Source: Candidatus Tectimicrobiota bacterium (GTDB lineage: Bacteria > Tectomicrobia > Entotheonellia > Entotheonellales > Entotheonellaceae). From it: a stretch of DNA of 64,000 bases. How positions within the stretch are numbered: position 1 is the first letter of the stretch; each line of letters starts with the position of its first letter. Below the pieces are notes generated by a model, which ran no database searches, had not been told where the DNA came from, and saw only the letters and a program-made list of their open reading frames with translations. The position numbers and the translations under genes are program-made. The stretch lies in NCBI GenBank assembly GCA_026005175.1, contig BPKO01000002.1, forward strand, positions 218,501 to 282,500, read 5' to 3'. This document shows positions 1-64,000 of this stretch, piece after piece.

Positions 1-150
1 GTAGCGAGGGCGGGCAAGGCGAAAGTTGAGCAGGGGCACCAGGCTCTGGCCGCCAGCCAGGAGCTTGGCCTCGTCGCCATACTCGGCCAGCAGGGCTAAG
101 GTCTCTTCCAGCGTCTCAGGCGCCGCATAGGCAAAGGGGGCAGGTTTCAT
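1..150 (-). CDS. FAD-binding subunit of a xanthine dehydrogenase/CO dehydrogenase-type enzyme (N-terminus only)
   Basis: Only the first 50 codons are in the window; the gene runs off the left edge. The start ATG (complement of 148-150) follows an AAGGAGAG ribosome-binding site. The peptide contains LLAGGQSLVPLLNFRLARP, the FAD-pyrophosphate-binding signature of the medium subunit (CoxM type) of molybdenum hydroxylases. In that family the subunit passes electrons between the FeS/Mo subunits and an acceptor, and the small and large subunit genes usually lie downstream, here outside the window. The substrate cannot be inferred. The gene is divergent from the aminotransferase that follows. Confidence 0.8.
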   Translation of the reverse strand, partial: MKPAPFAYAAPETLEETLALLAEYGDEAKLLAGGQSLVPLLNFRLARPRY

Positions 151-292
151 GACGCATCTCTCCTTCCGCGCCGCGGCTTTTCTGGCGGGCTGCCAGGTGC
201 TACCATACGCCAGCGGCGCGGTGCCGTCAAGCGGACTGGACAGGCGCCGCGCCGTGGCGTACCGTCTTTTCCTCTGGTGACAGGAGACCGCC

Positions 293-1678
293 ATGAACCA
301 GCAGGCGCCGCCAAGCGCTGCATTGTCCACCCCTGAAGCCCTGTGGCAGGCCGGCCACGACCACCTGTGGCTACACGCCTCCCCTTGGCGCGCCCTGGCG
401 CCGGGGCACAAGCGCATCCTCGTCTCAGGGCGGGGATGCACGGTACGCGACCTTGAGGGCAAAGAATACCTCGACGGCCTGGCCGGCCTGTGGCTGGTCA
501 ACGTCGGCCACGGCCGCGAGGAAATCGCCGCGGCGATGGCCCGGCAGGCCGCTACTCTGGCCTACGCCAGCGCGACGCAGGCCACCACCCTGCCCGCCAT
601 CCAGCTCGCTACCCGCCTGGCGGCGCTCGCCCCTGGCGACTTGTCGGTGGCCTTTTTTTGCAGCGGCGGCTCAGAGGCGGTAGAATCGGCACTCAAAATC
701 GCCCGCCAGTACCACTATCTGCGCGGCGAGCGCAAGCGCTACAAGTTCATCGCCCGCCGCGGCTCCTACCACGGCGCCACGTACGGCGCCATGAGCGTCA
801 GCGGCACGCGGCAGCTCACCGAGCCTTACTTCAGCCCCCTGCTGCCCGGTACCCTGCACGTGGCACCTCCCTACTGCTACCGTTGCGACTATCGCTATAC
901 GTATCCGGAGTGCGACGTTTACTGCGCCGACGCCATTGCCCAGCTCATCGAATTCGAGGGGCCGGAAACGGTGGCGGCGGTGATTGCCGAGCCGGTGTCG
1001 GCGTCGGGCGGCGTGGCGGTGCCGCCGCCGGAATACTGGCCGCGCCTGCGCGAGATCTGCGACCGCTACGGGGTGCTGCTCATCGTCGACGAAGTGATCA
1101 CCGGCTTTGGCCGCACCGGCAAGCTCTTTGCCAGCGAGCACTGGAACGTGGCGGGCGACCTCATGACGGTGGCAAAAGGCTTAAGCAGCGGCTACGCCCC
1201 CATCGGCGCCGTGCTCTGCCGCCCCCAGGTGGCCGAGGCCTTTACCGGCGCAGAGCGAAAACTCTCCCACTTGCTCACCTTTGGGGGCCACCCCGTGGCC
1301 TGCGCCGCGGCGCTCGCCAACCTGGACATTTTGGAGCGCGAGAACCTGGTGGCCCACGCCGCGGCCATGGGCGCTTACTTGCTCGAGCAGCTGCAGTCCC
1401 TGCGCGCCCACCCCCTGGTGGGCGACGTGCGCGGCCTGGGGCTGCTGGCGGCGGTGGAGCTGGTGCGCGACCGCAAGACAAAAGAGAAGTTTTCCCCCGA
1501 GGACGAGGCGATGCAGCGGCTGGCGCAGCGGCTGGCCGAAAAAGGCCTGCTTACCCGCGTTACTTCGATGGTTTTTTTGGCCCCGCCGCTGTGCATCACC
1601 CGCCCCGAGGTAGACCGCCTCGTGGCCATCCTCGACAGCGCCCTGCACGAGCTAGAACAGGACCTTGGCTACTGTTGA
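293..1678 (+). CDS. Class III PLP-dependent aminotransferase
   Basis: This is a 461-residue class III (omega-amino acid:pyruvate / putrescine type) aminotransferase, full length for the family. Visible motifs are the cofactor region [17 protein letters not shown] and the PLP-lysine context [17 protein letters not shown], where the Lys forms the Schiff base. The N-terminal part has the family's [18 protein letters not shown] follows CAGGAGA. argJ begins 43 bp downstream on the same strand, so the two are probably co-transcribed. Amino-acid or polyamine catabolism, or an ornithine-type reaction, is possible; the exact amino donor cannot be read from the sequence. Confidence 0.88.
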
Positions 1679-1689
1679 GGCCAGAGAGC

Positions 1690-1707
1690 GCGGGCGCTGG
1701 CGCCCGC
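1690..1707 (+). repeat. Inverted repeat just upstream of the argJ ribosome-binding site
   Basis: GCGGGCGC-TG-GCGCCCGC, perfect 8-bp arms, lies between the aminotransferase stop and the AAGGAGGT of argJ. No T-run follows, so it is more likely an intercistronic mRNA hairpin than a terminator. Confidence 0.4.
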
Positions 1708-1721
1708 AAGAAGGAGGTACG

Positions 1722-2897
1722 ATGCACGCGATTCCCACCCTGCCGTTTTATCCCCAGGGCTTTCTCAGCCTGGCCAAAAACATTGGCATCAAAGACAGCA
1801 GCCTCGACTTTGCCATTGTGTATTCCACGGTGCGCGCCGCCGCCGCCGGCCTTTTCACCCAGAGCCTCTTTTGCGGTGCGCCCATCGTGGTGGGCCGCGA
1901 GCACTTGGCCGACGGCTACGCCCAGGCGCTGGTGGTCAACAGCAAGAACGCCAACGTGGCCACCGGCCGCCGCGGCCTTGAGGCCGCGCGGGAAATCACC
2001 CGCCTGGTGGCTGCCGAGCTGAACATTGCGCCCCAGGACGTTATCCCCAGCTCCACCGGCGTCATCGGCCAGCCGCTGCCACTGGACAAGTTCCGCCGCG
2101 CCATCGTGGGGGCGGTGCGCCAGGAACTGCGGCCCGACGCCCTGGGCGCGGTGGCCGTGGCCATGATGACCACCGACACGCGCCCCAAGCTCACCGCCTG
2201 CCGCGTGGGGCCGGCGGTGCTGGCCGGGCTGGCCAAAGGGGCCGGGATGATCGCCCCTAACATGGCCACCATGCTCGCCTTTCTCTTTACCGACGCCGCC
2301 TTGCCCCCGGAGGTCCTGCGCCCCATGCTGCAGCGCGCCGTGGCCGTCTCCTTTAACCGGGTGAGCGTGGACGGCGACACCAGCACCAGCGACACCGTGC
2401 TGCTCATGGCCAACGGCCTGGCCGGCGCCGTCGACCCGGCGGCGTTCGAGCAGGCCCTCACCGAGACCTGCATCTTTCTGGCCAAAGAAATCGCCCGCGA
2501 CGGCGAAGGCGCCACCAAGCTGCTCGAAGTCACCGTCACCCGCGCCCGCGACACGCAGCAGGCCGAGCGCCTCGCCAAGGCGGTGGTCAACTCGCCGCTG
2601 GTGAAGACCGCCGTCTACGGTGCCGATCCCAACTGGGGCCGGGTGCTGATGGCCATTGGCAAGTGCCACGAGGAGCGCGACCTGCGCCCCGAGCGGGTGC
2701 GCGTCGCGTTTGGGGATACCTGCGTCTTTGCCGACGGCGAGCCGCAGGCCGTCGACCTGCAGCGGCTGCGCGCTTACTTGCAGGGTCCTGAGGTGCGCAT
2801 TGCCATCGACCTTGGCCTGCACGACGGCGAGGCCACCGTCTGGGGCTGCGACCTCACCGAAGGCTACGTGCAGATCAACGCCCTCTACACCACCTAG
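1722..2897 (+). CDS. argJ: ArgJ, bifunctional ornithine acetyltransferase/N-acetylglutamate synthase
   Basis: This 391-residue protein belongs to the arginine biosynthesis acetyl-cycle enzyme family. The signature around the autocleavage site is visible ([14 protein letters not shown]): cleavage occurs before the Thr, which becomes the N-terminal nucleophile of the beta chain. The PSSTGVIG and [10 protein letters not shown] motifs and the NWGRVL segment near the C-terminus are also present. The start was chosen at ATG 1722 because AAGGAGGT lies 3 bases upstream; an upstream TTG at 1665 has no such site. The stop TAG shares its CTAG with the stop of the convergent CoA-transferase. No other arginine genes are nearby. 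Whether it also makes acetylglutamate from acetyl-CoA cannot be judged. Confidence 0.93.
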
Positions 2898-4076
2898 ACG
2901 ACGCCGGCGGCGCGCAGCGCGGCGATTTCCTGCGGGCTGTAGCCCAGCTCCTGCAGAGATCGCTTCGGTGTGCTCGCCCAGCAGCGGCGCCCGCTGGCGG
3001 ATGCCGCCCGGGGTGCGCGACAGCCGCACCGGGGTAGCGGGCAGGGGCACAGGGCCGGCGCCGGGGTAGTCGACGGGCTGCAGCAACTGGCGCGCCTGCA
3101 CTTGCGGGTCGTTGAGCACCTGCTCCAGGTCGTAAACCGGGCCGCAGGGGATGCGCGCTGCCTCCAGCTCGCGGATGCACTCGGCGGTGGTGCGCGCCGC
3201 GCACCAGGGCGCCATCACCGCGTTGATGAGGTCGCTGTGGTTGCCGCGGCCGATGTCGTCGGCAAAGCGCGGGTCGTCGATGAGGTCCGGCCGCCCCACC
3301 AGCTTGGCCCAGCGGCGAAACATGGGGTTGCCGATCACCGACACCACCAGCCAGCCGTCGCGGGTGCGGTAGACGTCGGAAGGGGCGGCGTGGTAGCCGG
3401 TGTTGCCTTGCTGCCGGCGCACGATGCCGGTGAGCTGGCGCTCGATGAGCAGCGTCTGCATGAAGGTAATGCCGGTGGCCAGCAGCGACACGTCCACCAG
3501 CTGCCCCTGGCCGCTGCGCTGCCGCTCGTAGAGCGCCGCCAGGGCCCCAAAGGCACCCAGCAGGCCGGTGCCAAAGTCCTCAAACGGCACCACGTCGCGC
3601 AGCGGCGGCCCGGGAAAGCCGGTAAGCGCCATCGCCCCCGACATGCCCTGCACCACGGTGTCAAAGCCCACGCGGTGGGCGTAAGGACCGTCGGGACCAA
3701 AGGTAGAGGCGTGCACCAGGATGATGTCGGCTTTGATGGCGCGCAGCGTCTCGTAGTCAAGGCGCATGGCGCGCAGCACGTCAATGGGCAGGTTGGCCAC
3801 TACCACGTCGCTGGTGGCCACCAGGCGGTGGGCAATTTCCTGCCCCTTGGGGTGCATGGGATCCAGGGTCAGGCTCTTCTTGTTGCGGTTAATCCCCAAA
3901 AACAACGCCCCTTCCCCTGCCGGGGTCACCGGCGCCAGGTAGCGGTCTTCGCTGCCGCCGCGGCGCTCGACGCGAATCACCTCTGCCCCCATGTCCCCCA
4001 GCAAGGTAGCAGCAAACGGCCCGGCGATGTAGCGGCCAAAGTCCAGGACGCGAATCCCTTCCAGCACCCCGCTCAT
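2894..4076 (-). CDS. CaiB/BaiF family III CoA-transferase (one frameshift near the C-terminus)
   Basis: Family III CoA-transferases move CoA between carboxylic acids. The N-terminus has the typical [18 protein letters not shown], then [12 protein letters not shown], the [10 protein letters not shown] segment and the FGPDGPYA region. Start ATG 4076 follows GGGAGG. The reading frame is lost after LGEHTEAI: deleting one base near 2957 restores [20 protein letters not shown] and a stop at 2894. The gene is therefore intact apart from one inserted base, probably a sequence error. It is convergent with argJ and 65 bp downstream of the MFS gene, so it may be co-transcribed with it. The substrate is unknown. 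Confidence 0.85.
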
Positions 4077-4141
4077 GTCGGCCTCCCTCGTGTCGCGGTA
4101 ACGGTTCTCGCGGCGCTTTATAGCAGGCGGCACGGCGGCCG

Positions 4142-5734
4142 TCAACGGCTGGCGGGGCGCGCTGCCGGCGCCGGGGCCGGTGCCGGCGCTTGCCGCCGGG
4201 CCGGCCGGCGCTTGCCCATCCACAGGGCAGGCAGGATGGCCGCCAGAGAAATGGCGCCCAGGACGATAAACGTGTCGTGGTAGCTGTAGAGCGCCGCCTC
4301 GCTCTCGAGCAGGCGGTGCAAGGTGGCCAGGGCCTTGACGCCGGCCACCTGCGAGAAGTCGCCTTGCTGCTCAAAAAACGCGTGCAGCTGCTGCAGCAGC
4401 TCCTGCGGGGCAAAGGCCAGGCCGGCCTGCTCCTGGACCAGCAGTTCGAGGCGCTGGTGGAAGCGGTGCTGGAAGAAGGCGGCGGTCAAGGTCACGCTGC
4501 CGGTACTGGCGATGCCGCGGGTAAGGCTCACCAGCCCCGAGCCCATGCGCACTTCGCTTTCGGGTAGGGCGGCCAGGGCGGCGGTGGTGAGGGGCGCGAT
4601 CGTAAAGGCACGGGCAAAGCCGCGGATGGTGAGCAGCAAGGTAATGGTGCCCACGCTCGTCAGCGGGGTGATGGTGGCGTACTGGATGAGGCTCCACCCC
4701 ACCAGCGCCAGGCCAAAGATGACCAGCAGCTTGGGGGCAACAAAGTCCGAGAGGCGGCCGACCACCACGCTCAGGGCGCCGATTACCACCGCCGAGGGCA
4801 TGAGCATCCAGGCGGCCTGCAAGGGGGTATAGTCAAGGTGACTTTGCAAGAAAAGCGCCACCACAAAGTTGGTGGCCATAAAGCTCAGGGTGTTGAGGAA
4901 CACCACCAGCGAGGCCATGGCAAAGGGAAGGCGGGCATAGAGACGCAGCTCGACAAACGGCTGTACGCTGCGCAGCTCGACGGTGACAAAGGCCACCCCC
5001 GCCACTGCCGCCAGCGCCAGCAGGGTGAGGATGTAAGGCGAGTCCCAGCCCTCCACCCGTCCCTGGCTCATGGCCAGCAGGAAGCACACCAGGAAGGCGG
5101 CCATGGAACCCATGCCGGCAAGGTCGAGGCGGCGCCCCTCTTGTCCGCGCGGCGGGGGCAAGACGAGGTAGGCCAGGGCCAGGCCGAGCAGTCCTACGGG
5201 CACGTTGATGTAAAAAACCGTGCGCCAGCTCGCATGCTCCAGCAAGTAGCCCGCCAGCACCGGCCCCACCATGGGACCAAAGGAAAAGCCCAGGGAGCTG
5301 ATGCCCATGGCCAGGCCCCGCTTTTCCTCGGGAAAGCTCTGGAACATAATGACTTGGGTGATAGGAAAAAGCGGGCCTACCCCCACTGCCTGCAGCAGGC
5401 GGAAGGCGATAAGGGAGTAAACGTCCCAGGCCATGCCGCACAGCACCGAGCCGGCCACAAACGTGCCCAGGGAGAGCAAGTAGAGGCGGCGGTTGCCCAG
5501 GCGGGCGCCCAGCCAGCCGACGCTGGGCATCATCACCGCCTGCACGATCATGTAGCCCGTCTGCACCCACTGCATGACGTCGAGGTCGGCGCGCAGGCTG
5601 GTCATGATGTGGGGAAAGGCGAGGTTGACGACGGTGACGCTGAGGCCGGCGGTGGTAAAGCCCAGCATGAGGACAAAGGCCACACGCCAGTAGCGGAAAG
5701 CGGGCTCAGCGGCCGTAGCGGCGGGTGCAGACAC
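4142..5734 (-). CDS. DHA2-family (EmrB/QacA-type) MFS exporter, 14 TM
   Basis: This 530-residue hydrophobic protein has the length of 14-TM drug:proton antiporters. The antiporter motif C is present ([16 protein letters not shown]), as are the motif A-like loop [11 protein letters not shown] and an early VVNLAFPHI segment typical of EmrB-like pumps. A long hydrophilic stretch before the last helix ([16 protein letters not shown] onward) is also usual for EmrB. The C-terminus is Ala/Pro-rich and cytoplasmic. No membrane-fusion (EmrA) or TolC partner is adjacent, so the substrate and whether it pumps across both membranes are unknown. The CoA-transferase gene follows on the same strand. Confidence 0.88.
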
Positions 5735-5898
5735 GGTATGGGGCCACCTGCGTTGGGGAATGCCAGCGTCTTACGGGGAAAGTATAGCAGAAAGCCCGGC
5801 ACCCGCCGGCATCCAAACGCGCGCCTGCGGCGTTGTAGTTGTCTGAAGTGGCGGGGAGCCGCTCCCCGCCGGGTCAGGACCGAATGGAGGAGGCAGAG

Positions 5899-6408
5899 AT
5901 GGCAAGCAACGCAAAACGCACGCGCTTGCTGCGCACGGTGGCGGTAACTCTGGGGCTGCTGGGGCTGCTGAGCTGCGCCGCGGTGGCGCAGAAGGGGCTG
6001 CTTGATGAACGCGACCCGGTCAGCGAGCGCCAGCAGCTGATGAAGAACCAGGGAGCCAACTTCAAGGATCTGCGCGACAAGGCCAAGGCCGGCAACTTCG
6101 CCGCCATCGCCGTCAACGCCCAGAACATCGCCTTTGCAGCGCGCCACATCCCGCTGCTTTTCCCCAAAGGCAGCCTGGGCACCCCGGAGCAGAAGTCACG
6201 CGCCAAGCCGGAGATCTGGCAGGACTGGGACGGCTTTATAGCGGCAACGACCCAGACGCGTGACGCGGCGCTGGCCCTGTGGGAGCTCACCAAGGATGCC
6301 GAGAAGCAGCCGGTGAGCGCTGAGCAGGTGCAGGCAGCCATCAAGAACCTGGCAGAAAGCTGCAAGGGCTGCCACGACAAGTTCCGCAAGCCCAAAGAAC
6401 AGCAGTAA
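5899..6408 (+). CDS. Exported class II cytochrome c (cytochrome c' type)
   Basis: This 169-residue protein has a signal peptide (hydrophobic VTLGLLGLLSCAAVA) and a single haem motif, CKGCH, close to the C-terminus in ESCKGCHDKFRKPK. That C-terminal CXXCH on a predominantly helical protein is the layout of cytochromes c', periplasmic four-helix haem proteins linked to NO binding and electron transfer. The start at ATG 5899 is preferred over ATG 5884 because AGGAGG sits 5 bases before it. The gene stands alone, ending in a bidirectional hairpin shared with the convergent GNAT gene. It may buffer NO in a cell handling nitrite; that role is inference. Confidence 0.85.
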   Translation: MASNAKRTRLLRTVAVTLGLLGLLSCAAVAQKGLLDERDPVSERQQLMKNQGANFKDLRDKAKAGNFAAIAVNAQNIAFAARHIPLLFPKGSLGTPEQKSRAKPEIWQDWDGFIAATTQTRDAALALWELTKDAEKQPVSAEQVQAAIKNLAESCKGCHDKFRKPKEQQ

Positions 6409-6426
6409 TTTCCCACCTTCGTTGGT

Positions 6427-6448
6427 GGCAGGGGCGTCTGCCCCTGCC
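6427..6448. terminator. Probable bidirectional terminator hairpin
   Basis: GGCAGGGGC-GTCT-GCCCCTGCC, a perfect 9-bp stem with a 4-base loop, lies between the convergent cytochrome c' and GNAT genes. There is no strong T-run, so Rho-independent strength is uncertain. Confidence 0.6.
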
Positions 6449-6453
6449 GTCGC

Positions 6454-7038
6454 TTAAAGGTCCTCGATGCGCTCGGGCCGCTCCTGGCCGCCGTAGCGGC
6501 GCAGGAAGTCGCGCGTGAAGTAAGACATGATGACCAGGTCGCGCAGGCGGCCTTGCTGGTCTTTGACGTGCTCGGCAAGCACCGCTTCGTGGCGAAAGCC
6601 CACTTTCTGAAAGAGGTGGAGGGCGGCGTGCTGGTCGACGGTCATCTGCACGATGACCTTGTGCAGCCCTTCGTCGACAGCCTGCGCCAGCAAGTCGTAG
6701 ACCATGAGCTGGCTCAGGCCGGTGCCGCGGAAAGCAGGATCGACCACCAGGCGCAGCTCCCCCACGTGCCGGGACCAGCCGTAGCTCTGATAATCGAGCT
6801 CGCCGTCGGCCACGATACGGCCGTCAAAGCTGGCCAGCAGGTGCCAGGCCTGCTCGCTCTCCAAGCCCTCGATCCAGCGGTCCATGGCCTCGGGCTTGGT
6901 GACCTCTTCCCGAAGGTACAGCAAGTCTTCGGGCGGCAAGGCACGGTAAAAGGCCAGCAGGGCCGGGGCGTCTTCAGGAACCATAGGCCAGAATTCCACT
7001 TCTAGACCGTCGCGAAGAAGAACCGTCCGGGGATACAT
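6454..7038 (-). CDS. GNAT-family N-acetyltransferase
   Basis: This 194-residue protein has the GNAT fold signature: a beta-strand ending GELRLVVDPAFRGTGLSQLM, which holds the acetyl-CoA pyrophosphate-binding R/Q-x-x-G-x-G/A (here FRGTGL), followed by a helix and the late LFQKVGFRHEAVL strand. The start was taken at ATG 7038 (MYPRTVLL), which gives the usual family length; the longer upstream extension is low-complexity and lacks conservation features. The gene is divergent from the PadB-like gene with a 214-bp intergenic region. The acceptor substrate is unknown. Confidence 0.8.
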   Translation of the reverse strand: MYPRTVLLRDGLEVEFWPMVPEDAPALLAFYRALPPEDLLYLREEVTKPEAMDRWIEGLESEQAWHLLASFDGRIVADGELDYQSYGWSRHVGELRLVVDPAFRGTGLSQLMVYDLLAQAVDEGLHKVIVQMTVDQHAALHLFQKVGFRHEAVLAEHVKDQQGRLRDLVIMSYFTRDFLRRYGGQERPERIEDL

Positions 7039-7252
7039 ACGGATGCTCTCGCTTTGGGGGTCCCCCAGCCCGCCACCTCCTGGGGGACACTGTCTTGACA
7101 TGCCGGGTGCACCACAACCATACCCCACCGCGCCGCGCAACGCCAGCACCCTGCCGTGGTGCAACTGCCCCGGAGCAAAATAGCACAACTGCACCGTAGG
7201 CTGCCGGGAGGCAGGGGGGTATACTGAGAGCAACGGCAGAGGAGGGGGGCGT

Positions 7253-9967
7253 ATGGGCGTGCAGAAAGTGCCGGTTTACTGTTACCAGTGCGTGGCCGGC
7301 CCCGACCTCCTTAACGTGGTGGTCGAAGACGGGGTGGCCACCACCGTGGAGCCCAACTTTGCCTTTGCCGCCGAGCACCCTGCCGGTGGCCGCATCTGCG
7401 TCAAGGCTTACGGCCTGGTGCAGAAGCTCTATAACCCTCACCGCCTTACCACCCCCATGCGCCGCACCAATCCCAAAAAAGGCAAAGACGAGGATCCGGG
7501 CTGGGTGCCCATCAGCTGGGACGAGGCCCTCGACATGCTGGCGGCGAAGCTCAACGCCATTCGCGCCGCCGGCCTCCTCGACGAGCACGGCTACCCGCGC
7601 CTGGCAGTGACCTTTGGCTCGGCCGGCATTCCGGTGGCCTACATGGGCACGCTGCCCGCTTTTTTGGCCGCCTGGGGGCCGGTGGACCAGGATATCGGCA
7701 GCGGCCAGGGGGTAAAGTGCTACCACTCCGAGCACCTCTACGGCGAGTACTGGCACCGCGCCTTTACCGTGGCGCCGGACACGCCGCGCTGCCGCCTGGT
7801 GATTTCCTTTGGCCACAACGGCGACGCCAGCGGCGGGGTGGCCGGGGTGTGGCGCCACGCCGAAGCCCGCGCCCGCGGCCTGCGCTGGGTGCAAGTGGAG
7901 CCGCACCAGTCGGTGACCGCAGCCACGGCCAGCGAGTGGGTGCCCATCCGCCCCAAGACCGACGCCGCGGTGCTCTTTGCCATGCTGCACGTGGTGCTCC
8001 ACGAGCTGCCCTGGCAGGAGGTGTGCGACGTGCCCTTCCTGCGCCACTTCACCAACGCCCCTTACCTTGTAGGCCCGCATGGCTACTACCTGCGCCACGG
8101 CAGCTCGCGCCGGCCGCTGGTATGGGACCCCCGCCAGGGGCAGGCGGTGCCCTTTGACACCCCGGGAATAGAGCCGGCCTTGGAAGGGGAGTTTCGGGTG
8201 AGGGGGGTGGAGGAAGGCCCGGACGGCCACTGCTGGGCCCACCACGCGGCGCGCTGCCGCCCGGCGCTGGCGCTGCTGCGCGAGCACGTGCGTGACTATA
8301 CCCCGGAGTGGGCAGCGGAAATTGCCGACGTGCCTGCTGCTACCATCCGCCGCCTGGCCACCGAGTACGTGGAAACGGCGGCGGTGGGGGAGACCATCGA
8401 CATTGAGGGCACGCGTCTGCCGTACCGGCCGGTGGCCATCTTGCTGGGCAAGACGGTGTGCAACGGCTGGGGCGGTTACGAGTGCTGCTGGGCGCGCACC
8501 GTGCTGGCCGCCCTGGTGGGCGCTCTGGAAGTGCCGGGAAGCATCCTGGGCACCACGGTGCGGCTCAACCGCCCGGCGGTCAACCGCCTGGAGAGCGTGC
8601 GGCCGGGATCTGACGGCTTCATGGCCCAGCCCCTCAACCCCACCGACCGCGAGCGCTGGCAGGCCCGCCCGCGCAGCCGCAACGCCTACCAGACGCTGGT
8701 GCCGCTGGTGGCCAACTCCCCTTGGTCGCCGGCCCTGGGTCCGGCGCATCTGCCCTGGCTTTTCCTGGAAGAGCCGCCAGAGGCATGGCCGCCGCCGACG
8801 CTGCCCGAGGTGTGGATTATCTACCGCACCAACCCGGTTATTTCCAACTGGGAGAGCGACCGCCTGCTGCGCCAGCTGCCCCGCTTTCCGTTCATCGCCG
8901 CCTTTGCCTACACCGTGGACGAGACCAACTGGTTTGCCGACTTGCTGCTGCCCGAAAGCACCGACCTGGAAAGCCTGCAGCTTTACCGCATCGGCGGTAC
9001 CAAGTACATCGAGCAGTACTGGCGCTACACCGGCTTTGCCCTGCGGCAGCCGGTGGTGCCGCCGCGCGGCGACACGCGGGACCTCACGGACATCGCCACC
9101 GAGCTGGCGGTGCGCACCGGCTTGCTGGCCGCCTACAACGCCGCCATCAACCGCGGCGCGCCGCTGGGCGTGCCGCTCCAGTCGCCGCTGTACGACTTGC
9201 GCCTTGATCTCGAGCGCCCTTACCGTGCCGAGGAGATCTGGGACCGCATCTGCCGCGCCGCCACCCTGTCGCTTACCCAGGGGCGCGAGGAAAAGGACCT
9301 GGCCTGGTTCAAAGCCCACGGCGCCTTCCTGGTGCCTTTCCCCGAGCGGCAGTGGTACCTGCACCCGGTGATGGCGGCCAGCGGCCTGCGCTACGAACTT
9401 CCTTACCAGGAGCGCTTGCGCCGCGTTGGCAAGGAGCTGCGCGCCCGCCTGCACGAGCGCGGCATTCGCTGGTGGGACGCGCAGCTGGCCGAGTACCAGG
9501 CGCTGCCGCACTGGAAGGATTTTCCCGACCTGTGGGCACAAGTGGCGCGCCGCTACGGCAAGGACCCCAACGACTACCCGCTGTGGCTGCTCACCAGCCG
9601 CAGCATGCAGTACGCCTGGGGCTCCAACGTGTCGCTGCCCCTGATGGCCGAGGTGGCCCGCCACGTGCAAGGCCACTTTGGCGTCATGCTGCACCCGCAG
9701 ACGGCAGCCGCCGCCGGCATCCGTGAGGGCGACGAGGTGGTGCTGGAGGCTCCCCACGGCGCCCAAGCACGCGGCAAGGCCCTGCTGCGCCAGGGGGTAC
9801 GGCCCGACGTGGTGGTGGTGCTGCAGCAGTTTGGCCACTGGGCCACGCCGTTTGCCAAGGAGCTCGACATGCCCACCCTCAACCAGCTGGCGATTATGGA
9901 CCTGACCCTTACCGACGCCACCGGCAGCAGCGCCGACTTGGTGCGGGTGCGCGTCAGGAGGGCCTGA
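7253..9967 (+). CDS. padB: Molybdopterin oxidoreductase catalytic subunit, PadB-like
   Basis: This 904-residue DMSO-reductase-family catalytic subunit heads a three-gene A-B-C module. The N-terminal sequence (PVYCYQCVAGPDLL, then HPAGGRICVKAYGLVQ) matches what I remember of phenylacetyl-CoA:acceptor oxidoreductase PadB and relatives. The cluster-binding region has Cys10, Cys13 and Cys49 but no Cys at the usual third position (Pro17; Asp18 follows). KCYHSEHLYGEY near residue 155 is a candidate for the Mo-ligand region. There is no Tat signal, so this subunit may be cytoplasmic unless a partner carries one. It is 3 bp upstream of the FeS subunit gene. No phenylacetate genes are nearby, so the true substrate is open. 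Confidence 0.72.
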   Translation: MGVQKVPVYCYQCVAGPDLLNVVVEDGVATTVEPNFAFAAEHPAGGRICVKAYGLVQKLYNPHRLTTPMRRTNPKKGKDEDPGWVPISWDEALDMLAAKLNAIRAAGLLDEHGYPRLAVTFGSAGIPVAYMGTLPAFLAAWGPVDQDIGSGQGVKCYHSEHLYGEYWHRAFTVAPDTPRCRLVISFGHNGDASGGVAGVWRHAEARARGLRWVQVEPHQSVTAATASEWVPIRPKTDAAVLFAMLHVVLHELPWQEVCDVPFLRHFTNAPYLVGPHGYYLRHGSSRRPLVWDPRQGQAVPFDTPGIEPALEGEFRVRGVEEGPDGHCWAHHAARCRPALALLREHVRDYTPEWAAEIADVPAATIRRLATEYVETAAVGETIDIEGTRLPYRPVAILLGKTVCNGWGGYECCWARTVLAALVGALEVPGSILGTTVRLNRPAVNRLESVRPGSDGFMAQPLNPTDRERWQARPRSRNAYQTLVPLVANSPWSPALGPAHLPWLFLEEPPEAWPPPTLPEVWIIYRTNPVISNWESDRLLRQLPRFPFIAAFAYTVDETNWFADLLLPESTDLESLQLYRIGGTKYIEQYWRYTGFALRQPVVPPRGDTRDLTDIATELAVRTGLLAAYNAAINRGAPLGVPLQSPLYDLRLDLERPYRAEEIWDRICRAATLSLTQGREEKDLAWFKAHGAFLVPFPERQWYLHPVMAASGLRYELPYQERLRRVGKELRARLHERGIRWWDAQLAEYQALPHWKDFPDLWAQVARRYGKDPNDYPLWLLTSRSMQYAWGSNVSLPLMAEVARHVQGHFGVMLHPQTAAAAGIREGDEVVLEAPHGAQARGKALLRQGVRPDVVVVLQQFGHWATPFAKELDMPTLNQLAIMDLTLTDATGSSADLVRVRVRRA

Positions 9968-9970
9968 GCC

Positions 9971-10606
9971 ATGGCACGCTGGGGGATGGTTATCGACTTG
10001 CGCCGCTGTGTGGGCTGCCAGACCTGTACCGTGGCCTGCAAGCTGGAGCACAACCTGCCGCCGCAGACTTTCTGGCGCTACGTGATCGACGCCGAGCTGG
10101 GTGCGTATCCCGAGGTGGAGCGCCGTTTCTTGCCCATGCAGTGCATGCACTGCGGCGAGCCGCCCTGCGTGCCGGTGTGCCCCACCGGGGCGTCGCAGAA
10201 GCGCCCGGACGGCATCGTGTGGGTGGACGACACGGTGTGCGTAGGCTGCGGCTACTGCGTGGTGGCTTGCCCTTACCGCGCCCGCCACCTGGTGCTGGAA
10301 GAGCGCTGGTACTTCGGCCAGCCCACGCCGCCCGAGCAGGCCAGGCGGCAGCCGGCGCGCCTGGGGGTGTGCACCAAGTGCACCTTCTGCATGCAGCGCC
10401 TCGACGCGGCGCCGCCCGGGGCGGTGCCCGGCCGCGACCCGGCGGCGACGCCGGTGTGCGCCACCAGCTGTATTGCCAATGCCATTCACTTTGGCGACCT
10501 CGACGACCCGCAGAGCTCCGTTTCGCAGCTCCTGCGCACCCACAAGACGGTGCGCCTGCTCGAGGCGCTGGGCACCGACCCAGCGGTTTACTACATCGTG
10601 GGGTGA
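9971..10606 (+). CDS. padC: Four-cluster ferredoxin subunit of the PadBCD-like complex
   Basis: This 211-residue DmsB/PsrB-type electron-transfer subunit has four cysteine groups: CVGCQTCTVACK, CMHCGEPPCVPVCP, CVGCGYCVVACP and CTKCTFC with a later CATSC. These would hold four [4Fe-4S] clusters wiring the Mo subunit to the membrane subunit. The C-terminal AIHFGDLDDPQSSVSQLL is typical of the family. There are 3 bp between the upstream stop and this ATG, and the ribosome-binding site AGGAGGG lies inside the upstream gene, so translation is probably coupled. Confidence 0.85.
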   Translation: MARWGMVIDLRRCVGCQTCTVACKLEHNLPPQTFWRYVIDAELGAYPEVERRFLPMQCMHCGEPPCVPVCPTGASQKRPDGIVWVDDTVCVGCGYCVVACPYRARHLVLEERWYFGQPTPPEQARRQPARLGVCTKCTFCMQRLDAAPPGAVPGRDPAATPVCATSCIANAIHFGDLDDPQSSVSQLLRTHKTVRLLEALGTDPAVYYIVG

Positions 10607-10611
10607 AGGCC

Positions 10612-11520
10612 ATGGCGCACGTGCCCGCAGACCCTTACGCGGCCCTGCGCCCGGCGCCGGTGCTACAGCGGGTGTGGGGCTGGCTGGCGGTGGGCAACTT
10701 CTTCCTAGGCGGCACGGCAGCCGCGGCCTACGTGCTGGCCCTCCTGCTTGCCCTCTGGCCGGGGGTGACGCCGGCGCCGCTTCTGGGCGTGGTGCAGCGG
10801 CTGGCGCCGCTGCTGGTGCTGGCCGGCTTCGGCGCGGTGGCCCTGGAAGCGGGCCGCCCCCTGCGCGGTCTGCGCGTGCTGTGGAACCTGCGTCACTCCT
10901 GGATGTCGCGCGAGCTGCTGGCCGGCTTGGTTTTTGTGCTGCTGGCCTGGGCCGATGCCCTGTGGCCCCGCGCCGCGCTGCGGCTGCTGGCCGGTCTGGC
11001 GGCGCTGGGGCTGCTCGTCAGCCAGGGGTTGATTCTTTTCCACGCCCGCGGTGTCCCGGCCTGGCACCAGCGCCGCGTGCCCACCCTTTTTGTGAGCTCC
11101 GGCCTGCTCACCGGAACCGCCTTGCTGCTGGGGCTGGCGGCGCTTTTGGCCACCGAGGCGCGCGCCTTGGCCCTGCTGGCCGGCCTGGCCTTTGCCCTGG
11201 CGGCGGCGGACTTGGGGCTGTGGTGGGCTTACCTGCACCAGCCGGCGCGCGTGCCGGAAGTGGCGCTGGCGTGCCAGCGCCTGCGGCGCTGGCCACTGCT
11301 GGTGAGCACGGTGGGCGTGGGACACCTCCTGCCCTTGCTGCTGCTGGGCAGCTGGCTGGCGCAGCCCACCGCTTCGCCCCTGCGGCTGCTGGCCACCAGC
11401 ATCGCCCTGCTCCTGGGGGGCTGGAGCCTGAAAGCGGGGCTGGTGACCAAAGCCGGCTACCTCTTTGGCATTCCGGTGCCCCGCCTGAGCGGCAGGCCGC
11501 CGGCAGGCGGCGCCCCCTGA
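10612..11520 (+). CDS. padD: DmsC/NrfD-like membrane subunit of the PadBCD-like complex
   Basis: This 302-residue, very hydrophobic protein has about eight predicted membrane helices. RVLWNLRHSWMSRELLAG is characteristic of the DmsC branch of quinol-interacting anchor subunits. It starts 5 bp after the FeS subunit stop. By analogy it exchanges electrons with the quinone pool. It contains no haem motif. The next gene, a radical SAM protein, is convergent and begins 4 bp beyond the stop, so there is no room for a separate terminator. Confidence 0.75.
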   Translation: MAHVPADPYAALRPAPVLQRVWGWLAVGNFFLGGTAAAAYVLALLLALWPGVTPAPLLGVVQRLAPLLVLAGFGAVALEAGRPLRGLRVLWNLRHSWMSRELLAGLVFVLLAWADALWPRAALRLLAGLAALGLLVSQGLILFHARGVPAWHQRRVPTLFVSSGLLTGTALLLGLAALLATEARALALLAGLAFALAAADLGLWWAYLHQPARVPEVALACQRLRRWPLLVSTVGVGHLLPLLLLGSWLAQPTASPLRLLATSIALLLGGWSLKAGLVTKAGYLFGIPVPRLSGRPPAGGAP

Positions 11521-11524
11521 GCCT

Positions 11525-12625
11525 TCAGGCGCCCCACACCGGAGCGCCGGGGGCGGGGTGGTAGAGGCAAAAGGGGTCAGAAGCCATGGGGTCGCCGGTA
11601 AGCGCGTAGGCACGGGCCCGCGAGCCGCCACAGATCCAGCGAAAGGCGCACTGCCCGCACTTGCCCTGCAAGCGGTCCATGTCGCGCAGCGCCTGCAGCC
11701 GCGGGGAGGTGCGGTAAATCTCGGAAAGCGGCCGCTCGCGCACGTTGCCCAGCCACGGGAAAGGGAGAAAACCCGCCGGGTAGACGTCGCCGGTGTGGGA
11801 GACAAAAATCACCCCGTTGCCGTCGCGAATGCCAAAGCCCCGGCTGCGGCCCCGCTGTAAGATAGCTTCCGGCGCCACCCCCGCTGCCAGCTGCTGCTCG
11901 ATCCAGTAGCGGCGAAAGTGCGGCGCCTCAACGGTGCTTACGTGAAAAGGCGCCTCGGCAGCAATGGCGTAAACCCAGGCAAAAAGCGCTTCCACCTCCT
12001 CGGCGGTGGGGCTTTGCAGCAGCGCACCGCGGCCCACGGGCACCAGCAGAAAGAGGCTCCAGCGCCGTACCGGCGGCGCCGCCTCCTCGCGCAGCCGCCG
12101 GTAAAGGGCAGGCAGGTGCGCCAGCGTCTCTTTAGTAACGGTGGTGTTGACTTGCACTGGCAGGCGCGCTTCGCGTGCCCAGCGCAGTGCCTGCACCGAG
12201 ACGGCAAAGGTGCCGGGCACGCCGCGAAAAGCGTCGTGCGCTTCGGGGGTGGGTCCGTCGAGGCTCACCCCCATGGTGGCCACCCCCAGCTCGCGGAAGC
12301 GGTGCACGGCGGCGCGGGTAAGGCGCGGCGTGGTGCTGGGGGTGATGCTGATGGTCAGGCCCAGGCGGCGGCCGTAAGCAATGAGGGCAAAGAGGTCGTC
12401 GCGCTGCATGGGGTCGCCGCCGGTAAGGATGAGGTGGCTGCCCAGGGTGCACACGTCTCGCAGCAGGGCTTGTCCCTCTTCGGTGGTGAGCTCCAGGGGA
12501 TGGCGCTGCGGCATGGCGTCGGCGCGGCAGTGCTGGCAGGCCAGGTCGCAGGCGCGCGTCACTTCCCAGTAGACGTTCAGCGGTGCGGCTTCGTAGAGGT
12601 AACGGGGAGCCGTCACGTGACCCAT
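11525..12625 (-). CDS. Radical SAM/SPASM protein (NirJ-like family)
   Basis: This 366-residue protein has the radical SAM cluster motif CDLACQHC (C-x3-C-x2-C) in WEVTRACDLACQHCRADA, the GGDP SAM-binding motif (LILTGGDPMQRDD), and a SPASM-type C-terminal FeS region (CGQCAFRWICGGSRARAYA, then a later Cys in SDPFCLYHP). The shape is that of NirJ-like or TIGR04053-like proteins, which modify haem or peptides. ATG follows GGAGAAGAGG. It converges on the PadBCD-like operon. There is no obvious small peptide substrate beside it and no other haem d1 genes, so its function is unknown. Confidence 0.8.
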   Translation of the reverse strand: MGHVTAPRYLYEAAPLNVYWEVTRACDLACQHCRADAMPQRHPLELTTEEGQALLRDVCTLGSHLILTGGDPMQRDDLFALIAYGRRLGLTISITPSTTPRLTRAAVHRFRELGVATMGVSLDGPTPEAHDAFRGVPGTFAVSVQALRWAREARLPVQVNTTVTKETLAHLPALYRRLREEAAPPVRRWSLFLLVPVGRGALLQSPTAEEVEALFAWVYAIAAEAPFHVSTVEAPHFRRYWIEQQLAAGVAPEAILQRGRSRGFGIRDGNGVIFVSHTGDVYPAGFLPFPWLGNVRERPLSEIYRTSPRLQALRDMDRLQGKCGQCAFRWICGGSRARAYALTGDPMASDPFCLYHPAPGAPVWGA

Positions 12626-12810
12626 GGGCCTCTTCTCCGGCAGCGGGTTGTGCGGGCGCGTTGCCTGCGTTAGTATACGCCGTGCCGGAGCACGTGGGCA
12701 TGAGGCAGGTGGTGGATTTTACCCCGAAGCATTTGGATGAGGCAGCGCGGCGGGGGGTGTGCGCAGCAGGGCATGCCCGCTGCCGGGAAGCCCAAGAGCG
12801 GCGTTTGCGC

Positions 12811-13152
12811 ATGGTGCGGCACCGGCCTGTGAATGCGCTTTGGCGGCAAGGGGCTGCTCTTGCCCTGATGGCCGCCTATGCGCTCCTGGTTGGCTTTGCC
12901 GCAGTGTGCTTGGCCACGGGAGCCGGGCACACCTCCCCTTCCGGGCACGCCCACGCCGATGATCACCCGGCAGCCCCAGACCCCTGCCAGGTGGTCTTGC
13001 TGCTGCTGAGCACGACCGCCCTTGAGGGCCTGCCGCTGCCTTTCGTCTCCCTATGCGCGGGCGAGACGCTGGCCCTGCCTGTGGCGTGTTTCATCCCCGC
13101 TGCGTCAGCCACCACGGCCAGCAGCCGTGCCCCTCCTGCGGTCTGGAGCTAA
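12811..13152 (+). CDS. Small membrane protein of unknown function
   Basis: This 113-residue reading frame has one clear N-terminal membrane helix (LALMAAYALLVGFAAVCLA), a His/Asp-rich linker (GHAHADDHPAAPDPC) and a second hydrophobic stretch. It resembles small DUF2946-type proteins found near metal genes, but that is only a similarity of style. The start is uncertain: ATG 12811 has only a weak GGAAG upstream, and the frame is open further 5'. It ends 56 bp before the cytochrome c gene. Confidence 0.4.
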   Translation: MVRHRPVNALWRQGAALALMAAYALLVGFAAVCLATGAGHTSPSGHAHADDHPAAPDPCQVVLLLLSTTALEGLPLPFVSLCAGETLALPVACFIPAASATTASSRAPPAVWS

Positions 13153-13208
13153 GGTTCCGCGTTCAGAGCCGGCTCACACCTCCGTTCAGGTCGCAGGAGG
13201 AAACGGCC

Positions 13209-13814
13209 ATGTCCAGGAGATGTCTGCCTCTTTCTTGTCTTGCTTGCCTCTTCGTTTTTTTCACCGTCTGGGGGCACGAGCACGGCCATCCGTCCCCCCA
13301 CGGCCAGGAGGCTGCTCCTGCCAAGGGCCCGGTGCGCCTCACCATGGAAGAACTGCATCGCCTTGGCGGCGTGCCGCCGGGCTGGCGCTTCACCCTGCCC
13401 CCAGGAGATCCTGAGGCCGGCCGCCAAGTGTTCATCGACTTGAAGTGCTATACCTGCCACACCGTGGCGGGGGAGCAGTTCCCCGCGCACCCGCGCGACG
13501 TGGGCGACGTGGGGCCGGACCTGACCGGCATGGGGGCGCACCACCCGGCAGAGTACTTTGCCGAGACCATCATCAATCCCAACGCGGTAATCGTCCTCGG
13601 CGAAGGGTACACAGGGCCTGATGGCCTGTCGCGCATGCCCGAGTACAACGACATCCTGACCGTGCGGCAGCTTATCGATCTGGTGGCTTACTTAAAGAGC
13701 CTGCAAGCCCCGCCGCCGCAGGCGGGGGCACCGGCGGGCCACCACGGCAGCCACCAGCCAGGACACCACATGCCGGACATGCCCGGCCGGCCAGCCGGAG
13801 GCCAGCCGCGGTGA
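13209..13814 (+). CDS. Exported class I monohaem cytochrome c with His-rich tail
   Basis: This 201-residue protein has a signal peptide (CLPLSCLACLFVFFTVWG), the haem motif CYTCH at about residue 79 and a plausible axial Met in LSRMPEYND before a typical final helix (VRQLIDLVAYLKSL). After the haem domain comes a His/Pro/Gly tail (GHHGSHQPGHHMPDMPG) that could bind metal. A His-rich patch (GHEHGHPSPHG) also lies directly after the signal. ATG follows AGGAGGAAACGGCC. It probably accepts electrons from a periplasmic dehydrogenase; the partner is unknown. Confidence 0.85.
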   Translation: MSRRCLPLSCLACLFVFFTVWGHEHGHPSPHGQEAAPAKGPVRLTMEELHRLGGVPPGWRFTLPPGDPEAGRQVFIDLKCYTCHTVAGEQFPAHPRDVGDVGPDLTGMGAHHPAEYFAETIINPNAVIVLGEGYTGPDGLSRMPEYNDILTVRQLIDLVAYLKSLQAPPPQAGAPAGHHGSHQPGHHMPDMPGRPAGGQPR

Positions 13815-13960
13815 GGGCCCGCCGCGCTGGCTGCCGTTTCCTGGCCGGCGGCGCCATGCTGCTGGCCCTCGCCGCGGCAGCGGCGCGGCGCTGTGGCCAC
13901 GGCGCGTCGTGGGGGCGCAAGGCGGAGACCGGTGTGGCCGGAAAGGCCGGTCTTGCCTGA
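13811..13960 (+). CDS. Possible gene remnant: Tat-like leader without a mature protein
   Basis: A 49-codon frame starts at GTG 13811, overlapping the cytochrome stop. It reads RARRAGCRFLAGGAMLLALAAAA, split here as a double-Arg start plus a hydrophobic run, and then ends without a domain. It may be the leftover N-terminus of a lost exported gene. Coding is unproven. Confidence 0.2.
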   Translation: MRARRAGCRFLAGGAMLLALAAAAARRCGHGASWGRKAETGVAGKAGLA

Positions 13961-13968
13961 AGGCGGGG

Positions 13969-14478
13969 TTACTTGCGGAAAAAGGCAAAGAGGATACCCA
14001 GGAGGGCGCCGATCTGGCCGATCCAGAAGATGAACATCCAGCGAATAAGATCCGCCTTGGTCTCGGAGATGCGGACCTCGAGTTTTGCCACTTCCTCAGT
14101 GATACGGCGGTCGAGGCGAACGGCCTCTTCGGTGAGGCGCTGGTCGAGGCGGACGACTTCCTCGGTAATACGACGGTCGAGACGGGCGACTTCCTCGGTG
14201 ATACGGCGGTCGAGCTTGGTGACCTCTTCGCCAAGGCGACGCTCGAAGCTGGCCGCCGTTTCCGAGAGGCGGCGCTCGAAGCTGGCTGCCGTTTCCGAAA
14301 GGCGCCGCTCAAAGCTGGCTGCCGTTTCCGAAAGGCGGCGCTCGAACTTTTCCTCGACAAACGTCAGGGTATCCCCTCTACTTTGCTCGGTGGCGGTATT
14401 GATTAGGGTCACCAGGGCATCGGCGCCCTCTTCGCCGAGTTTTTCGCGCAGGATCCGGGGCACGGTAAGGATGGGCAC
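13969..14478 (-). CDS. Coiled-coil membrane protein made of 11-residue repeats
   Basis: This 169-residue protein has a short N-terminal region (PRILREKLGEEGADALVTLI), then nine tandem 11-residue units from about residue 45 to 143 (first type FERRLSETAAS, second type LDRRITEEVAR), then a single C-terminal membrane helix (WMFIFWIGQIGALLGILFAF). The 11-residue (hendecad) period predicts a right-handed or straight coiled coil anchored in the membrane. It resembles DUF1640/CCDC90-type proteins. The start is GTG 14478 with AAGGAG 8 bases upstream. It is monocistronic with its own promoter. Its function is unknown. Confidence 0.75.
   Translation of the reverse strand: MPILTVPRILREKLGEEGADALVTLINTATEQSRGDTLTFVEEKFERRLSETAASFERRLSETAASFERRLSETAASFERRLGEEVTKLDRRITEEVARLDRRITEEVVRLDQRLTEEAVRLDRRITEEVAKLEVRISETKADLIRWMFIFWIGQIGALLGILFAFFRK
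14050..14346 (-). repeat. Nine 33-bp tandem units encoding the hendecad coiled coil
   Basis: The DNA repeats with a 33-bp period. Three units are almost identical at the protein level (FERRLSETAAS) and the next six belong to the LDRRITEEVAR type. Such arrays can expand or contract by whole units without shifting frame. Confidence 0.8.
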
Positions 14479-14499
14479 ACCTTGCTCCTTTTCGCCTTA

Positions 14500-14528
14500 T
14501 TCATACCATGTTTGCCCAGCTTTGTCAT
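14500..14528 (-). promoter_or_regulatory. Candidate sigma-70 promoter of the coiled-coil gene
   Basis: On the minus strand ATGACA is followed by exactly 17 bp and TATGAA. The -10 ends 21 bp before the GTG start. Confidence 0.4.
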
Positions 14529-14726
14529 GCCTGCGGCATAAGAGGCGCGCTTTCCCCAGGATTTCTGAGGGAGCCGGGGCTGCGGTTGCTTTTGCCGAAG
14601 ACCTGAGCAACAATGGGCCAGCGTGGCCAGGGCATCTGCCAGAAACGGTGCCCGGAAAAGCGGCGCCCTTGGCGCCATGAGGGGGCAAGGCGCTTTGTGC
14701 CCACGCCGTAAAGGGAGGGCTGAGCG

Positions 14727-15743
14727 ATGCGCAACTTGCTGCGGGTATTCCTGATCCTGCTGCTGCTGGGGCCTGGCGGCGGCTGGGCCCAGGTCAAGGA
14801 CCTCAAGTGGGGCACCTCGGCGGTGGGCTCTTCGGGGCATCGCACCCTGGTGAACCTGGCGGCTCTGCTCAACCGCGAGATGCCCGACTACCGCATCACA
14901 GTGCTGCCTACCCCCGGGGCCATCGTCTCGGTAAAGGGCTACGCCACCGGGCAGTTCGACGGCTACTACGGCTCGGACGTAGCGTTTTACGAGCTGGCCC
15001 ACGACACGGGCCGCTTCAAAGGCTTCAAGGCGCAAATCAAGCGCTACCCGGTGCAGTCTTTCTGGGTGTTTACGGTGGAAGTGGGCGTTGGCATCCACGC
15101 CCGCGACCGCGAGACGTACCGGCAGTGGCGCGACCTGTCGGGCGAGCGCGTCTTCACCGGGCCGCTGCCCTGGGACGTGCGCGCCGTGCTGGAGCGCGCT
15201 TTCAGCACCCTGGGGGTAAAGCACCAGTACGTGGAAGTTGACCTCGCTTCGGTGGGCGCCCTGCTCGAGGCGGGCCGCATCAAGGCGTTTATTACTTACA
15301 CCAACGCCGAGGCGACAACGGCGCCGTGGATCATCGAGACCTCCCTGGCCACCGACTGGGCCATCCTCAACCCCAGCCCGCCGGAGCGGGAGTTGCTGCG
15401 CCAGGCGGGCTTTGGCCTCGTCACCGTGTCTCCCAAGGTGTTCAAGAAAAACGTCTACGTCGACACGATTTACTACATCCCCTTTTACTACGGGCTGCAC
15501 GTGGGGCTGGAAGTGCCCGAAGAGGACGTCTACCGCATGCTCACCGTGATCGAAAAGCACGCTGCCGAGCTGGCCAAAGCCGACAAGGGCTTTGAGCAGA
15601 TCCGCAAGGACATGGTGGGCATGCAGCGCCGCGGCATCGAGGCGGCCCTTGAGCTGGTGCCCATCCACCCCGGCTTGGCCCGCTTCATGCGCGAGCGCGG
15701 CGCCTGGGACCCCAAGTGGGAAGCGCGCGTGGCCAAGCCATGA
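14727..15743 (+). CDS. TAXI-family TRAP transporter solute-binding protein
   Basis: This 338-residue protein has a cleavable signal peptide (LRVFLILLLLGPGGGWAQ). It is the periplasmic receptor of a TAXI-type TRAP transporter: WGTSAVGSSGHRTLVNLAALL matches the family's ligand-binding start and AIVSVKGYATGQFDGYYG the following lobe. ATG follows AAAGGGAGGG. The fused membrane subunit is 15 bp downstream. TRAP systems take up organic acids using ion gradients. The ligand cannot be deduced; glutamate and C4-dicarboxylates are known ligands of the family. Confidence 0.85.
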   Translation: MRNLLRVFLILLLLGPGGGWAQVKDLKWGTSAVGSSGHRTLVNLAALLNREMPDYRITVLPTPGAIVSVKGYATGQFDGYYGSDVAFYELAHDTGRFKGFKAQIKRYPVQSFWVFTVEVGVGIHARDRETYRQWRDLSGERVFTGPLPWDVRAVLERAFSTLGVKHQYVEVDLASVGALLEAGRIKAFITYTNAEATTAPWIIETSLATDWAILNPSPPERELLRQAGFGLVTVSPKVFKKNVYVDTIYYIPFYYGLHVGLEVPEEDVYRMLTVIEKHAAELAKADKGFEQIRKDMVGMQRRGIEAALELVPIHPGLARFMRERGAWDPKWEARVAKP

Positions 15744-15758
15744 CCAAGGAGCCTGCCC

Positions 15759-17687
15759 TTGCCGTCCAGGAAAGCCGCTGACGTCCTGTTTTACCTCGCG
15801 GCGCTGGGGTTCTTTGTCGTTCTCTTTCGCTACTACCTCACCGGCGCCGGGGGCCCGACGCGCCTGGCGGTGACCCTGGTGCCGGTGACTTTTGTCCTCT
15901 GGGTGCTCGACACCCTGCGCCGCGAGCCCCTCTACCCGCGTCTGGGCCCGCGCGCCAACGCCGCTATTGCCGCCGTCTACATCGCCCTGAGCCTGCTGGT
16001 GGCCGTCTACTGCAGCCGCGAGTTTCTCGCCATTCGCACCGTGCGCGCCGGCATCTGGAGCACCCCCGACCTGCTGATCGGCGGCCTCATGGCGGCCTTG
16101 GTCATGGAGTATGCGCGCAAGCGCCACTTCGCCCTCTTTGTCGTCAACGCCTTGCTCATCCTTTACACCGTCTACGGCTGGCTCGTGCCAGGGCTGTTCA
16201 GTCATCCGGGGCTTTCCTGGGCGCGGGTGCTTTCTGCCATGAGCGTGGAAATGACCACCGGGGTGTTCTCGCGCCTGCCGCAGCTGGCCTTGACCCTCAT
16301 TGGCTCCTTTATTCTGGTGCTCAGCGCGCTGCGCGCCTTTGGCTGCGTGGATTCCATCCTCAAAGGCGCCTCGCGCCTGGCCGTCAAGTCACCGCACGCC
16401 CTGCCGCAGGCGGCGGTGGTGGGCTCGCTGGGCGTGGCTGCCATCAGTGGCAGTGGGGCGGCCAACGCCGCCACCACCGGCTCGGCCACCATTCCGGCGA
16501 TGATTGCTGCCGGCATGCCGCGGGAGAGCGCCGCCGCCATCGAGACCGCCACTTCCCTGGGCGGACAGCTGATGCCGCCAGTGATGGGCATCTCGGCTTT
16601 CATCATGGCCGACTTTCTCGGCCGCAGCTACTTCGACGTGGTGGCCAGGGGCTACGCCCCGGCCCTCATCTACTTTGCCGGGGTGAGCGCTGCCGTGTAC
16701 TTGCTGGCGGCGCGGGCGCAGACGCGGCCGCCGGCGCTGACCGATGCCCCCCTGGACCTCCTGGACCGCCTCAACCTCCTGGCCTATGCCGGGGTCATCG
16801 CGGGCCTTATCTACCTTATGGGCGTCGTACACCTGCCACCCATGCTGGCCGCTCTGCGCGTCTTTGCCGTCGCTGGCCTTGCCCTGGTAGGGTTCTTTGT
16901 CGTCGCCCTCTGCCGGCAGCGGCGCGAGGGCTTCTGGCGCCAGCTGGGGCGGCCGTTTCTTGCCTTTCTCGACCTCTTTGCGGGGATGACCGCCGACTTG
17001 ACGCTGCTGCTGGCCACCCTTTCCATCATGACCGGCGCCTTTGTCATCACCGGCATTCCCACCAAGCTGGGCTTCGTCCTCATGCAGGCGGCCGGCGTGC
17101 ACCTGGTGGTCATGCTGCTGGTGGCCTTTGTCTTTAGCTCCCTGGTTGGCACCGGGCTGCCGCCGGCGCCCACGTACATCATCACCGCACTGGTCATTGC
17201 CCCTTTTCTTATCAAAGCCGGCATTGACCCCTGGGTAGTGCACTTTTATGCGTTTTTCCTGGCAGTGTGGGGCGAGCTCACCCCGCCCACCTCGGTGGTG
17301 GCAGCAGTGGCCGCCCGCATCGCCGAGGCGTCTTTTTTCTGGACCATGCTCAGAGCGACCAAGATCTGCATTCCTCTCTTTGTGCTCATGGGCGTCGTCT
17401 TCACCCGCCCGCAGCTGGTGGTAGAGCCGGGTCTGGCGCAGCTCGGCGCCTTTGTGCTGGTGCTGGCCGGCACCCTGGGGCTGGTCTTCAGCCTCCACGG
17501 CCGCTACAGCGAGCAGCGCGGGCCGGACCTGCTGCTGCGGCTAGGGCTGGCCGCCTGCTCTCTGCTGGTCCTTGCCCACCCGCGCTGGGGCGTTGCCACT
17601 GCTGCCCTCGTGCCGCTGGGAGGGCTGCTGGGCTACGGCTGGGTGCGCAGCCGCCGCCGCGTCCTGGCGCCCGCCGGGGTGCCGTAG
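15759..17687 (+). CDS. TRAP transporter fused permease (DctQM type)
   Basis: This 642-residue integral membrane protein joins the small (4-TM) and large (12-TM) TRAP permease subunits, as is usual for TAXI systems. Family motifs include GSGAANAATTGSATIPAMIAAG and TSLGGQLMPPVMGISAF. The start is TTG 15759: AAGGAG lies 7 bases upstream, while the nearby ATG 15740 is in another frame and stops at once. A stretch near the end (LVGTGLPPAPTYIITAL, then ELTPPTSVVAAVAARIA) repeats the inverted-topology half. It is coupled to the binding protein gene. Confidence 0.88.
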   Translation: MPSRKAADVLFYLAALGFFVVLFRYYLTGAGGPTRLAVTLVPVTFVLWVLDTLRREPLYPRLGPRANAAIAAVYIALSLLVAVYCSREFLAIRTVRAGIWSTPDLLIGGLMAALVMEYARKRHFALFVVNALLILYTVYGWLVPGLFSHPGLSWARVLSAMSVEMTTGVFSRLPQLALTLIGSFILVLSALRAFGCVDSILKGASRLAVKSPHALPQAAVVGSLGVAAISGSGAANAATTGSATIPAMIAAGMPRESAAAIETATSLGGQLMPPVMGISAFIMADFLGRSYFDVVARGYAPALIYFAGVSAAVYLLAARAQTRPPALTDAPLDLLDRLNLLAYAGVIAGLIYLMGVVHLPPMLAALRVFAVAGLALVGFFVVALCRQRREGFWRQLGRPFLAFLDLFAGMTADLTLLLATLSIMTGAFVITGIPTKLGFVLMQAAGVHLVVMLLVAFVFSSLVGTGLPPAPTYIITALVIAPFLIKAGIDPWVVHFYAFFLAVWGELTPPTSVVAAVAARIAEASFFWTMLRATKICIPLFVLMGVVFTRPQLVVEPGLAQLGAFVLVLAGTLGLVFSLHGRYSEQRGPDLLLRLGLAACSLLVLAHPRWGVATAALVPLGGLLGYGWVRSRRRVLAPAGVP

Positions 17688-17711
17688 AGGCGTGCCCCCC
17701 TTGCTGGTCTC

Positions 17712-17720
17712 TGGTATAAT
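17712..17720 (+). promoter_or_regulatory. Extended -10 promoter of the His-rich protein gene
   Basis: TGGTATAAT is a perfect extended -10 (TGN-TATAAT). No good -35 is seen at 17 bp, as expected for extended -10 promoters. Transcription would start near 17727, giving a leader of about 33 bases before ATG 17760. Confidence 0.65.
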
Positions 17721-17759
17721 CGGTGTACGACGTTACCACCCCAGCAGAGGGAGCGAGGG

Positions 17760-18104
17760 ATGCGCGCACGGGGCAGTTGGCGATTCGGGCTTCTGGCAGT
17801 GCTGCTGGTGCTTTTTGCGGCACCGGCGTGGGCCGGAGGCGTTTTTTTCTCCTTTGGCTTTCACCACGGGGGCCTGCACTTTGGCGTCCACGGCAAGCAC
17901 CACCTCCACGTTTTTCATGGCCCCTTCGTTTTCCACCACGATCCCTTCTTTCATCACGGGGTACCGCACGGGTTCCACGGCTTTAAGGGGTTTCTGCACA
18001 CGCCTCATGGCCACTTCTGGCCGCATCGCCACGTCTGGCACGGCCCCCGCTGGCCGCAGGGAAGGGTGTCCCCGCCCCGCGGCGGTTTTCTCTGGCGGCG
18101 CTGA
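17760..18104 (+). CDS. Exported His/Phe/Gly-rich protein
   Basis: This 114-residue protein has a clean signal peptide (FGLLAVLLVLFAAPAWA) and a mature part dominated by His, Phe and Gly (for example HHGGLHFGVHGKHHLHVFHG, and later HHDPFFHHGVPHGFHGF). There is no known domain. The composition suggests binding of Ni, Cu, Zn or haem in the periplasm or on the cell surface. GAGGGAGCGAGG precedes ATG. The gene is single and lies between an extended -10 promoter and a hairpin. Confidence 0.65.
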   Translation: MRARGSWRFGLLAVLLVLFAAPAWAGGVFFSFGFHHGGLHFGVHGKHHLHVFHGPFVFHHDPFFHHGVPHGFHGFKGFLHTPHGHFWPHRHVWHGPRWPQGRVSPPRGGFLWRR

Positions 18105-18113
18105 ATTCTGGCT

Positions 18114-18134
18114 TGCCGGCTCCGCGGGCCGGCA
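18114..18134. terminator. Probable bidirectional terminator hairpin
   Basis: TGCCGGC-N7-GCCGGCA sits in the 34-bp gap between the convergent His-rich and small hypothetical genes. It is followed on the plus strand by GGCCTTAAAT. Confidence 0.45.
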
Positions 18135-18138
18135 GGCC

Positions 18139-18321
18139 TTAAATCTCTACTTCCTCCCAGGCTTTGAGCTCTTCTAGATCGTAGACCGCCAGCGGGTTGA
18201 GGTGCTGCGCCTGAGGGTTAAAAATGCGTAGCAGCCGCTGCTGGGGGTCTTCGTGCCCTTCGCAGTTTTCGTACGTTCTTACCGTACCGTCTTTAAGAAA
18301 CACTCTCACCGCTTTGGCCAT
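18139..18321 (-). CDS. Small conserved-looking hypothetical protein
   Basis: A 60-residue soluble protein (MAKAVRVFLKDGTVRTYENC at the N-terminus). ATG 18321 is preceded by GGGAGGAAGTCAGGT. The sequence looks like one compact beta domain with a trailing acidic helix (LEELKAWEEVEI). I do not recognise a named family. It is divergent from the nxr locus. Confidence 0.5.
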   Translation of the reverse strand: MAKAVRVFLKDGTVRTYENCEGHEDPQQRLLRIFNPQAQHLNPLAVYDLEELKAWEEVEI

Positions 18322-18436
18322 ACCTGACTTCCTCCCTGCTGTGCCGGCGCCTTTCTTGCCGCTTCTATGATACACCCGGGCGGGCGCCCGCGGCGCCGGT
18401 ACAACTGCTTCGAACGCTTTTAGTGCAATCGCCGCA

Positions 18437-18465
18437 TTGTGCCAGGTGTGGGGTGAGCGTATATC
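18437..18465 (+). promoter_or_regulatory. Weak candidate promoter of the nxr locus
   Basis: TTGTGC, 17 bp, TATATC, ending 36 bp before GTG 18502. Both boxes are imperfect. The spacing and the position in the only sizeable gap upstream of the nxr genes are the support. Confidence 0.3.
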
Positions 18466-18501
18466 CATACCGTACGTGGTGACAGGATAGAGGAGACCTG
18501 T

Positions 18502-19452
18502 GTGCGCGCGGGCGAGGTCCTGTTTTCCTACGAACCCTCTCTGGTCGAGGAAGTGGTCTTCCACGAGCTCTGGCGGCGGGAGGAGCGGGGCGATGTGCGC
18601 CCCATGGCGGAATACCACGAGCGGGTCGACCCCATCTACGACATGAAGCTGCCGGCGCGGCAGCGCGAAGAGGCCTTTGCCAAGGTGCATGCAGAGCTCT
18701 TCGTGCGCTTTGGCTATGAAAAAGTGCTGCGCGAGGCGCTGGCGACCTTTCCCGAGTTGGCGGCGATTCGCGAGGTGATCGTGAAGCGGGCGATTAGCCA
18801 AGCCGAGGAGTGGGCGGACCTGAGCACGGACCGGCAGCAGCTGGGGTTGCGCATTCGGGCGTGGCGTTTTGAAGACGAGGAGCAGCTGCGTCGCTTTTTG
18901 TGGCACGAGTTCCGCCACGTGGCCGACCTGCTGGACCCGGCCTTTGGCCATCCTGGCAAAGAGCAGGGGTGGCCGGTGCGGCTTTCGCCAGCCGAAATGG
19001 CGAGGGTGCAGGAGCGCTATCACCTCCTGTGGGGGATTTACGTTGACGGGCGGCTGGCGCGAGAGGGCAAAACGCCGCTGCTGGAGCCGGCAGCGCACTA
19101 CCGGCGCTTTGCTGCCATGTACGGCAACGTGTTGCCGGCTCGCTTGCAGGCGGCGTTTACGGCGCTGTGGCAGGCCACCGCGCTCACCCATCAGGAGCTC
19201 GTCGAGATGGCCCTGGACCCGGCCAAAGTGGTAGCGCGCGGGGAAGGGGTGGCGGCCGCAGAAAAAGTGTTGCTGCTGGGGTCTTCCTGTCCGCTTTGCC
19301 GTTTCCCTACGTTTCGCTGGGCAGAGGGGCTCAAGCAGCTGCCTGAGGAAGTGTTGGCGGCGCTCAAGGCCGATTTTCCGGAGTGGGTGCCGCAGGACGG
19401 GGCCTGTGAGCGCTGCATCGAGGTGTACCGGGCGAGAGCGGAGGCGTGGTAA
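18502..19452 (+). CDS. Unknown soluble protein with HExxH motif and C-terminal CxxC pairs, first gene of the nxr locus
   Basis: This 316-residue protein has no signal peptide or membrane segment. LWHEFRHVADLLDP, near residue 135, contains HEFRH, the zincin HExxH pattern. The C-terminal 60 residues hold two CxxC pairs (SSCPLCRF and GACERCIEV), as in a zinc ribbon. The start is GTG 18502 with AGGAG 6 bases upstream. It ends 30 bp before nxrA on the same strand, so it is probably co-transcribed and could serve maturation or quality control of the enzyme. That role is inference; I recognise no family. Confidence 0.65.
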   Translation: MRAGEVLFSYEPSLVEEVVFHELWRREERGDVRPMAEYHERVDPIYDMKLPARQREEAFAKVHAELFVRFGYEKVLREALATFPELAAIREVIVKRAISQAEEWADLSTDRQQLGLRIRAWRFEDEEQLRRFLWHEFRHVADLLDPAFGHPGKEQGWPVRLSPAEMARVQERYHLLWGIYVDGRLAREGKTPLLEPAAHYRRFAAMYGNVLPARLQAAFTALWQATALTHQELVEMALDPAKVVARGEGVAAAEKVLLLGSSCPLCRFPTFRWAEGLKQLPEEVLAALKADFPEWVPQDGACERCIEVYRARAEAW

Positions 19453-19453
19453 A

Positions 19454-19481
19454 GCACACCGCATTGTCGAGGAGAGTGTGC
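19454..19481 (+). repeat. Inverted repeat enclosing the nxrA ribosome-binding region
   Basis: GCACAC-N16-GTGTGC. The purine-rich ribosome-binding segment of nxrA is in the loop and ATG 19483 follows immediately. It could tune translation; the arms are short. Confidence 0.25.
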
Positions 19482-19482
19482 G

Positions 19483-22400
19483 ATGGTGCTAAAACGGCGG
19501 ACTTTTCTGCAAGGGATGGCAGCGGGGGCCAGCTTGCTGTGGGCCAAGGAGGCCTTTCCCTTCCACCAGGTCCTCAAGCCGGTGACCGAAGTGCCGAATC
19601 CGCTGGACGGCAAGGCGTATCCCTCGCGCAACTGGGAGAAGATCTACCGCGACCAGTACCGCTATGACCAGACGTATACCTTTATCTGTGCGCCCAACGA
19701 CACCCACATGTGCCGGGTGCGGGCATACGTGAGAAACGGTGTGGTGCTGCGCCTGGAGCAGAACTACGACCACCAGAAAATCAAGGACATTTACGGCAAC
19801 CAGGCCACTTCGGCCTGGAACCCGCGCATGTGCCTCAAAGGCTACACGGTGCACCGGCGCATTTACGGGCCCAACCGCTCCAGGTTTCCCATGATCCGCA
19901 AGGGCTGGAAGCAGTGGGCCGACGATGGCTTCCCGCCGCTGAGTGACAATCCCGAGCTGCGCACGAAGTACAAGTTCGACGACCGCGGCAACGACGAGTT
20001 CATCCGCGTCTCGTGGGACGAGGCGGCCACTTATATCGCCAAGGGACTTATCGCCATTGCCAAGACCTACAGCGGTGAGGAAGGGCGGCGCCGGCTGCTC
20101 AAAGACGGCTATCCCGAAGAGATGCTCGAGCACTGGGGTGGGGCCGGTACCACCACCATCAAGATGGGCAGCTCCCTCCCCATCCACGGGGTGATGGGGA
20201 AGTTTGGGCTTTTCCGGGCGGCCAACATGCTGGCCCTGCTCGATGCTTACGTGCGCGGTGTGGGGCCAGAAGAAGCCAAGGGGGCTTCGGAGTGGTCGGA
20301 GTATACGTGGCGCGGCGACCAGGCGCCAGGGCAGCCCTTTGTGCACGGGCTGCAGACGTCCGACATCGACCTCAACGACATGCGCTTCACCAGGCTCCTG
20401 ATCCAGGTGGGCAAGAACATGATCGAGAACAAGATGCCGGAAGCCCACTGGCTCAACGAGATCATCGAGCGCGGCGGCAAAATTGTCACCATTGCCCCCG
20501 AGTACAACCCAGTAGCCACCAAGTCTGACTACTGGATCCCGGTGCGCGGGGGGCTCTCCGACGTGGCCCTTTTCCTGTACGTGGCCCGCTATCTCATGGA
20601 GACCAAGCAGTACGACGAGAAGTTCGTCAAAGAGTTCACCAACCTGCCGCTGCTCGTCCGCACCGACACCCTCAAGCAGCTGCGGGCCCATGAGGTGTTC
20701 CCCAACTACACACTGGGTCTCTCCAAAGACGGGGTGAGCTTCACCGTCCACGGCCTGACCTGGGAGCAGTATGCCAAGTACGGCGACTACGTGGTCTATG
20801 ACCGCAAGAGCCAGAGCCTCAAGCCGGTGACGCGCGAGGACGTGGGCGAGAAGCTGTGGGCCAAAGGCATCGATCCCGAGCTGGAGTGGAAGGGCAACGT
20901 CAAACTAGTCGACGGCAGCGAAGTCGAAGTCATGACGGTGTGGGAAGGCTACAAGATCCACCTGCGCGATTTCGACCTCGACACGGTGGCCGAGATCACC
21001 GGGGCGCCCAAGCACCTCATCCAGCAGCTGGCCCAGGACGTGGCGACCCTCAAGCCGATGGCCATCCACCACGGCGAGGGCATCAACCACTACTTTAACG
21101 CCACCAACCACAACCGCGCCTGCTACCTCATCTCCTTGCTGACCGGCAACCAGGGGATCCACGGCGGCGGTGTGCACACCTGGGCAGGGAACTACAAGGG
21201 CGGCCTGATGCAAGGCTCCATGTGGTCCGGTCCGGGGGTGGCCCTCTGGATCAAGGAGAACCCCTTCGACCAGATCGACTGGGAGGGCCCTTATAGTCTC
21301 GAAGAGTGGCGTAAAGAAGCGACGAAGCACGTCAAGGACTATGCCCACGGGGAGGAGACGTCTTACTTTGGGCACGGCGACCGGCCGCTGATCGTCGACA
21401 CCCCCAAGTACGGGCGCAAGGTCTTCACTGGCCGCACCCACCTGCCGCGGCCGACCAAGGCGATGTGGACGTGCAACACCAACCACCTGGGCAACGTTGC
21501 CAAGTGGCATTACCACCTCATCAAGAACCTTCTCTACCCCAAGATCGACATGTACGTGGACTGCCAGATCGAGTGGACCGGCTCGGCGGAGTACTGCGAC
21601 ATCCACCTGCCAGCCAATTCCTGGCTGGAGTTCGAGACGCTGGAGATGGGCGCTTCGGCGTCGAACCCGTACCTGCAGATCTGGGGCAAGGGCGGCATCG
21701 GCTCCGGCGTGGGGACGGACCTCGAGGGCTTTGGCGGCGGCCGGGCGGGGCACGGTCGCACCGGGCAGGGGATCAAGCCCCTCTACGATACCAAAGATGA
21801 CGTGGTCATCTTTGGCCTGGTGGCCGCCAAGCTGAGCGAGCTCACCGGCGACCCGCGCTTCCGGAACTACTTCAAGCACGCGCTGGAAGGGCGCACCGAG
21901 GTCTACCTGAATCGGCTCTTCCAAGTCTGCTGTACCACCTCTACCCCCACCGACAGCTACAAAGTGGAAGACATCGTGGCTGGCAAGTACGGCGAGCCGG
22001 GGGCGGCGCTGATGCTGGGACGCACTTACCCGCGGGTGCCTTTCTTCGAGCAGCGCGTGGAGAGCTGGCCCGTCTATACCCCCACGGGGCGCTTCCAGGT
22101 CTACAACGACGAGGACAAGGTGATCGAGTACGGCGAGAACTTCATCGCTTACCGCGAGGCGGTGGAAGCCACGCCGTACTTGCCCAACGTCATCGTCTCT
22201 ACCAACCCGCTGGTGCGGCCCGACGACTATGGCATCCCACTGGAGGCCATGGACGCCGACCTGCGCACGGTGCGCAACGTGAAGATGGCCTGGAGCGAGG
22301 TGAAGAAGACCCGCAACCCGCTGTGGGAGAAGGGGTACCAGTTCCTGTGCGTGACGCCGAAGAGCCGCCATACCGTCCACTCCTCCTGGGGCGTACTCGA

Positions 22401-23058
22401 CTGGAACTGGATCTGGAGCACCAACTTCGGCGACCCGTACCGCATGGACAAGCGGGCACCGGGAGTGGGCGACTGGCAGCTTCACATCAACCCGCAAGCG
22501 GCCAAGGACCTGGGAATCGAGGACGGCGACTGGGTCTACATCGATGCCAACCCGGCCGACCGGCCCTACGTGGGGTGGAAGCCCAACGACCCCTTCTACA
22601 AGGTGTCGCGGGCCATGCTGCGGGTGAAGTATAACCCGGCCTGCCCCTACCACTTCACCATGACCAAGCACGGCAACTGGATGGCCACCGACCGTAGCGT
22701 CAAGGCGCACGAGACGCGGCCCGACGGGCGGGCGCTGGCCGCCACGGGGTACCAGTCCAACTGGCGCTACGGCTCGCACCAGAGCGTGACGCGCAGCTTT
22801 CTCATGCCCATGCACCAGCTCGACGAGCTGCTGCATAAGAAAGCGGGCACCATGAAGTTCGTGGAAGGCTTCGACGTGGACAACCACGCCATCAACACGG
22901 TGCCCAAGGAGACCCTGATCAAGATCACCAAAGCCGAAAACGGGGGTCTCAATAACAAGGGGCCGTGGGAGCCGGTGCGCACGGGCTTTACCCCGGGCAA
23001 CGAAAGCGAGTTCATGAAGCGCATCCTGCGCGGTGAGCTCGTCAAAGTGAAGACGTAA
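19483..23058 (+). CDS. nxrA: Periplasmic nitrite oxidoreductase/nitrate reductase-type alpha subunit (NxrA)
   Basis: This 1191-residue type II DMSO-reductase-family catalytic subunit starts with a twin-arginine signal (LKRRTFLQGMAAGA), so it is exported folded. Long stretches match Nitrospira-type NxrA as I recall it: RKGWKQWADDGFPPLSDNP, ARYLMETKQYDEKFV, the PKYGRKVFTGRTHLP region and DGRALAATGYQSNWRYG. The FeS ligand set appears as C69-x3-D73-x3-C77 with C117. It would carry Mo-bisMGD and one FeS cluster and interconvert nitrite and nitrate in the periplasm. Nitrite oxidation and nitrate reduction cannot be told apart from sequence alone, and chlorate/selenate-type relatives exist. nxrB, a chaperone and a cytochrome subunit follow. 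Confidence 0.88.
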   Translation: MVLKRRTFLQGMAAGASLLWAKEAFPFHQVLKPVTEVPNPLDGKAYPSRNWEKIYRDQYRYDQTYTFICAPNDTHMCRVRAYVRNGVVLRLEQNYDHQKIKDIYGNQATSAWNPRMCLKGYTVHRRIYGPNRSRFPMIRKGWKQWADDGFPPLSDNPELRTKYKFDDRGNDEFIRVSWDEAATYIAKGLIAIAKTYSGEEGRRRLLKDGYPEEMLEHWGGAGTTTIKMGSSLPIHGVMGKFGLFRAANMLALLDAYVRGVGPEEAKGASEWSEYTWRGDQAPGQPFVHGLQTSDIDLNDMRFTRLLIQVGKNMIENKMPEAHWLNEIIERGGKIVTIAPEYNPVATKSDYWIPVRGGLSDVALFLYVARYLMETKQYDEKFVKEFTNLPLLVRTDTLKQLRAHEVFPNYTLGLSKDGVSFTVHGLTWEQYAKYGDYVVYDRKSQSLKPVTREDVGEKLWAKGIDPELEWKGNVKLVDGSEVEVMTVWEGYKIHLRDFDLDTVAEITGAPKHLIQQLAQDVATLKPMAIHHGEGINHYFNATNHNRACYLISLLTGNQGIHGGGVHTWAGNYKGGLMQGSMWSGPGVALWIKENPFDQIDWEGPYSLEEWRKEATKHVKDYAHGEETSYFGHGDRPLIVDTPKYGRKVFTGRTHLPRPTKAMWTCNTNHLGNVAKWHYHLIKNLLYPKIDMYVDCQIEWTGSAEYCDIHLPANSWLEFETLEMGASASNPYLQIWGKGGIGSGVGTDLEGFGGGRAGHGRTGQGIKPLYDTKDDVVIFGLVAAKLSELTGDPRFRNYFKHALEGRTEVYLNRLFQVCCTTSTPTDSYKVEDIVAGKYGEPGAALMLGRTYPRVPFFEQRVESWPVYTPTGRFQVYNDEDKVIEYGENFIAYREAVEATPYLPNVIVSTNPLVRPDDYGIPLEAMDADLRTVRNVKMAWSEVKKTRNPLWEKGYQFLCVTPKSRHTVHSSWGVLDWNWIWSTNFGDPYRMDKRAPGVGDWQLHINPQAAKDLGIEDGDWVYIDANPADRPYVGWKPNDPFYKVSRAMLRVKYNPACPYHFTMTKHGNWMATDRSVKAHETRPDGRALAATGYQSNWRYGSHQSVTRSFLMPMHQLDELLHKKAGTMKFVEGFDVDNHAINTVPKETLIKITKAENGGLNNKGPWEPVRTGFTPGNESEFMKRILRGELVKVKT

Positions 23059-23068
23059 CCTGCACGAG

Positions 23069-23102
23069 GCCGGCGCCGTGGCCAGCCGGCCGCGGCGCCG
23101 GC
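23069..23102 (+). repeat. Strong intercistronic hairpin after nxrA
   Basis: GCCGGCGCCG and CGGCGCCGGC, perfect 10-bp arms 14 bases apart, lie between the nxrA stop and the next ribosome-binding site. There is no T-run. It probably stabilises the nxrA message or reduces downstream expression rather than ending transcription. Confidence 0.5.
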
Positions 23103-23113
23103 AGGAGGAAGTC

Positions 23114-23494
23114 ATGCACGACAAGTGTCCCAGGCCGGATGATCCCACGGAGCTGGTGGGCGTCGGCATCCCCGGTGGCGATATGGACGAGATGGTCGTC
23201 GGGCTGCTGGAGGAGTTCATCCGTGAGGGATGGGACGACGAGCAGCTGCTGCAGCTCTTCCGCAATCCCTTTTACCGGATTCCGCACCGGCTCTATCGGC
23301 TAAAAGGCGAGGCGTACATTCGGGAAGTGCTGGCGAAGCTGCGCGCGCAGTGGGGGTACTGGGAAGTGCAACAGCCTCCTGAGGAGGCGTCGTGCTGCGC
23401 TACGGGGGAACAGGAGTTGATCCAGCTCGAGGGACCTTCACAAAACACGGCGGCGCCGGAGCTGATCCAGCTCGACGTTCCACCACGGCGTTAA
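23114..23494 (+). CDS. Small acidic protein encoded between nxrA and nxrB
   Basis: This 126-residue soluble protein has no signal peptide. The N-terminal two thirds look helical (DEMVVGLLEEFIREGWDDEQ, then LLQLFRNPFYRIP and YIREVLAKLRAQWG). The C-terminal tail carries a duplicated ELIQL block (ELIQLEGPS and ELIQLDVPP) and a CC pair. ATG 23114 follows GGAGGAA and nxrB starts 27 bp after the stop. nxrA and nxrB are usually adjacent, so this insertion is unusual. It could be an assembly factor. I do not recognise the family. Confidence 0.7.
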   Translation: MHDKCPRPDDPTELVGVGIPGGDMDEMVVGLLEEFIREGWDDEQLLQLFRNPFYRIPHRLYRLKGEAYIREVLAKLRAQWGYWEVQQPPEEASCCATGEQELIQLEGPSQNTAAPELIQLDVPPRR

Positions 23495-23521
23495 CCTATT
23501 GCAGCAGAGAGGGGATAAGTC

Positions 23522-24826
23522 ATGGCATGGACAGAGGTTTACAACTGGCAGCTTGGCAGGAACATGGCTTACCCCCACGAAGGGGCCTGGCCGGAGTGGC
23601 AATTCGTCTTCGTTTTTAACATCAACCGCTGCATTGCCTGCCAAACCTGCACCATGGCGTGCAAGTCCACCTGGACCTTTTCCAAAGGCCAGGAGTACAT
23701 GTGGTGGAACAACGTGGAGACCAAGCCTTACGGCGGGTATCCGCAGTTTTGGGATTACAAGACCCTGGAGCTCTTGGAACGGGTCAATCCCGGCGGCCAG
23801 GTGTGGGATGCGCGGCCGCAAATAAAAGGTCAAGAGCGCCCCTATGGGGTCTACGAGGGGATGACCCTCTTTGAAGGGGCCAAGAAGTGGTACGGGGAAA
23901 GCGGGCACAAGCGCGTTCTGGGCTACCTTCCCTACGACGAGGAGTGGCGCTTCCCCAATATCTACGAGGACACCGCGGCGACCACGGCAGAAGGGAAGCC
24001 GGGTCAGTGGTACGGGGAAGATGCCGCCTCTGAGTTGCCCGAGCACCAGACCTGGTTCTTCTACCTCCAGCGCCTGTGTAACCACTGCACCTACCCGGCG
24101 TGCCTGGCCGCCTGCCCCCGCAATGCCATTTACAAGCGGCCCGAGGACGGGGTGGTGCTGATCGACCAGGAGCGCTGCCGGGGGTATCGCAAGTGCGTCG
24201 AAGCCTGCCCCTACAAGAAGCCCATGTACCGGGCCACCACGCGGGTAAGTGAGAAGTGCATTGCCTGCTATCCGCGCCTTGAGGGGCACGATCCCCACAT
24301 CACCCCCACGGGGGCGCCGATCGAGACGCGGTGCATGACGGCTTGCGTGGGCAAGATCCGCATGCAGGGCTTCGTGCGCGTGGACACCCAGACCGGCCGC
24401 TGGATCGAGGACCGCTACAACCCGCTTTACTACCTCATCCGGGTGGCCAAGGTGGCCCTGCCGCTCTATCCCCAGTTTGGCACCGAGCCCAACGGCTACT
24501 ACATCCCGCCACGCTGGGCGCCGCGCCCCTACCTGCGGCAGATGTTCGGTCCCGGGGTGGACGAGGCCATCGAGAAGTATGTGGCGCCCGATCGCGAGCT
24601 GCTGGCGGTGCTGCAGCTCTTCCGGGCCGCGCAGCACATTATTTACCGCTACGAGATCAAGGAAGGGCCGAAGGTCTACGAGACCGTCCATCCGGTGACC
24701 GGGAAGAAGTGGGAGATGTACAACGACACGGTCATCGGCTACGACCGCGATGGCCGCGAGATCATCCGGCAGACGGTGGAAGAGCCGAAGTACGTGCGGC
24801 CCAAGGTGCACTACAACTCGATTTAA
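23522..24826 (+). CDS. nxrB: Nitrite oxidoreductase/nitrate reductase-type beta subunit (NxrB)
   Basis: This 434-residue NarH-like electron-transfer subunit closely matches Nitrospira NxrB as I recall it: VYNWQLGRNMAYP, FSKGQEYMWWNNVETKPYGG, SEKCIACYPRLEG and NGYYIPPRWAPRPYLRQMFG. Four cysteine groups are visible: CIACQTCTMAC, CNHCTYPACLAACP, CRGYRKCVEACP and CIACYP with a later RCMTAC. In the third group a Tyr replaces one Cys (CRGYRKC), as Trp does in NarH, giving a [3Fe-4S] cluster by analogy. There is no Tat signal, so it would be co-exported with the alpha subunit. It passes electrons to the cytochrome subunit. Confidence 0.9.
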   Translation: MAWTEVYNWQLGRNMAYPHEGAWPEWQFVFVFNINRCIACQTCTMACKSTWTFSKGQEYMWWNNVETKPYGGYPQFWDYKTLELLERVNPGGQVWDARPQIKGQERPYGVYEGMTLFEGAKKWYGESGHKRVLGYLPYDEEWRFPNIYEDTAATTAEGKPGQWYGEDAASELPEHQTWFFYLQRLCNHCTYPACLAACPRNAIYKRPEDGVVLIDQERCRGYRKCVEACPYKKPMYRATTRVSEKCIACYPRLEGHDPHITPTGAPIETRCMTACVGKIRMQGFVRVDTQTGRWIEDRYNPLYYLIRVAKVALPLYPQFGTEPNGYYIPPRWAPRPYLRQMFGPGVDEAIEKYVAPDRELLAVLQLFRAAQHIIYRYEIKEGPKVYETVHPVTGKKWEMYNDTVIGYDRDGREIIRQTVEEPKYVRPKVHYNSI

Positions 24827-24835
24827 GACCCAGCT

Positions 24836-24863
24836 GGCAGGGGGGCAGCGAAGCCTCCCTGCC
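24836..24863 (+). repeat. Intercistronic hairpin between nxrB and the chaperone gene
   Basis: GGCAGGG-N14-CCCTGCC sits in the 58-bp gap. There is no T-run; it is likely a message-stability or partial-termination structure. Confidence 0.35.
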
Positions 24864-24884
24864 GGCGCAAAGGGAGAGAGGCCG

Positions 24885-25737
24885 ATGCAACAAGTCGAAG
24901 AGGCCGTCGAACAAGCCCTGTGCCGCAGTTACCTCTACCACTTCCTTTCCACCCTCTTTCTTTACCCCGACGAGCGGCTGCTGTGTGGCCTTGACTGGGA
25001 AAAGGCAAAAGATGCGGTGGCGGGGCTGGAGGCACCCGAGCTGGGGGAAGTGCTGGCCGCCCTAGAAGCAGCACGCTTGCCGTTTGAGGCGCTGCGCTCG
25101 GCTTTCACCAAGGTGTTTGGCTATACGATCCAGGGCGACTGCCCGCCGTACGAAACGATGTACGGCGGAGACGACTACCTGGGGAACGGGCAGCTGGCGG
25201 CCCGCCCAGCTCTTCGGGCAATCCCAGGAGCTGGCCGACCTTGCCGGCTTTTATCGCGCCTGGGGGCTCGACCTCTCGGACCAGGTCAAAGAGCGGGTAG
25301 ACCATCTTGCCACCGAGCTCGAGTTCATGGCCTTTTTGGCTTACAAGGAAGCCTGTGCCCTGGTGGCCGAGGGCGAGGAGAGGGCCGAGAAGCTGGAAGT
25401 GACGCGGGATTGTCAGCGCAAGTTCCTGAGCGACCACCTGGGACGCTGGATAGGGGCGTTTGCCCGCTACCTGAGCGAGAAAGCCGAGCGGGTGAAAGCG
25501 GACTTTTACTTCCGGCTGGCGCAGCTCACAGAGAAATTCGTGCGGGCAGAATGCCGGCGCCTCGACGCCCATCCCACAGAACTGACGAGGCTGGCGCCCA
25601 TGGCGCCCGAGCCTCCGGGCATGTGCGATCCGCTCGCTGGAGGTCAAGAAGGGAGCTGTGGGCCGTGTGGACCGTGTGGTGGTGGTGGTGAAGAAGGGGG
25701 AAATGTGATATGGACCGGACTGTCTCCTGCCTCGTAA
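24885..25737 (+). CDS. TorD/NarJ-type chaperone of the nxr locus (one frameshift)
   Basis: This is a cytoplasmic molybdoenzyme assembly chaperone. The N-terminal half reads CRSYLYHFLSTLFLYPDERL and CPPYETMYGGDDYLG, typical of the family. After GNGQLAA the frame is lost; removing one C from the CCC at 25201-25203 continues as AQLFGQSQELADLAGFYRAW and on to the stop at 25737. The tail is odd: SCGPCGPCGGGG, a CxxCxxC-like extension. ATG 24885 follows AGGGAGAG. The 3' end overlaps the cytochrome gene by 28 bp. It presumably holds NxrA until Mo insertion and Tat export. Confidence 0.78.
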
Positions 25738-27243
25738 GCCTTGCTCTGGTGCTGTTGACCACCGCAGCTCTGGCGGCTCCTCCCCCCGCGGTGACCCCGG
25801 CCCTGCTCGCGCAGGGCAAGGCGCTGTACGAAAAGCAGTGTGCCGTCTGCCACGGCACGGAGGGCAAGGGCAACGGCCCGGCGGCCGATTTTCTCTTTCC
25901 CAAGCCGCGCGACTTTACCAGCGGCGTCTTCAAGCTGCGCTCGACGCCGCTTGGGGAGCCGCCGACCGATGCGGATCTCTTCCGCACCCTCACCCGTGGC
26001 TTGCCCGGCTCGGCCATGCCCGGCTTTGCCTTCCTGAGCGAGACGGAGCGCTGGGCCCTGGTGGCTTATGTAAAGCAGCTGGCCAGTATCAAAGTTCCCC
26101 CAGAGGAAGTGGTGGCCATTCCTCCCGAAACGCCGGCGACGCTGGCGTCGATTGAGCGCGGCCGGAAAATTTACTTCGAGGCAGGCTGCGACCAGTGCCA
26201 TGGTCCCGAAGGGCGCGGCGACGGCCCCCAGGCCAAGGAGCTTGAGGACGACTGGGGGACGCCGATTTTTCCGGCCAACCTTCCTTTGGCTCGCTTCAAG
26301 GGAGGCGGGACGCCGCAAGATCTCTACCGCACCCTGGCTACCGGCGTGGATGGCACGCCGATGCCCGCGGTGGAAGGGCTGCCTCCCGAGCAGATCTGGG
26401 ACCTGGTGCACTACGTGCGTTATCTCACGGGTGGCAAGATTGTGAAGCAGCCCGATGGCACGGCGATGCTGGAAGCCAAACGCCTGCAGGGACCGCTTCC
26501 CGCTCAGCCGCTCGACCCGCGCTGGGAGACGGTGCCAGCCACGACGATTCCGCTGATGGACTTGTGGCAGTTTCCCGACAAGCCGCTTGAGGCGGTGACG
26601 GTGCGGGCGGCGCACGACGGCGCCTCGCTGGTCCTCCTGCTCACGTGGAAAGACTACTCGGCAGCGCCCGATGCTTTGCGCCACCAGGACTTTGCCGACG
26701 GGGCTGCCGTACAGTGGTCGCTTACTCCCGAACCGCCGCACTTTACCATGGGAGAGCCTGGCCACCCGGTGAACATCTGGTTCTGGCGCTATGACTTTCA
26801 ACGCGATCTGGCCGAACATCAGGACCTGGAGCACGTCTATCCGGGGATGGCGGTGGACTGGTACCCGTACCAGCGGGCTAAAGCAGGGGTGGTAGGGCCG
26901 ACGGGCCGCGCAGGATCCCACGTATATCACCGGTTGGGGGGTAGGCAGCCCGATGTCCCAGGTCTTTCGCCGCAGTGCGGTGCAGGACCTCAACGCTATG
27001 CGCTTTGGCTCCCTCACGGCGCAGCTGCCGTACCAGCAGGATGTCTCCGGAATGGGCATTTGGGTAGACGGAGAGTGGCGGGTGGTCTTTCGCCGCAGCC
27101 TGCGCACCGGGGACAAAAACGACATGCAGCTCACCCCTGGCACCACGGTGCCAGTGGCGTTTGCCATCTTTGATGGCTCGCGCCAGGACCGTGACGGCCA
27201 AAAGGCGATCACCCTCTGGAATCGCCTCTACCTCGCGCCTTAG
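25710..27243 (+). CDS. nxrC: Dihaem cytochrome c fused to a type II gamma (haem b) domain, NxrC-like (one frameshift)
   Basis: The signal peptide LVSLALVLLTTAALA is followed by two class I cytochrome c domains with CAVCH (about residue 46) and CDQCH (about residue 164), then a domain resembling the EbdC/SerC gamma subunit of type II DMSO-reductase enzymes (IPLMDLWQFPDKPLEAVTVR, LVLLLTWKDYS, VNIWFWRYDFQRD). The frame breaks near 26903-26905; removing one G restores AAQDPTYITGWGVGSPMS and a stop at 27243. It would carry electrons from NxrB to a terminal oxidase or quinone path. Fused cytochrome/gamma proteins are known near Nitrospira nxr genes. Confidence 0.78.
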
Positions 27244-27310
27244 CCCTCCTTGCCTGGGGAGGCGGGGCGGAATAAGATCCTGGCTGACCTGCTATCCCGG
27301 AGGGTTGGCG

Positions 27311-27750
27311 ATGAGCGCCCCGCTTCCCCAGGCAGAAGAACCCCCTCGTTTTACACCCCATCGGCTACGTCCGGCGTGCCGAAAAGCAGAGCGCGCCGCC
27401 GGATGCGCTGCGCCGCACCCCGGCGCAGATCGTGCTGCGCCCTGAGTTGGCCTCCGGGCCTGGAAGGCCTTGCGTGCGGCTCCAAGCTGGTAGTGATTTA
27501 CTACTGCCACCGGGTGCAGGGTTTTCCCTTGCGCGTGCAGCCGCGGCGCCACCCGCAGCAGCCGCCGCGAGGCGTTTTTGCCTCGCGCAGCCCGGCGCGC
27601 CCCAACCCCCTGGGGTTGACGGTGGTGACCCTGGAGCGGGTGGAGGGCCACGTGCTGCACGTGCGCGGCCTCGACGCCCTGGACGGCAGCCCGGTGCTGG
27701 ACCTCAAGCCCTTTGATCCCACGTTTGACCGCGGCGACGCAGCAGCCTGA
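27311..27750 (+). CDS. trmO: TrmO (TsaA) tRNA t6A37 methyltransferase (two frameshifts)
   Basis: Reading across two one-base insertions (a C in the CCCCC at 27341-27345 and a C at 27459-27460) gives a continuous TsaA/TrmO protein: PLVLHPIGYVRRAE, LEGLACGSKLVVIYYCHRV and the strongly conserved GVFASRSPARPNPLGLTVV, ending DLKPFDPTFDRGD. TrmO methylates t6A37 in tRNA using SAM. ATG 27311 follows CGGAGGG. As given, the gene is broken; both lesions sit in C runs, so errors are likely. It is just downstream of nxrC but functionally unrelated. Confidence 0.78.
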
Positions 27751-27835
27751 GGCGGCGCCGGCTGGGCGTTGCACCGTCTGCCCGCGCGGGGTATGTTCAA
27801 GAAAGCAATGGCAAGCCGGCTGGCAGGAGAAAGCG

Positions 27836-28729
27836 GTGGCAGCAGCAGCGCGGCAGCGGGCCGTGCGGCGCATCTTGCTAGGCGTGTTGGGCCTCAACTG
27901 GGCCGTGGCGGCCGCCAAGGCGGCCTACGGCCAGTGGGCCGGTCTCTTGAGCATGACCGCCGACGGCTTTCACTCCTTCATGGACGGCACCTCCAACCTC
28001 CTGGGGCTGCTGGCCCTGGCGGTGGCGGCGCGCCCTCCCGACGCTTCCCATCCTTATGGCCACCGCAAGTTCGAGACCCTGGCCACGGTGGGCATCGCGG
28101 TGCTGCTGGTGCTGGCCGCTTACGAGATCGCCCTGAGCGCTTTTCGGCGTCTGGGCAGCGGCGCCTTGCCGCAGGTGACCCCCCTGGGCTTTGCCGTCAT
28201 GCTGGTCACCCTGGGCGTCAACCTCGGGGTGTCGCGCTACGAGGCGCGCCGCGGCCGCGAGCTGGGCAGCACCCTGCTCAGTGCTGACGCCCAGCACACC
28301 CGCACCGACGTCTATGCCTCGCTGTCGGTGCTGGCCTCCCTGGCGGCGGCCGCGGCCGGCTACGCCTTTCTTGACGGGCTTGTGGCCCTGGTCATCGTGG
28401 GCGTCATCGTGCGTGCCGCCCTGCGCATTTTTCGCCAGGAGCTGGCGGTGCTCACCGACGCCGCGCGCGTCGACCCAGCGGTGATCGAAAAAGTGGCCCT
28501 CTCCGTGCCTGGGGTGCGTGCCTGCCACCGCATCCGCTCGCGTGGCTTTGAGGACGCCATCACCGTCGACTGCCACATCTGGGTCGACCCCCAGCTCCCC
28601 ACCGCGGAAGCGCACCGCCTCACCCACGCGGTGATGGACCGCATCCGCGCCGAGGTGCCCGGGGTCAGCGAGGTCATCGTACATACCGAGCCTGCCCGTC
28701 CCCCACTTCCACCAGGCCGCGGTCGGTGA
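27836..28729 (+). CDS. Cation diffusion facilitator (CDF) metal efflux transporter
   Basis: This 297-residue protein of normal CDF length has six TM helices and a cytoplasmic domain. Metal-site motifs are visible in TM2 (DGFHSFMDG, H-x3-D) and TM5 (AQHTRTDVYASL, H-x3-D), followed by a cytosolic ferredoxin-like domain with DCHIWVDP. The two H-x3-D sites resemble Zn/Co-type CDFs, although selectivity cannot be fixed. The start was taken at GTG 27836 because AGGAGA lies 5 bases upstream. The 3' end overlaps the convergent ade gene by 56 bp. Confidence 0.87.
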   Translation: MAAAARQRAVRRILLGVLGLNWAVAAAKAAYGQWAGLLSMTADGFHSFMDGTSNLLGLLALAVAARPPDASHPYGHRKFETLATVGIAVLLVLAAYEIALSAFRRLGSGALPQVTPLGFAVMLVTLGVNLGVSRYEARRGRELGSTLLSADAQHTRTDVYASLSVLASLAAAAAGYAFLDGLVALVIVGVIVRAALRIFRQELAVLTDAARVDPAVIEKVALSVPGVRACHRIRSRGFEDAITVDCHIWVDPQLPTAEAHRLTHAVMDRIRAEVPGVSEVIVHTEPARPPLPPGRGR

Positions 28730-30380
28730 GGCGCAGCTCCGGAATCACCGGTAGGGCCAGGAAGGAAAGGGTGGCAAAAGGCGCCGGCAGCGTGGCACCC
28801 AGGGCGGCGGCCTGTGCCTCGAGCCGCTGCAGTGCCGCGGCCACCGCCTCTAGCGGCTGCGGCGACAGCAGCCCGGCAATGGGCAGGGGGAGGGCTTCGA
28901 GCACCTGACCGCCGGCGGCCACCACCAGGCCGCCCTGCAAGCGGATCACTTCCTGAAGGGCCACGTAGAGGTCGGTATCGCTCGCCCCCACCGCCACAAG
29001 CTGGTGGGTGTCGTGGGCCACCGAAGAGGCCAGGGCGCCACGGCGCAGGCCAAAGCCCTTCACCAGCCCCAGGCCGAGGCGGCCGCTGGCGTGGTGGCGT
29101 TCCACCACCACCGCCTTGAGCAAGTCGCGCGCGGGATCGGCCACGATGGCGCCGTCGCGCCGCGTGGGCTCAAGCAGCCGCTTGCGGGTGAGGATCTGCC
29201 CGGGGATCACCTCGATCACCGGGAAGGGGCCGGGACGATCGCGCAGGGTGAGGTCTGCCAGGGCGAAGGGCTTGACGTGCACGGTGTGTTCCAGGACCGC
29301 GGCCACCAGCGGCCTGGGGGAAAAGAGCGGCTGGCCGTCGCGGGCCACCACGCGGCCGCGGTAGAGCACCAGCTGCACGTCGAGGGCGCGCAAGTCGCCC
29401 ACCACCAGCAAGTTGGCGCGGTAGCCGGGGGCAACGGCCCCCAGGTCGGGGAGGCCAAAGTAGCGGGCGGGGTTGAGGGTGGCTAGCTGGATGGCGCGCA
29501 CGGGCTCCAGCCCTAGGGCGATGGCCTTGCGCACCACGGCATCGAGGTCGCCGTCGTGTAGCAAGTCGACGCAGCTGCGGTCGTCCACCACCAGCAGGCA
29601 GCGCGGGTAGGTGTCGGCGTTCACCAGGGGCAGCAGCGCTTCCAGGTTCTTCTCTGCCGTGCCCTCGCGCAGCATCAGGAACATGCCGCGCCGCAGCTTC
29701 TCGCGTCCCTCCTCCAGGGAGGTGCTTTCGTGGCAGGAGCGGATGCCGGCGCACAGGTAGGCGTTGAGCGCCTTGCCGCTGAGGCCCGGGGCGTGGCCGT
29801 CGACGGGGCGGGTGCCGGCCGCCTGCACCTTGCGCAGCACCTCGGCGTCGCCGGCCAGTACCTGGGGCACGCACATCACCTCGCCCAGCCCCAGGGTCTG
29901 GGCCCAGCGCAGGATGGCGCGCACTTCCTGCACTCCGAGACGGGCGCCGGCGCTTTCGCGCGCCGTAGGCGGCACGCAAGAAGGGGCCATGAGGAAGAGG
30001 TCAAGGGGCAGCCGCCGGCTGGCGGCCAGCAAGGCGCGGATGCCGGCCAGGCCGCTGACGTTGGCGATTTCGTGCAGGTCGGTCACCACCGCCAGGGTGC
30101 CCCGCGGCACCACGGCACGCGCGTACTGCTCCAGGGTGAGGAGGGAGCTTTCCAGGTGGGTGTGGCCGTTGATGAAGCCCGGCAGCAGGTAGCGGCCTTC
30201 TAGATCGAGCACCCGCTTGCCCTGGCGATAGTCGCCGATGCCGGCGACATAGCCCTGGCAGAGGGCCACCGTGCCCTCTTCCACTTCGGCGGTGAAGGTG
30301 TTGACGATGCGGGCGCGGCGCAAGAGCAAGTCGGCCGGGCGCTCACCCCTGGCCACCGCGATCAGCGCGTGGCGGCGCAT
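28674..30380 (-). CDS. ade: Adenine deaminase
   Basis: This 568-residue adenine deaminase of the amidohydrolase superfamily converts adenine to hypoxanthine and ammonia. Visible motifs are the metal site GFINGHTHLESSLL, VTDLHEIANV, VDGHAPGLSGKALNAYLCAG and HESTSLEEG, and the C-terminal SVAHDTHQLVAVG. ATG 30380 is preceded by GGAGGAG. The upstream hpt gene overlaps its first 38 bp, so the two form a purine salvage unit: hypoxanthine released here is the substrate of Hpt. The 3' end overlaps the CDF gene on the other strand. Confidence 0.93.
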   Translation of the reverse strand: MRRHALIAVARGERPADLLLRRARIVNTFTAEVEEGTVALCQGYVAGIGDYRQGKRVLDLEGRYLLPGFINGHTHLESSLLTLEQYARAVVPRGTLAVVTDLHEIANVSGLAGIRALLAASRRLPLDLFLMAPSCVPPTARESAGARLGVQEVRAILRWAQTLGLGEVMCVPQVLAGDAEVLRKVQAAGTRPVDGHAPGLSGKALNAYLCAGIRSCHESTSLEEGREKLRRGMFLMLREGTAEKNLEALLPLVNADTYPRCLLVVDDRSCVDLLHDGDLDAVVRKAIALGLEPVRAIQLATLNPARYFGLPDLGAVAPGYRANLLVVGDLRALDVQLVLYRGRVVARDGQPLFSPRPLVAAVLEHTVHVKPFALADLTLRDRPGPFPVIEVIPGQILTRKRLLEPTRRDGAIVADPARDLLKAVVVERHHASGRLGLGLVKGFGLRRGALASSVAHDTHQLVAVGASDTDLYVALQEVIRLQGGLVVAAGGQVLEALPLPIAGLLSPQPLEAVAAALQRLEAQAAALGATLPAPFATLSFLALPVIPELRLTDRGLVEVGDGQARYVR

Positions 30381-30901
30381 GCTCGTGCTCCTCCAGGAAA
30401 CAGACGTCGGGCAGATACCGGTACTGCTCGTTCCAATCAATACCATACCCTACGACGAACACGTCTGGCACGCAAAACCCGCAGTAATCGATGGTCACGG
30501 GTACCACGCGGCGCGACGGCTTGTCGAGCAAGGTGCAGAGGCGCAGCGAGGGGCCCGGCTGCTGCCGTGCCAGGTGGCTCTGCAAGAAGCGTGTGGTGTG
30601 GCCGGTGTCGACGATATCCTCGACGACGAGCACGTGGCGGGCCGGCAAGCGGCAGCCGCACGTCCTGCACCACGGTCACCTCGCCGCGGCTCACCGTGCC
30701 GCGGCCGTAGCTTGAGAGCTGCACGAAGTCCACCTCCAGGGGCATGTCCAGAGCCCGCACCAAGTCGGCAAGAAAGACAAAGGCCCCTTTCAGCACCCCC
30801 ACCAGCAGCGGCGTGCGCCCCGCGTAGTCGCGGCGAATCGCCGCCGCCAGCCGCGCCACGCCGGCGCCGAGCTCCTGGCGCGCAATGAGCACTCGCGGCA
30901 T
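30343..30901 (-). CDS. hpt: Hypoxanthine phosphoribosyltransferase (one frameshift)
   Basis: The N-terminal half includes LLVGVLKGAFVFLADLVRAL and VDFVQLSSYGRG. After LPLAG the frame shifts. Dropping one base (a G in the GGG at 30639-30641 on the plus strand) gives the PRPP-binding loop VLVVEDIVDTGHT, then LLDKPSRRVVPVTIDYCGF and a stop at 30343. The domain order and length fit Hpt. It makes IMP from hypoxanthine and PRPP. ATG 30901 follows TAAGGAAG closely. A terminator-like hairpin lies directly upstream in the leader. It is translationally overlapped with ade. Confidence 0.82.
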
Positions 30902-30916
30902 CTTCCTTACGGCCTC

Positions 30917-30970
30917 AAAAAACAACGGCGCAGCCGGCTGCCCCTGCCCACCAGAACTGCCGGCTGCGCC
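30917..30970 (-). terminator. Terminator hairpin in the leader of hpt-ade (possible attenuator)
   Basis: On the minus strand, arms GGCGCAGCCGGC and GCCGGCTGCGCC (12 bp, perfect, 20-base loop) are followed by GTTGTTTTTT, a full intrinsic-terminator layout ending 16 bp before the hpt ATG. No gene precedes it on this strand, so it should act on hpt itself. A smaller stem (CCGAC/GTCGG, in 30976-31004) lies just upstream. Confidence 0.6.
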
Positions 30971-31216
30971 TCGTCCGACTTCCCGGAATGAGGTCCTTGT
31001 CGGTTGGCGTCCTCCTTTCCTCTGGCTCTGCGGTCCTTCTGCACGGTACAGTGCAAATATACCGCCTCTTTGCTGAGCGCCGCCATGAGGCAGCTGCACT
31101 ATTTTCGTGCTGTGCAGGCGCTTCTATCCGGCCTTGGAAAAAAGGGGACAGGCTACTTTTTTGGCGGCCGGCTGCCGCGCGTGCTGGCCCCTGTTTCACG
31201 TGGACCCAAGGGTCTG

Positions 31217-31225
31217 TGCTATACT
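31217..31225 (+). promoter_or_regulatory. Candidate extended -10 upstream of the AAA ATPase gene
   Basis: TGCTATACT fits TGN-TATACT, with GGGAGGA 15 bp further and the GTG start at 31257. No convincing -35 is seen. The rest of the 355-bp gap (30902-31256) holds the hpt leader and no gene I can support. Confidence 0.35.
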
Positions 31226-31256
31226 CTGCATACGGGTCAAGGGAGGACAAAACCAC

Positions 31257-32104
31257 GTGGAATCGCTTACCTGGGAAGCTGAGGTGCGCGGCTACGACTG
31301 GTCCTGCCTCGGCGGCCTGGCACCGGTGCAGCAGCAGCTGCGCGAGTGGATCGAGCTACCCCTGAAAAACCCTGCCGCGCTGCAGCGCCTGGGGTTGCGG
31401 CCACCCAAAGGGGTGCTGCTGGTGGCGGCCCGCCGGGTACGGGAAAGACCACCTTGGCCAAGGTGTTGGCGGCGGTGTCGGGAGCGGCGTTTCTTACTGT
31501 GTCGCCGCGCGATCCTGGCCTCGGCGTGGTATGGCGAGACGGAGCGGCAACATCGGCCCGCCTCTTTGCCCGCGCCCGCCACCACGTGCGGGCCGGGCGC
31601 CGCGTCCATTGTTTTCATCGACGAGCTGGACGGCTTCTTCGTGACCCGTGACGGCCACCTGCACGAGGCCACGCGCCGTGCGCTGGCCGAGCTGATGGTG
31701 CAGCTCGACGGGCCTGGTGGACTTGCACGGAGTGGTGGTGCTGGCCGCCACCAACCGCCCGCAAGACATCGACGCGGCGCTACGCCGGCCGGGGCGCTTC
31801 GACGTCTGCATCGAGATTCCGCTACCTGACGCCGCGGCACGGCACCAGATCTTTGCCGTGCACCTGCGCCGCAAGCCGGTAGCCGCCGACCTCGACGTGG
31901 CGGCGCTGGTGGCCCAGACCGCGGGCTGGAGCGGTGCCGACATCGAGCTGTGGTGTCAGGCAGCGGCGTTTCAAGCTCTCAGGCGGGTGGGCGGCGGCGC
32001 GGGGTAAAGACCCCATTGGCCTGACGCCACCGGAGCTAGAAGAGGTCTGCCTCACCGCCGCCGACTTTGCCGCCACGCGGGCGCAAGTTAAAGGGCGCCC
32101 CTGA
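31257..32104 (+). pseudogene. AAA-family ATPase, disrupted by at least six frameshifts
   Basis: Pieces in different frames line up into one AAA ATPase: SLGG-type start (CLGGLAPVQQQLREWIELPL), Walker A GPPGTGKTTLAKVLA, a SAWYGETE pore/second-region motif, Walker B SIVFIDELDGFF, sensor VVLAATNRPQDIDAALRRPG with the RPGRFD arginine-finger region, and the C-terminal lid GWSGADIELWCQAAAF. Breaks lie near 31425, 31514, 31550 (two), 31603, 31713 and 31986. Start GTG 31257 has GGGAGGA upstream. Such density is far above the neighbours, so it is either a decaying gene or a poorly sequenced stretch. It resembles FtsH/Cdc48-type AAA modules without a protease domain. Confidence 0.65.
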
Positions 32105-32127
32105 AGGCAAGCCAGAAGGAGTCCCCC

Positions 32128-32532
32128 ATGACGCGTCGCGCCAGACGCCCTGCCGCCGGAGACCCCCGCGGCGACTTCGAGCAGGTTGTCGAAGAGGTGC
32201 TGGCCCTCGCTGCCGCTCTCGCTGCGCCGTGCCCTGCGCAACGTGAGCATCCTCATCGAAGACGACCCTTCCCCCGAGCTGCTTGCCGAGCTGGGCTACG
32301 CCCCCGACGAGCCCCTCTTTGGGCTCTATGTGGGCGTGCCCTTGCCACAGCGCACGTTTGGCGAGGCACCCCCCCTTCCCGACCACATCCTGCTGTTTCG
32401 CCGGCCGCTGCAGCGTGCCTGCCGCACGCGGCAGGCGTTGCGCGAGCAGATCCGCATCACGGTGCTGCACGAGCTGGGGGCACTACTTCGGCTTTGACGA
32501 GGGCCGACATGCATCGCCTGGGCTTGGAGTGA
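32128..32532 (+). CDS. Small zincin (minimal MMP-like, DUF1025-type) metallopeptidase, three frameshifts
   Basis: Removing single bases at 32204-32206, 32476-32480 and 32501-32503 gives one protein of about 130 residues: FEQVVEEVLASLPLSLRRAL, ILIEDDPSPELLAELGYAP, LFGLYVGVPLPQRT, IRITVLHELGHYFGFDEADM. HELGH is the zinc-binding HExxH, with the later Asp completing the typical site. These short zincins are widespread, and their substrates are unknown. AGAAGGAG precedes ATG 32128. All three lesions are extra C or G in runs. It probably follows the AAA gene in one transcript. Confidence 0.72.
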   Translation: MTRRARRPAAGDPRGDFEQVVEEVLALAAALAAPCPAQREHPHRRRPFPRAACRAGLRPRRAPLWALCGRALATAHVWRGTPPSRPHPAVSPAAAACLPHAAGVARADPHHGAARAGGTTSALTRADMHRLGLE

Positions 32533-32615
32533 GACGGGCGCCCGCCGCGCCTTGCCGCCTGCCGGCCCGCTGTGGCACAATACGCTTGCAAGCCACGCGC
32601 GGCAAGGGAGGCGAC

Positions 32616-33491
32616 ATGGAACCCGCGGCAGAGAAAAGGGGGCCGCGCCTTGGCCTGGCCCTGGGTGGCGGCGGGGTGCGCGGCCTGGCCCACCTCGGGG
32701 TGCTCGCGGTGCTGGAAGAGGCGGGCCTGCCCGTGCACGCCATTGCCGGCAGCAGCATGGGGGCCATCGTCGGCGCCGCCTACGCCCTCAACCCGCCCGG
32801 CAGCCTGGCCAGCCTGCGCCAGCAGGTAAGCGAGCTGGGCGCCATGCTGGCCAGCCGGCTGCGCTTTGTCGAAGAGGCGCTGCCCGCCTTCCTGCAGCCG
32901 GTGCGGCAGTTCATCCAAGCCGAGCGCTTCCTTCTTGACAACCTCTCTGGCTGGGGCGTCTTTCCCGAAAGCCTGGTGGTGGAGCCCCTGCAAAAGCTCA
33001 CCCTGCACAAGGCGCTGGAAGAGGGGCGGCTGTCCCTGGCGGTGGTGGCCGTGGACCTCATCAGCGGCGAGCGGGTGATTTTCCGCCACGGGCCGGCGGT
33101 GCCGGCGCTGCAGGCGAGCGCTGCCGTGCCTGGCTTCTTTCCCCCGGTAGCACAAGGGGAGCGGCTGCTGGCCGACGGCGCCATCGTCGACGTGGTGCCG
33201 GTGGACGTGGTGCGCGACATGGGGGTGGAGGTGGTGGTGGCGGTAGACGTGGACCAAGAAACGCTGCGCGGCACGGTGCGCAACGGCCTCGACGCCTTCC
33301 TGCGCGCCTTTGAGATCTGCTCGCGCCACCACAAGCGGCTGCGCTTGGCCCTGGCCGACCTGGTGCTGCGACCGCAGTTCGAAAAGCCCCTCCACATGTT
33401 CGACTTTGCCCACACCGAGGCCTGCATCCGCGCCGGAGAAGAAGCCGCCCGCCGCGCCCTGCCCACCCTGCGCGCCCTGCTGGGCACCTGA
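32616..33491 (+). CDS. Patatin-like phospholipase (RssA/NTE family)
   Basis: This 291-residue protein has the patatin oxyanion motif LALGGGGVRGLAHLGVL, the nucleophile elbow GSSMG (Ser in IAGSSMGAIVG) and the catalytic Asp motif LADGAIVD. It is a cytoplasmic serine lipid acyl hydrolase; the substrate is unknown. AAGGGAGG precedes ATG 32616. No signal peptide is visible. Confidence 0.87.
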   Translation: MEPAAEKRGPRLGLALGGGGVRGLAHLGVLAVLEEAGLPVHAIAGSSMGAIVGAAYALNPPGSLASLRQQVSELGAMLASRLRFVEEALPAFLQPVRQFIQAERFLLDNLSGWGVFPESLVVEPLQKLTLHKALEEGRLSLAVVAVDLISGERVIFRHGPAVPALQASAAVPGFFPPVAQGERLLADGAIVDVVPVDVVRDMGVEVVVAVDVDQETLRGTVRNGLDAFLRAFEICSRHHKRLRLALADLVLRPQFEKPLHMFDFAHTEACIRAGEEAARRALPTLRALLGT

Positions 33492-33558
33492 GGCCCGCCA
33501 GGCCCGCCGCCTACCCCTGCCAGATCGCCGAAGCCGGAAAAAAATCGCCTCTCCCCCC

Positions 33559-33587
33559 TTGACAGGCCTTTGTCCATGCCTTATTAT
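33559..33587 (+). promoter_or_regulatory. Strong sigma-70 promoter of copA-1
   Basis: TTGACA, exactly 17 bp, TATTAT. The -35 is perfect. The -10 overlaps the operator-like palindrome, and the start site would be near 33594, 32 bp before the ATG. Confidence 0.8.
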
Positions 33588-33603
33588 TTCGTTACACGAA
33601 ATA
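33585..33603 (+). promoter_or_regulatory. Operator-like palindrome at the copA-1 promoter
   Basis: TATTTCGT-TAC-ACGAAATA, perfect 8-bp arms, spans the end of the -10 and the expected start site, the classic place for a repressor. Its core TTCGT-N3-ACGAA recurs at the promoter of the YHS-MarR gene (47284-47296). Confidence 0.7.
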
Positions 33604-33625
33604 TTCGATTGAAGAAGGAGAGGCC

Positions 33626-36139
33626 ATGCTGCAGGAGTCCCTTAGCCATGCTAGTCCCCGCGCCGCGGCGGTGACCACGGCCGCCATTCCGGTCGTGGGC
33701 TTGCGCTGCGCCCACTGTGCTGCCCACCTCACCTTGGCCTTGCAAGCGCTGCCCGGGGTGCAGCAGGCGGTGGTCAACCCCACCACCGGCGTGGCCACCC
33801 TCACTTACGATCCTACCCGCGTGACGCTGGGCGACCTCTGCCAGCACCTTCGCGCCAGTGGCTACACGCCGGGCAGCGCCCGCGTGCGCTTGACCATCAA
33901 GGGCATGACCTGTGCTTCCTGCGTCAGCGCGGTGGAGCAGGCGCTGCGCCAGACCCCTGGGGTCATCGCCGCTACCGTCAACCCTGCCCTGGCCCAGGCC
34001 GAGGTGGAGTACCTGCCGAGCCTGGTCGACTTCGCCGGCCTCAAAAGCGCTGTGGCCGCCAGCGGCTATGAAGCGACGGAAGCCCCCCCGGCCAGCGACC
34101 TTGCCGTGAGCCAGGAAGACCTCGCGCGCCAGCAGGAGTACCGCACCCTGCTGCGCAAGTTCTGGTTTGCTGCCGCCACTTCGGTGCCGGTGATCGTGCT
34201 GAGTTACCCCGATCTGATTCCGGGACTGCGGGCGTGGCTGCCCCCGGGCAGTCTGGAGCGGCGCCTGGTGTGGGGCTTCCTGGGTATCCTGGTGCTGCCC
34301 GTGCTGCTGTGGTCGGGCTCGCAGTTCTACAGCGGCATGTGGGCTGCCCTCAAGCACCGCACTGCCAACATGCACACCCTTATCGCCCTGGGCATCTCGG
34401 CCGCTTACCTCTACTCGGCGGTGGCGGTGCTCTTCCCGCAGTGGTTTCCCGAGCAGGCCCTGGCCGAGGTATTTTGGGACGTCTCGGCGGTGGTGGTGGC
34501 CCTGGTGGTGCTGGGGATGGCCCTGGAAGTGAAGGCCAAGGGCAAAACCTCGGAGGCCATCAAAAAGCTCATCGGCCTGCAGGCCAAAACCGCCCGCGTG
34601 GTGCGCCAGGGGCAGGAAGTCGACCTGCCCGTGGAAGAAGTGCTGGTGGGCGACGTGGTGGTGGTGCGGCCGGGCGAAAAGATCCCGGTGGATGGCATCG
34701 TCCTTGAAGGCAGCAGCGCCGTAGACGAGTCAATGCTCACCGGCGAGTCGCTGCCGGTAGAAAAGCGCCCTGGCGACGAAGTCATCGGCGGCACCCTGAA
34801 CAAGACCGGCAGCTTTCGCTTCCGCGCCACCAAAGTCGGCAAAGATACGGCGCTGGCCAACATCATTCGCATGGTGCAGGACGCCCAAGGCTCAAAAGCG
34901 CCCATCCAGCGGGTGGTGGACGTGGTGGCCGGCTATTTCGTGCCGGCGGTGCTGATCCTCGCCGTCTTGGCCTTTGTCGCCTGGTACAACCTCGGCCCCG
35001 AGCCGCGCCTGGCCTACGCCACCGTCGTGCTGGTGACCACCCTGATCATCGCCTGCCCCTGCGCCCTGGGGCTGGCCACCCCGACGTCTCTCACCGTGGG
35101 CATCGGCAAGGCCGCCGAACACGGCATTCTCATTCGCTCCGGTGATGCCTTGCAGACGGCCAAGCGCCTGACGACCATCGTCCTAGACAAAACCGGCACC
35201 ATCACCCAAGGCAAGCCAGCCCTTACCGACGTGGTACCGGCGCCGGGGTGGGAGGCCGAGGCGGTGCTGCGCCTCGCCGCCTCCCTGGAGCGAGGTTCGG
35301 AGCACCCCCTGGGCGAGGCCATCGTGCAGGGGGCTCTAGAGCGCGGCCTTGCCCTGAAAGCGGCCACCGACTTTGCGGCCATCCCCGGCCACGGCGTCCG
35401 CGGCCAGGTGGGGGAGCACCAGGTGTTACTGGGCAATGCCAGGCTGATGCAGAAACACGGCATCGAGACCAGTCCCCTACTGGCCGACTGGGAGCGACTC
35501 GCCGCCGATGGCAAGACCCCGATGTTCGTGGCCGGAGATGGCCGGCTGGCCGGGCTGGTGGCGGTGGCCGACACCCTCAAGCCCGACTCCAAGGCGGCCA
35601 TCGCCGCCCTGCGCCACATGGGGCTGGAGGTCATCATGCTCACCGGCGACAACCGCCGCACCGCCGAGGCCATCGCCCGCCAGGCGGGCGTCGACCGGGT
35701 GCTGGCCGAGGTACTGCCGCGGGACAAGGCGCACGAAGTGCAGAAGCTGCAACTGGAAGGCAAGGTGGTGGCCATGGTGGGCGATGGCATCAACGATGCC
35801 CCGGCCCTAGCACAAGCCGACATCGGGATGGCCATTGGCACCGGCACCGACGTGGCCATCGAGGCCAGCGACATCACCCTCATCAAGGGCAGCCTCATGG
35901 GCGTGGTCATGGCCATCGAGATCAGCCGCGCCACCATGCGCAATGTCTACCAGAACCTCTTTGGCGCCTTTATTTACAACGCCCTGGGCATCCCGGTGGC
36001 CATGGGGCTGCTCTACCCCTTCTTTGGCACCCTGCTGTCGCCCCTGCTTGCCGCCGCTGCCATGGCCTTTAGCTCGGTGACCGTGGTGAGCAACGCCAAC
36101 CGTCTCCGCTCCTTCAAACCCAAAGGAGGAATAGCATGA
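33626..36139 (+). CDS. copA: Copper-exporting P1B-type ATPase (CopA-1)
   Basis: This 837-residue P1B ATPase has two N-terminal HMA domains, one with RCAHC and one with the standard GMTCASC, then eight TM helices with the CPC metal site ([13 protein letters not shown]), the phosphorylation motif DKTGT ([13 protein letters not shown]), the actuator TGES ([12 protein letters not shown]), HP motif SEHPLGEAI and [10 protein letters not shown]. These define a Cu(I) exporter of the inner membrane. It has its own strong promoter and palindrome. The stop overlaps the cupredoxin ATG (ATGA), so the two are coupled. Removal of cytoplasmic copper, or loading of exported cuproproteins, is the likely role. 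Confidence 0.93.
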
Positions 36140-36513
36140 CCCCTGATCGTGTGCTCGTTACCGTCTTTGGCCTCGGGCTGGTGGCCTTTATCGTCTGGTT
36201 CTTCTGGCTGAAGAAGACCCGCGGCACGCGCGCTGCGGTCACCCGCAGCGGCTATCAAGAAGCCATGATCCTGGTCAAAGGCGGCTACACCCCGGACGTG
36301 ATCGTGGTGCAGCACGGCAAGCCGGTGCGCTTGCACTTCCGGCGCGAGGAGACGGCCGCCTGTTCGGAAATGGTGCTGTTTCCGGACTTTAACAAGAGTG
36401 CCAAGCTGCCCACTGGCGAAGTGGTGGACATAGAACTGCTTCCCGAGAAGCCCGGGGAGTACGAATTTGCCTGCCAGATGGGCATGTTTCGCGGCAAGCT
36501 CGTGGTCGAGTAG
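36136..36513 (+). CDS. Membrane-anchored cupredoxin-like copper-binding protein
   Basis: This 125-residue protein has one N-terminal helix ([18 protein letters not shown]) that anchors a periplasmic cupredoxin-like domain. Candidate copper ligands are in [11 protein letters not shown] and in [14 protein letters not shown], matching the short Cupredoxin_1 family, in which Cys, Met and His cluster near the end. It overlaps copA by 4 bp. It probably receives Cu(I) from the ATPase or buffers periplasmic copper. Confidence 0.8.
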
Positions 36514-36527
36514 GAGGAGAAGGAGCC

Positions 36528-37193
36528 ATGGAGACTTCTGCACCGCCCGGAGGAGCTTGGGGACTCACCATCGTCATGGTCGTCATCGTCTCCTGGATCC
36601 TCTATCGCTACGTGGCGCCGCAGAGCTGGAAGGAGTGGACGCGCGCCGGGCTTATCCAGGCGTTTATCATTGCCCTCTATGCCGAGATGTACGGCTTTCC
36701 CCTGACCCTTTACCTGCTCAGCGGCTGGCTTGGTCTGGACATCCCTTGGTTGCACCAAAGCGGGCACCTTTGGGCCACCCTTTTTGGCTGGGGAGACCTG
36801 GGTGCCATGCTGGAGATGCTCGTCGGCTATACCCTGGTCTTTTTCGGCCTCTCCCTGCTCGTTGAGGGCTGGCGGGAAGTCTACCTGGCCACCCGGGAAG
36901 GGCGGTTGGCCACCACGGGCCTCTACGGGCTGGTGCGCCACCCGCAGTATACGGGCATCTTCCTGGCCATTGTGGGTCAGCTCGTGCACTGGCCCACGAT
37001 TCCCACCCTGGTGCTGTTCCCCCTCATCGTCTGGGCGTACTACCGGCTCGCCAGGCGCGAGGAACAGCAGCTGCTGGCCCGTTTCGGCGCTACGTACCTG
37101 GCTTATCAGCAGCGCGTGCCCATGTTCTTTCCCAGGCGCGGCCACTGGCAGCAGTTCCTGGCCCCAGGCAGGTACAGGGCCTTCGATGCCTGA
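36528..37193 (+). CDS. Isoprenylcysteine carboxyl methyltransferase-like membrane protein
   Basis: This 221-residue protein has about five TM helices and the ICMT/PEMT SAM-binding signature TTGLYGLVRHPQYTGIFL followed by RREEQQLLARFGATYLAY. In bacteria such enzymes methylate lipids or unknown small molecules. AGGAGGAGAAGGAG precedes ATG 36528. It is 14 bp after the cupredoxin, so it belongs to the copA operon; family members do occur in metal operons. The substrate is unknown. Confidence 0.82.
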   Translation: METSAPPGGAWGLTIVMVVIVSWILYRYVAPQSWKEWTRAGLIQAFIIALYAEMYGFPLTLYLLSGWLGLDIPWLHQSGHLWATLFGWGDLGAMLEMLVGYTLVFFGLSLLVEGWREVYLATREGRLATTGLYGLVRHPQYTGIFLAIVGQLVHWPTIPTLVLFPLIVWAYYRLARREEQQLLARFGATYLAYQQRVPMFFPRRGHWQQFLAPGRYRAFDA

Positions 37194-37232
37194 GGCGCAG
37201 CTGGACGGACGTGGTGGCCAAGGAGGGAAGAC

Positions 37233-38135
37233 ATGTTACCTGAAGTTCATCTTGGATGGCACTGTTGTGCTCCGGCGACCAATCCCGAGAATTACCGGCC
37301 CCTGGTGGGTGAGGCGCTGATCGATGAGCTCAAAGCCCTGGCCAAGGCGCTGGCCGGCGTGCGCATTTGCCAGATCAACGCCACCGCCGCCGGCGGTGGC
37401 GTGGCAGAACTGCTCGGCCGCCAGGTGCCGCTGCTGCGCGCCCTTGGGCTAAAAGTCGAGTGGCGCCTGATCCACGGGGATCCGGCCTTTTTTGCCCTCA
37501 CCAAGCGCTTGCACAATGCCTTGCAAGGCGCAGCCCTGGAGCTCACCGCGGCGCTCCAGGAGGCCTATCTGGCGCGCAACCGCACCTGCGCCGCCATGCT
37601 CGCCGAGCATTACGACGTTTACATGGTGCACGATCCCCAGCCGGCGGCGCTGCGTTACTTCGCGCCGCACTCGACAGGGCGCTGGATCTGGCGCTGTCAC
37701 ATCGACAGCTCTACGCCCAATCCCCAGGTCTGGGCATTTCTCAAACCCTACATCGAAGCCTACGACGCGGCCGTGTTCACCCTGCGGGAATTTTGCCCTC
37801 CGGATCTCCACGGCCCGCGGCTGGCGTTCATTCCCCCGGCGATCGACCCGCTGAGCACGAAGAACATGGCGCTGCCGCAGGAGCTCTGCCGGCAGGTGCT
37901 CGCCGACGCTGGCGTAGACCTCCGCCGGCCGCTGCTGTTGCAGGTGGCCCGCTTCGATCCCTGGAAGGACCCGCTGGGGGTAATTGCCGCTTATCGCCTG
38001 GTGAAGGCTCGCCGCCCTGAAGTGCAACTGGCGCTGGTAGGGGGCCATGGCCGGGGACGATCCAGAGGGCTGGACCATGCTGGAGACCATCAACCGCGAA
38101 GCGGCTTGTGACCCGGATATTTACGTGTTTACCAA
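37233..38135 (+). pseudogene. Truncated GT4 glycosyltransferase (trehalose synthase-like)
   Basis: The N-terminal 270 residues match trehalose synthase (TreT)-type GT4 enzymes: INATAAGGGVAELLGRQVPL, WRLIHGDPAFFALTKRLHNA, CHIDSSTPNP and ARFDPWKDP. The frame slips at the GGGGG at 38040-38044; removing one G continues as LVGAMAGDDPEGWTMLETIN and DPDIYVFTN. Homology then stops abruptly at about 38135 where the sequence becomes the end of a DUF5676-like gene. About a third of the enzyme, including the end of the nucleotide-sugar site, is missing. It looks non-functional or misassembled. Confidence 0.72.
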
Positions 38136-38246
38136 TACGGCGTCTATGCCGGGTTGGTGTTTACCCCTATTTACAACTTCTTTCACGCCCGCTGGGGAAG
38201 CCCTCGTATCGATGACACGACGCGCGCTTCTGCTGTCGGCCGTTGA
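38136..38246 (+). pseudogene. C-terminal remnant of a DUF5676-like membrane protein
   Basis: In frame, YGVYAGLVFTPIYNFFHARW continues to a stop at 38246. It resembles the end of the intact DUF5676-like gene at 38510 (CYAAVVFVPLYNFF) but has no start. It is fused directly to the broken glycosyltransferase, which points to a deletion or an assembly join. Confidence 0.55.
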
Positions 38247-38509
38247 AGGTTAGGTTGAGGCGTCTGGGTGCCACAGCCAGGAGCCTCCCTGAACGCCAGC
38301 CCTTGACGCACGGAGGACCCCTCGCCTCATTCTCCTGGGTGGTTTCTGGCTCGTGGCCTTGGGCTAGGGGCGTGAATGGACGACGGCAACGAGCGGGCTC
38401 CAAGCCGGCATCGGCCTGGGGGCCACTGCTCCAGTGGCGCATGGCGCCGATGCGAAGCGTATCTCTGGGGAGGAGACGTGGACAACGTGGGGCATGAGGA
38501 GGAACGCCG
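38247..38509. other. Non-coding-looking stretch between gene fragments
   Basis: I see no supportable gene. One frame shows a short hydrophobic scrap (RLILLGGFWLVALG, about 38326-38367) without a start, so this is probably more remnant DNA. The ribosome-binding site of the next gene is at its right end. Confidence 0.4.
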
Positions 38510-38788
38510 ATGGCGGGAAGGGTACGTCTACGTCCGGTGGCGCTGGCTCTGGGAGGCTTCTTGACCATTTCTTATCTGCTCGACGTGCTCCTTTGGGTGC
38601 TCTGGCCTGCCCTGGGCACCCAGAAGATCTGGGAAGTCTTGCTGCCGGGCTTACAGTGGCTGAGCCTGGGGCACTTCTTCCTGGGACTGGGCGAGAGTTT
38701 CCTGCTTGGGTGCTACGCCGCAGTGGTCTTCGTGCCGCTATACAACTTCTTCTGTGCCCGAGAAGCAAAAGACCCCTTGGAGGCTTAA
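38510..38788 (+). CDS. DUF5676-like two-helix membrane protein
   Basis: This 92-residue protein has two hydrophobic segments (ALALGGFLTISYLLDVLLWV and LGLGESFLLGCYAAVVFVPL) and the family-like ending LYNFF. ATG 38510 follows AGGAGGAA. DUF5676 proteins are small membrane proteins often next to copper genes; no function is established that I know of. A second, broken copy ends 260 bp upstream. Confidence 0.7.
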   Translation: MAGRVRLRPVALALGGFLTISYLLDVLLWVLWPALGTQKIWEVLLPGLQWLSLGHFFLGLGESFLLGCYAAVVFVPLYNFFCAREAKDPLEA

Positions 38789-38819
38789 CGAGGAGAGACG
38801 GAAGATACGGAGTATAAGC

Positions 38820-39104
38820 ATGCTCCTGGGTCTTCTCATCCTTGGGCTCTTGCTACCGCCTACGGTCCCCGTAGCCCGGGGAGATTCTAACGCCCGCACC
38901 ATCAACCTGTTTGCCGATGGACCACAACCACGGCGTCTCACCATTGCTGCTGGCACGGTGAAGAAGGGTATGCCCATGGGCTGTGAAGTCGTAGGGGTTA
39001 CGCGGAGCTGCCAGCTGCCGGCTCCGGCGCCACCACCTGGCCGTCAAGGAGCTGCCACACCCGGCGCTGCCGTGCCAGGCGACGTCCTGGGCTTCGGCTT
39101 CTGA
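38820..39104 (+). CDS. Exported protein fragment, possibly a truncated cupredoxin
   Basis: ATG 38820 has GGAG 7 bases upstream. The signal peptide LLGLLILGLLLPPTVPVARG is followed by PRRLTIAAGTVKKGMPMGC, which resembles the start of a plastocyanin-like domain (family phrase: R-L-T-I-x-A-G-T-V). From about 38995 the frame only reads antisense through another gene remnant, so the protein is probably cut off. Function is lost or unknown. Confidence 0.4.
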   Translation: MLLGLLILGLLLPPTVPVARGDSNARTINLFADGPQPRRLTIAAGTVKKGMPMGCEVVGVTRSCQLPAPAPPPGRQGAATPGAAVPGDVLGFGF

Positions 39105-39235
39105 GAGCGGCCCCCTGGCCACAGCGTCTTCGAGCAGCGCGTCCAGTGCATCGGCAGAGAGGACGCGAACACGGCGCACCAGCGGGCCAAAGTAAGCCGG
39201 GGCTCGTTGTGGATAGCGCAAAACGGCATTCTGCC
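38998..39235 (-). pseudogene. Internally deleted DUF3782-like (PD-D/ExK-type) gene remnant
   Basis: One frame reads APAYFGPLVRRVRVL and ALDALLEDAVARGPLSEAEA; a second, after AQDVAW, reads ARQRRVWQLLDGQVVAPEP and stops at 38998. Together they are the front and the very end of a family of coiled-coil/nuclease-like proteins common in thermophiles, with the middle missing. The recognition is from memory of the family and moderately sure. Confidence 0.45.
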
Positions 39236-39295
39236 GTCCCCATTGTACCGCGCCAAGTCCGGGGAACACAATCGCCGAGCGGGACGAGGTCCTGC

Positions 39296-40804
39296 TTACG
39301 CCTTCTCCCCACTTCGGTGAAGCCCGGCCGGGGAGGCCAGGGGGCGGCAGTCGGGGCAGTACTTCCCAAGCAGCGCGGCAGTGGCCGCCAACTCCGGCCC
39401 CAGCAGGGCCGCGAGGCGGCGCAGCATGGCCTGCGGGGCAATGGCGGCGCCACAGGCCTGGCAGCGCGCCGTGGCTTCCCTGTACACCACCTGCCGCCCC
39501 TGCGCCAGGCGGCCCAGGTCGGTGCGCCGCCGCAGCGCGATGGCGCCGGCCTCCGGGCAGCGGGGCAGGCACTGGCCACAGGCCACACAAAGGGTGGCAT
39601 CGAAGGAGAGCGTGACGCCCTGCGCTTGCTGCGCAAAGACCAAGGCGCCGGTGGGACAGCTCAGGGCACAGCGACCGCAGCCGGTGCACGCCGCCTGCCG
39701 TACCTCGATGACCCCTAGCGGCGAGGCGGCATGCTCGAGCACCAGGTCTGCCGGCGCCCCGTAGCGCGCCGCCAGGGCGGCAAGCACGCGGGCCGTGGCC
39801 CCCGCGGCAAAAGGTGCAACCAGGGGAAGCGGCGCCTCCCCGGCCGGCGGCGGCCGGTCGAGGGCCGCGCAGAGGCTAACCCGCTCGGCCGGGGCGCCAA
39901 GGGCCTGCAAGAAGGCCTGGCTGTACGCCACGCGCGCCGCGATCCGCTCCTCTTGACCGCGCCGGCATCCCTCCGCACAGGGCAGCACGCCCACGGCGCC
40001 GGCCCCCAGCAGCAGGGGCGCCAGCAGCCAGGCCGGCGGCGCCATGGCCACGCAGGGCAAGGCCACCGGCAGCCAGCCCGGGTGCCAGGCCGCCAGCGCG
40101 GGTGGCGCCTGCTGGCACGTAAAGACAAGGCCGCGCGGCCAGAGCGTGCCCCGCGCCGGGTCGAGCAGGGTGCGCACCTGCGCCTCGAGCTGCGCCGGGG
40201 TGGCGGCCGGATTGGTAATGGCGCCGCGCGGGCACGCGGTCACGCACAGGCCACAGGGCTCGCAGCGCGCCTTGTCGTAGCGCACGCGGCCGTCCTCCCA
40301 GGCCAGCGCCCCCTGCGGGCAGACTTGGACGCAGGCCTGGCAGCCCGCCTCGGCCGCACAGCGCTCGGGATCGATGCTGGGCGCGGCGCCGTACACCGGC
40401 AGCGACAGCCGCAGCAAGGAACGCCGGCTCAGCTGCGCCGACAGGTAAAGCTTGGCCTGCGCCGGCGTGCTGCCGGCAAACGCCCGCGCCCGCGCCACCG
40501 CTGCCGCCAGCAGCAGCGGCGCCCGCGCCCCGGCTCCCTCCAGGAGGACCACTTCCACCCCCAGGGCGTCGAGCCCGGCGGCGCGCGCCTGCGCTTGCAT
40601 CTCCGCCACGTCTTGCACCGGCGCGCACAGCCCGAGCACCAGGCGCTGCGGTGCCGCCGCCCGCAGCGGCGCCGCCATCTGCCGCGGCTGCCGGCACAGT
40701 CGCGGCACCACCTGCGCCACCACCTCGGCAAGGCCAGCCGCCAGGTCGCAGCACAGTCCCTCGGCAGCAGGGAGGTGATCACAGACGAGCACTGCCGTGC
40801 GCAT
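39296..40804 (-). CDS. Multi-cluster ferredoxin with MvhD-like domain, last gene of the molybdoenzyme operon
   Basis: This 502-residue protein has a ferredoxin pair at about residues 145-190 (C-x5-C-x2-C-x3-C in CAAEAGCQACVQVCP, and CEPCGLCVTACP), a central region resembling the MvhD/hydrogenase FeS subunit (LLLGAGAVGVLPCAEGCRRG), a second pair (CTGCGRCALSCP and CVACGQCLPRCP) and a terminal zinc-ribbon-like CQACG...YCPDC. ATG 40804 follows AAGGAG. It probably relays electrons between a soluble carrier and the membrane complex, like ArxB'/HdrA-associated proteins. It overlaps the TorD gene by 26 bp. Confidence 0.72.
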   Translation of the reverse strand: MRTAVLVCDHLPAAEGLCCDLAAGLAEVVAQVVPRLCRQPRQMAAPLRAAAPQRLVLGLCAPVQDVAEMQAQARAAGLDALGVEVVLLEGAGARAPLLLAAAVARARAFAGSTPAQAKLYLSAQLSRRSLLRLSLPVYGAAPSIDPERCAAEAGCQACVQVCPQGALAWEDGRVRYDKARCEPCGLCVTACPRGAITNPAATPAQLEAQVRTLLDPARGTLWPRGLVFTCQQAPPALAAWHPGWLPVALPCVAMAPPAWLLAPLLLGAGAVGVLPCAEGCRRGQEERIAARVAYSQAFLQALGAPAERVSLCAALDRPPPAGEAPLPLVAPFAAGATARVLAALAARYGAPADLVLEHAASPLGVIEVRQAACTGCGRCALSCPTGALVFAQQAQGVTLSFDATLCVACGQCLPRCPEAGAIALRRRTDLGRLAQGRQVVYREATARCQACGAAIAPQAMLRRLAALLGPELAATAALLGKYCPDCRPLASPAGLHRSGEKA

Positions 40805-41450
40805 GCTGTGCTCCTTGACGTTGTACGAGTTGCAGATAGTCGCCCTCATGGATGACAAAGGCCTCCGCTGCCGCGGCGACTCGGCCGTAAAAGCCCTCCC
40901 CGGCCGCGGCCTGCACCCGCCGCGCCCAGAGCGGGAGCCAGGAAAGCAGGTAAGGACCAAGAAAGGCGGCCTCTTCTGCCAGGGCCTGCCGCGCTGCGGC
41001 GACATCCCGCTCCTCCCAGGCCTGCGCCTCGCGCTGGCAGAGAAAAGCCATCGCTTCGAGCTGCACCGCGGCGTGGTCCGCGCTGCTGCCCGCGGTGGGC
41101 GCCAGGCCCAGCTGCGCGTAGCGGTGCAGCAGCTCGGCCAGCAACCGCCCCGTGGCTTCCCCCGGTACTGCCAGGTAGGCCGAGGCCTGCAGCGGGCAAG
41201 GGGCACCGCTGGCCGCAAACAACCCCTCGTAAGCCTCTGCCAGGACCGCGGCCGGCGGCGGCGCTTGCAGCCCCGAGGCGAGCCGCTGCCAGGCGCCGTA
41301 GAAGGCAAAGCACGCCAGCCCGCCAAAGGCCTGACTCGCCTCTTGCAGCGCTTGCAGCCGCTCCGCCACCGGAGGTAGCAGGGCAGTAGCAAAGACCCGG
41401 TAGAGCGCCTGGCGCAGGCGGGCCAGCTCGCCGGCCTCACAGGTGGCCAT
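40779..41450 (-). CDS. TorD-family chaperone of the second molybdoenzyme operon
   Basis: This 223-residue, all-helical, soluble protein has the TorD/DmsD fold signature: LRQALYRVFATALLPPV at the start, AYEGLFAASGAPCPLQASAY (equivalent to the YE..F...G.....P..S motif) and the AVQLEAMAFLCQREAQAW helix. Its ATG overlaps the stop of the next small gene (ATGA). It would protect the Tat-exported catalytic subunit encoded five genes upstream. Confidence 0.82.
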   Translation of the reverse strand: MATCEAGELARLRQALYRVFATALLPPVAERLQALQEASQAFGGLACFAFYGAWQRLASGLQAPPPAAVLAEAYEGLFAASGAPCPLQASAYLAVPGEATGRLLAELLHRYAQLGLAPTAGSSADHAAVQLEAMAFLCQREAQAWEERDVAAARQALAEEAAFLGPYLLSWLPLWARRVQAAAGEGFYGRVAAAAEAFVIHEGDYLQLVQRQGAQHAHGSARL

Positions 41451-41665
41451 CAGGCCTGCTCCCGCTCCGGCAGCAGCTCGTAGACCACCGCTGCCAGGAA
41501 GACCAGCATCACCCCGAGGATGAACAGCAGCGGCGCCAGGGGCAGCCGCGGGTTGCTGTACTCCGGCCCGCTGGGAATGCCCAGCGGTGCGGCGAGGAAG
41601 AAGTAGCTCACCGCCTGCAGGGCAAAGCCGCAAAGCACCATGAGAATGGCCAGCACGGTCCGCAT
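41450..41665 (-). CDS. Small two-helix membrane protein in the molybdoenzyme operon
   Basis: A 71-residue protein with two TM helices (VLAILMVLCGFALQAVSYFF and LAPLLFILGVMLVFLAAVVY). Both ends overlap neighbours by ATGA, so it is tightly coupled between the NrfD-like and TorD genes. It may be a small subunit that stabilises the membrane part. I do not recognise a family. Confidence 0.7.
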   Translation of the reverse strand: MRTVLAILMVLCGFALQAVSYFFLAAPLGIPSGPEYSNPRLPLAPLLFILGVMLVFLAAVVYELLPEREQA

Positions 41666-42960
41666 CAGCGCTTTCCTCCCTGCACCGCGGGCACCTCCAC
41701 GATGGGAAAGACCTTCACGAAGAGGGCGTAGAGGAAGGTTCCCAAGGCGAAGAGGCCCAAAATAATGCTGTACTCCACCCACGTCGGCGCGTACCAGCCC
41801 ACCCCGTAAGGCAGCAGCGCCCCGTGCGTCTGCGACGGCACCACGATGAGGTAGCGCTTGCCAATGGCCGCCACGTTGACCAGCAGGCCGCTCAACACCA
41901 GCAAGGGGATGCTGTAAGCGCGCAGCGCCACCTGCCCCACCAGCAGCAGCAAGGCCAGCACCAAGCTGCCCATCGACACCCAGTAGAGGGCGCTGTACTC
42001 GCCCACCAGCAGCGCCCGCGTGAGGGCCACCTCGTGGTGATGGCCGGCGTAAAGCGACGTCAGAAGCTCGACGGCGGTGAAGTAGAGGTAAATCACGATG
42101 AGCAGCAGAAGCAGCCGCCCCAGCCAGGCAAAGACCGCCGGCGTCAGCTCTTCCTGCAGACGCAAGACGCGGCGCAGGATGGCGGCCACGACAAGGAGCA
42201 GGCCGATGCCAGAGACCCCGGCCATGACCACAAAGCCCGGGGCCTGCAAGGCGCTGAACCAGCCCGGCCGCCCCACCTGCAGGCCAAAGACAAAGCCCAG
42301 GGTGGAGTGCGCCGTCACCAGCAGCGGCACGATGGCAATGGCCAGCCAGAAGCTGGTGCGGGCGTGCCGCTGGCGCTCGGCCGGAGTGTCGCGGTAGCCA
42401 GCCGCCCACAGACGGTGGAAGCCCTGCAGGCGGCTGGGAACCTGGGCACACAGGGCGGCATCGCGCCGGCCATCCAGGTAGAAGTACACCAGGCTGGCAA
42501 AGAGGTAGCCGGCGATAACCAGGGTGAAGGTGCCGAAAAAGGGCGACTGCGGCCGCGCGTAGACAAAGAGGTTGACAATGCCCCGCAGCGGCTGGCCCAG
42601 GTCGGGCAGGATCACCAGCCCGGCCAGCAGCAGGGCGATGATGGTCAGCAGCTCCGCCATGCGCGACACCGGCTTGAGCGCTTCCAGGTTGAGCAGGCGG
42701 ATGAGCGCCGCCATGGTGATGCCGGCAAAGCTGACGCCCACGAAGTAAATGTCAAACGTGATGTACAGCCCCCACGCCGCGCCGCGCATGGTTCCCAGGT
42801 CGCGCAGCCCGGTGACGATCAGCCCTTCAATGAGCTGCCGCAGGTAGGCATAAGCGCCCAAGGCGACAAGCGCCAGAAGCACCCCCGCCAGGGCGTACCA
42901 GGCGGGGGTGAAGCGGCCAAGGCCGTAAGGCAGCCGTTCGAGGCGTTCTTGCACCGCCAT
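41665..42960 (-). CDS. NrfD/PsrC-type membrane subunit
   Basis: This 431-residue protein has about ten TM helices. ITFDIYFVGVSFAGITMAAL, a run of hydrophobic helices, and HSTLGFVFGLQVGRPGW are typical of the quinone-interacting NrfD family. It follows the FeS subunit by 3 bp and overlaps the next gene. By analogy with PsrC it couples the periplasmic Mo/FeS subunits to the quinone pool. Confidence 0.87.
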   Translation of the reverse strand: MAVQERLERLPYGLGRFTPAWYALAGVLLALVALGAYAYLRQLIEGLIVTGLRDLGTMRGAAWGLYITFDIYFVGVSFAGITMAALIRLLNLEALKPVSRMAELLTIIALLLAGLVILPDLGQPLRGIVNLFVYARPQSPFFGTFTLVIAGYLFASLVYFYLDGRRDAALCAQVPSRLQGFHRLWAAGYRDTPAERQRHARTSFWLAIAIVPLLVTAHSTLGFVFGLQVGRPGWFSALQAPGFVVMAGVSGIGLLLVVAAILRRVLRLQEELTPAVFAWLGRLLLLLIVIYLYFTAVELLTSLYAGHHHEVALTRALLVGEYSALYWVSMGSLVLALLLLVGQVALRAYSIPLLVLSGLLVNVAAIGKRYLIVVPSQTHGALLPYGVGWYAPTWVEYSIILGLFALGTFLYALFVKVFPIVEVPAVQGGKR

Positions 42961-42963
42961 GGC

Positions 42964-43704
42964 TCAGATCCTCCCTTTGACGTGTTCGATCTGGCGCGCC
43001 TCTGCCCCCGGGGCATGGCCGCTGCCCACGTAGTGCACGCGCGGCTGCGTGTCCAGCTCTTCCAGGAGGCGGAAAGAGCGCTTCTCGCGCAGCAGGCGCG
43101 AGACGTTGCTGTCAGGGTCGTCGAGGTCGCCAAAGTGCAGGGCAAACAGGGGACAATTGGCAACGCAGGCCGGCGACAGGCCCTTCTCCACCCGGTGCAC
43201 GCAGAAGGTGCACTTCTCCATCACCCCTTTGAGGTGGCCGCCGCCGGCCACGTGGCGCTGCTCGGGCCCGTAGCGTCCCTCGAGGTCGGGATTTTTGTAG
43301 GGCGGGATGGCGCCGTTGGTGCGGGCGGTGAGCTCGGGGTCCTGCCAGTCAAGGTAGTAGTTCTTTTCTGGCGACTTCCAGTTGAAGCAGTTGACCCCAT
43401 AGGGGCAGGCCACCTCGCAGTAGCGGCAGCCGATGCAGCGCTTCCAGTCGGTGGCCACCAGGCCGTCGTCGCGCTTGTAGCGCGCCCCCACCGGGCAGAC
43501 CTTGGCGCAGGGCGGGTTGTCGCAGTGCATGCAAGGCCGCGGCATAAACCAGACGCGGGTGTTGGGGAACTCGCCTTCTTCGAAGCGAAAGACGTGCATC
43601 CAGAAGCTGCCCCGCGGCGTGTTGTTTTCGACTTTGCAGGCCTCGACGCAGGCACGGCAGCCGGTGCAGCGGTCGAGGTCGATCACCATGCCGTAGCGTG
43701 CCAT
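42964..43704 (-). CDS. Four-cluster ferredoxin subunit (PsrB/ArxB-like)
   Basis: This 246-residue protein has four Cys groups: CTGCRACVEACK, CMHCDNPPCAKVCP, CIGCRYCEVACP and CTFC with a late CVANCP. An insertion (DWQDPELTARTNGAIPPYKN) between groups three and four is usual for PsrB-like subunits. The C-terminus (LHFGDLDDPDSNVSRLL) resembles the PadC-like protein at 9971, showing the two complexes are relatives. There is no signal peptide; export with the Tat-signal catalytic subunit is likely. Confidence 0.87.
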   Translation of the reverse strand: MARYGMVIDLDRCTGCRACVEACKVENNTPRGSFWMHVFRFEEGEFPNTRVWFMPRPCMHCDNPPCAKVCPVGARYKRDDGLVATDWKRCIGCRYCEVACPYGVNCFNWKSPEKNYYLDWQDPELTARTNGAIPPYKNPDLEGRYGPEQRHVAGGGHLKGVMEKCTFCVHRVEKGLSPACVANCPLFALHFGDLDDPDSNVSRLLREKRSFRLLEELDTQPRVHYVGSGHAPGAEARQIEHVKGRI

Positions 43705-43713
43705 GGCGCCTCC

Positions 43714-46269
43714 TTACGCGCGGTAGACGCGCACTTTGACGTGGAAAGACTGGTCGGCGGTGTTGGCCACGTAGCCCTCGCCGGTAAAGAAGAGCTCGCT
43801 GGCCGCCGGCCCCTGCCCCTTGGCCCAGGGGTGCACCCACATGCCGTAGTGGTGCGGCATGCCCACCGTGTCGGGGCGGATGGCCTCGGTGTAGCGCGCT
43901 CTGACTTTGACCCGGCGCGTCTCGCCGGTAACGGCGTTGTGCGACTCCACCCACACCTCGTCGCCGTCGGCGATGCCGCGGGCGCGCGCAGTACGCGGGT
44001 TGATGTCCAGGCGCTGCTCCGGCGCCAGCTCCGCCAGCAAGGGGATGAAGCTACTGCGCGACTGCTTGAACTCGATGAGCTTGTAGCTGATCAGGTAGAG
44101 GTCGTACTGCGCGGGCGAGCCTTCCATGGTGGGCTGGCGCCAGGTGGGCAGCGGCGTGTAGTCGCGCCAGTAGATCTCCGCGGCCCCTTTGGCGCGCATG
44201 GTGTCGCGGTAGCGCAACAGCGACTCGCCGTAGAGGCGGTGGCGGATGCCGCCAAAGGGCGGCTCCTGGGCGTAGCCGTAGTACTTCTTGGCCGGAATCG
44301 ACCCTTTGACCCACACGCCGTGCTTCTCAAAGTAAGCAATACCCTCCTTGAGGCCTTGGCTCTTGGCCCAGCGGTCAAAGATGTCGCGTACCGCCGGCTT
44401 CTGGTCCAGGGGCAAAGCGTAAGGGCCCTTGAGCTTGAGAGCCTGGTTGAGGTGGTCGAGGTAACCGCCCTTGCCGTAGAGGAGCTCGGCCTTCTCGCAC
44501 AAGTCGAGGTAGATGTCGATCTCGCCGCGCGCCTGGTATAGCGGCGCCATGGGCGGCAAGCGCAAGGCCACGGCGTCGGTGTACTGGTCGGTGGCGCTGA
44601 GCGGCCCCTCGTACTTTTCCAGGGTGGCGGCAGGCAGCACCACGTCGGCAAACAGATCGGCGGTCTCCGAAAGCCAGGCGTCGATCACCACCACGAACTT
44701 GAACTTCTTGTAGCCCTCGATGATGTCGGGCTTGGAGCCAAAAGAAAGCACCGGGTTGGCCATGTGCACGATGGCCATCTCCGGCAGGGTGTCGACGCCG
44801 TACTTGGCGGGATCCTGCATCACCTTGGCCACCAGCGCCGAGTTGTTGCTGTTGATGGGGAAGAACTTGCTGTCCTTGAGGTAAATGTTGTACGGCGGGT
44901 CCTTGATCTCGATTTCGTCGAGCTTTTTGAAGTTCTCGTGCAGCTTCCAGGTAAAGTCGATGCGCTGTCCCCCCACCGCCTCGATGCTGCCCAGCAGCAT
45001 CATGAGCAGGAGCAAGGCGCGCGTCAGCTGGAAGCCCAGTTCTTGCTGCGCCACGTGGTAGGCCATGATGGCCACCGGGCGGTAGGGCAGGGGGATGCCG
45101 TCGACGACCACGGTGCTGCCCAGCATGGCATGCTCGATCAGGTCCTGCGCCAGCCAGTAAATGTGGTCGCTGGGCACGCCGCAGATGGAAGCCGCCCACT
45201 CGGGGGAGTACTGGGCGAGGTGCTCTTTGAGCACCTGGAAGGCGGGCTTGAGGATCTGGCCTTCATAGGTAAACGTGCCCTCCAGGGCCGGCTGCCCCTG
45301 CGGGGCGTCGTAGGGCTGGGGGGCGCCGCTGCCCGTGTCCCACACCTGCTCCTTGCCGTCGCGGCGCAGAAAGTAGCCGTCGGGTTGCACCAGGAAGGGG
45401 GCGTTGGTGTGCTTGCGCAGGTAGTCGCGGTCGATGGCGCCACGGCGCACCACCTCGGCGCACAGGGCCAAGGCCAGGGCGAGGTCGGTGGCGGGGCGAA
45501 TGGGCAGCCAGCGGTCGGCGAAGGGACCGGCGCCGCGCAGGCGCGGGTCGATGACGGCGATTTTCATGCCGCGCTCGCGGGCGGCGGTCATCTGCTGCGG
45601 CCAGGTGATCCAGCAGAGCTTGTTGCCGCCGGCACCGGTAAGGTTCCAGCCCCAGGCCAGCAAGTAGCGCGTGTGGCGAAAATCGGGGTGCAGCACTCCG
45701 TGCAGGCCGATGGTGTACTCGCAGGCGCGGTAGCCGGCATCGGAGCAGAAAGCGCCGTGGTGCAGCTTGGTGGCGCCGGTGGCCTTGACAAAGGCAGTGT
45801 CATAGAAAGCGCTGGCCTTGCTGCGGCCTTTCTGCCACACCAGCCGCCGCGGGTCGCGCGCGCGCACCTCGCGCAGCGTTTTCGCCACCAGGCTCAGGGC
45901 TTCGTCCCAGGAGGCTTGCCGCCACTGGCCGGGCACGCCTTTTTCGTTGGTGCGAATGAGCGGCGTTTTGAGGCGGTTGGGGTCGTAGACGGCCATGATT
46001 TGGGCCATGCCCTTGGGGCAGAGGGTGCCCAGGTTGCGGGGGTGGATGGGGTTGCCTTCGAGCTTTACCAGACGGCCGTTGACGCGGCGGGCCAGCATGC
46101 CGCAGTCCTGCTTGCCGATCCAGCAAGTCGTGGGTACCCACGCCTCGCCGGCCGCCTCTGCCGCCGGCGCGGGCGCCGCGGTGAGCGTTTCTAGCTTGCC
46201 GCCCAGAAGGCGGCTGGCCAGCAGCCCGCCGGCGGCGCCTTTGAGAAACGTGCGACGCGTGGTTTTCAT
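43714..46269 (-). CDS. Tat-exported molybdopterin oxidoreductase, unassigned Psr/Arx-like catalytic subunit
   Basis: This 851-residue protein has the Tat signal TTRRTFLKGAAGG. The FeS-binding region is C49-x2-G52-x3-C56 ... C84 (TTCWIGKQDCGMLA, then GTLCPKGMAQ): the second Cys of the normal CxxCxxxC is a Gly. HHGAFCSDAGY near residue 150 may contain the Mo-ligand Cys. The rest has family markers such as WDEALSLVAKTLRE and DVVLPAATLEKYEGPLSATD. Gene order (catalytic, FeS, NrfD, small, TorD, extra FeS) is like arx/psr operons. The substrate (sulfur, arsenic, or other oxyanion) is unknown. ATG 46269 follows GAGGAGGAG. Confidence 0.82.
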   Translation of the reverse strand: MKTTRRTFLKGAAGGLLASRLLGGKLETLTAAPAPAAEAAGEAWVPTTCWIGKQDCGMLARRVNGRLVKLEGNPIHPRNLGTLCPKGMAQIMAVYDPNRLKTPLIRTNEKGVPGQWRQASWDEALSLVAKTLREVRARDPRRLVWQKGRSKASAFYDTAFVKATGATKLHHGAFCSDAGYRACEYTIGLHGVLHPDFRHTRYLLAWGWNLTGAGGNKLCWITWPQQMTAARERGMKIAVIDPRLRGAGPFADRWLPIRPATDLALALALCAEVVRRGAIDRDYLRKHTNAPFLVQPDGYFLRRDGKEQVWDTGSGAPQPYDAPQGQPALEGTFTYEGQILKPAFQVLKEHLAQYSPEWAASICGVPSDHIYWLAQDLIEHAMLGSTVVVDGIPLPYRPVAIMAYHVAQQELGFQLTRALLLLMMLLGSIEAVGGQRIDFTWKLHENFKKLDEIEIKDPPYNIYLKDSKFFPINSNNSALVAKVMQDPAKYGVDTLPEMAIVHMANPVLSFGSKPDIIEGYKKFKFVVVIDAWLSETADLFADVVLPAATLEKYEGPLSATDQYTDAVALRLPPMAPLYQARGEIDIYLDLCEKAELLYGKGGYLDHLNQALKLKGPYALPLDQKPAVRDIFDRWAKSQGLKEGIAYFEKHGVWVKGSIPAKKYYGYAQEPPFGGIRHRLYGESLLRYRDTMRAKGAAEIYWRDYTPLPTWRQPTMEGSPAQYDLYLISYKLIEFKQSRSSFIPLLAELAPEQRLDINPRTARARGIADGDEVWVESHNAVTGETRRVKVRARYTEAIRPDTVGMPHHYGMWVHPWAKGQGPAASELFFTGEGYVANTADQSFHVKVRVYRA

Positions 46270-46386
46270 GGTCGTTGCTCCTCCTCGCTTGGGACGCGTG
46301 GCCACCGCGGGGTGGTGCAAGAAGAGTGCCAGGATCGCCGGCCCCACCCCTGGCGCCGGCGGCCGCCGCCTGGCCTTTGCCGGCGT

Positions 46387-46417
46387 GACACCTTGTCCGC
46401 TCGGGGGGCAAGGTGTC
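46387..46417. repeat. Inverted repeat in the divergent molybdoenzyme/YHS intergenic region
   Basis: GACACCTTG-N13-CAAGGTGTC, perfect 9-bp arms, 17 bp upstream of the YHS promoter -35 and 118 bp upstream of the molybdoenzyme start. It could be an operator for the minus-strand operon or a hairpin in its leader. Confidence 0.45.
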
Positions 46418-46434
46418 CACAGTGGCAAAAGGAG

Positions 46435-46463
46435 TGGACAGATGTCACTCCCCGACCTATACT
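46435..46463 (+). promoter_or_regulatory. Sigma-70 promoter of the YHS-thioredoxin genes
   Basis: TGGACA, exactly 17 bp, TATACT: one mismatch in each box. It lies 45 bp upstream of ATG 46508. Confidence 0.65.
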
Positions 46464-46475
46464 TCTGTATGCGAA
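46463..46475 (+). promoter_or_regulatory. Degenerate TTC-N7-GAA operator
   Basis: TTCTGTATGCGAA has the outer TTC/GAA, the CGAA half and the 13-bp length of TTCGT-N3-ACGAA and sits in the same place, straight after the -10. It matches 7 of 10 arm positions of the copA-1 site. Confidence 0.4.
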
Positions 46476-46507
46476 ACATTTTTTCAGCGAAGAAAAGGAA
46501 GCATGCC

Positions 46508-46675
46508 ATGGCAAAAGATCCGGTGTGCGGCATGGAGGTGGAAGAGGCCACGGCGGCGGCCACCGCGGTTTACGAGGGCAAGACGTATTACTTCTGCGCC
46601 GTGGGCTGCAAGCAGGCCTTTGAGCAAGCGCCGCAGAAGTACCTCGCCCAGAGCGAGGAGGCCGCGGGCCAATGA
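46508..46675 (+). CDS. Stand-alone YHS-domain metal-binding protein
   Basis: This 55-residue protein is just a YHS domain: [20 protein letters not shown], then YYFCAVGCKQAFEQAPQKYL. Conserved Cys residues in CGM and FCAVGC can bind copper or another soft metal. AAGGAAG precedes ATG 46508. It overlaps the thioredoxin gene by 4 bp (ATGA). The same domain is repeated at the N-terminus of the MarR-type regulator 640 bp downstream. Confidence 0.85.
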   Translation: MAKDPVCGMEVEEATAAATAVYEGKTYYFCAVGCKQAFEQAPQKYLAQSEEAAGQ

Positions 46676-47274
46676 GCGAAGCGACGCGCCCGCGGCGAGG
46701 CCTTGGCCGCCGCGGCTGGCAGCTGGTGGCCATGCTGGCGCTGTTGGCTGCCTACCTGGTGCTGCGGCAGCTGGCTGCCACGCCGCGGGCGCCAGCGCTG
46801 GCGCCTGCGGCCGCGGCGCGGGCGCCTTTCCCCGTGGACTTTACCCTGCCCGACTTGCAGGGCAACCTCGTGCGCCTGGCCGACACGCGCGGCCGGGTGG
46901 TGCTCCTTAACTTCTGGGCCACCTGGTGCCCGCCGTGCCGGGCGGAGATGCCCGCGCTCGAGGCCCTGCATCGCGACTACCAGAAGCGGGGGCTGACCAT
47001 CCTGGCCATTTCCAGCGACGTGGAAGGCGAAAAGGCGGTGGCGCCTTTTGTGCGCCGCTACGGGCTGACGTTTACGGTGCTGCTCGACCCGCGCAACACC
47101 CTGGGCGAGCGCCTGCAGGTGCGCGGCCTTCCCACCACGTACCTCCTCGACAAGGCCGGGCGCATCGCCGCTTACGAGGTGGGAATCAGGGACTGGAACG
47201 GCTCCAAAATGCGCCGCTTCCTTGAGGCGCTGCTGGCCGAGGAAGCGCCCCTTGACGGGGCATCTGATTCGTGA
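46672..47274 (+). CDS. TlpA/ResA-like membrane-anchored thioredoxin
   Basis: This 200-residue protein has one N-terminal anchor helix (LVAMLALLAAYLVLRQLA) and a periplasmic thioredoxin domain with the active site WCPPC in LLNFWATWCPPCRAEMPAL and the cis-Pro region VRGLPTTYLLDKAG. It is a thiol-disulfide reductase, for example for apocytochrome c or copper-site cysteines. It is coupled to the YHS gene; the next promoter lies at its 3' end. Confidence 0.88.
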   Translation: MSEATRPRRGLGRRGWQLVAMLALLAAYLVLRQLAATPRAPALAPAAAARAPFPVDFTLPDLQGNLVRLADTRGRVVLLNFWATWCPPCRAEMPALEALHRDYQKRGLTILAISSDVEGEKAVAPFVRRYGLTFTVLLDPRNTLGERLQVRGLPTTYLLDKAGRIAAYEVGIRDWNGSKMRRFLEALLAEEAPLDGASDS

Positions 47275-47280
47275 TATAAA
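47252..47280 (+). promoter_or_regulatory. Sigma-70 promoter of the YHS-MarR and copA-2 operon
   Basis: TTGACG, exactly 17 bp, TATAAA. It overlaps the end of the thioredoxin gene. A half-site TTCGTGA also lies between the two boxes (47268-47274). Confidence 0.75.
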
Positions 47281-47283
47281 AAG

Positions 47284-47296
47284 TTCGTGAAACGAA
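47284..47296 (+). promoter_or_regulatory. TTCGT-N3-ACGAA operator
   Basis: TTCGT-GAA-ACGAA, perfect 5-bp arms, covers the expected start site 3 bp after the -10. The core and position match the copA-1 palindrome. It lies just before the YHS-MarR gene, suggesting autoregulation. Confidence 0.65.
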
Positions 47297-47313
47297 GCAA
47301 GGAGGGACACGCG

Positions 47314-47934
47314 GTGCGCGATCCGGTGTGTGGCATGGAGGTGGTGCCGGCGCAGGCGGCGGCGCAGGCGCAGTACGAAGGAGAGACGTACTACTTTTGC
47401 GCCCGCGCCTGCAAGGCGCTGTTCGACAAGGACCCGGCGCGCTTCCTCCACCCCCTGGCGGCGTTTCCCGCCCACGCCCGCGCCCTTTACGCCGCCCTGC
47501 GCGCCCTGAGCCAGGCGGTCTACGGGGCGCCTGCCGGCCAGGCGCTGGGCGAGGCGGAGTGGGAGGCGCTGCGGGTGCTGGGCGAGCGGGGGGAGTGCCG
47601 CATGCGCGAGCTGGCCGCCGCCTGCGGCGTGGCCCTCAGCACTGCGACCGGCCTCGTCGACCGGCTGGTGGCCAAAGGGCTGGTGCAGCGGCGCCACGGC
47701 GAAAGCGACCGCCGCCTGGTGCTGGTGCGGCTGACCGGCCGCGGCCGCCTGCTGTACCAGGAGCGCCTCGAAGCCGACATGCGCCTGGTGCTGGGCATGC
47801 TGCAGCCGCTTGGCGCCCGGGAGCAGCGCCAGCTGGTGGCGCTGCTGGAAAAAATCGTGCGCGCCTTGCCGCAAGCGGCAGGGCCAGGGAGGAGCGACGA
47901 TGCAGAGCACGCAACCCACGACGCGGCGTCTTGA
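47314..47934 (+). CDS. YHS-MarR fusion: probable metal-responsive transcriptional repressor
   Basis: In this 206-residue protein residues 1-45 are a YHS domain ([33 protein letters not shown]) with three Cys, and residues 50-190 a MarR winged helix ([40 protein letters not shown] with the recognition helix, and the wing [16 protein letters not shown]). Start GTG 47314 has AGGAGG 8 bases upstream; GTG 47287 would lie inside the operator. It overlaps copA-2 by 35 bp. The sensor domain plus the neighbouring ATPase suggest it senses copper or a similar metal and binds the TTCGT-N3-ACGAA sites. This is inference. Confidence 0.8.
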
Positions 47935-50362
47935 CTTGCCCATTGGCGGCATGCGCTGCGCGTCCTGCGCCGCCCACATCGAAAAGGCCTTGCAGGCCCT
48001 GCCCGGGGTGCAGGCAGCGCAGGTCAACTTCGCCACGCAGCGGGCCACCGTGCAGTTTGACCCCACGGCGGTGAGCGTGGCGCAGCTTGCCGAGGCGATT
48101 GCCGCGCTGGGCTACCAGGTGGCCGGCGAGCAAGTTACCATCCCCATTGGCGGCATGCGCTGCGCGTCCTGCGCCGCCCACATCGAGCGCGCCTTGCGCG
48201 GCGTCGAGGGGGTGATCGCGGCCGCGGTCAACTTTGGCACGCAGACGGCCACCGTGACCTACCTGCCGGGAGTGGTGGAAGTGGCCGCCTTGCGCCGCGC
48301 CATTGCCGAGGCAGGCTATGAGCCTCTTGAAGTCGCCGAATCCGAAGCCGGCTTAGACCGCGAGCAGCAGGCGCGCGCCGCCGAGATCCGCACTCTGAAG
48401 CGCAAGTTCCTCACCAGCGTCGCCCTCACCTTCCCCATCTTCCTGGGCGCCCTGGGCGCTTACGTTTCCTGGGTGCCGCGCTGGCTGCAGAGCCCCTGGC
48501 TGCAGCTGCTGCTGGCCACCCCGGTGCAGTTCTGGGTGGGCTTCCCGTTTTACCAGGGCTTCTGGCGGGCCCTGAAGCACAAGACCGCGGACATGAACAC
48601 CCTGATCGCCATTGGCACCTCGGCGGCTTACGCTTACAGCCTGGCGGTGACCCTGGCGCCGGGGCTCTTTGCGCGCCTGGGACTGGGCACGCACGTTTAC
48701 TACGACACGGCGGCCATCATCATCACCCTCATCATTCTGGGCCGGCTGCTCGAGGCACGGGCGCGCGGCCAGACCTCGGCCGCCATCCGCAAGCTCATGG
48801 GCCTGCGCGCCAAGACGGCGCGCGTGCTGCGCGACGGGCAGGAAGTGGACCTCCCCGTGGAAGCGGTGCAGATTGGCGACTTGGTGCGGGTGCGGCCAGG
48901 GGAGAAGATCCCGGTGGACGGCGTCATCGTCGAGGGCCACTCGGCCATTGACGAGTCGATGCTCACGGGCGAAAGCCTGCCGGTGGACAAGGGGCCGGGC
49001 GACGAGGTCTTTGGCGCCACCCTCAACAAAACGGGCAGCTTTACGTTGCGCGCCACGCGCGTGGGCAAGGAAACGGTGCTGGCGCAAATTATTAAGCTGG
49101 TGGAAGAGGCGCAGGGCTCCAAAGCCCCCATCCAGCGCCTGGCCGACTATGTGGCCAGCATCTTCGTGCCGGCGGTGCTGGCCATCGCCGTCGTCACCTT
49201 TGGTGTGTGGGCGCTCTTTGGGCCGCCGCCGGCCCTTACGTTTGCCCTGCTCAACTTCGTCGCCGTGCTCATCATCGCCTGCCCCTGCGCCCTGGGGCTG
49301 GCCACCCCCACGGCGATCATGGTGGGCACCGGCAAGGGGGCCGAGCACGGGGTGCTGTTTCGAAATGCCGCCAGCCTGGAGCGGGCGCACAAGCTGCAGG
49401 CGATCATTTTTGACAAGACCGGCACCTTGACGCAGGGCAAGCCGGCGCTAACCGACGTCGTGCCCCACAACGGCTTTACCGCCGAGGAGGTGCTGCGCCT
49501 GGCTGCCGCCGCCGAGCGCGGCTCGGAGCACCCCCTGGGCGAGGCGGTGGTCGAAGCCGCCAAGGCGCAGGGCCTGGCGCTTGCAGAAGCCCAGGACTTT
49601 GCCGCCCTCCCCGGGCAGGGCCTCCGCGCCCGGGTGGACGCGCACACGGTGCTGGTGGGCAGCGAGCGGCTGCTGCGCGAGGCGCAGGTGCCGCTGGGCA
49701 AGCTGGAAGAAGCGGCGCAACGGCTGGCCGAGGAAGGCAAAACGCCGGTGTACGTGGCTGTCGACGGCCGCGCGGCCGGCCTGCTGGCCATCGCCGACAC
49801 CCTTAAGCCCTACGCCCGCGAGGCGGTGCGGGCGCTGCGCGCCATGGGGTTGGAGGTGCTGATGCTCACCGGGGACAACCGCCGCACCGCGGAAGCCATC
49901 GGCCGCCAGCTGGGGCTCGACCGCGTGCTGGCCGAGGTCTTGCCCCAGGACAAGACCAACCAGGTCAAGCGGTTGCAAGCCGAGGGCAAGCTGGTGGGTA
50001 TGGTGGGCGACGGCATCAACGACGCCCCGGCGCTGGCCCAGGCCGACGTGGGGATTGCCATCGGCACCGGTACCGACATCGCCATGGAAGCGGCCGACAT
50101 CACGCTGGTGAGCGGCGACGTGCGCGGCGTGGTGACCGCCATGCAGCTGTCGCGGCGCACCATGCGGGTGATCAAGCAGAATCTTTTCTGGGCGTTTATT
50201 TACAACATCCTGGGCATCCCCATCGCTGCTGGGGTGCTCTATCCCGTAGCCGGCTTGCTGCTCAACCCGGCGATTGCCGCCGCTGCCATGGCCATGAGCT
50301 CGGTGTCGGTGGTGAGCAACTCCCTGCGCCTGCGCCGCTTCCGGCCGCAGCTGCCGCAGTAA
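47900..50362 (+). CDS. copA: Copper-exporting P1B-type ATPase (CopA-2)
   Basis: This 820-residue protein has two N-terminal HMA domains, both [12 protein letters not shown], then the P1B core: TGES ([12 protein letters not shown]), CPC ([13 protein letters not shown]), DKTGT ([13 protein letters not shown]), SEHPLGEAV and [10 protein letters not shown]. It is clearly a paralogue of CopA-1, but its first HMA has the standard CASC where CopA-1 has CAHC. ATG 47900 follows AGGGAGGAG inside the regulator gene, so translation is coupled. The two pumps may serve export and enzyme metallation respectively. Confidence 0.93.
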
Positions 50363-50375
50363 GGAGGGCGCTGCG

Positions 50376-50765
50376 ATGTGCCACGTGCTGTGACTGCTGC
50401 CCCTCCTGGGGCTGCCCCTCTTCTGGGTTCTCGACTTCGGGGTGGCGCTGCCGCTTTACCTGGGGCTGGTGGCGCTTACGGCCGGCGTGACGGTGCTCGC
50501 CGTGCAGGGGATGCGCCGGCCGCCCAGCAGCGGCATCGAAGCCATGCACGGCGAGCTCGCAGAGGCGGTGGAAGACCTGCGCCCCGAAGGCCGGGTGCGC
50601 TACCGCCACCAGCTCTGGTACGCGCGGGCCACCACCCCGGTGGCGGCAGGAGAAAAGGTGCGCATCGTGGGCCACCGCGGCCTCTGGCTACAGGTGGCGA
50701 AGCTGGAGGAAGCGGCCCAGGCGGTACCGGGGTGCCGGCACGGGCTGCTTGGCCAAAGGAGGTAA
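50376..50765 (+). CDS. NfeD-like small membrane protein with in-frame TGA at codon 6
   Basis: GTAAGGAGGG precedes ATG 50376. The frame reads MCHVL, TGA at 50391-50393, then continues LLPLLGLPLFWVLDFG, a TM region, and a beta-rich tail (EDLRPEGRVRYRHQLWYARA, KVRIVGHRGLWLQVAKLE) like the NfeD OB-type domain. The natural start would be MCHxL, as in relatives. The TGA sits where Leu or Trp is expected. Either the codon is an error, or translation starts later (GTG 50442), losing the first helix. It follows copA-2 by 13 bp. Confidence 0.6.
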
Positions 50766-50767
50766 GG

Positions 50768-51070
50768 ATGTGATACGGCTTCTGGATGCCGGTGGCCGCG
50801 GCCAACGGCCCTGACTGGGGGCCCTGGGGCCACATGATGTGGGGAAGCTGGGGCATCGGCATGATGCTCACCATGGTGCTTTTCTGGGCCGCCCTCATCG
50901 TGGCCCTGGTGCTGCTTGTCCGCTGGCTGCTGAGCGCCGGCACCCCCGGGCGGCACGGCGGGCGGCACGCCGAAAGCGCCCTGGAGATCTTGCAGCGGCG
51001 CTACGCGCGCGGCGAGATCAGCCGGCAAGAGTATGAGGACATGCGCCGTGTCTTGCGCGAAGAGGAATAA
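50768..51070 (+). CDS. SHOCT-domain small membrane protein with in-frame TGA at codon 2
   Basis: AAAGGAGGTAAGG precedes ATG 50768, but the second codon is TGA; the frame continues YGFWMPVAAANGPDWGPWG. If translation starts at ATG 50786 the protein has 94 residues: a Trp/Met-rich start, one TM helix (LTMVLFWAALIVALVLLVRW) and a C-terminal SHOCT helix pair (ALEILQRRYARGEISRQEYE). SHOCT proteins are common next to metal pumps; their role is unknown. Confidence 0.65.
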
Positions 51071-51314
51071 CCCCCGGCGACAGTGGCTGCTTGCCAGCCT
51101 GGCGCTGGTCTTGGTCGCCGCCTGGCTGGCAGCGCTCTTGGGGTGTGTGGCGGCGGGCTCGGGCCACGACGGCCAGCGTCTGTGCCCGCAGCCCTGGCTG
51201 CCGCCCTTCGGCCCGCAGGTGGCCGGCCTGCGCCGCCTTGCCTGGGGTCCCCTACCACGGGCCGGCCTGCGGGTGGCCGGCCACCCCCTGCGCCTCTTTC
51301 CTCCCCCGCGGTAA
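51033..51314 (+). CDS. Possible small membrane protein or lipoprotein
   Basis: This frame of up to 93 residues overlaps the SHOCT gene's end. It has one hydrophobic segment (LLASLALVLVAAWLAALLGC, which could be a lipobox) and a Pro/Arg-rich tail. The start is uncertain (ATG 51033 or GTG 51048). Support is weak. Confidence 0.3.
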   Translation: MRTCAVSCAKRNNPRRQWLLASLALVLVAAWLAALLGCVAAGSGHDGQRLCPQPWLPPFGPQVAGLRRLAWGPLPRAGLRVAGHPLRLFPPPR

Positions 51315-51393
51315 GCGCTGCCCCCGCTTTTGCCCAACGCCTGGTCTTTTTCCCTCAGTGGTGTCATTGGCGTGTCGGTGAGGAGGTGTCCCT

Positions 51394-51918
51394 ATGGATA
51401 CACGCCACGAGTTGCGCGAAACCCCGGTGACGCGCCGCCGGCTGTTTGCCTGGCTGGGCTGGGGCAGTTTTGCCTCCTTTTTCCTTGGCCTGGCAGTGGC
51501 CACGGCGCGCTTTTTCTTCCCCCGCGTTCTGTACGAGCCGGCCAAGCGCTTCGTGGCCGGCAAGCCCGAAGACTACCAAGTGGGCGAGGTGAGCACGCGC
51601 TTTAAGAAGTCACAGCGGGTGTGGATGATCCGCACCTCGGAGGGCATCTATGCCCTGATTGCCATCTGCACCCACCTGGGCTGCACCCCCATCTGGTTTG
51701 GCGACGAGGCGCGCTTTAAGTGCCCGTGCCACGGCAGCGTCTTCCTGCTCAACGGTGACAACGTGGCCGGGCCGGCGCCGGTGCCGCTTTACCGCGCTGC
51801 CATCTCCCTCGACTTGAACGGCAACCTCATCGTGGACAAGTCCCTGCAGGAGAACCGGCCGGGCAAGCGCGACCAGCCGCCGTTCTTCCTGCCCCTGCCG
51901 GGCCGCCCTGCGGCCTAG
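51394..51918 (+). CDS. Tat-exported Rieske [2Fe-2S] protein (QcrA-like), no cytochrome b partner
   Basis: This 174-residue protein has a twin-arginine start (TRRRLFAWLGWGSF) with a membrane anchor, and Rieske cluster motifs CTHLGC and CPCHGS in ICTHLGCTPIWFG and FKCPCHGSVFLLNG. These are the Cys/His ligands of a bc-type Rieske centre. Usually a cytochrome b gene follows; here a rhodanese gene follows instead. GGTGAGGAGG precedes the gene. It may belong to an alternative complex, or its partners lie elsewhere. Confidence 0.85.
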   Translation: MDTRHELRETPVTRRRLFAWLGWGSFASFFLGLAVATARFFFPRVLYEPAKRFVAGKPEDYQVGEVSTRFKKSQRVWMIRTSEGIYALIAICTHLGCTPIWFGDEARFKCPCHGSVFLLNGDNVAGPAPVPLYRAAISLDLNGNLIVDKSLQENRPGKRDQPPFFLPLPGRPAA

Positions 51919-51945
51919 CCGGCAGCAACAAAGGGAGGGGAAGCG

Positions 51946-52824
51946 ATGCGATACATCAAACCATGGCTGGGCGTGAGCCTGGTTGTCTTGCTGCTCGCGG
52001 GCGGCGTGGCTTACGGCGCCCCACTGCTGCTCAGCGGCGAGCAGTTGCAGCAGCGGCTGGGCGAGGCCGGACTGCGCCTCGTCGACGTGCGCCCGCCGCC
52101 GCAGTATGCCGCCGGCCACCTGCCGGGGGCGGTGAACCTGCCGCTGGCGGCGATCACGCAGCAGCGAGGCGGCACGCCGGGAATGCTGGCCCCCCTCTCG
52201 GTCGTCGAGCAGGCGCTGGGGGCCCGGGGGATTGACCGCACGCACTGGGTGGTCATTTACGACGAGGTGGGCGGCGACCGCGCCACGCGGCTGTTTTGGG
52301 TTCTGGACTACCTTGGCCAGGCGCGCCTGAGCGTGCTCGATGGCGGCTTTGCCCTGTGGCAGCAGGAGGGGCGGCCGCTGAGCCAGGAGGTGCCGCAGGT
52401 GGCGGCCACGCGCTACCAGGCCACTCCGGACGCCAGCAAGCTTGCCGACTTGGCCTGGGTGCGCGCCCACCTCGACGACCCTGGCGTCGTGCTGGTGGAC
52501 GCCCGCTCCCCGGCCGAGTTCAGCGGCCAGCAGCCGGGGCGGCAGGTGGTGCGGGGCGGCCACATCCCGGGCGCAGTGAACCTCAACTGGGTCGAGCACC
52601 TGACGCCGCCCCCGCACCGGCTCAAGGCGCGTGAAGAGTTGGCCCGGCTGTACCGCCGCCTGGGGGTGGTGCCGCAGAAGGAAGTCGTCGTTTACTGCCG
52701 CACCGGCGTGCGCGCTTCCCATACTTACTTTGTCCTGCGCCTGCTGGGCTACCCGCGGGTGCGGCTCTACGATGGCTCCTTCGTGGAGTGGGCTGCCGAG
52801 GCCACGGCCCCGGTGGCGCGCTAA
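51946..52824 (+). CDS. Exported tandem-rhodanese sulfurtransferase
   Basis: This 292-residue protein has a signal peptide (LVVLLLAGGVAYGAP) and two rhodanese domains. The second has the active-site loop YCRTGVRASHT with the catalytic Cys; the first lacks the Cys (YDEVGGDRA), as usual for inactive N-terminal domains. GGCIPGA-like signature variants are seen in both halves (AGHLPGAVNLPL and GGHIPGAVNLNW). It is a periplasmic thiosulfate/3-mercaptopyruvate sulfurtransferase-type enzyme. It follows the Rieske gene by 27 bp. Confidence 0.88.
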   Translation: MRYIKPWLGVSLVVLLLAGGVAYGAPLLLSGEQLQQRLGEAGLRLVDVRPPPQYAAGHLPGAVNLPLAAITQQRGGTPGMLAPLSVVEQALGARGIDRTHWVVIYDEVGGDRATRLFWVLDYLGQARLSVLDGGFALWQQEGRPLSQEVPQVAATRYQATPDASKLADLAWVRAHLDDPGVVLVDARSPAEFSGQQPGRQVVRGGHIPGAVNLNWVEHLTPPPHRLKAREELARLYRRLGVVPQKEVVVYCRTGVRASHTYFVLRLLGYPRVRLYDGSFVEWAAEATAPVAR

Positions 52825-52852
52825 CCGGTGTAGGGATTGAGGAGAAAAAGCG

Positions 52853-53830
52853 ATGCTTTGGCGTCTTGTGACAATGGGGGTGCTGCTGGGGCTGGCCCTT
52901 GGGCTGGTGCCTGGCCGCACCTGGGCACTCTCTTTGAGGCTTCTCTTCGCCCAGGGAAGCGCTGGAGCGCTGGCACTGCTCGATCTGGCCTCGGGGGAGC
53001 TGTTGCGCATCGCGGTGGGGCCCGTGACGCACGGCGTCGACGTTCTCCCGCAGCGGGCGCGTGCCTATGCCGCCAGTTTCGGGAGTACTGCCGCGGCGGT
53101 GGTCGACCTGCAGCGCTGGCAAGCGGTCAAGCAGATCGAGGTGGGCGGCCTGTCCCACCATGTGGCGGCCAGCCCCGACGGCCGCTGGGTCTATGTCACT
53201 GTGGGCAGCACGCACCGTGTGGCGGTTCTCGATGCGCAGCGCGAGACCCTGGTGGCCACCATCCCGGTGGGGAAGGCCCCCGTTTACACGGTGTGGGCAC
53301 CGGACGGGCGTCTGGCGTACGTGTCGAGCATGCAGGCGCAGAGCATTTCCGTCATCGATACCGCACAGCGGCAGGTGGTCAGGACCATTCCCGTAGGGGG
53401 AATGCCCGACCACCTGGCCCTCACCCCTGATGGCCAAACGCTGTTCGTGGCCAACCGAGGCGCCAATGCGGTCAACGTCGTTGACACCCGGCGTGCCGAG
53501 GTGGTGGCCACCATCCCGGTGGGCCAGGCGCCCCACGGCATTGCCGTGGGGGTGCGCGAGGGGCGGACGCTGGTCTACGTGGGCAACCGCGGCGAGCAAA
53601 GCCTCTCCATCATCGACGCCGCGCGCCGTGCCGTGGTCGCCACCGTGCCCTTGGGGGTGAGCCCTGAGCATCTCACCATGGCGCCTGATCACACCGCTCT
53701 TTACATCGGCAGCCTGCCGGCCCGTAGCTTGCTGGTCTTCGACACGAAGCGGGAAGAAGTGACCAGGCGCTTTGACGTCGGCGGCGAGATCCACCAGATC
53801 GCGGTATGGCAGGGGCGCGGCCAGCGCTGA
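52853..53830 (+). CDS. Exported YVTN-type beta-propeller protein
   Basis: This 325-residue protein has a signal peptide (GVLLGLALGLVPGRTWA) and about seven repeats with the YVTN/NHL-like phrase, for example VATIPVGKAPVYTV, VRTIPVGGMPDHLALTPDG and VATIPVGQAPHGIAV. This folds as a seven-bladed propeller in the periplasm. It follows the rhodanese by 28 bp. Such proteins often partner with cytochromes or metal enzymes; the ligand is unknown. Confidence 0.82.
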   Translation: MLWRLVTMGVLLGLALGLVPGRTWALSLRLLFAQGSAGALALLDLASGELLRIAVGPVTHGVDVLPQRARAYAASFGSTAAAVVDLQRWQAVKQIEVGGLSHHVAASPDGRWVYVTVGSTHRVAVLDAQRETLVATIPVGKAPVYTVWAPDGRLAYVSSMQAQSISVIDTAQRQVVRTIPVGGMPDHLALTPDGQTLFVANRGANAVNVVDTRRAEVVATIPVGQAPHGIAVGVREGRTLVYVGNRGEQSLSIIDAARRAVVATVPLGVSPEHLTMAPDHTALYIGSLPARSLLVFDTKREEVTRRFDVGGEIHQIAVWQGRGQR

Positions 53831-53865
53831 AAGCGAAGAAGTCCTGACAGATGGTCCGCAGTTCT

Positions 53866-53887
53866 GCGACAGAATGTCGCTTTCCTT
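53866..53887 (+). terminator. Possible terminator after the propeller gene
   Basis: GCGACA-GAA-TGTCGC followed by TTTCCTT. Short stem (6 bp), so the strength is doubtful; an operator is the alternative. The gap 53831-54018 holds nothing else I can support. Confidence 0.4.
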
Positions 53888-54018
53888 GCCCGTCGCTCAC
53901 CGCCGCTGGGCCGCTGTGCCGCCAGGGAAGCGGCGGTGGCGGAACGCCTGCTCTGGCACGGCGTTTGCTTTGGATTGTTGCGGTCACTGGATAGAACCAC
54001 TGCAGAAGGAGGAGAGCT

Positions 54019-54894
54019 ATGAAACGCGCGTGGGCCGTGGCGGTTGTTTTCGGGCTGGCGCTGGCTCTGGTTGCCGTGGGGCAGGCGTACCAGCACCGGG
54101 GCGGCATGATGGGGCCCGGGGGAAGGCCGGCGGCCGAGCAAGAAGGAACGCCCCCCATGCCGCAGCAGATGCCGCAGCAGATGCAGCAGATGCAACAGAT
54201 GATGCAGCAGATGCAGCAGATGATGCAGCAGATGCGGGGCATGATGGGGATGATGGGCATGATGGGCCCAGGGATGATGGGCATGATGGGTCCAGGCATG
54301 ATGGGCCCGGGGATGATGGGCCCGGGGATGATGGGTCCAGGGATGATGGGTCCGGGGGCCGAAGAAGAGGATGAAGAGGCCCGCTGGGGTATGAGAGGTC
54401 CCTGGGGGCACGGCTGGCGCGGCCACGGCCTGCTGGCGCGGCTGAGCCGGGAGCTTGAGCTCACCGAAGCCCAGGAAGAGCAGGTAGAGGCCCTGGTGCG
54501 CGAGCACGTAAAGACGGCCATCCGTGCCAAAGCCGACCTCGCCGTCAAGCGGGTGGAGCTGCGCGAGCTGCTGGCTGCCGAACCGGTGGACATGGCCAAG
54601 GTGAGGGCGCAGCTGCAAGCCATCGCCGCGCAGCAAGTCGAGCTGCACCTGGCCCACTTCACCCTGCTGCAGGACGTCGGCAAGCTGCTCACGCCGGAGC
54701 AGCAGCAGAAGTTTCGCCGCCTGCGCCGTCGCCTGCTGGCGTGGCATGGCCCGTGGGGCCACGGGGGCATGATGGGCCCCTGGGGCATGATGGGCCGCTG
54801 GGGGATGATGGGCCCGGGCATGATGGGTCCCGGAGGCAGGATGGGCGGGGGCATGATGAACCCCTGCGCCATGATGGGCCGCGGGCAGCCGTAA
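54019..54894 (+). CDS. Met-rich Spy/CpxP-like periplasmic protein with GMMGP repeats
   Basis: This 291-residue protein has a signal peptide (VAVVFGLALALVAVGQA), a Gln/Met-rich run (PQQMQQMQQMMQQM), a tandem GMMGP block, an acidic link, then a helical Spy/ZraP-type domain with two LTxxQ-like motifs (LELTEAQEEQVE and LLTPEQQQKFRRLR), and a second Met/Gly/Pro tail (GGMMGPWGMMGRWGMMGPGM). Met-rich motifs bind Cu(I) through thioethers; Spy-like domains act as periplasmic chaperones or zinc/copper sensors. AGGAGGAGAG precedes the ATG. A role in periplasmic copper buffering is likely but unproven. Confidence 0.78.
   Translation: MKRAWAVAVVFGLALALVAVGQAYQHRGGMMGPGGRPAAEQEGTPPMPQQMPQQMQQMQQMMQQMQQMMQQMRGMMGMMGMMGPGMMGMMGPGMMGPGMMGPGMMGPGMMGPGAEEEDEEARWGMRGPWGHGWRGHGLLARLSRELELTEAQEEQVEALVREHVKTAIRAKADLAVKRVELRELLAAEPVDMAKVRAQLQAIAAQQVELHLAHFTLLQDVGKLLTPEQQQKFRRLRRRLLAWHGPWGHGGMMGPWGMMGRWGMMGPGMMGPGGRMGGGMMNPCAMMGRGQP
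54262..54357 (+). repeat. Tandem 15-bp repeats encoding GMMGP
   Basis: Repeated GGGATGATGGGCCCA-like units (with variants GGTCCA and GGCCCG) encode successive GMMGP. The array can change length in frame. Confidence 0.8.
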
Positions 54895-54903
54895 CGTGCG
54901 GTG

Positions 54904-54932
54904 GCGCTGTCCCCCGCGCCGGGGGACAGCGC
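54904..54932 (+). repeat. Strong 12-bp hairpin between the Met-rich and DUF302 genes
   Basis: GCGCTGTCCCCC-GCGCC-GGGGGACAGCGC: perfect 12-bp stem, 5-base loop, starting 10 bp after the Met-rich stop. No T-run follows; it ends 4 bp before the next AAGGAGG. It is probably a 3'-stabilising or attenuating hairpin. Confidence 0.55.
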
Positions 54933-54951
54933 GGCAAAGGAGGAAGCGGAA

Positions 54952-55335
54952 GTGCTTTACATTGTAGAGAGTGACAAGCCGGTGGCCACCGCAGCCCGCG
55001 ACTTGGAAGCGGCGGTACAGCGGCACGGGTTTGGCGTCCTTCACGTGCACAACCTCCAGCAAACGCTCAAGGCCAAGGGCATCGACTTTCCCCATGCCTG
55101 CCTTATCCTGGAAGTGTGTAACCCGCAGCAGGCCCTGCGGGTGCTCAGCCAGGAGATGGCGGTAAACCTGGCTCTGCCTTGTCGCATCTCGGTCTACGAA
55201 GAGGGCGGGCGCACCAAAATCGGCATGGTCAAGCCGACGGCCCTGCTGGCCCTGTTTCCCACCACGCCGTCGCTGCAGGCGGTGGCCGAAGAAGTCGAAC
55301 GCGAAACGATAGCCATGATCGAGGAAGCCCGGTGA
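54952..55335 (+). CDS. DUF302-family protein
   Basis: This 127-residue protein is a DUF302 domain (FGVLHVHNLQQTLKAKGIDF, then ILEVCNPQQALRVLSQEM and LPCRISVYEEGGRTKIGM). DUF302 proteins occur near copper and sulfur genes; no activity is established that I know of. Start GTG 54952 is chosen because AAGGAGG lies 8 bases upstream; there is no signal peptide from this start. It ends 4 bp before the second Rieske gene. Confidence 0.82.
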   Translation: MLYIVESDKPVATAARDLEAAVQRHGFGVLHVHNLQQTLKAKGIDFPHACLILEVCNPQQALRVLSQEMAVNLALPCRISVYEEGGRTKIGMVKPTALLALFPTTPSLQAVAEEVERETIAMIEEAR

Positions 55336-55339
55336 CGGT

Positions 55340-55801
55340 ATGCGACGCGACGACGCGGCCCAGGACCAAGTAGGGCGCCGGCAGCTGCTGCGCTGGGGGT
55401 GGGTGGCGGCCGCTCTGGTGGTGCTTGGCGGCCAGCTGTGGCTGCTGCTCCGGCTCTTCTTTGCTCCTGTGCGCAAGCGCCGGGGGCAGGTGGTAGTGGG
55501 GCCGGTAGAGCGCTTTGCTGTAGGCAGCGTCACCCACTTCTGGAAGGAGGGTTTTTTGCTGGTGCGGCACCCCTGGGGATTCCTGGCCCTGTCGCAGCAG
55601 TGCACGCACCAGAAGTGCACCGTCGACTACGTGCCTGCCGAGGGGATCATCCTGTGCCCCTGTCACGACGCCCGCTTCAGCCTCATGGGCGAGGTGCTGG
55701 CGGGCCCGGCGCCGCGGCCGCTAGCGCGCTACGCCACGGCAGTCCGCGACGGGCAAGTGGTGGTCGACACCTCGCAGAAATGGGGTCAGAGAACATTTTG
55801 A
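55340..55801 (+). CDS. Second membrane-anchored Rieske [2Fe-2S] protein
   Basis: This 153-residue protein has one N-terminal TM helix (VAAALVVLGGQLWLLLRLFF) and the Rieske ligands CTHQKC and CPCHDAR (QQCTHQKCTVDYVPAEG, ILCPCHDARFSLMG). The loop is shorter than in the first Rieske and GS after CPCH is replaced by DA, so the redox potential may differ. It converges on the anti-sigma gene with only 3 bp between. The partner is unknown. Confidence 0.82.
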   Translation: MRRDDAAQDQVGRRQLLRWGWVAAALVVLGGQLWLLLRLFFAPVRKRRGQVVVGPVERFAVGSVTHFWKEGFLLVRHPWGFLALSQQCTHQKCTVDYVPAEGIILCPCHDARFSLMGEVLAGPAPRPLARYATAVRDGQVVVDTSQKWGQRTF

Positions 55802-55804
55802 GGG

Positions 55805-56056
55805 TCACGCCTCGTGCGGCGTGGGAGGTGCCTTCCACCGCTCGCGCAGGAGTCGGTGTAGCCGCTCGCGGAAAGCGGGCGGCAGCTCGTAGACCTCCGT
55901 GTTTTTGTACAGGGTGATGGTCTTGCGCACGGTGTCCACCACCACCTGGCAGGGGTTGCAGCCCTCGAGGTGACGGTCGAACTCGGCGCACAGCGCAGGA
56001 TCGAGGTCCCCGTCGACGTAATCGCCGAGAATGCGGAGCAACTCTTCGCACTTCAT
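55805..56056 (-). CDS. Zinc-finger (ZAS) anti-sigma factor
   Basis: This 83-residue protein has the ZAS H-x3-C-x2-C in DRHLEGCNPCQVVV, with an upstream Cys/His partner region (MKCEELLRILGDYVDGDLD). There is no TM helix, so it is cytoplasmic and probably redox or metal sensitive like RsrA. ATG 56056 is taken because it gives the family's typical start. It lies 13 bp after the sigma gene on the same strand. Confidence 0.8.
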   Translation of the reverse strand: MKCEELLRILGDYVDGDLDPALCAEFDRHLEGCNPCQVVVDTVRKTITLYKNTEVYELPPAFRERLHRLLRERWKAPPTPHEA

Positions 56057-56069
56057 GCGGCGGACTCCC

Positions 56070-56741
56070 TCAGCCCTCTTGATTGCGGGGTAGCCGCTGC
56101 GCCGCCGGGGTTGCCCGCGGCGCGTCGCCCGCGTGCCGGGGTGGTACAAGGCGGCGGCGCTCGTCGCCAAAGAGGCGGGTGAGGTGCTCGCGCAGCACCA
56201 GCCGGGCGCGCAGCAGGCGCACTTTGACGTTGGCAGGGCTAAGGCCTAGGGCCTGTGCCGTTTCCTCCACGCTCATCCCCGCCACGTCGCGCAGCACAAA
56301 GACCACGCGCTGCTTTTCAGGCAGCGCCGCGATGGCCGCGGCGAGGAGGCGCTGCAGCTCCCGCTGTTCCACAGTCTGGCTCGGATCATCGCGCCAGTCG
56401 GCAATGTACTGCGGGTGCGGGATCGCCCCTTCTTCGTCTTCCGCAGTCACGGCCTCCAGCGACACCGCGTCCAGCCCCTGTCGCTTGCGCAGGACCTTGA
56501 GGGCCGTGTTGACGGCAATGCGGGTGAGCCAAGCGGCAAAAGCGGCCGGCTGGCGCAGCTCCCCCAGGTGTTCCAGGGCGCTGAGAAAGGCGGTCTGCAC
56601 CACGTCCTCGGCGTCCTCGTGCTGGTGCAGCACGTGCATGGCCAGCGTGTACATGCGTTGCTCGTAGCGGCTGACCAGCTGCTCGAAGGCGGCAAAGTCC
56701 CCTGCCTGGGCGCGGGTGACCAGCGTGGCGTCGTCGGACAT
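56070..56741 (-). CDS. ECF-type RNA polymerase sigma factor
   Basis: This 223-residue protein has sigma-70 region 2 (FEQLVSRYEQRMYTLAMHVL, then DAEDVVQTAFLSAL) and region 4 (LPEKQRVVFVLRDVAGM, SVEETAQALGLSPANVKVR). There is no region 3, so it is an ECF sigma. The paired ZAS anti-sigma follows. It is divergent from the DUF2892/MMPL genes, which are plausible targets. No -35/-10 of its own type could be proven. Confidence 0.88.
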   Translation of the reverse strand: MSDDATLVTRAQAGDFAAFEQLVSRYEQRMYTLAMHVLHQHEDAEDVVQTAFLSALEHLGELRQPAAFAAWLTRIAVNTALKVLRKRQGLDAVSLEAVTAEDEEGAIPHPQYIADWRDDPSQTVEQRELQRLLAAAIAALPEKQRVVFVLRDVAGMSVEETAQALGLSPANVKVRLLRARLVLREHLTRLFGDERRRLVPPRHAGDAPRATPAAQRLPRNQEG

Positions 56742-56828
56742 GGCGACTTTTAACCCCTGGGGCGAAGTTTGTCCCATTATACGGCATGGGCGGCGCGGAG
56801 GATAGCGTCCTGTAACTTCAGAGTGGCT

Positions 56829-56855
56829 TGCGGGTCTTTCGCAGTAGAACCCGCA
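56829..56855. repeat. Inverted repeat between the sigma factor and DUF2892 genes
   Basis: TGCGGGT-N13-ACCCGCA in the divergent intergenic region, just upstream of the ribosome-binding site of the DUF2892 gene. It could be an operator or a leader hairpin. Confidence 0.35.
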
Positions 56856-56871
56856 GAGAGGAGGAGACGCC

Positions 56872-57072
56872 ATGACCGTAGAGAGAGGACTGCGGCTGAT
56901 CGCCGGCCTTTTCGTGCTTGCCAGCGTCGTCCTGACGGTGGCGCACAGCTCCTACTGGCTGCTGTTCACCGCCTTTGTCGGTCTCAACCTGTTGCAATCT
57001 GGCTTCACCAACTGGTGCCCGATGGTTTGGGTCTTGCAGAAGCTCGGCTTACGGCGTTGCGTGGCCGCCTAG
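56872..57072 (+). CDS. DUF2892 (YgaP-type) inner-membrane protein
   Basis: A 66-residue protein with two TM helices (LIAGLFVLASVVLTVAHS and WLLFTAFVGLNLLQSGF) and the family ending NWCPMVWVLQKLGLR. DUF2892 proteins often accompany rhodaneses or sulfur carriers. GAGAGGAGGAGA precedes the ATG. The export operon starts 23 bp later, so it may be the first gene of that transcript. Confidence 0.82.
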   Translation: MTVERGLRLIAGLFVLASVVLTVAHSSYWLLFTAFVGLNLLQSGFTNWCPMVWVLQKLGLRRCVAA

Positions 57073-57094
57073 ACGGGGCAGGAGAGGGAAGGGC

Positions 57095-59950
57095 ATGAAC
57101 CGCGTGCTTGCTTTCTGCCTGGCGCGGCCCCGCTTGGTGGCGGCGGCCATGGGGCTGAGCACTCTGGCCCTCGTCTTGCTGGCTGCCTTGCCCAGCCTGT
57201 GGCCGCAGGCTTTTGGCGCCCTGCACGGGCTCAGGGTAGATACGGATCCGGAGAACATGCTGCCGGCTGACGAGCCGGTGCGCGTTTTCCACGCCCGGAT
57301 GAAGCGCCAGCTGGCGCTGGCCGAGGTGATCGTCCTCGGGGTGGTCAATGAGGCCCATCCCGAGGGGGTCTTCAACCCCGCATCGCTGCGCAAAATCTAT
57401 GAGCTGACGGCGTATGCCAAGACCCTGCGCTGGCCCGACGCCAAGCGACCGGAGCGCCAGGAAGGGGTGATTGCCGTGGACCTCCTTGCCCCTTCCACCG
57501 TGGACCACCTCGAGCCAGCAGGGGCCGGGGACGGTGCGCTTCGAGTGGCTGATGCCCGCGCCCCCAGCCACCGCGGCAGAGGCTCTGGCGGTGCGCCGCA
57601 AGCTGGCCCGCAATCCTCTGTTGCGGGGAACGCTGCTTTCCGAAGACGGCAAAGCCCTTGCCCTCTACCTGCCCATTACCTCCAAGGATGTCAGCTACCG
57701 CGTGGCCCGCAAGCTGCGCGAGAAAATCACCACCTTCGGCGGACCAGAGCGTTTCTTCATCACCGGCCTGCCGGTGGCCGAAGACACCTTTGGCGTCGAG
57801 ATGTTCAAGCAAATGGCCATTTCGGCGCCGCTGGCCATGCTGGTCGTTTTTGTGCTCATGCTTGTCTTTTTCCGCCAGCTGGTCCTCATCCTGGCGCCGA
57901 TGGTCGTGGCGTTGGTAGCGGTGCTCAGCACCATGGGGCTGCTGGTGGCTACGGGGCATACCGTGCACATCATGAGCTCGATGATCCCCATTTTCCTCAT
58001 GCCCATCTCGGTGCTCGATGGCATCCACATCCTTTCTGAGTTCTTCGACCGCTACCCGGAAAGCCACGACCGCCGCCGTACCATTCTGGCAGTGATGGAG
58101 GCCCTCTTTGCCCCCATGCTCTACACCTCGCTTACCACCGCCGCCGGCTTTGCCTCCCTGGCCCCTCACCCCCATTCCCCCAGTGCAGGTCTTCGGGCTG
58201 TTCGTCGCCCTGGGGGTATTGATTGCCTGGGTGTGGACGGTGACCTTCATCCCAGCCTACATCATGCTCATCCCTCCGGCGTCCCTTGCGCGCTTTGGCC
58301 TTGCTCCTGCGAAGGAGAGCAGGCCGCTACTGGCGCGCCTGCTTGCCTGGAGCGGGCGCCGGGTGTTCCGCTGGGCCCGGCCAGTGCTGCTGGCTACGGC
58401 GGTGGTGGCGGTGGTTGCCGCCTACGGCATCTCGCGCATTGCCATTAACGACAACCCTGTCAAATGGTTTGCGCCCTCGCACCCCATCCGTATTGCCGAC
58501 CGAGTGCTGAACGCCCACTTTGGTGGCACCTACATGGCCTACCTGGCCTTGGAGGCGCTGCCGGAGCAAGAGGCGCTGCCGCAGTACACCGCCGCCCTGA
58601 GCGCGCGCCTTGCGGCCCAAGCCCGTGCCCTGCCTGCCGCTGCGGAGGTCTTTGCCGCGGTGCAGGCACGGGCCATGCAGCTGGCTGCAACTGCGGCCTC
58701 CCCTCTGGCGCTGCTGGAAGCCCTGGAAGCTTTTGTCGACGCCCAGGCCTGGCGCGCCCCTGAAGCCCAAGTCGAGGCGTGGGAGGCGGCGGCGCACCTG
58801 CTGAGCCAGGAGCGCCAGCGCCGGCAGGTCTTCAAACAGCCGGAAGTCTTGCGCTACGTCGCCAGGCTGCAAGAGCACCTGCTGAGCACCGGCGTGGTGG
58901 GCAAGTCCAGTTCCCTGGCCGACATCGTCAAGACCGTACACCGCGAGCTCTTCCTGGGGGAGGCGGCGCAGTTTCGCATTCCCGACTCGGCCAGTGCGGT
59001 GGCCCAGACCCTGCTCACGTACCAGAGCAGCCACCGGCCGCAGGACCTGTGGCACTTTGTTACCCCGGACTATCGCACCGCCAGCCTCTGGGTGCAGCTT
59101 AAGAGCGGCGACAACCAAGACATGAGCAGGGTTGTGGCCGCCGTTGACCGCTTCTTTGCGGCGCAGCCGCCGCCCATGCCGCTGCGCCATCGCTGGTTTG
59201 GCCTTACTTACCTCAACGTCGTCTGGCAGCAAAAGATGGTCAGCGGCATGCTGCAGGCCTTCCTGGGCAGCTTCCTGGTCGTGCTCTTGATGATGGTTTT
59301 CCTCTTTCGTTCGGCCCTGTGGGGCTTGCTCTCCATGGTGCCGCTGACAGTAACCATCGGGCTGATTTACGGGGCCATCGGCTTCCTCGGCAAGGACTAC
59401 GACATGCCGGTGGCGGTGCTTTCCTCGCTGAGCCTGGGGCTGGCGGTGGACTATGCCATCCACTTCCTGGCCCGCAGCCGTGCCCTCTACGTACGCCACG
59501 GCACCTGGGCGCCGACGCTGGAGGCGGTCTTTGGCGAACCGGCGCGGGCCATTGCGCGCAACGCCGTGGTGGTGAGCCTGGGCTTTCTGCCTTTGCTGGC
59601 CGCGCCGTTGGTGCCGTATCAGACGGTGGGCACGCTGATTGCCGCCATCCTGCTCGTGGCTGGCCTCGCCACCTTGCTTGTCCTGCCGGCGCTGGCCACT
59701 GTGCTGCAGCCCTGGCTGTTTCCGGCCACGCCGCGCCTGCGCTTCACCTGCCAGTGTGCCACCTGTCTTGTGACCGCGGTGGCTGCCGTGGCCTTGGGGG
59801 GTGGTCAACGCGCACCAGTTTCTCGCCGTGGGTTGGACTCCCCTGAGCTGGGTGAGCGCCGCGGCCCTTCCCCTGCTGGCAGCGGGCTGCGCCCTGCTGG
59901 CGCGACGCGAAAAATGCGCCGAGATCCTTGAGAAAGGAGCTTCCCAATGA
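57095..59950 (+). CDS. MMPL/RND-family lipid or small-molecule exporter (three frameshifts)
   Basis: Removing single bases at 57515-57516, 58162-58165 and 59796-59801 gives one protein of about 950 residues with two sets of TM helices. LRVDTDPENMLPADEPVRVF, FITGLPVAEDTFGVEMFKQM, SSMIPIFLMPISVLDGIHIL and GLAVDYAIHFLARSRALYV are typical of the bacterial RND/MMPL exporters. Between the halves is a large periplasmic domain. The true end (ARREKCAEILEKGASQ) overlaps the next ATG (ATGA). All three lesions are extra C or G in runs. Together with the following LolA-like and barrel genes it probably moves a lipid to the outer membrane. Confidence 0.8.
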
Positions 59951-60783
59951 CCACACGCCTTTTTCTCGCGAGCATCCTGGCTGCTGGCCTACTCCTGGCG
60001 CTGCCCGGCTGGACGGCTGCCCAAGCGCGTGACGGCCAGCCCGCCGTGGAAACCATCGTGGAGAAGACCAACTGCGTCGCCTATTACCAGGGAAAAGACG
60101 GCCGCGCCCTGGTGTCCATGGTGATTAGCGATGCCCAAGGGCGCACGCGGCAGCGCCAGTTCACCATCCTGCGCTGGGACGACGAACCCGCGGCGGCGCC
60201 GCCTGACAGCGTCTGTGGCGAGCAAAAGTACTACGTCTACTTCCACCGGCCGGCGGACGTGCGGCGTACCGTCTTCCTGGTCTGGAAGCACGTGGCAAAA
60301 GACGACGACCGCTGGCTCTACTTGCCGGCCCTCGATTTGGTCAAGCGCATCGCCGCCAGCGACGAGCGCACCAGCTTTGTCGGCTCCCATTTCTTTTACG
60401 AGGACGTCTCTGGCCGCAGCATTGCCGAGGACACCCACGAGCTAGTGCAGACCACCGACCACTACTACGTGCTCAGGAATGTTCCCAAGAATCCCGAAAG
60501 CGTCGAGTTTGTCGCCTTCACCATGTGGGTCCACCGCCAGAGCTTCTTGCCGGTGAGGGTCGTTTACTACGACCGGCAGGGTGAGCCCTACCGGGTCTAC
60601 GAGGCCCTCAAGGTGGACCGCATCCAGGGCTATCCCACGGTGACCCAGGCGCGCATGCGCGACCAGCGCCTGGGAGGGGAAACGGTGATCACATACGAGA
60701 GGGTGCAGTACAACCTGGGGCTGCCCGAAAGTCTCTTCAGCGAGCGCTACTTGCGCCACCCGCCGCGAGAGTACCTGCGCTGA
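59947..60783 (+). CDS. LolA-like outer-membrane lipoprotein-sorting protein
   Basis: This 278-residue protein has a signal peptide (LASILAAGLLLALPGWTA) and the DUF1329/LolA-like beta-barrel half fold: MVISDAQGRTRQRQFTILRW, WKHVAKDDDRWLYLPALD, FVGSHFFYEDVSGR and PVRVVYYDRQGEPYRVYE. Proteins of this type are partners of RND/MMPL exporters and carry hydrophobic cargo across the periplasm. It overlaps the exporter by 4 bp. Confidence 0.82.
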   Translation: MTTRLFLASILAAGLLLALPGWTAAQARDGQPAVETIVEKTNCVAYYQGKDGRALVSMVISDAQGRTRQRQFTILRWDDEPAAAPPDSVCGEQKYYVYFHRPADVRRTVFLVWKHVAKDDDRWLYLPALDLVKRIAASDERTSFVGSHFFYEDVSGRSIAEDTHELVQTTDHYYVLRNVPKNPESVEFVAFTMWVHRQSFLPVRVVYYDRQGEPYRVYEALKVDRIQGYPTVTQARMRDQRLGGETVITYERVQYNLGLPESLFSERYLRHPPREYLR

Positions 60784-60797
60784 CGCCGGGGCAGGCC

Positions 60798-62174
60798 ATG
60801 CTGGGCATCACCGCGTTCATCGCGCTGCTCCTGATGGCCGGCGGCATCGCCGCGCAGGCACCGCCGTTGCCGCCAGGGCGCGAAGGGCTTCCGGTGGAAC
60901 CGGCCCTGCCCCCTGGCCTGGGTAGCCCCGCCGGACCACAGAAAGCAACCGCCCCGCTTCGCCCCGCGCTGCCTTTTGTGCTTGCGGGCTTCGGCGAAGC
61001 ACGGCTGGGGCTACGTACCCAGGAGGACCCTCACGAAAAAGACGTCTCGCTTGGCGAAGTGAGAGTCCAGGTGCAGCTGGAAAAAGCCTGGGAACGGGTC
61101 ACGGCGCGGCTGAGCAGCGACTTCCTCTTTGACGCGGTGCTTGACCGCCATGCCGTCGATTTAGAGGCAGGGGAGGGGGCCGTCGACTTGCGCGAGGCCC
61201 ACCTGCTGCTGCGGCCAGTGGCGTTTCTCGACGTCAAAGTCGGTCGGCAGATCCTTACCTGGGGGACCGGCGACCTCGTCTTCATCAACGACCTCTTTCC
61301 CAAGGACTTTAACGCTCTTTTTCTTGGCCGTGATCCCGAGTATCTGAAAGCGCCCTCTGACGCCCTGAAGCTGTCCCTCTTCACCCCGGTGGTCAACCTC
61401 GACGTGGTCTACACGCCGCGCTTTGACCCCGACCGCTTCCTCGATGGCCGGCGCCTTTCTTTTTTCAACCCCCAGCTCGGACGCCGCGCTGGCCGCGACG
61501 CCGTGATGCAGGTGGACAGGCCGGCGGCCTGGTTCGTGGACAGCGAGCTGGCCTGGCGCGTTTACAGGACGGTGGCCGGCTACGAGCTGGCCCTCTACGG
61601 CTACCGTGGCTTTTGGAAGAGTCCGGTTGGCTTTGATCCAGCTACCGCGCGGGCGACGTTTCCTCCCCTGGCAGTGTACGGCGCCAGCGTGCGCGGCGCC
61701 GTGGCCGGGGGCATCGGCTACCTGGAAGTTGGCTACTACGACTCCGAAGACGACCGCCGCGGCGACGACCCACTCGTGCCCAACCGCGAGCTGCGCCTGC
61801 TGCTGGGCCACGAGCGGGAGCTGAGGCGCAACTTGACCGTAGGCGTGCAGTACTTCCTGCAGCGCATGTTGCAGCACGAGGCCTTCCGCCGCACCCTGCC
61901 GCCGGGAAGCCCGGATCCGGGCGCTTACCGCCACCTGCTCACCGTGCGGCTAACCCAGTTGCTGTGGCAGCAGACGCTGCGGCTTTCGCTCTTTGCTTTC
62001 TACTCGCCTTCGGACGCCGACGCCTACCTGCGCCCGCGGGCGCACTATGCCCTTAACGACCACTGGTCGGTCGAGCTGGGGGCCAATCTCTTCGTGGGGG
62101 CCAAGGCGCACACTTTCTTTGGGCAGCTCAGCGACAACAGCAACCTCTACGCCGGCGTGCGCTACAGCTTCTGA
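60798..62174 (+). CDS. Outer-membrane beta-barrel protein (DUF1302-like)
   Basis: This 458-residue protein has a signal peptide (FIALLLMAGGIAAQAP), a Pro-rich linker and a C-terminal barrel made of alternating-hydrophobic strands ending in Phe (YAGVRYSF), the BAM signature. DLREAHLLLRPVAFLDVKVG and QILTWGTGDLVFINDLFPKD resemble DUF1302/alginate-export-like porins found with RND lipid exporters. It ends in a hairpin. It shows the host has an outer membrane. Confidence 0.78.
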   Translation: MLGITAFIALLLMAGGIAAQAPPLPPGREGLPVEPALPPGLGSPAGPQKATAPLRPALPFVLAGFGEARLGLRTQEDPHEKDVSLGEVRVQVQLEKAWERVTARLSSDFLFDAVLDRHAVDLEAGEGAVDLREAHLLLRPVAFLDVKVGRQILTWGTGDLVFINDLFPKDFNALFLGRDPEYLKAPSDALKLSLFTPVVNLDVVYTPRFDPDRFLDGRRLSFFNPQLGRRAGRDAVMQVDRPAAWFVDSELAWRVYRTVAGYELALYGYRGFWKSPVGFDPATARATFPPLAVYGASVRGAVAGGIGYLEVGYYDSEDDRRGDDPLVPNRELRLLLGHERELRRNLTVGVQYFLQRMLQHEAFRRTLPPGSPDPGAYRHLLTVRLTQLLWQQTLRLSLFAFYSPSDADAYLRPRAHYALNDHWSVELGANLFVGAKAHTFFGQLSDNSNLYAGVRYSF

Positions 62175-62203
62175 CTTTTCGGACCAGGGCCCCGGGGGCA
62201 ACG

Positions 62204-62232
62204 GCGGCCTTAAGTGGCGGTTAAAAGGCCGC
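62204..62232 (+). terminator. Hairpin ending the export operon
   Basis: GCGGCCTT-N13-AAGGCCGC, perfect 8-bp arms 30 bp after the barrel stop. The loop and 3' side contain TTAAAA but no clear T-run. Confidence 0.4.
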
Positions 62233-62239
62233 GGCAACC

Positions 62240-62268
62240 CTGACAGTTCCGAAAATCCCTGATACAAT
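62240..62268 (+). promoter_or_regulatory. Promoter of the antiporter gene
   Basis: CTGACA, exactly 17 bp, TACAAT, with an extended -10 TG (TGATACAAT). Each box has one mismatch. The start site would be near 62275. Confidence 0.7.
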
Positions 62269-62322
62269 CCGCCCAGCACATGCCACGCGAGCCCCTCGAT
62301 GCATACAAGGACCATTGCCCCT

Positions 62323-64000
62323 ATGGCCCATCTCGAACTGCCCGTCGTTGCCGGCATCCTGACCCTGGGCATCCTCTGCCAGTGGCTGGCCTGGCGCCTG
62401 CGCATCCCGGCCATCATTCCCCTTCTGACGGCAGGCTTTGCGGTCGGCCCTGGCCTGGGCTGGCTTTATCCCAAAGAACTCCTTGGCCCCTTGTTCTTCC
62501 CGGTGATTTCTCTCTCCGTAGGCGTGATCCTCTTTGAAGGCGCCCTCACTCTGGAGTTCCGGGAGATCCGCCAAGTGCGTCAGGCCGTGCGCAGCCTCAT
62601 CACCGTAGGCGCTGGCGTGACCCTGGTGGCTGGCGCCTTGGCGTCTTACTGGACGGTGGGCCTGAGCTGGCCTTTGGCGGTGCTCTTTGGAGCGCTCATC
62701 GTGGTCACCGGCCCCACGGTCATCGGTCCCCTGCTGCGCAACATCCGCCCCAGTGCCCAGGTGGCTTCTATTCTCAAGTGGGAAGGGATCCTCATCGACC
62801 CCATTGGCGCGCTGCTGGCCGTGGTCATCTTCGATGTGATCGTGGCCGAAGGTCCGGCCGGCAGCCTCAGCCTCCACGCCCTGGTGACCGTCTTGCGCAT
62901 CCTGGCCGCCGGCCTGGCGGTGGGCGCAGGCGCCGGGGCCTTCACCGCGGCTGCCCTCAAGCGCTACTGGGTGCCCGACTACCTGCGGGAAGCCTTTGTC
63001 TTGGTGGTGGTGCTGGCCTCCTTTGCGGTGGCCGACGTGCTGCAAAGCGAGTCCGGCTTGCTGGCCGTGACGATCATGGGCATCTGGCTGGCCAACGTGG
63101 GACTCCATCAGCTCCACGAGGTGTGGCACTTCAAGGAACGCCTTACCGTGCTCCTCATTTCCGGGCTTTTCATCCTTCTGGCGGCCAATATCTCTCGAGA
63201 GGAACTGGCCCTGTTGGACCTGCGCAGCTTGCTCCTGCTGGGGATGGTGCTCTTTGTCATCCGTCCGCTCAGCGTGTTTGTCAGCACGGTGGGCGCGGGG
63301 CTCTCCCGCAACGAACGGCTTTTCCTGGCCTGGGTGGCGCCCCGGGGCATCGTGGCCGCCTCGGTCTCCTCGCTTTTCGCCTTTCGCCTGCAAGAAATAG
63401 GGTACACCGAAGCCCGCCTGCTCGCCCCCCTCACATTTCTCGTCATCGTGGGGACGGTGCTGATCCACGGTATGACGGCCAAGGGGTGGGCTCAGCGACT
63501 GGGGGTGGCGGAAGTAGAGCCTCAGGGCTTTCTTTTTCTGGGTGCCATGCCCTTTGCTCGGATGCTGGCGGCGGTCCTGGACCGGGAGGGCTTCGCCACC
63601 CTGCTGGTGGACACCAACCGCCACCATGTCCATCTGGCCCGGCTTGAGGGATTGCAGGCCGTCCACGGCAACCTGCTTTCCTCCGTCGTCCAGGATGAAT
63701 TAGACCTGGCCGGCATTGGCCGCCTGCTGGCCCTGACCAGCAACGACGAGGCCAACGCCCTGGCCTGCATCCAGTTCCGGCAGCTCTTCGGATCGAACGA
63801 AGTCTACCAGCTGCCCCCAGACCCCAGCGAACACGAAGAGACCGCGCCACTCTACGCCGGGGGGGCCATGGGGCGGCTGCTCTTCGCTCCCCATGCTACC
63901 TACGACCAAATAGAAGCATGGGTTCAGAAAGGGGCAAAGATTGCCGTAACCCAGCTCACCGAGAAATTTACCTACGCCGACTACCAGGCTTACTGGGGGG
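62323..64000 (+). CDS. CPA1-type cation/proton antiporter with TrkA-N-like domain (cut by the window end)
   Basis: About 560 residues are present. The membrane part has a dozen helices with family phrases such as LLTAGFAVGPGLGWLYP, LIVVTGPTVIGPLLRNIRP and DPIGALLAVVIFDVIVAEG (the D-P region of the ion site). After residue 390 comes a cytoplasmic Rossmann-like TrkA-N/RCK domain (LDREGFATLLVDTNRHHVHL). It likely exchanges Na+ or K+ for H+. The start is ATG 62323 with AAGGA upstream; ATG 62299 in the same frame is an alternative. A strong promoter precedes it. Confidence 0.85.
   Translation, partial: MAHLELPVVAGILTLGILCQWLAWRLRIPAIIPLLTAGFAVGPGLGWLYPKELLGPLFFPVISLSVGVILFEGALTLEFREIRQVRQAVRSLITVGAGVTLVAGALASYWTVGLSWPLAVLFGALIVVTGPTVIGPLLRNIRPSAQVASILKWEGILIDPIGALLAVVIFDVIVAEGPAGSLSLHALVTVLRILAAGLAVGAGAGAFTAAALKRYWVPDYLREAFVLVVVLASFAVADVLQSESGLLAVTIMGIWLANVGLHQLHEVWHFKERLTVLLISGLFILLAANISREELALLDLRSLLLLGMVLFVIRPLSVFVSTVGAGLSRNERLFLAWVAPRGIVAASVSSLFAFRLQEIGYTEARLLAPLTFLVIVGTVLIHGMTAKGWAQRLGVAEVEPQGFLFLGAMPFARMLAAVLDREGFATLLVDTNRHHVHLARLEGLQAVHGNLLSSVVQDELDLAGIGRLLALTSNDEANALACIQFRQLFGSNEVYQLPPDPSEHEETAPLYAGGAMGRLLFAPHATYDQIEAWVQKGAKIAVTQLTEKFTYADYQAYWG

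Follow-up and report, generated by a model that had tools for sequence, protein, structure and literature searches.

In archaea, copper is sensed by CopR, a protein with an Lrp-type helix-turn-helix (HTH) that is known in Sulfolobus as well as in P. furiosus. In bacteria, copper activators of the MerR/CueR type act on promoters with a 19-20-bp spacer from an operator placed between the -35 and the -10, and members of the MarR family typically bind a palindrome of 16-20 bp, often at their own promoter. The metal sites of the MarR-family regulators AdcR and ZitR lie within the MarR fold and not in an added domain. Copper proteins commonly carry YHS domains, but clear sensing roles for these domains are few. 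P. furiosus CopR recognizes the motif TTNNCAWWWTGNNAA and is an activator that acts upstream of the BRE (PMC7830388). E. coli MarR, BifR and EpsRAc are MarR-family proteins reported to be copper-responsive, for which the available excerpts of the source mention no YHS domain and do not name copA as a target (PMC10458429). In the adenylyl cyclase of M. phlei, a fused YHS domain with one D and three C residues gives a Cu2+-specific response (PMC4626032).

Here we describe a protein, YHS-MarR, encoded in a 64,000-nucleotide stretch of DNA from Candidatus Tectimicrobiota bacterium (the window). Like CopR, YHS-MarR is a one-component protein that joins an HTH to a metal domain of the TRASH/YHS type and is encoded beside copA. 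However, the HTH of CopR is N-terminal and its TRASH domain C-terminal, whereas YHS-MarR carries its YHS domain at residues 2-46 and its MarR winged helix at about 80-136. The operators also differ (the CopR motif versus TTCG-N5-CGAA here), and CopR activates, while the position of the sites described below suggests repression. Since the HTH of YHS-MarR is of the MarR and not the Lrp/AsnC type, the protein is CopR-like in outline but is not a CopR member, and the best reading by analogy is that it represents a bacterial counterpart of the archaeal HTH-TRASH CopR. AdcR and ZitR share the MarR fold for metal homeostasis but are zinc-dependent. The YHS domain of the M. phlei cyclase controls an enzyme, whereas that of YHS-MarR is proposed to control DNA binding (PMC4626032).

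Three promoters with paired dyads

The initial annotation described a TTCGT-N3-ACGAA core at two copA promoters and a decayed third copy at the YHS-thioredoxin promoter, all at the same place just after the -10 of good promoters. We found all three sequences at these positions, the core being shared by the copA-1 and copA-2 promoters, and good promoter boxes with 17-bp spacers throughout (Table 1). The common placement holds within about 4 nt but is not identical: relative to the last -10 base, the core starts at +1 nt at copA-1 and at +4 nt at copA-2, and at the YHS-thioredoxin promoter it overlaps the last base of the -10. At this third site both halves, TTC and CGAA, are kept, with a gap of N6 and not the N7 given before. 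The site is probably not decayed, because the external motif described below ranks it equal to or above the copA-2 site.

Table 1. Features at the three promoters, in window coordinates
Feature	Position	Strand	Evidence and remarks
copA-1 promoter	33559-33587	+	-35 TTGACA 33559-33564, 17-bp spacer, -10 TATTAT 33582-33587; 11/12 consensus matches (promoter scan)
19-bp palindrome TATTTCGTTACACGAAATA, copA-1	33585-33603		Core 33588-33600; read from sequence
Primary operator dyad TTCGTTACACGAA, copA-1	33588-33600		Best whole-genome match to motif from other bacteria's MarR sites
Secondary dyad TTCGATTGAAGAA, copA-1	33604-33616		+16 bp; pair score reached by 0/20000 shuffles
copA-1, copper-type P1B ATPase, two HMA domains	33626-36139	+	Pfam; TIGR01511 and TIGR01525 above cut-off
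Cupredoxin-domain protein	36136-36513	+	PF13473; overlaps copA-1 stop, same operon
YHS-thioredoxin promoter	46435-46463	+	TGGACA, 17 bp, TATACT; 10/12 consensus matches (promoter scan)
YHS-thioredoxin operator TTCTGTATGCGAA	46463-46475		Read from sequence; one core mismatch; among the window's three best places for the independently trained motif
Secondary dyad TTTTTTCAGCGAA, YHS-thioredoxin	46479-46491		+16 bp; pair P = 2.5e-4 (shuffles)
Stand-alone YHS-domain protein, 55 aa	46508-46675	+	PF04945
ResA/TlpA-like thiol-disulfide oxidoreductase	46672-47274	+	Overlaps YHS stop; 'thioredoxin' of the initial annotation
YHS-MarR/copA-2 promoter	47252-47280	+	TTGACG 47252-47257, 17 bp, TATAAA 47275-47280; read by eye
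Secondary dyad TTCGTGATATAAA, YHS-MarR/copA-2	47268-47280		-16 bp, overlaps -10; pair P = 5e-5 (shuffles)
Primary operator dyad TTCGTGAAACGAA, YHS-MarR/copA-2	47284-47296		Sequence reading and external motif scan
YHS-MarR fusion, proposed regulator, 206 aa	47314-47934	+	PF04945 and PF01047; GTG start after AGGAGG
copA-2, copper-type P1B ATPase	47900-50362	+	Start overlaps YHS-MarR end

The YHS-MarR/copA-2 promoter was missed by the promoter scan that recovered the YHS-thioredoxin promoter. This promoter overlies the end of the TlpA-like ORF.

Moreover, a weaker second dyad, absent from the initial annotation, lies exactly 16 bp from the primary one at all three promoters, and a spacing of 16 scores best among 13 to 23 at each of them. 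The primary dyad of copA-1 would cover the transcription start, and the position of the primary dyads suggests repression. The 17-bp spacers depart from the MerR/CueR arrangement, and so does the location of the primary dyads, which start on the last -10 base or downstream of it. The 13-bp core (within the 19-bp palindrome at copA-1) forms predicted sites at YHS-MarR's own promoter and at two others.

Both domains of YHS-MarR scored well above the Pfam cut-offs (PF01047, 52.3 bits versus 24.6, for the winged helix; PF04945, 54.9 versus 30.3, for the YHS domain), and the latter has D3, C6, C29 and C33, the proposed copper-ligand set (PMC4626032). A single-sequence fold prediction of YHS-MarR by itself was of poor quality (pLDDT 40).

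An operator motif from MarR relatives

MarR relatives were chosen solely by protein similarity to the YHS-MarR winged helix. The closest MarR-domain relatives (36-44% identity) are encoded in five marR-tolC operons (L060-L063 and L085), which are probably acidobacterial. Their TTCG-N5-CGAA dyads lie at their own marR gene and mostly also before the adjacent tolC. These operons thus carry the same operator as our locus, but a YHS domain is lacking from their MarR proteins, and the neighbouring gene encodes a TolC-type efflux protein instead of copA or another copper protein.

We built an external motif from the marR-tolC sites and from one other marR promoter (L032), which was added because the site was present there. 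The external sites were recognized via the window's own core, so that full independence can be claimed only for where they lie and for the bases that flank them. When the motif was extended by four upstream bases and scanned blind, the copA-1, YHS-thioredoxin and copA-2 sites were the top three of about 128,000 window positions, and a column-permuted control gave the same top three in 1 of 1500 permutations. With a core-only symmetrised motif, one coding site (18984) outscored all three promoter sites. The copA-1 site was also the best match of the external motif in the 4-Mb genome; in the genome-wide search with the full-length profile it reached E = 0.64, and the copA-2 and YHS-thioredoxin sites were at chance level. 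The same profile found one other equal-scoring match in the phylum, which shows that the score of copA-1 across the genome does not reach significance on its own. That match lies inside an enoyl-CoA-hydratase-like gene of another genome (G003) and was taken as chance.

In the reverse direction, searching this genome with the MarR proteins of the relatives identified YHS-MarR as the best match at 6e-19, others following at 1.4e-6 and 2.9e-5. The recognition helix ALS[ST][AT]TG[LVI]VD is found in YHS-MarR and four of the five relatives, and a tree joins YHS-MarR to their group of 8 without firm support (SH-aLRT 71, UFBoot 75). A literature search on TTCG/CGAA MarR operators found nothing relevant. 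The sequence itself shows the sites, the promoters, the protein architecture and the way in which the type of operator matches the MarR group.

Occurrence of the motif and of the fusion protein

The exact motif TTCGTNNNACGAA (TTCGT-N3-ACGAA) occurs 3 times in the 3.99-Mb genome compared with 2 for a reversed-pattern control, and therefore is not rare by count. Two of the three copies closely follow the -10 boxes of the two copA operons, and the third is within a sugar-transferase ORF; the unlikely feature is the placement at copA promoters, not the count. The shorter TTCG-N5-CGAA has 25 genomic sites, 16 of which were inspected: 14 fell in codon-periodic coding DNA, and a promoter location was seen only for the copA-1 and copA-2 sites. 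The genome has two further MarR-type matches (C10 and C11), and TTCG-N5-CGAA was not found in the examined stretches around them.

Lack of the palindrome upstream of copA in relatives had been named beforehand as evidence against a shared regulator. Taken literally, this is what we found in four phylum relatives, in which the operator was missing at copA and the palindrome copies were chance ones inside genes. However, the YHS-MarR protein is absent from all four, so the missing operator does not refute the proposal. In the stretch examined, no operator of this kind accompanies the stand-alone YHS gene of a same-class genome (L006).

Other YHS-MarR fusions were found neither by a peptide-pattern scan of 84,980 species, nor by a YHS-to-MarR DNA pattern that does recover the window's own gene, nor by tblastn in 386 genomes, nor in plasmids or viral contigs; such searches would miss a fusion whose linker or order of domains differs strongly. 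By these searches the fusion is known from one genome, and a literature search found no paper on it. CsoR (PF02583) was detected in 0 of 5 phylum genomes including this one (77% complete), with positive controls.

The candidate regulator and its proposed signal

The earlier proposal that one regulator serves the three promoters, with YHS-MarR as the candidate, is supported at the sequence level by the external MarR sites, the motif recovery and the 6e-19 match. We consider it likely that an autoregulated YHS-MarR repressor, released by copper, controls all three promoters as a small copper-responsive regulon. For the binding protein, the repression, the metal and the direction of its effect, and the two-dimer arrangement, we infer the following course. 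A homodimeric YHS-MarR repressor would bind the TTCG-N5-CGAA dyad over the transcription start, and the weaker dyad at a distance of 16 bp would probably take up a second dimer. RNA polymerase would thereby be blocked at copA-1-cupredoxin, at the YHS-TlpA/ResA-like pair and at the promoter shared by the repressor gene and copA-2, where binding would amount to negative autoregulation. Copper (perhaps Cu or Ag) would occupy the site formed by the Asp and the three Cys of the N-terminal YHS domain, upon which the MarR dimer would change shape and leave the DNA, and both exporters as well as the YHS and thiol-redox proteins would be made.

That the shared palindromes are a chance product of AT-rich promoter DNA, with no regulon behind them, is very improbable. 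Although the genomic count is at chance level and the relatives hold chance copies inside genes, coincidence does not readily account for the placement at copA promoters, the 16-bp pairing at all three and the recovery of the sites by an outside motif. The operators might also be real and shared but bound by another MarR-like protein or a non-MarR factor, with YHS-MarR acting elsewhere. The genome does encode two more MarR-type matches, and more than one branch of the MarR family could use dyads of this kind; yet no TTCG-N5-CGAA was found in the stretches examined around these matches, the MarR group that owns the operator matches YHS-MarR far better than any other protein of this genome, no CsoR was found in the five phylum genomes searched, and the 17-bp spacers speak against an activator of the MerR/CueR type, so that we regard this explanation as unlikely.

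A less distant alternative, though still one we would not favour, is that YHS-MarR binds the sites and responds to an effector other than copper, such as a different metal (Zn or Ag), an oxidant of thiols, or an aromatic compound like those sensed by other MarR proteins. The YHS genes adjoin a ResA/TlpA-like thiol oxidoreductase, and MarR proteins as a family respond to a wide range of ligands, oxidants and metals (PMC10458429). Against this, both exporters are copper-type P1B ATPases, one of which shares its operon with a cupredoxin gene, and the YHS response known in M. phlei is specific to Cu2+ (PMC4626032).

If the copper-released YHS-MarR repressor is real, it would show how a metal domain and a general repressor can make a new copper sensor, in parallel to archaeal CopR. 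With a defined operator and three targets, it would offer a testable case of YHS-driven allostery, and it would provide the operator code of a MarR subgroup that also adjoins efflux genes in unrelated bacteria. The chances seem evenly balanced that this one-component metal sensor took over a ready-made MarR operator, the 16-bp paired TTCG-N5-CGAA, for copper export in a lineage without CsoR. A longer element, TTCG-N5-CGAA-NN-ATTCG, with ATTCG at +16, is common to copA-1 and some of the marR-tolC relatives.

Operator sites and their promoters

We confirmed by reading the sequence that the three operator sites lie where the initial annotation had placed them, at copA-1, before the YHS-thioredoxin operon and before YHS-MarR/copA-2. 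At copA-1 the palindrome spans 19 bp (TATTTCGTTACACGAAATA). The YHS-thioredoxin site, previously described as a decayed TTC-N7-CGAA, in fact has the spacing TTC-N6-CGAA, and calling it decayed is not warranted, as its outside-motif score equals or exceeds that of the copA-2 site. The promoter boxes proposed for all three sites were borne out, each with a 17-bp spacer; two were picked up by a consensus scan, and the copA-2 promoter was read by eye. The dyads start between the last -10 base and four bases past the -10, so that a bound protein would cover the transcription start.

At each promoter a weaker second dyad was found exactly 16 bp from the primary one, downstream at copA-1 and YHS-thioredoxin and upstream at copA-2, and 16 bp was the best of the spacings from 13 to 23. 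Mismatches of the pair to TTCG-N5-CGAA numbered 1/16 at copA-1, 2/16 at copA-2 and 3/16 at YHS-thioredoxin, and the pair scores were matched by 0/20000, 5e-5 and 2.5e-4 of shuffles, respectively. This pairing suggests that two dimers would bind per promoter.

Both copA products scored above curated cut-offs as copper-type P1B ATPases. At its end copA-1 overlaps with a cupredoxin gene, the YHS-MarR ORF overlaps copA-2, and a ResA/TlpA-like oxidoreductase gene follows the YHS protein gene. The preferred GTG start of YHS-MarR comes after AGGAGG, and another in-frame GTG lies 27 nt before it. Divergent from the YHS-thioredoxin operon is a molybdopterin oxidoreductase gene group, whose best NCBIfam matches (PhsA, ArrB, DsrP) were all under cut-off.

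Coordinates of the features (G000 denotes the whole genome)
Feature	Position	Strand	Remark
copA-1 operator core	window 33588-33600		
YHS-thioredoxin operator	window 46463-46475		
copA-2 operator	window 47284-47296		
YHS-MarR gene	window 47314-47934	+	preferred start GTG 47314
In-frame GTG	window 47287		within copA-2 operator
Molybdopterin oxidoreductase, FeS, NrfD/DsrP-like membrane genes	window 41665-46269	minus	
Heavy-metal P-type ATPase without operator	G000:C13:92574-94715		L058
Heavy-metal P-type ATPase without operator	G000:C6:46874-48667		L059

Occurrence of the motif elsewhere

The closest outside MarR domains (36-44% identity, best 9e-21) were gathered by protein similarity alone. TTCG-N5-CGAA stands at the marR start in 5/5 members of the closest group, and also before the adjacent tolC-side gene in four of them (the TolC identity comes from reading the sequence of L037/L061). 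At each of four group loci, a site of this kind would turn up by chance within 260 bp in about 0.6-2% of cases; since the loci are related, these values do not simply multiply. Most tolC-side sites read TTCG-N5-CGAA-NN-ATTCG, a layout identical to that of copA-1 (TTCGTTACACGAAATATTCG). These marR genes (L060-L063, L085) belong to another phylum, and some of their sites extend to a second half-dyad at +16; they apparently represent an undescribed type of MarR operator for an efflux gene. Of the other MarR loci fetched, just under thirty, a single one, L032, carries an exact site at its start. The operator type appears, from these sequence comparisons, to track the MarR domain. Near-dyads paired at exactly 16 bp also occur just upstream of marR in two of these other loci, both of other lineages, L011 (TTCGAATCTTGAA-ATA-TTCAGAGATCGAA) and L041, so that such pairing may be common across the MarR subgroup.

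A 17-bp weight matrix, built from ten outside sites (four upstream bases plus the core), was then used to scan both strands of the window. The three promoters took all of the top six ranks, each on both strands, a ranking equalled by a column-permuted matrix in 1/1500 trials. Because the outside sites were recognised through the core seen in the window, that part of the matrix is not independent; independence does hold for the flanking bases, for where the sites lie at marR and tolC, and for the choice of loci by protein. The L032 site joined the training set after being seen. With the symmetrised 13-bp core alone, a coding site at 18984 ranked first and the three promoters next. Across the 4-Mb genome a 25-position profile gave a single match with E below 10, copA-1 (E = 0.64), and within the window copA-2 and YHS-thioredoxin fell among chance matches; the copA-1 score is not significant alone, because an equal one occurs inside a gene of G003, another genome of the phylum.

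TTCGTNNNACGAA has 3 copies in the 3.99-Mb genome vs 2 for the reversed pattern, which makes the count uninformative. Their placement, unlike the count, is informative: two lie at the two copA operons and the third within a sugar-transferase ORF. TTCG-N5-CGAA occurs far less often in the genome than the reversed pattern (25 vs 119), probably owing to codon and CpG-related composition; of 16 of the 25 sites inspected, 14 are in codon-periodic DNA, and the only promoter sites are the two copper ones. The operator is absent upstream of two further heavy-metal P-type ATPases of the genome, indicating that the regulon excludes some of these pumps.

The candidate regulator

When the outside MarR L062 was compared with this genome, YHS-MarR was the best match (6e-19; the next two, 1.4e-6 and 2.9e-5), which favours it, as first proposed, as the best candidate regulator. 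Its recognition helix, ALS[ST][AT]TG[LVI]VD, is common to 4/5 closest relatives, and a tree placed it near their group with weak support. A search for CsoR gave no match in the genome (77% complete) or the phylum, and the 17-bp spacers argue against a MerR-type activator.

Two pattern scans of 84,980 species genomes, and searches of 386 genomes and of plasmids, turned up no other YHS-MarR fusion. The phylum sample comprised five genomes, this one included; the other four carry copA and lack both fusion and operator, so that operator conservation at copA is not traceable by descent.

YHS-MarR combines an N-terminal YHS domain with a MarR winged helix. The YHS domain has D3, C6, C29 and C33, the same D and three C set proposed as Cu2+ ligands in the YHS domain of an M. 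phlei adenylyl cyclase, whose response is specific to copper (PMC4626032). Judged from sequence, YHS-MarR is most likely an autoregulated repressor released by copper: its dimers would sit on the operator and repress, as the operator position suggests, and the target genes and YHS ligands point to copper as the releasing metal. Copper-responsive MarR proteins are known, without mention of a YHS domain in the part of that account considered here (PMC10458429). Archaeal CopR, an activator in P. furiosus, joins an HTH to a TRASH domain, is encoded beside copA and has the motif TTNNCAWWWTGNNAA (PMC7830388). YHS-MarR is alike in outline, with an HTH and a YHS/TRASH-type domain next to copA, but differs in its MarR helix, its reversed domain order and, probably, its opposite sign.
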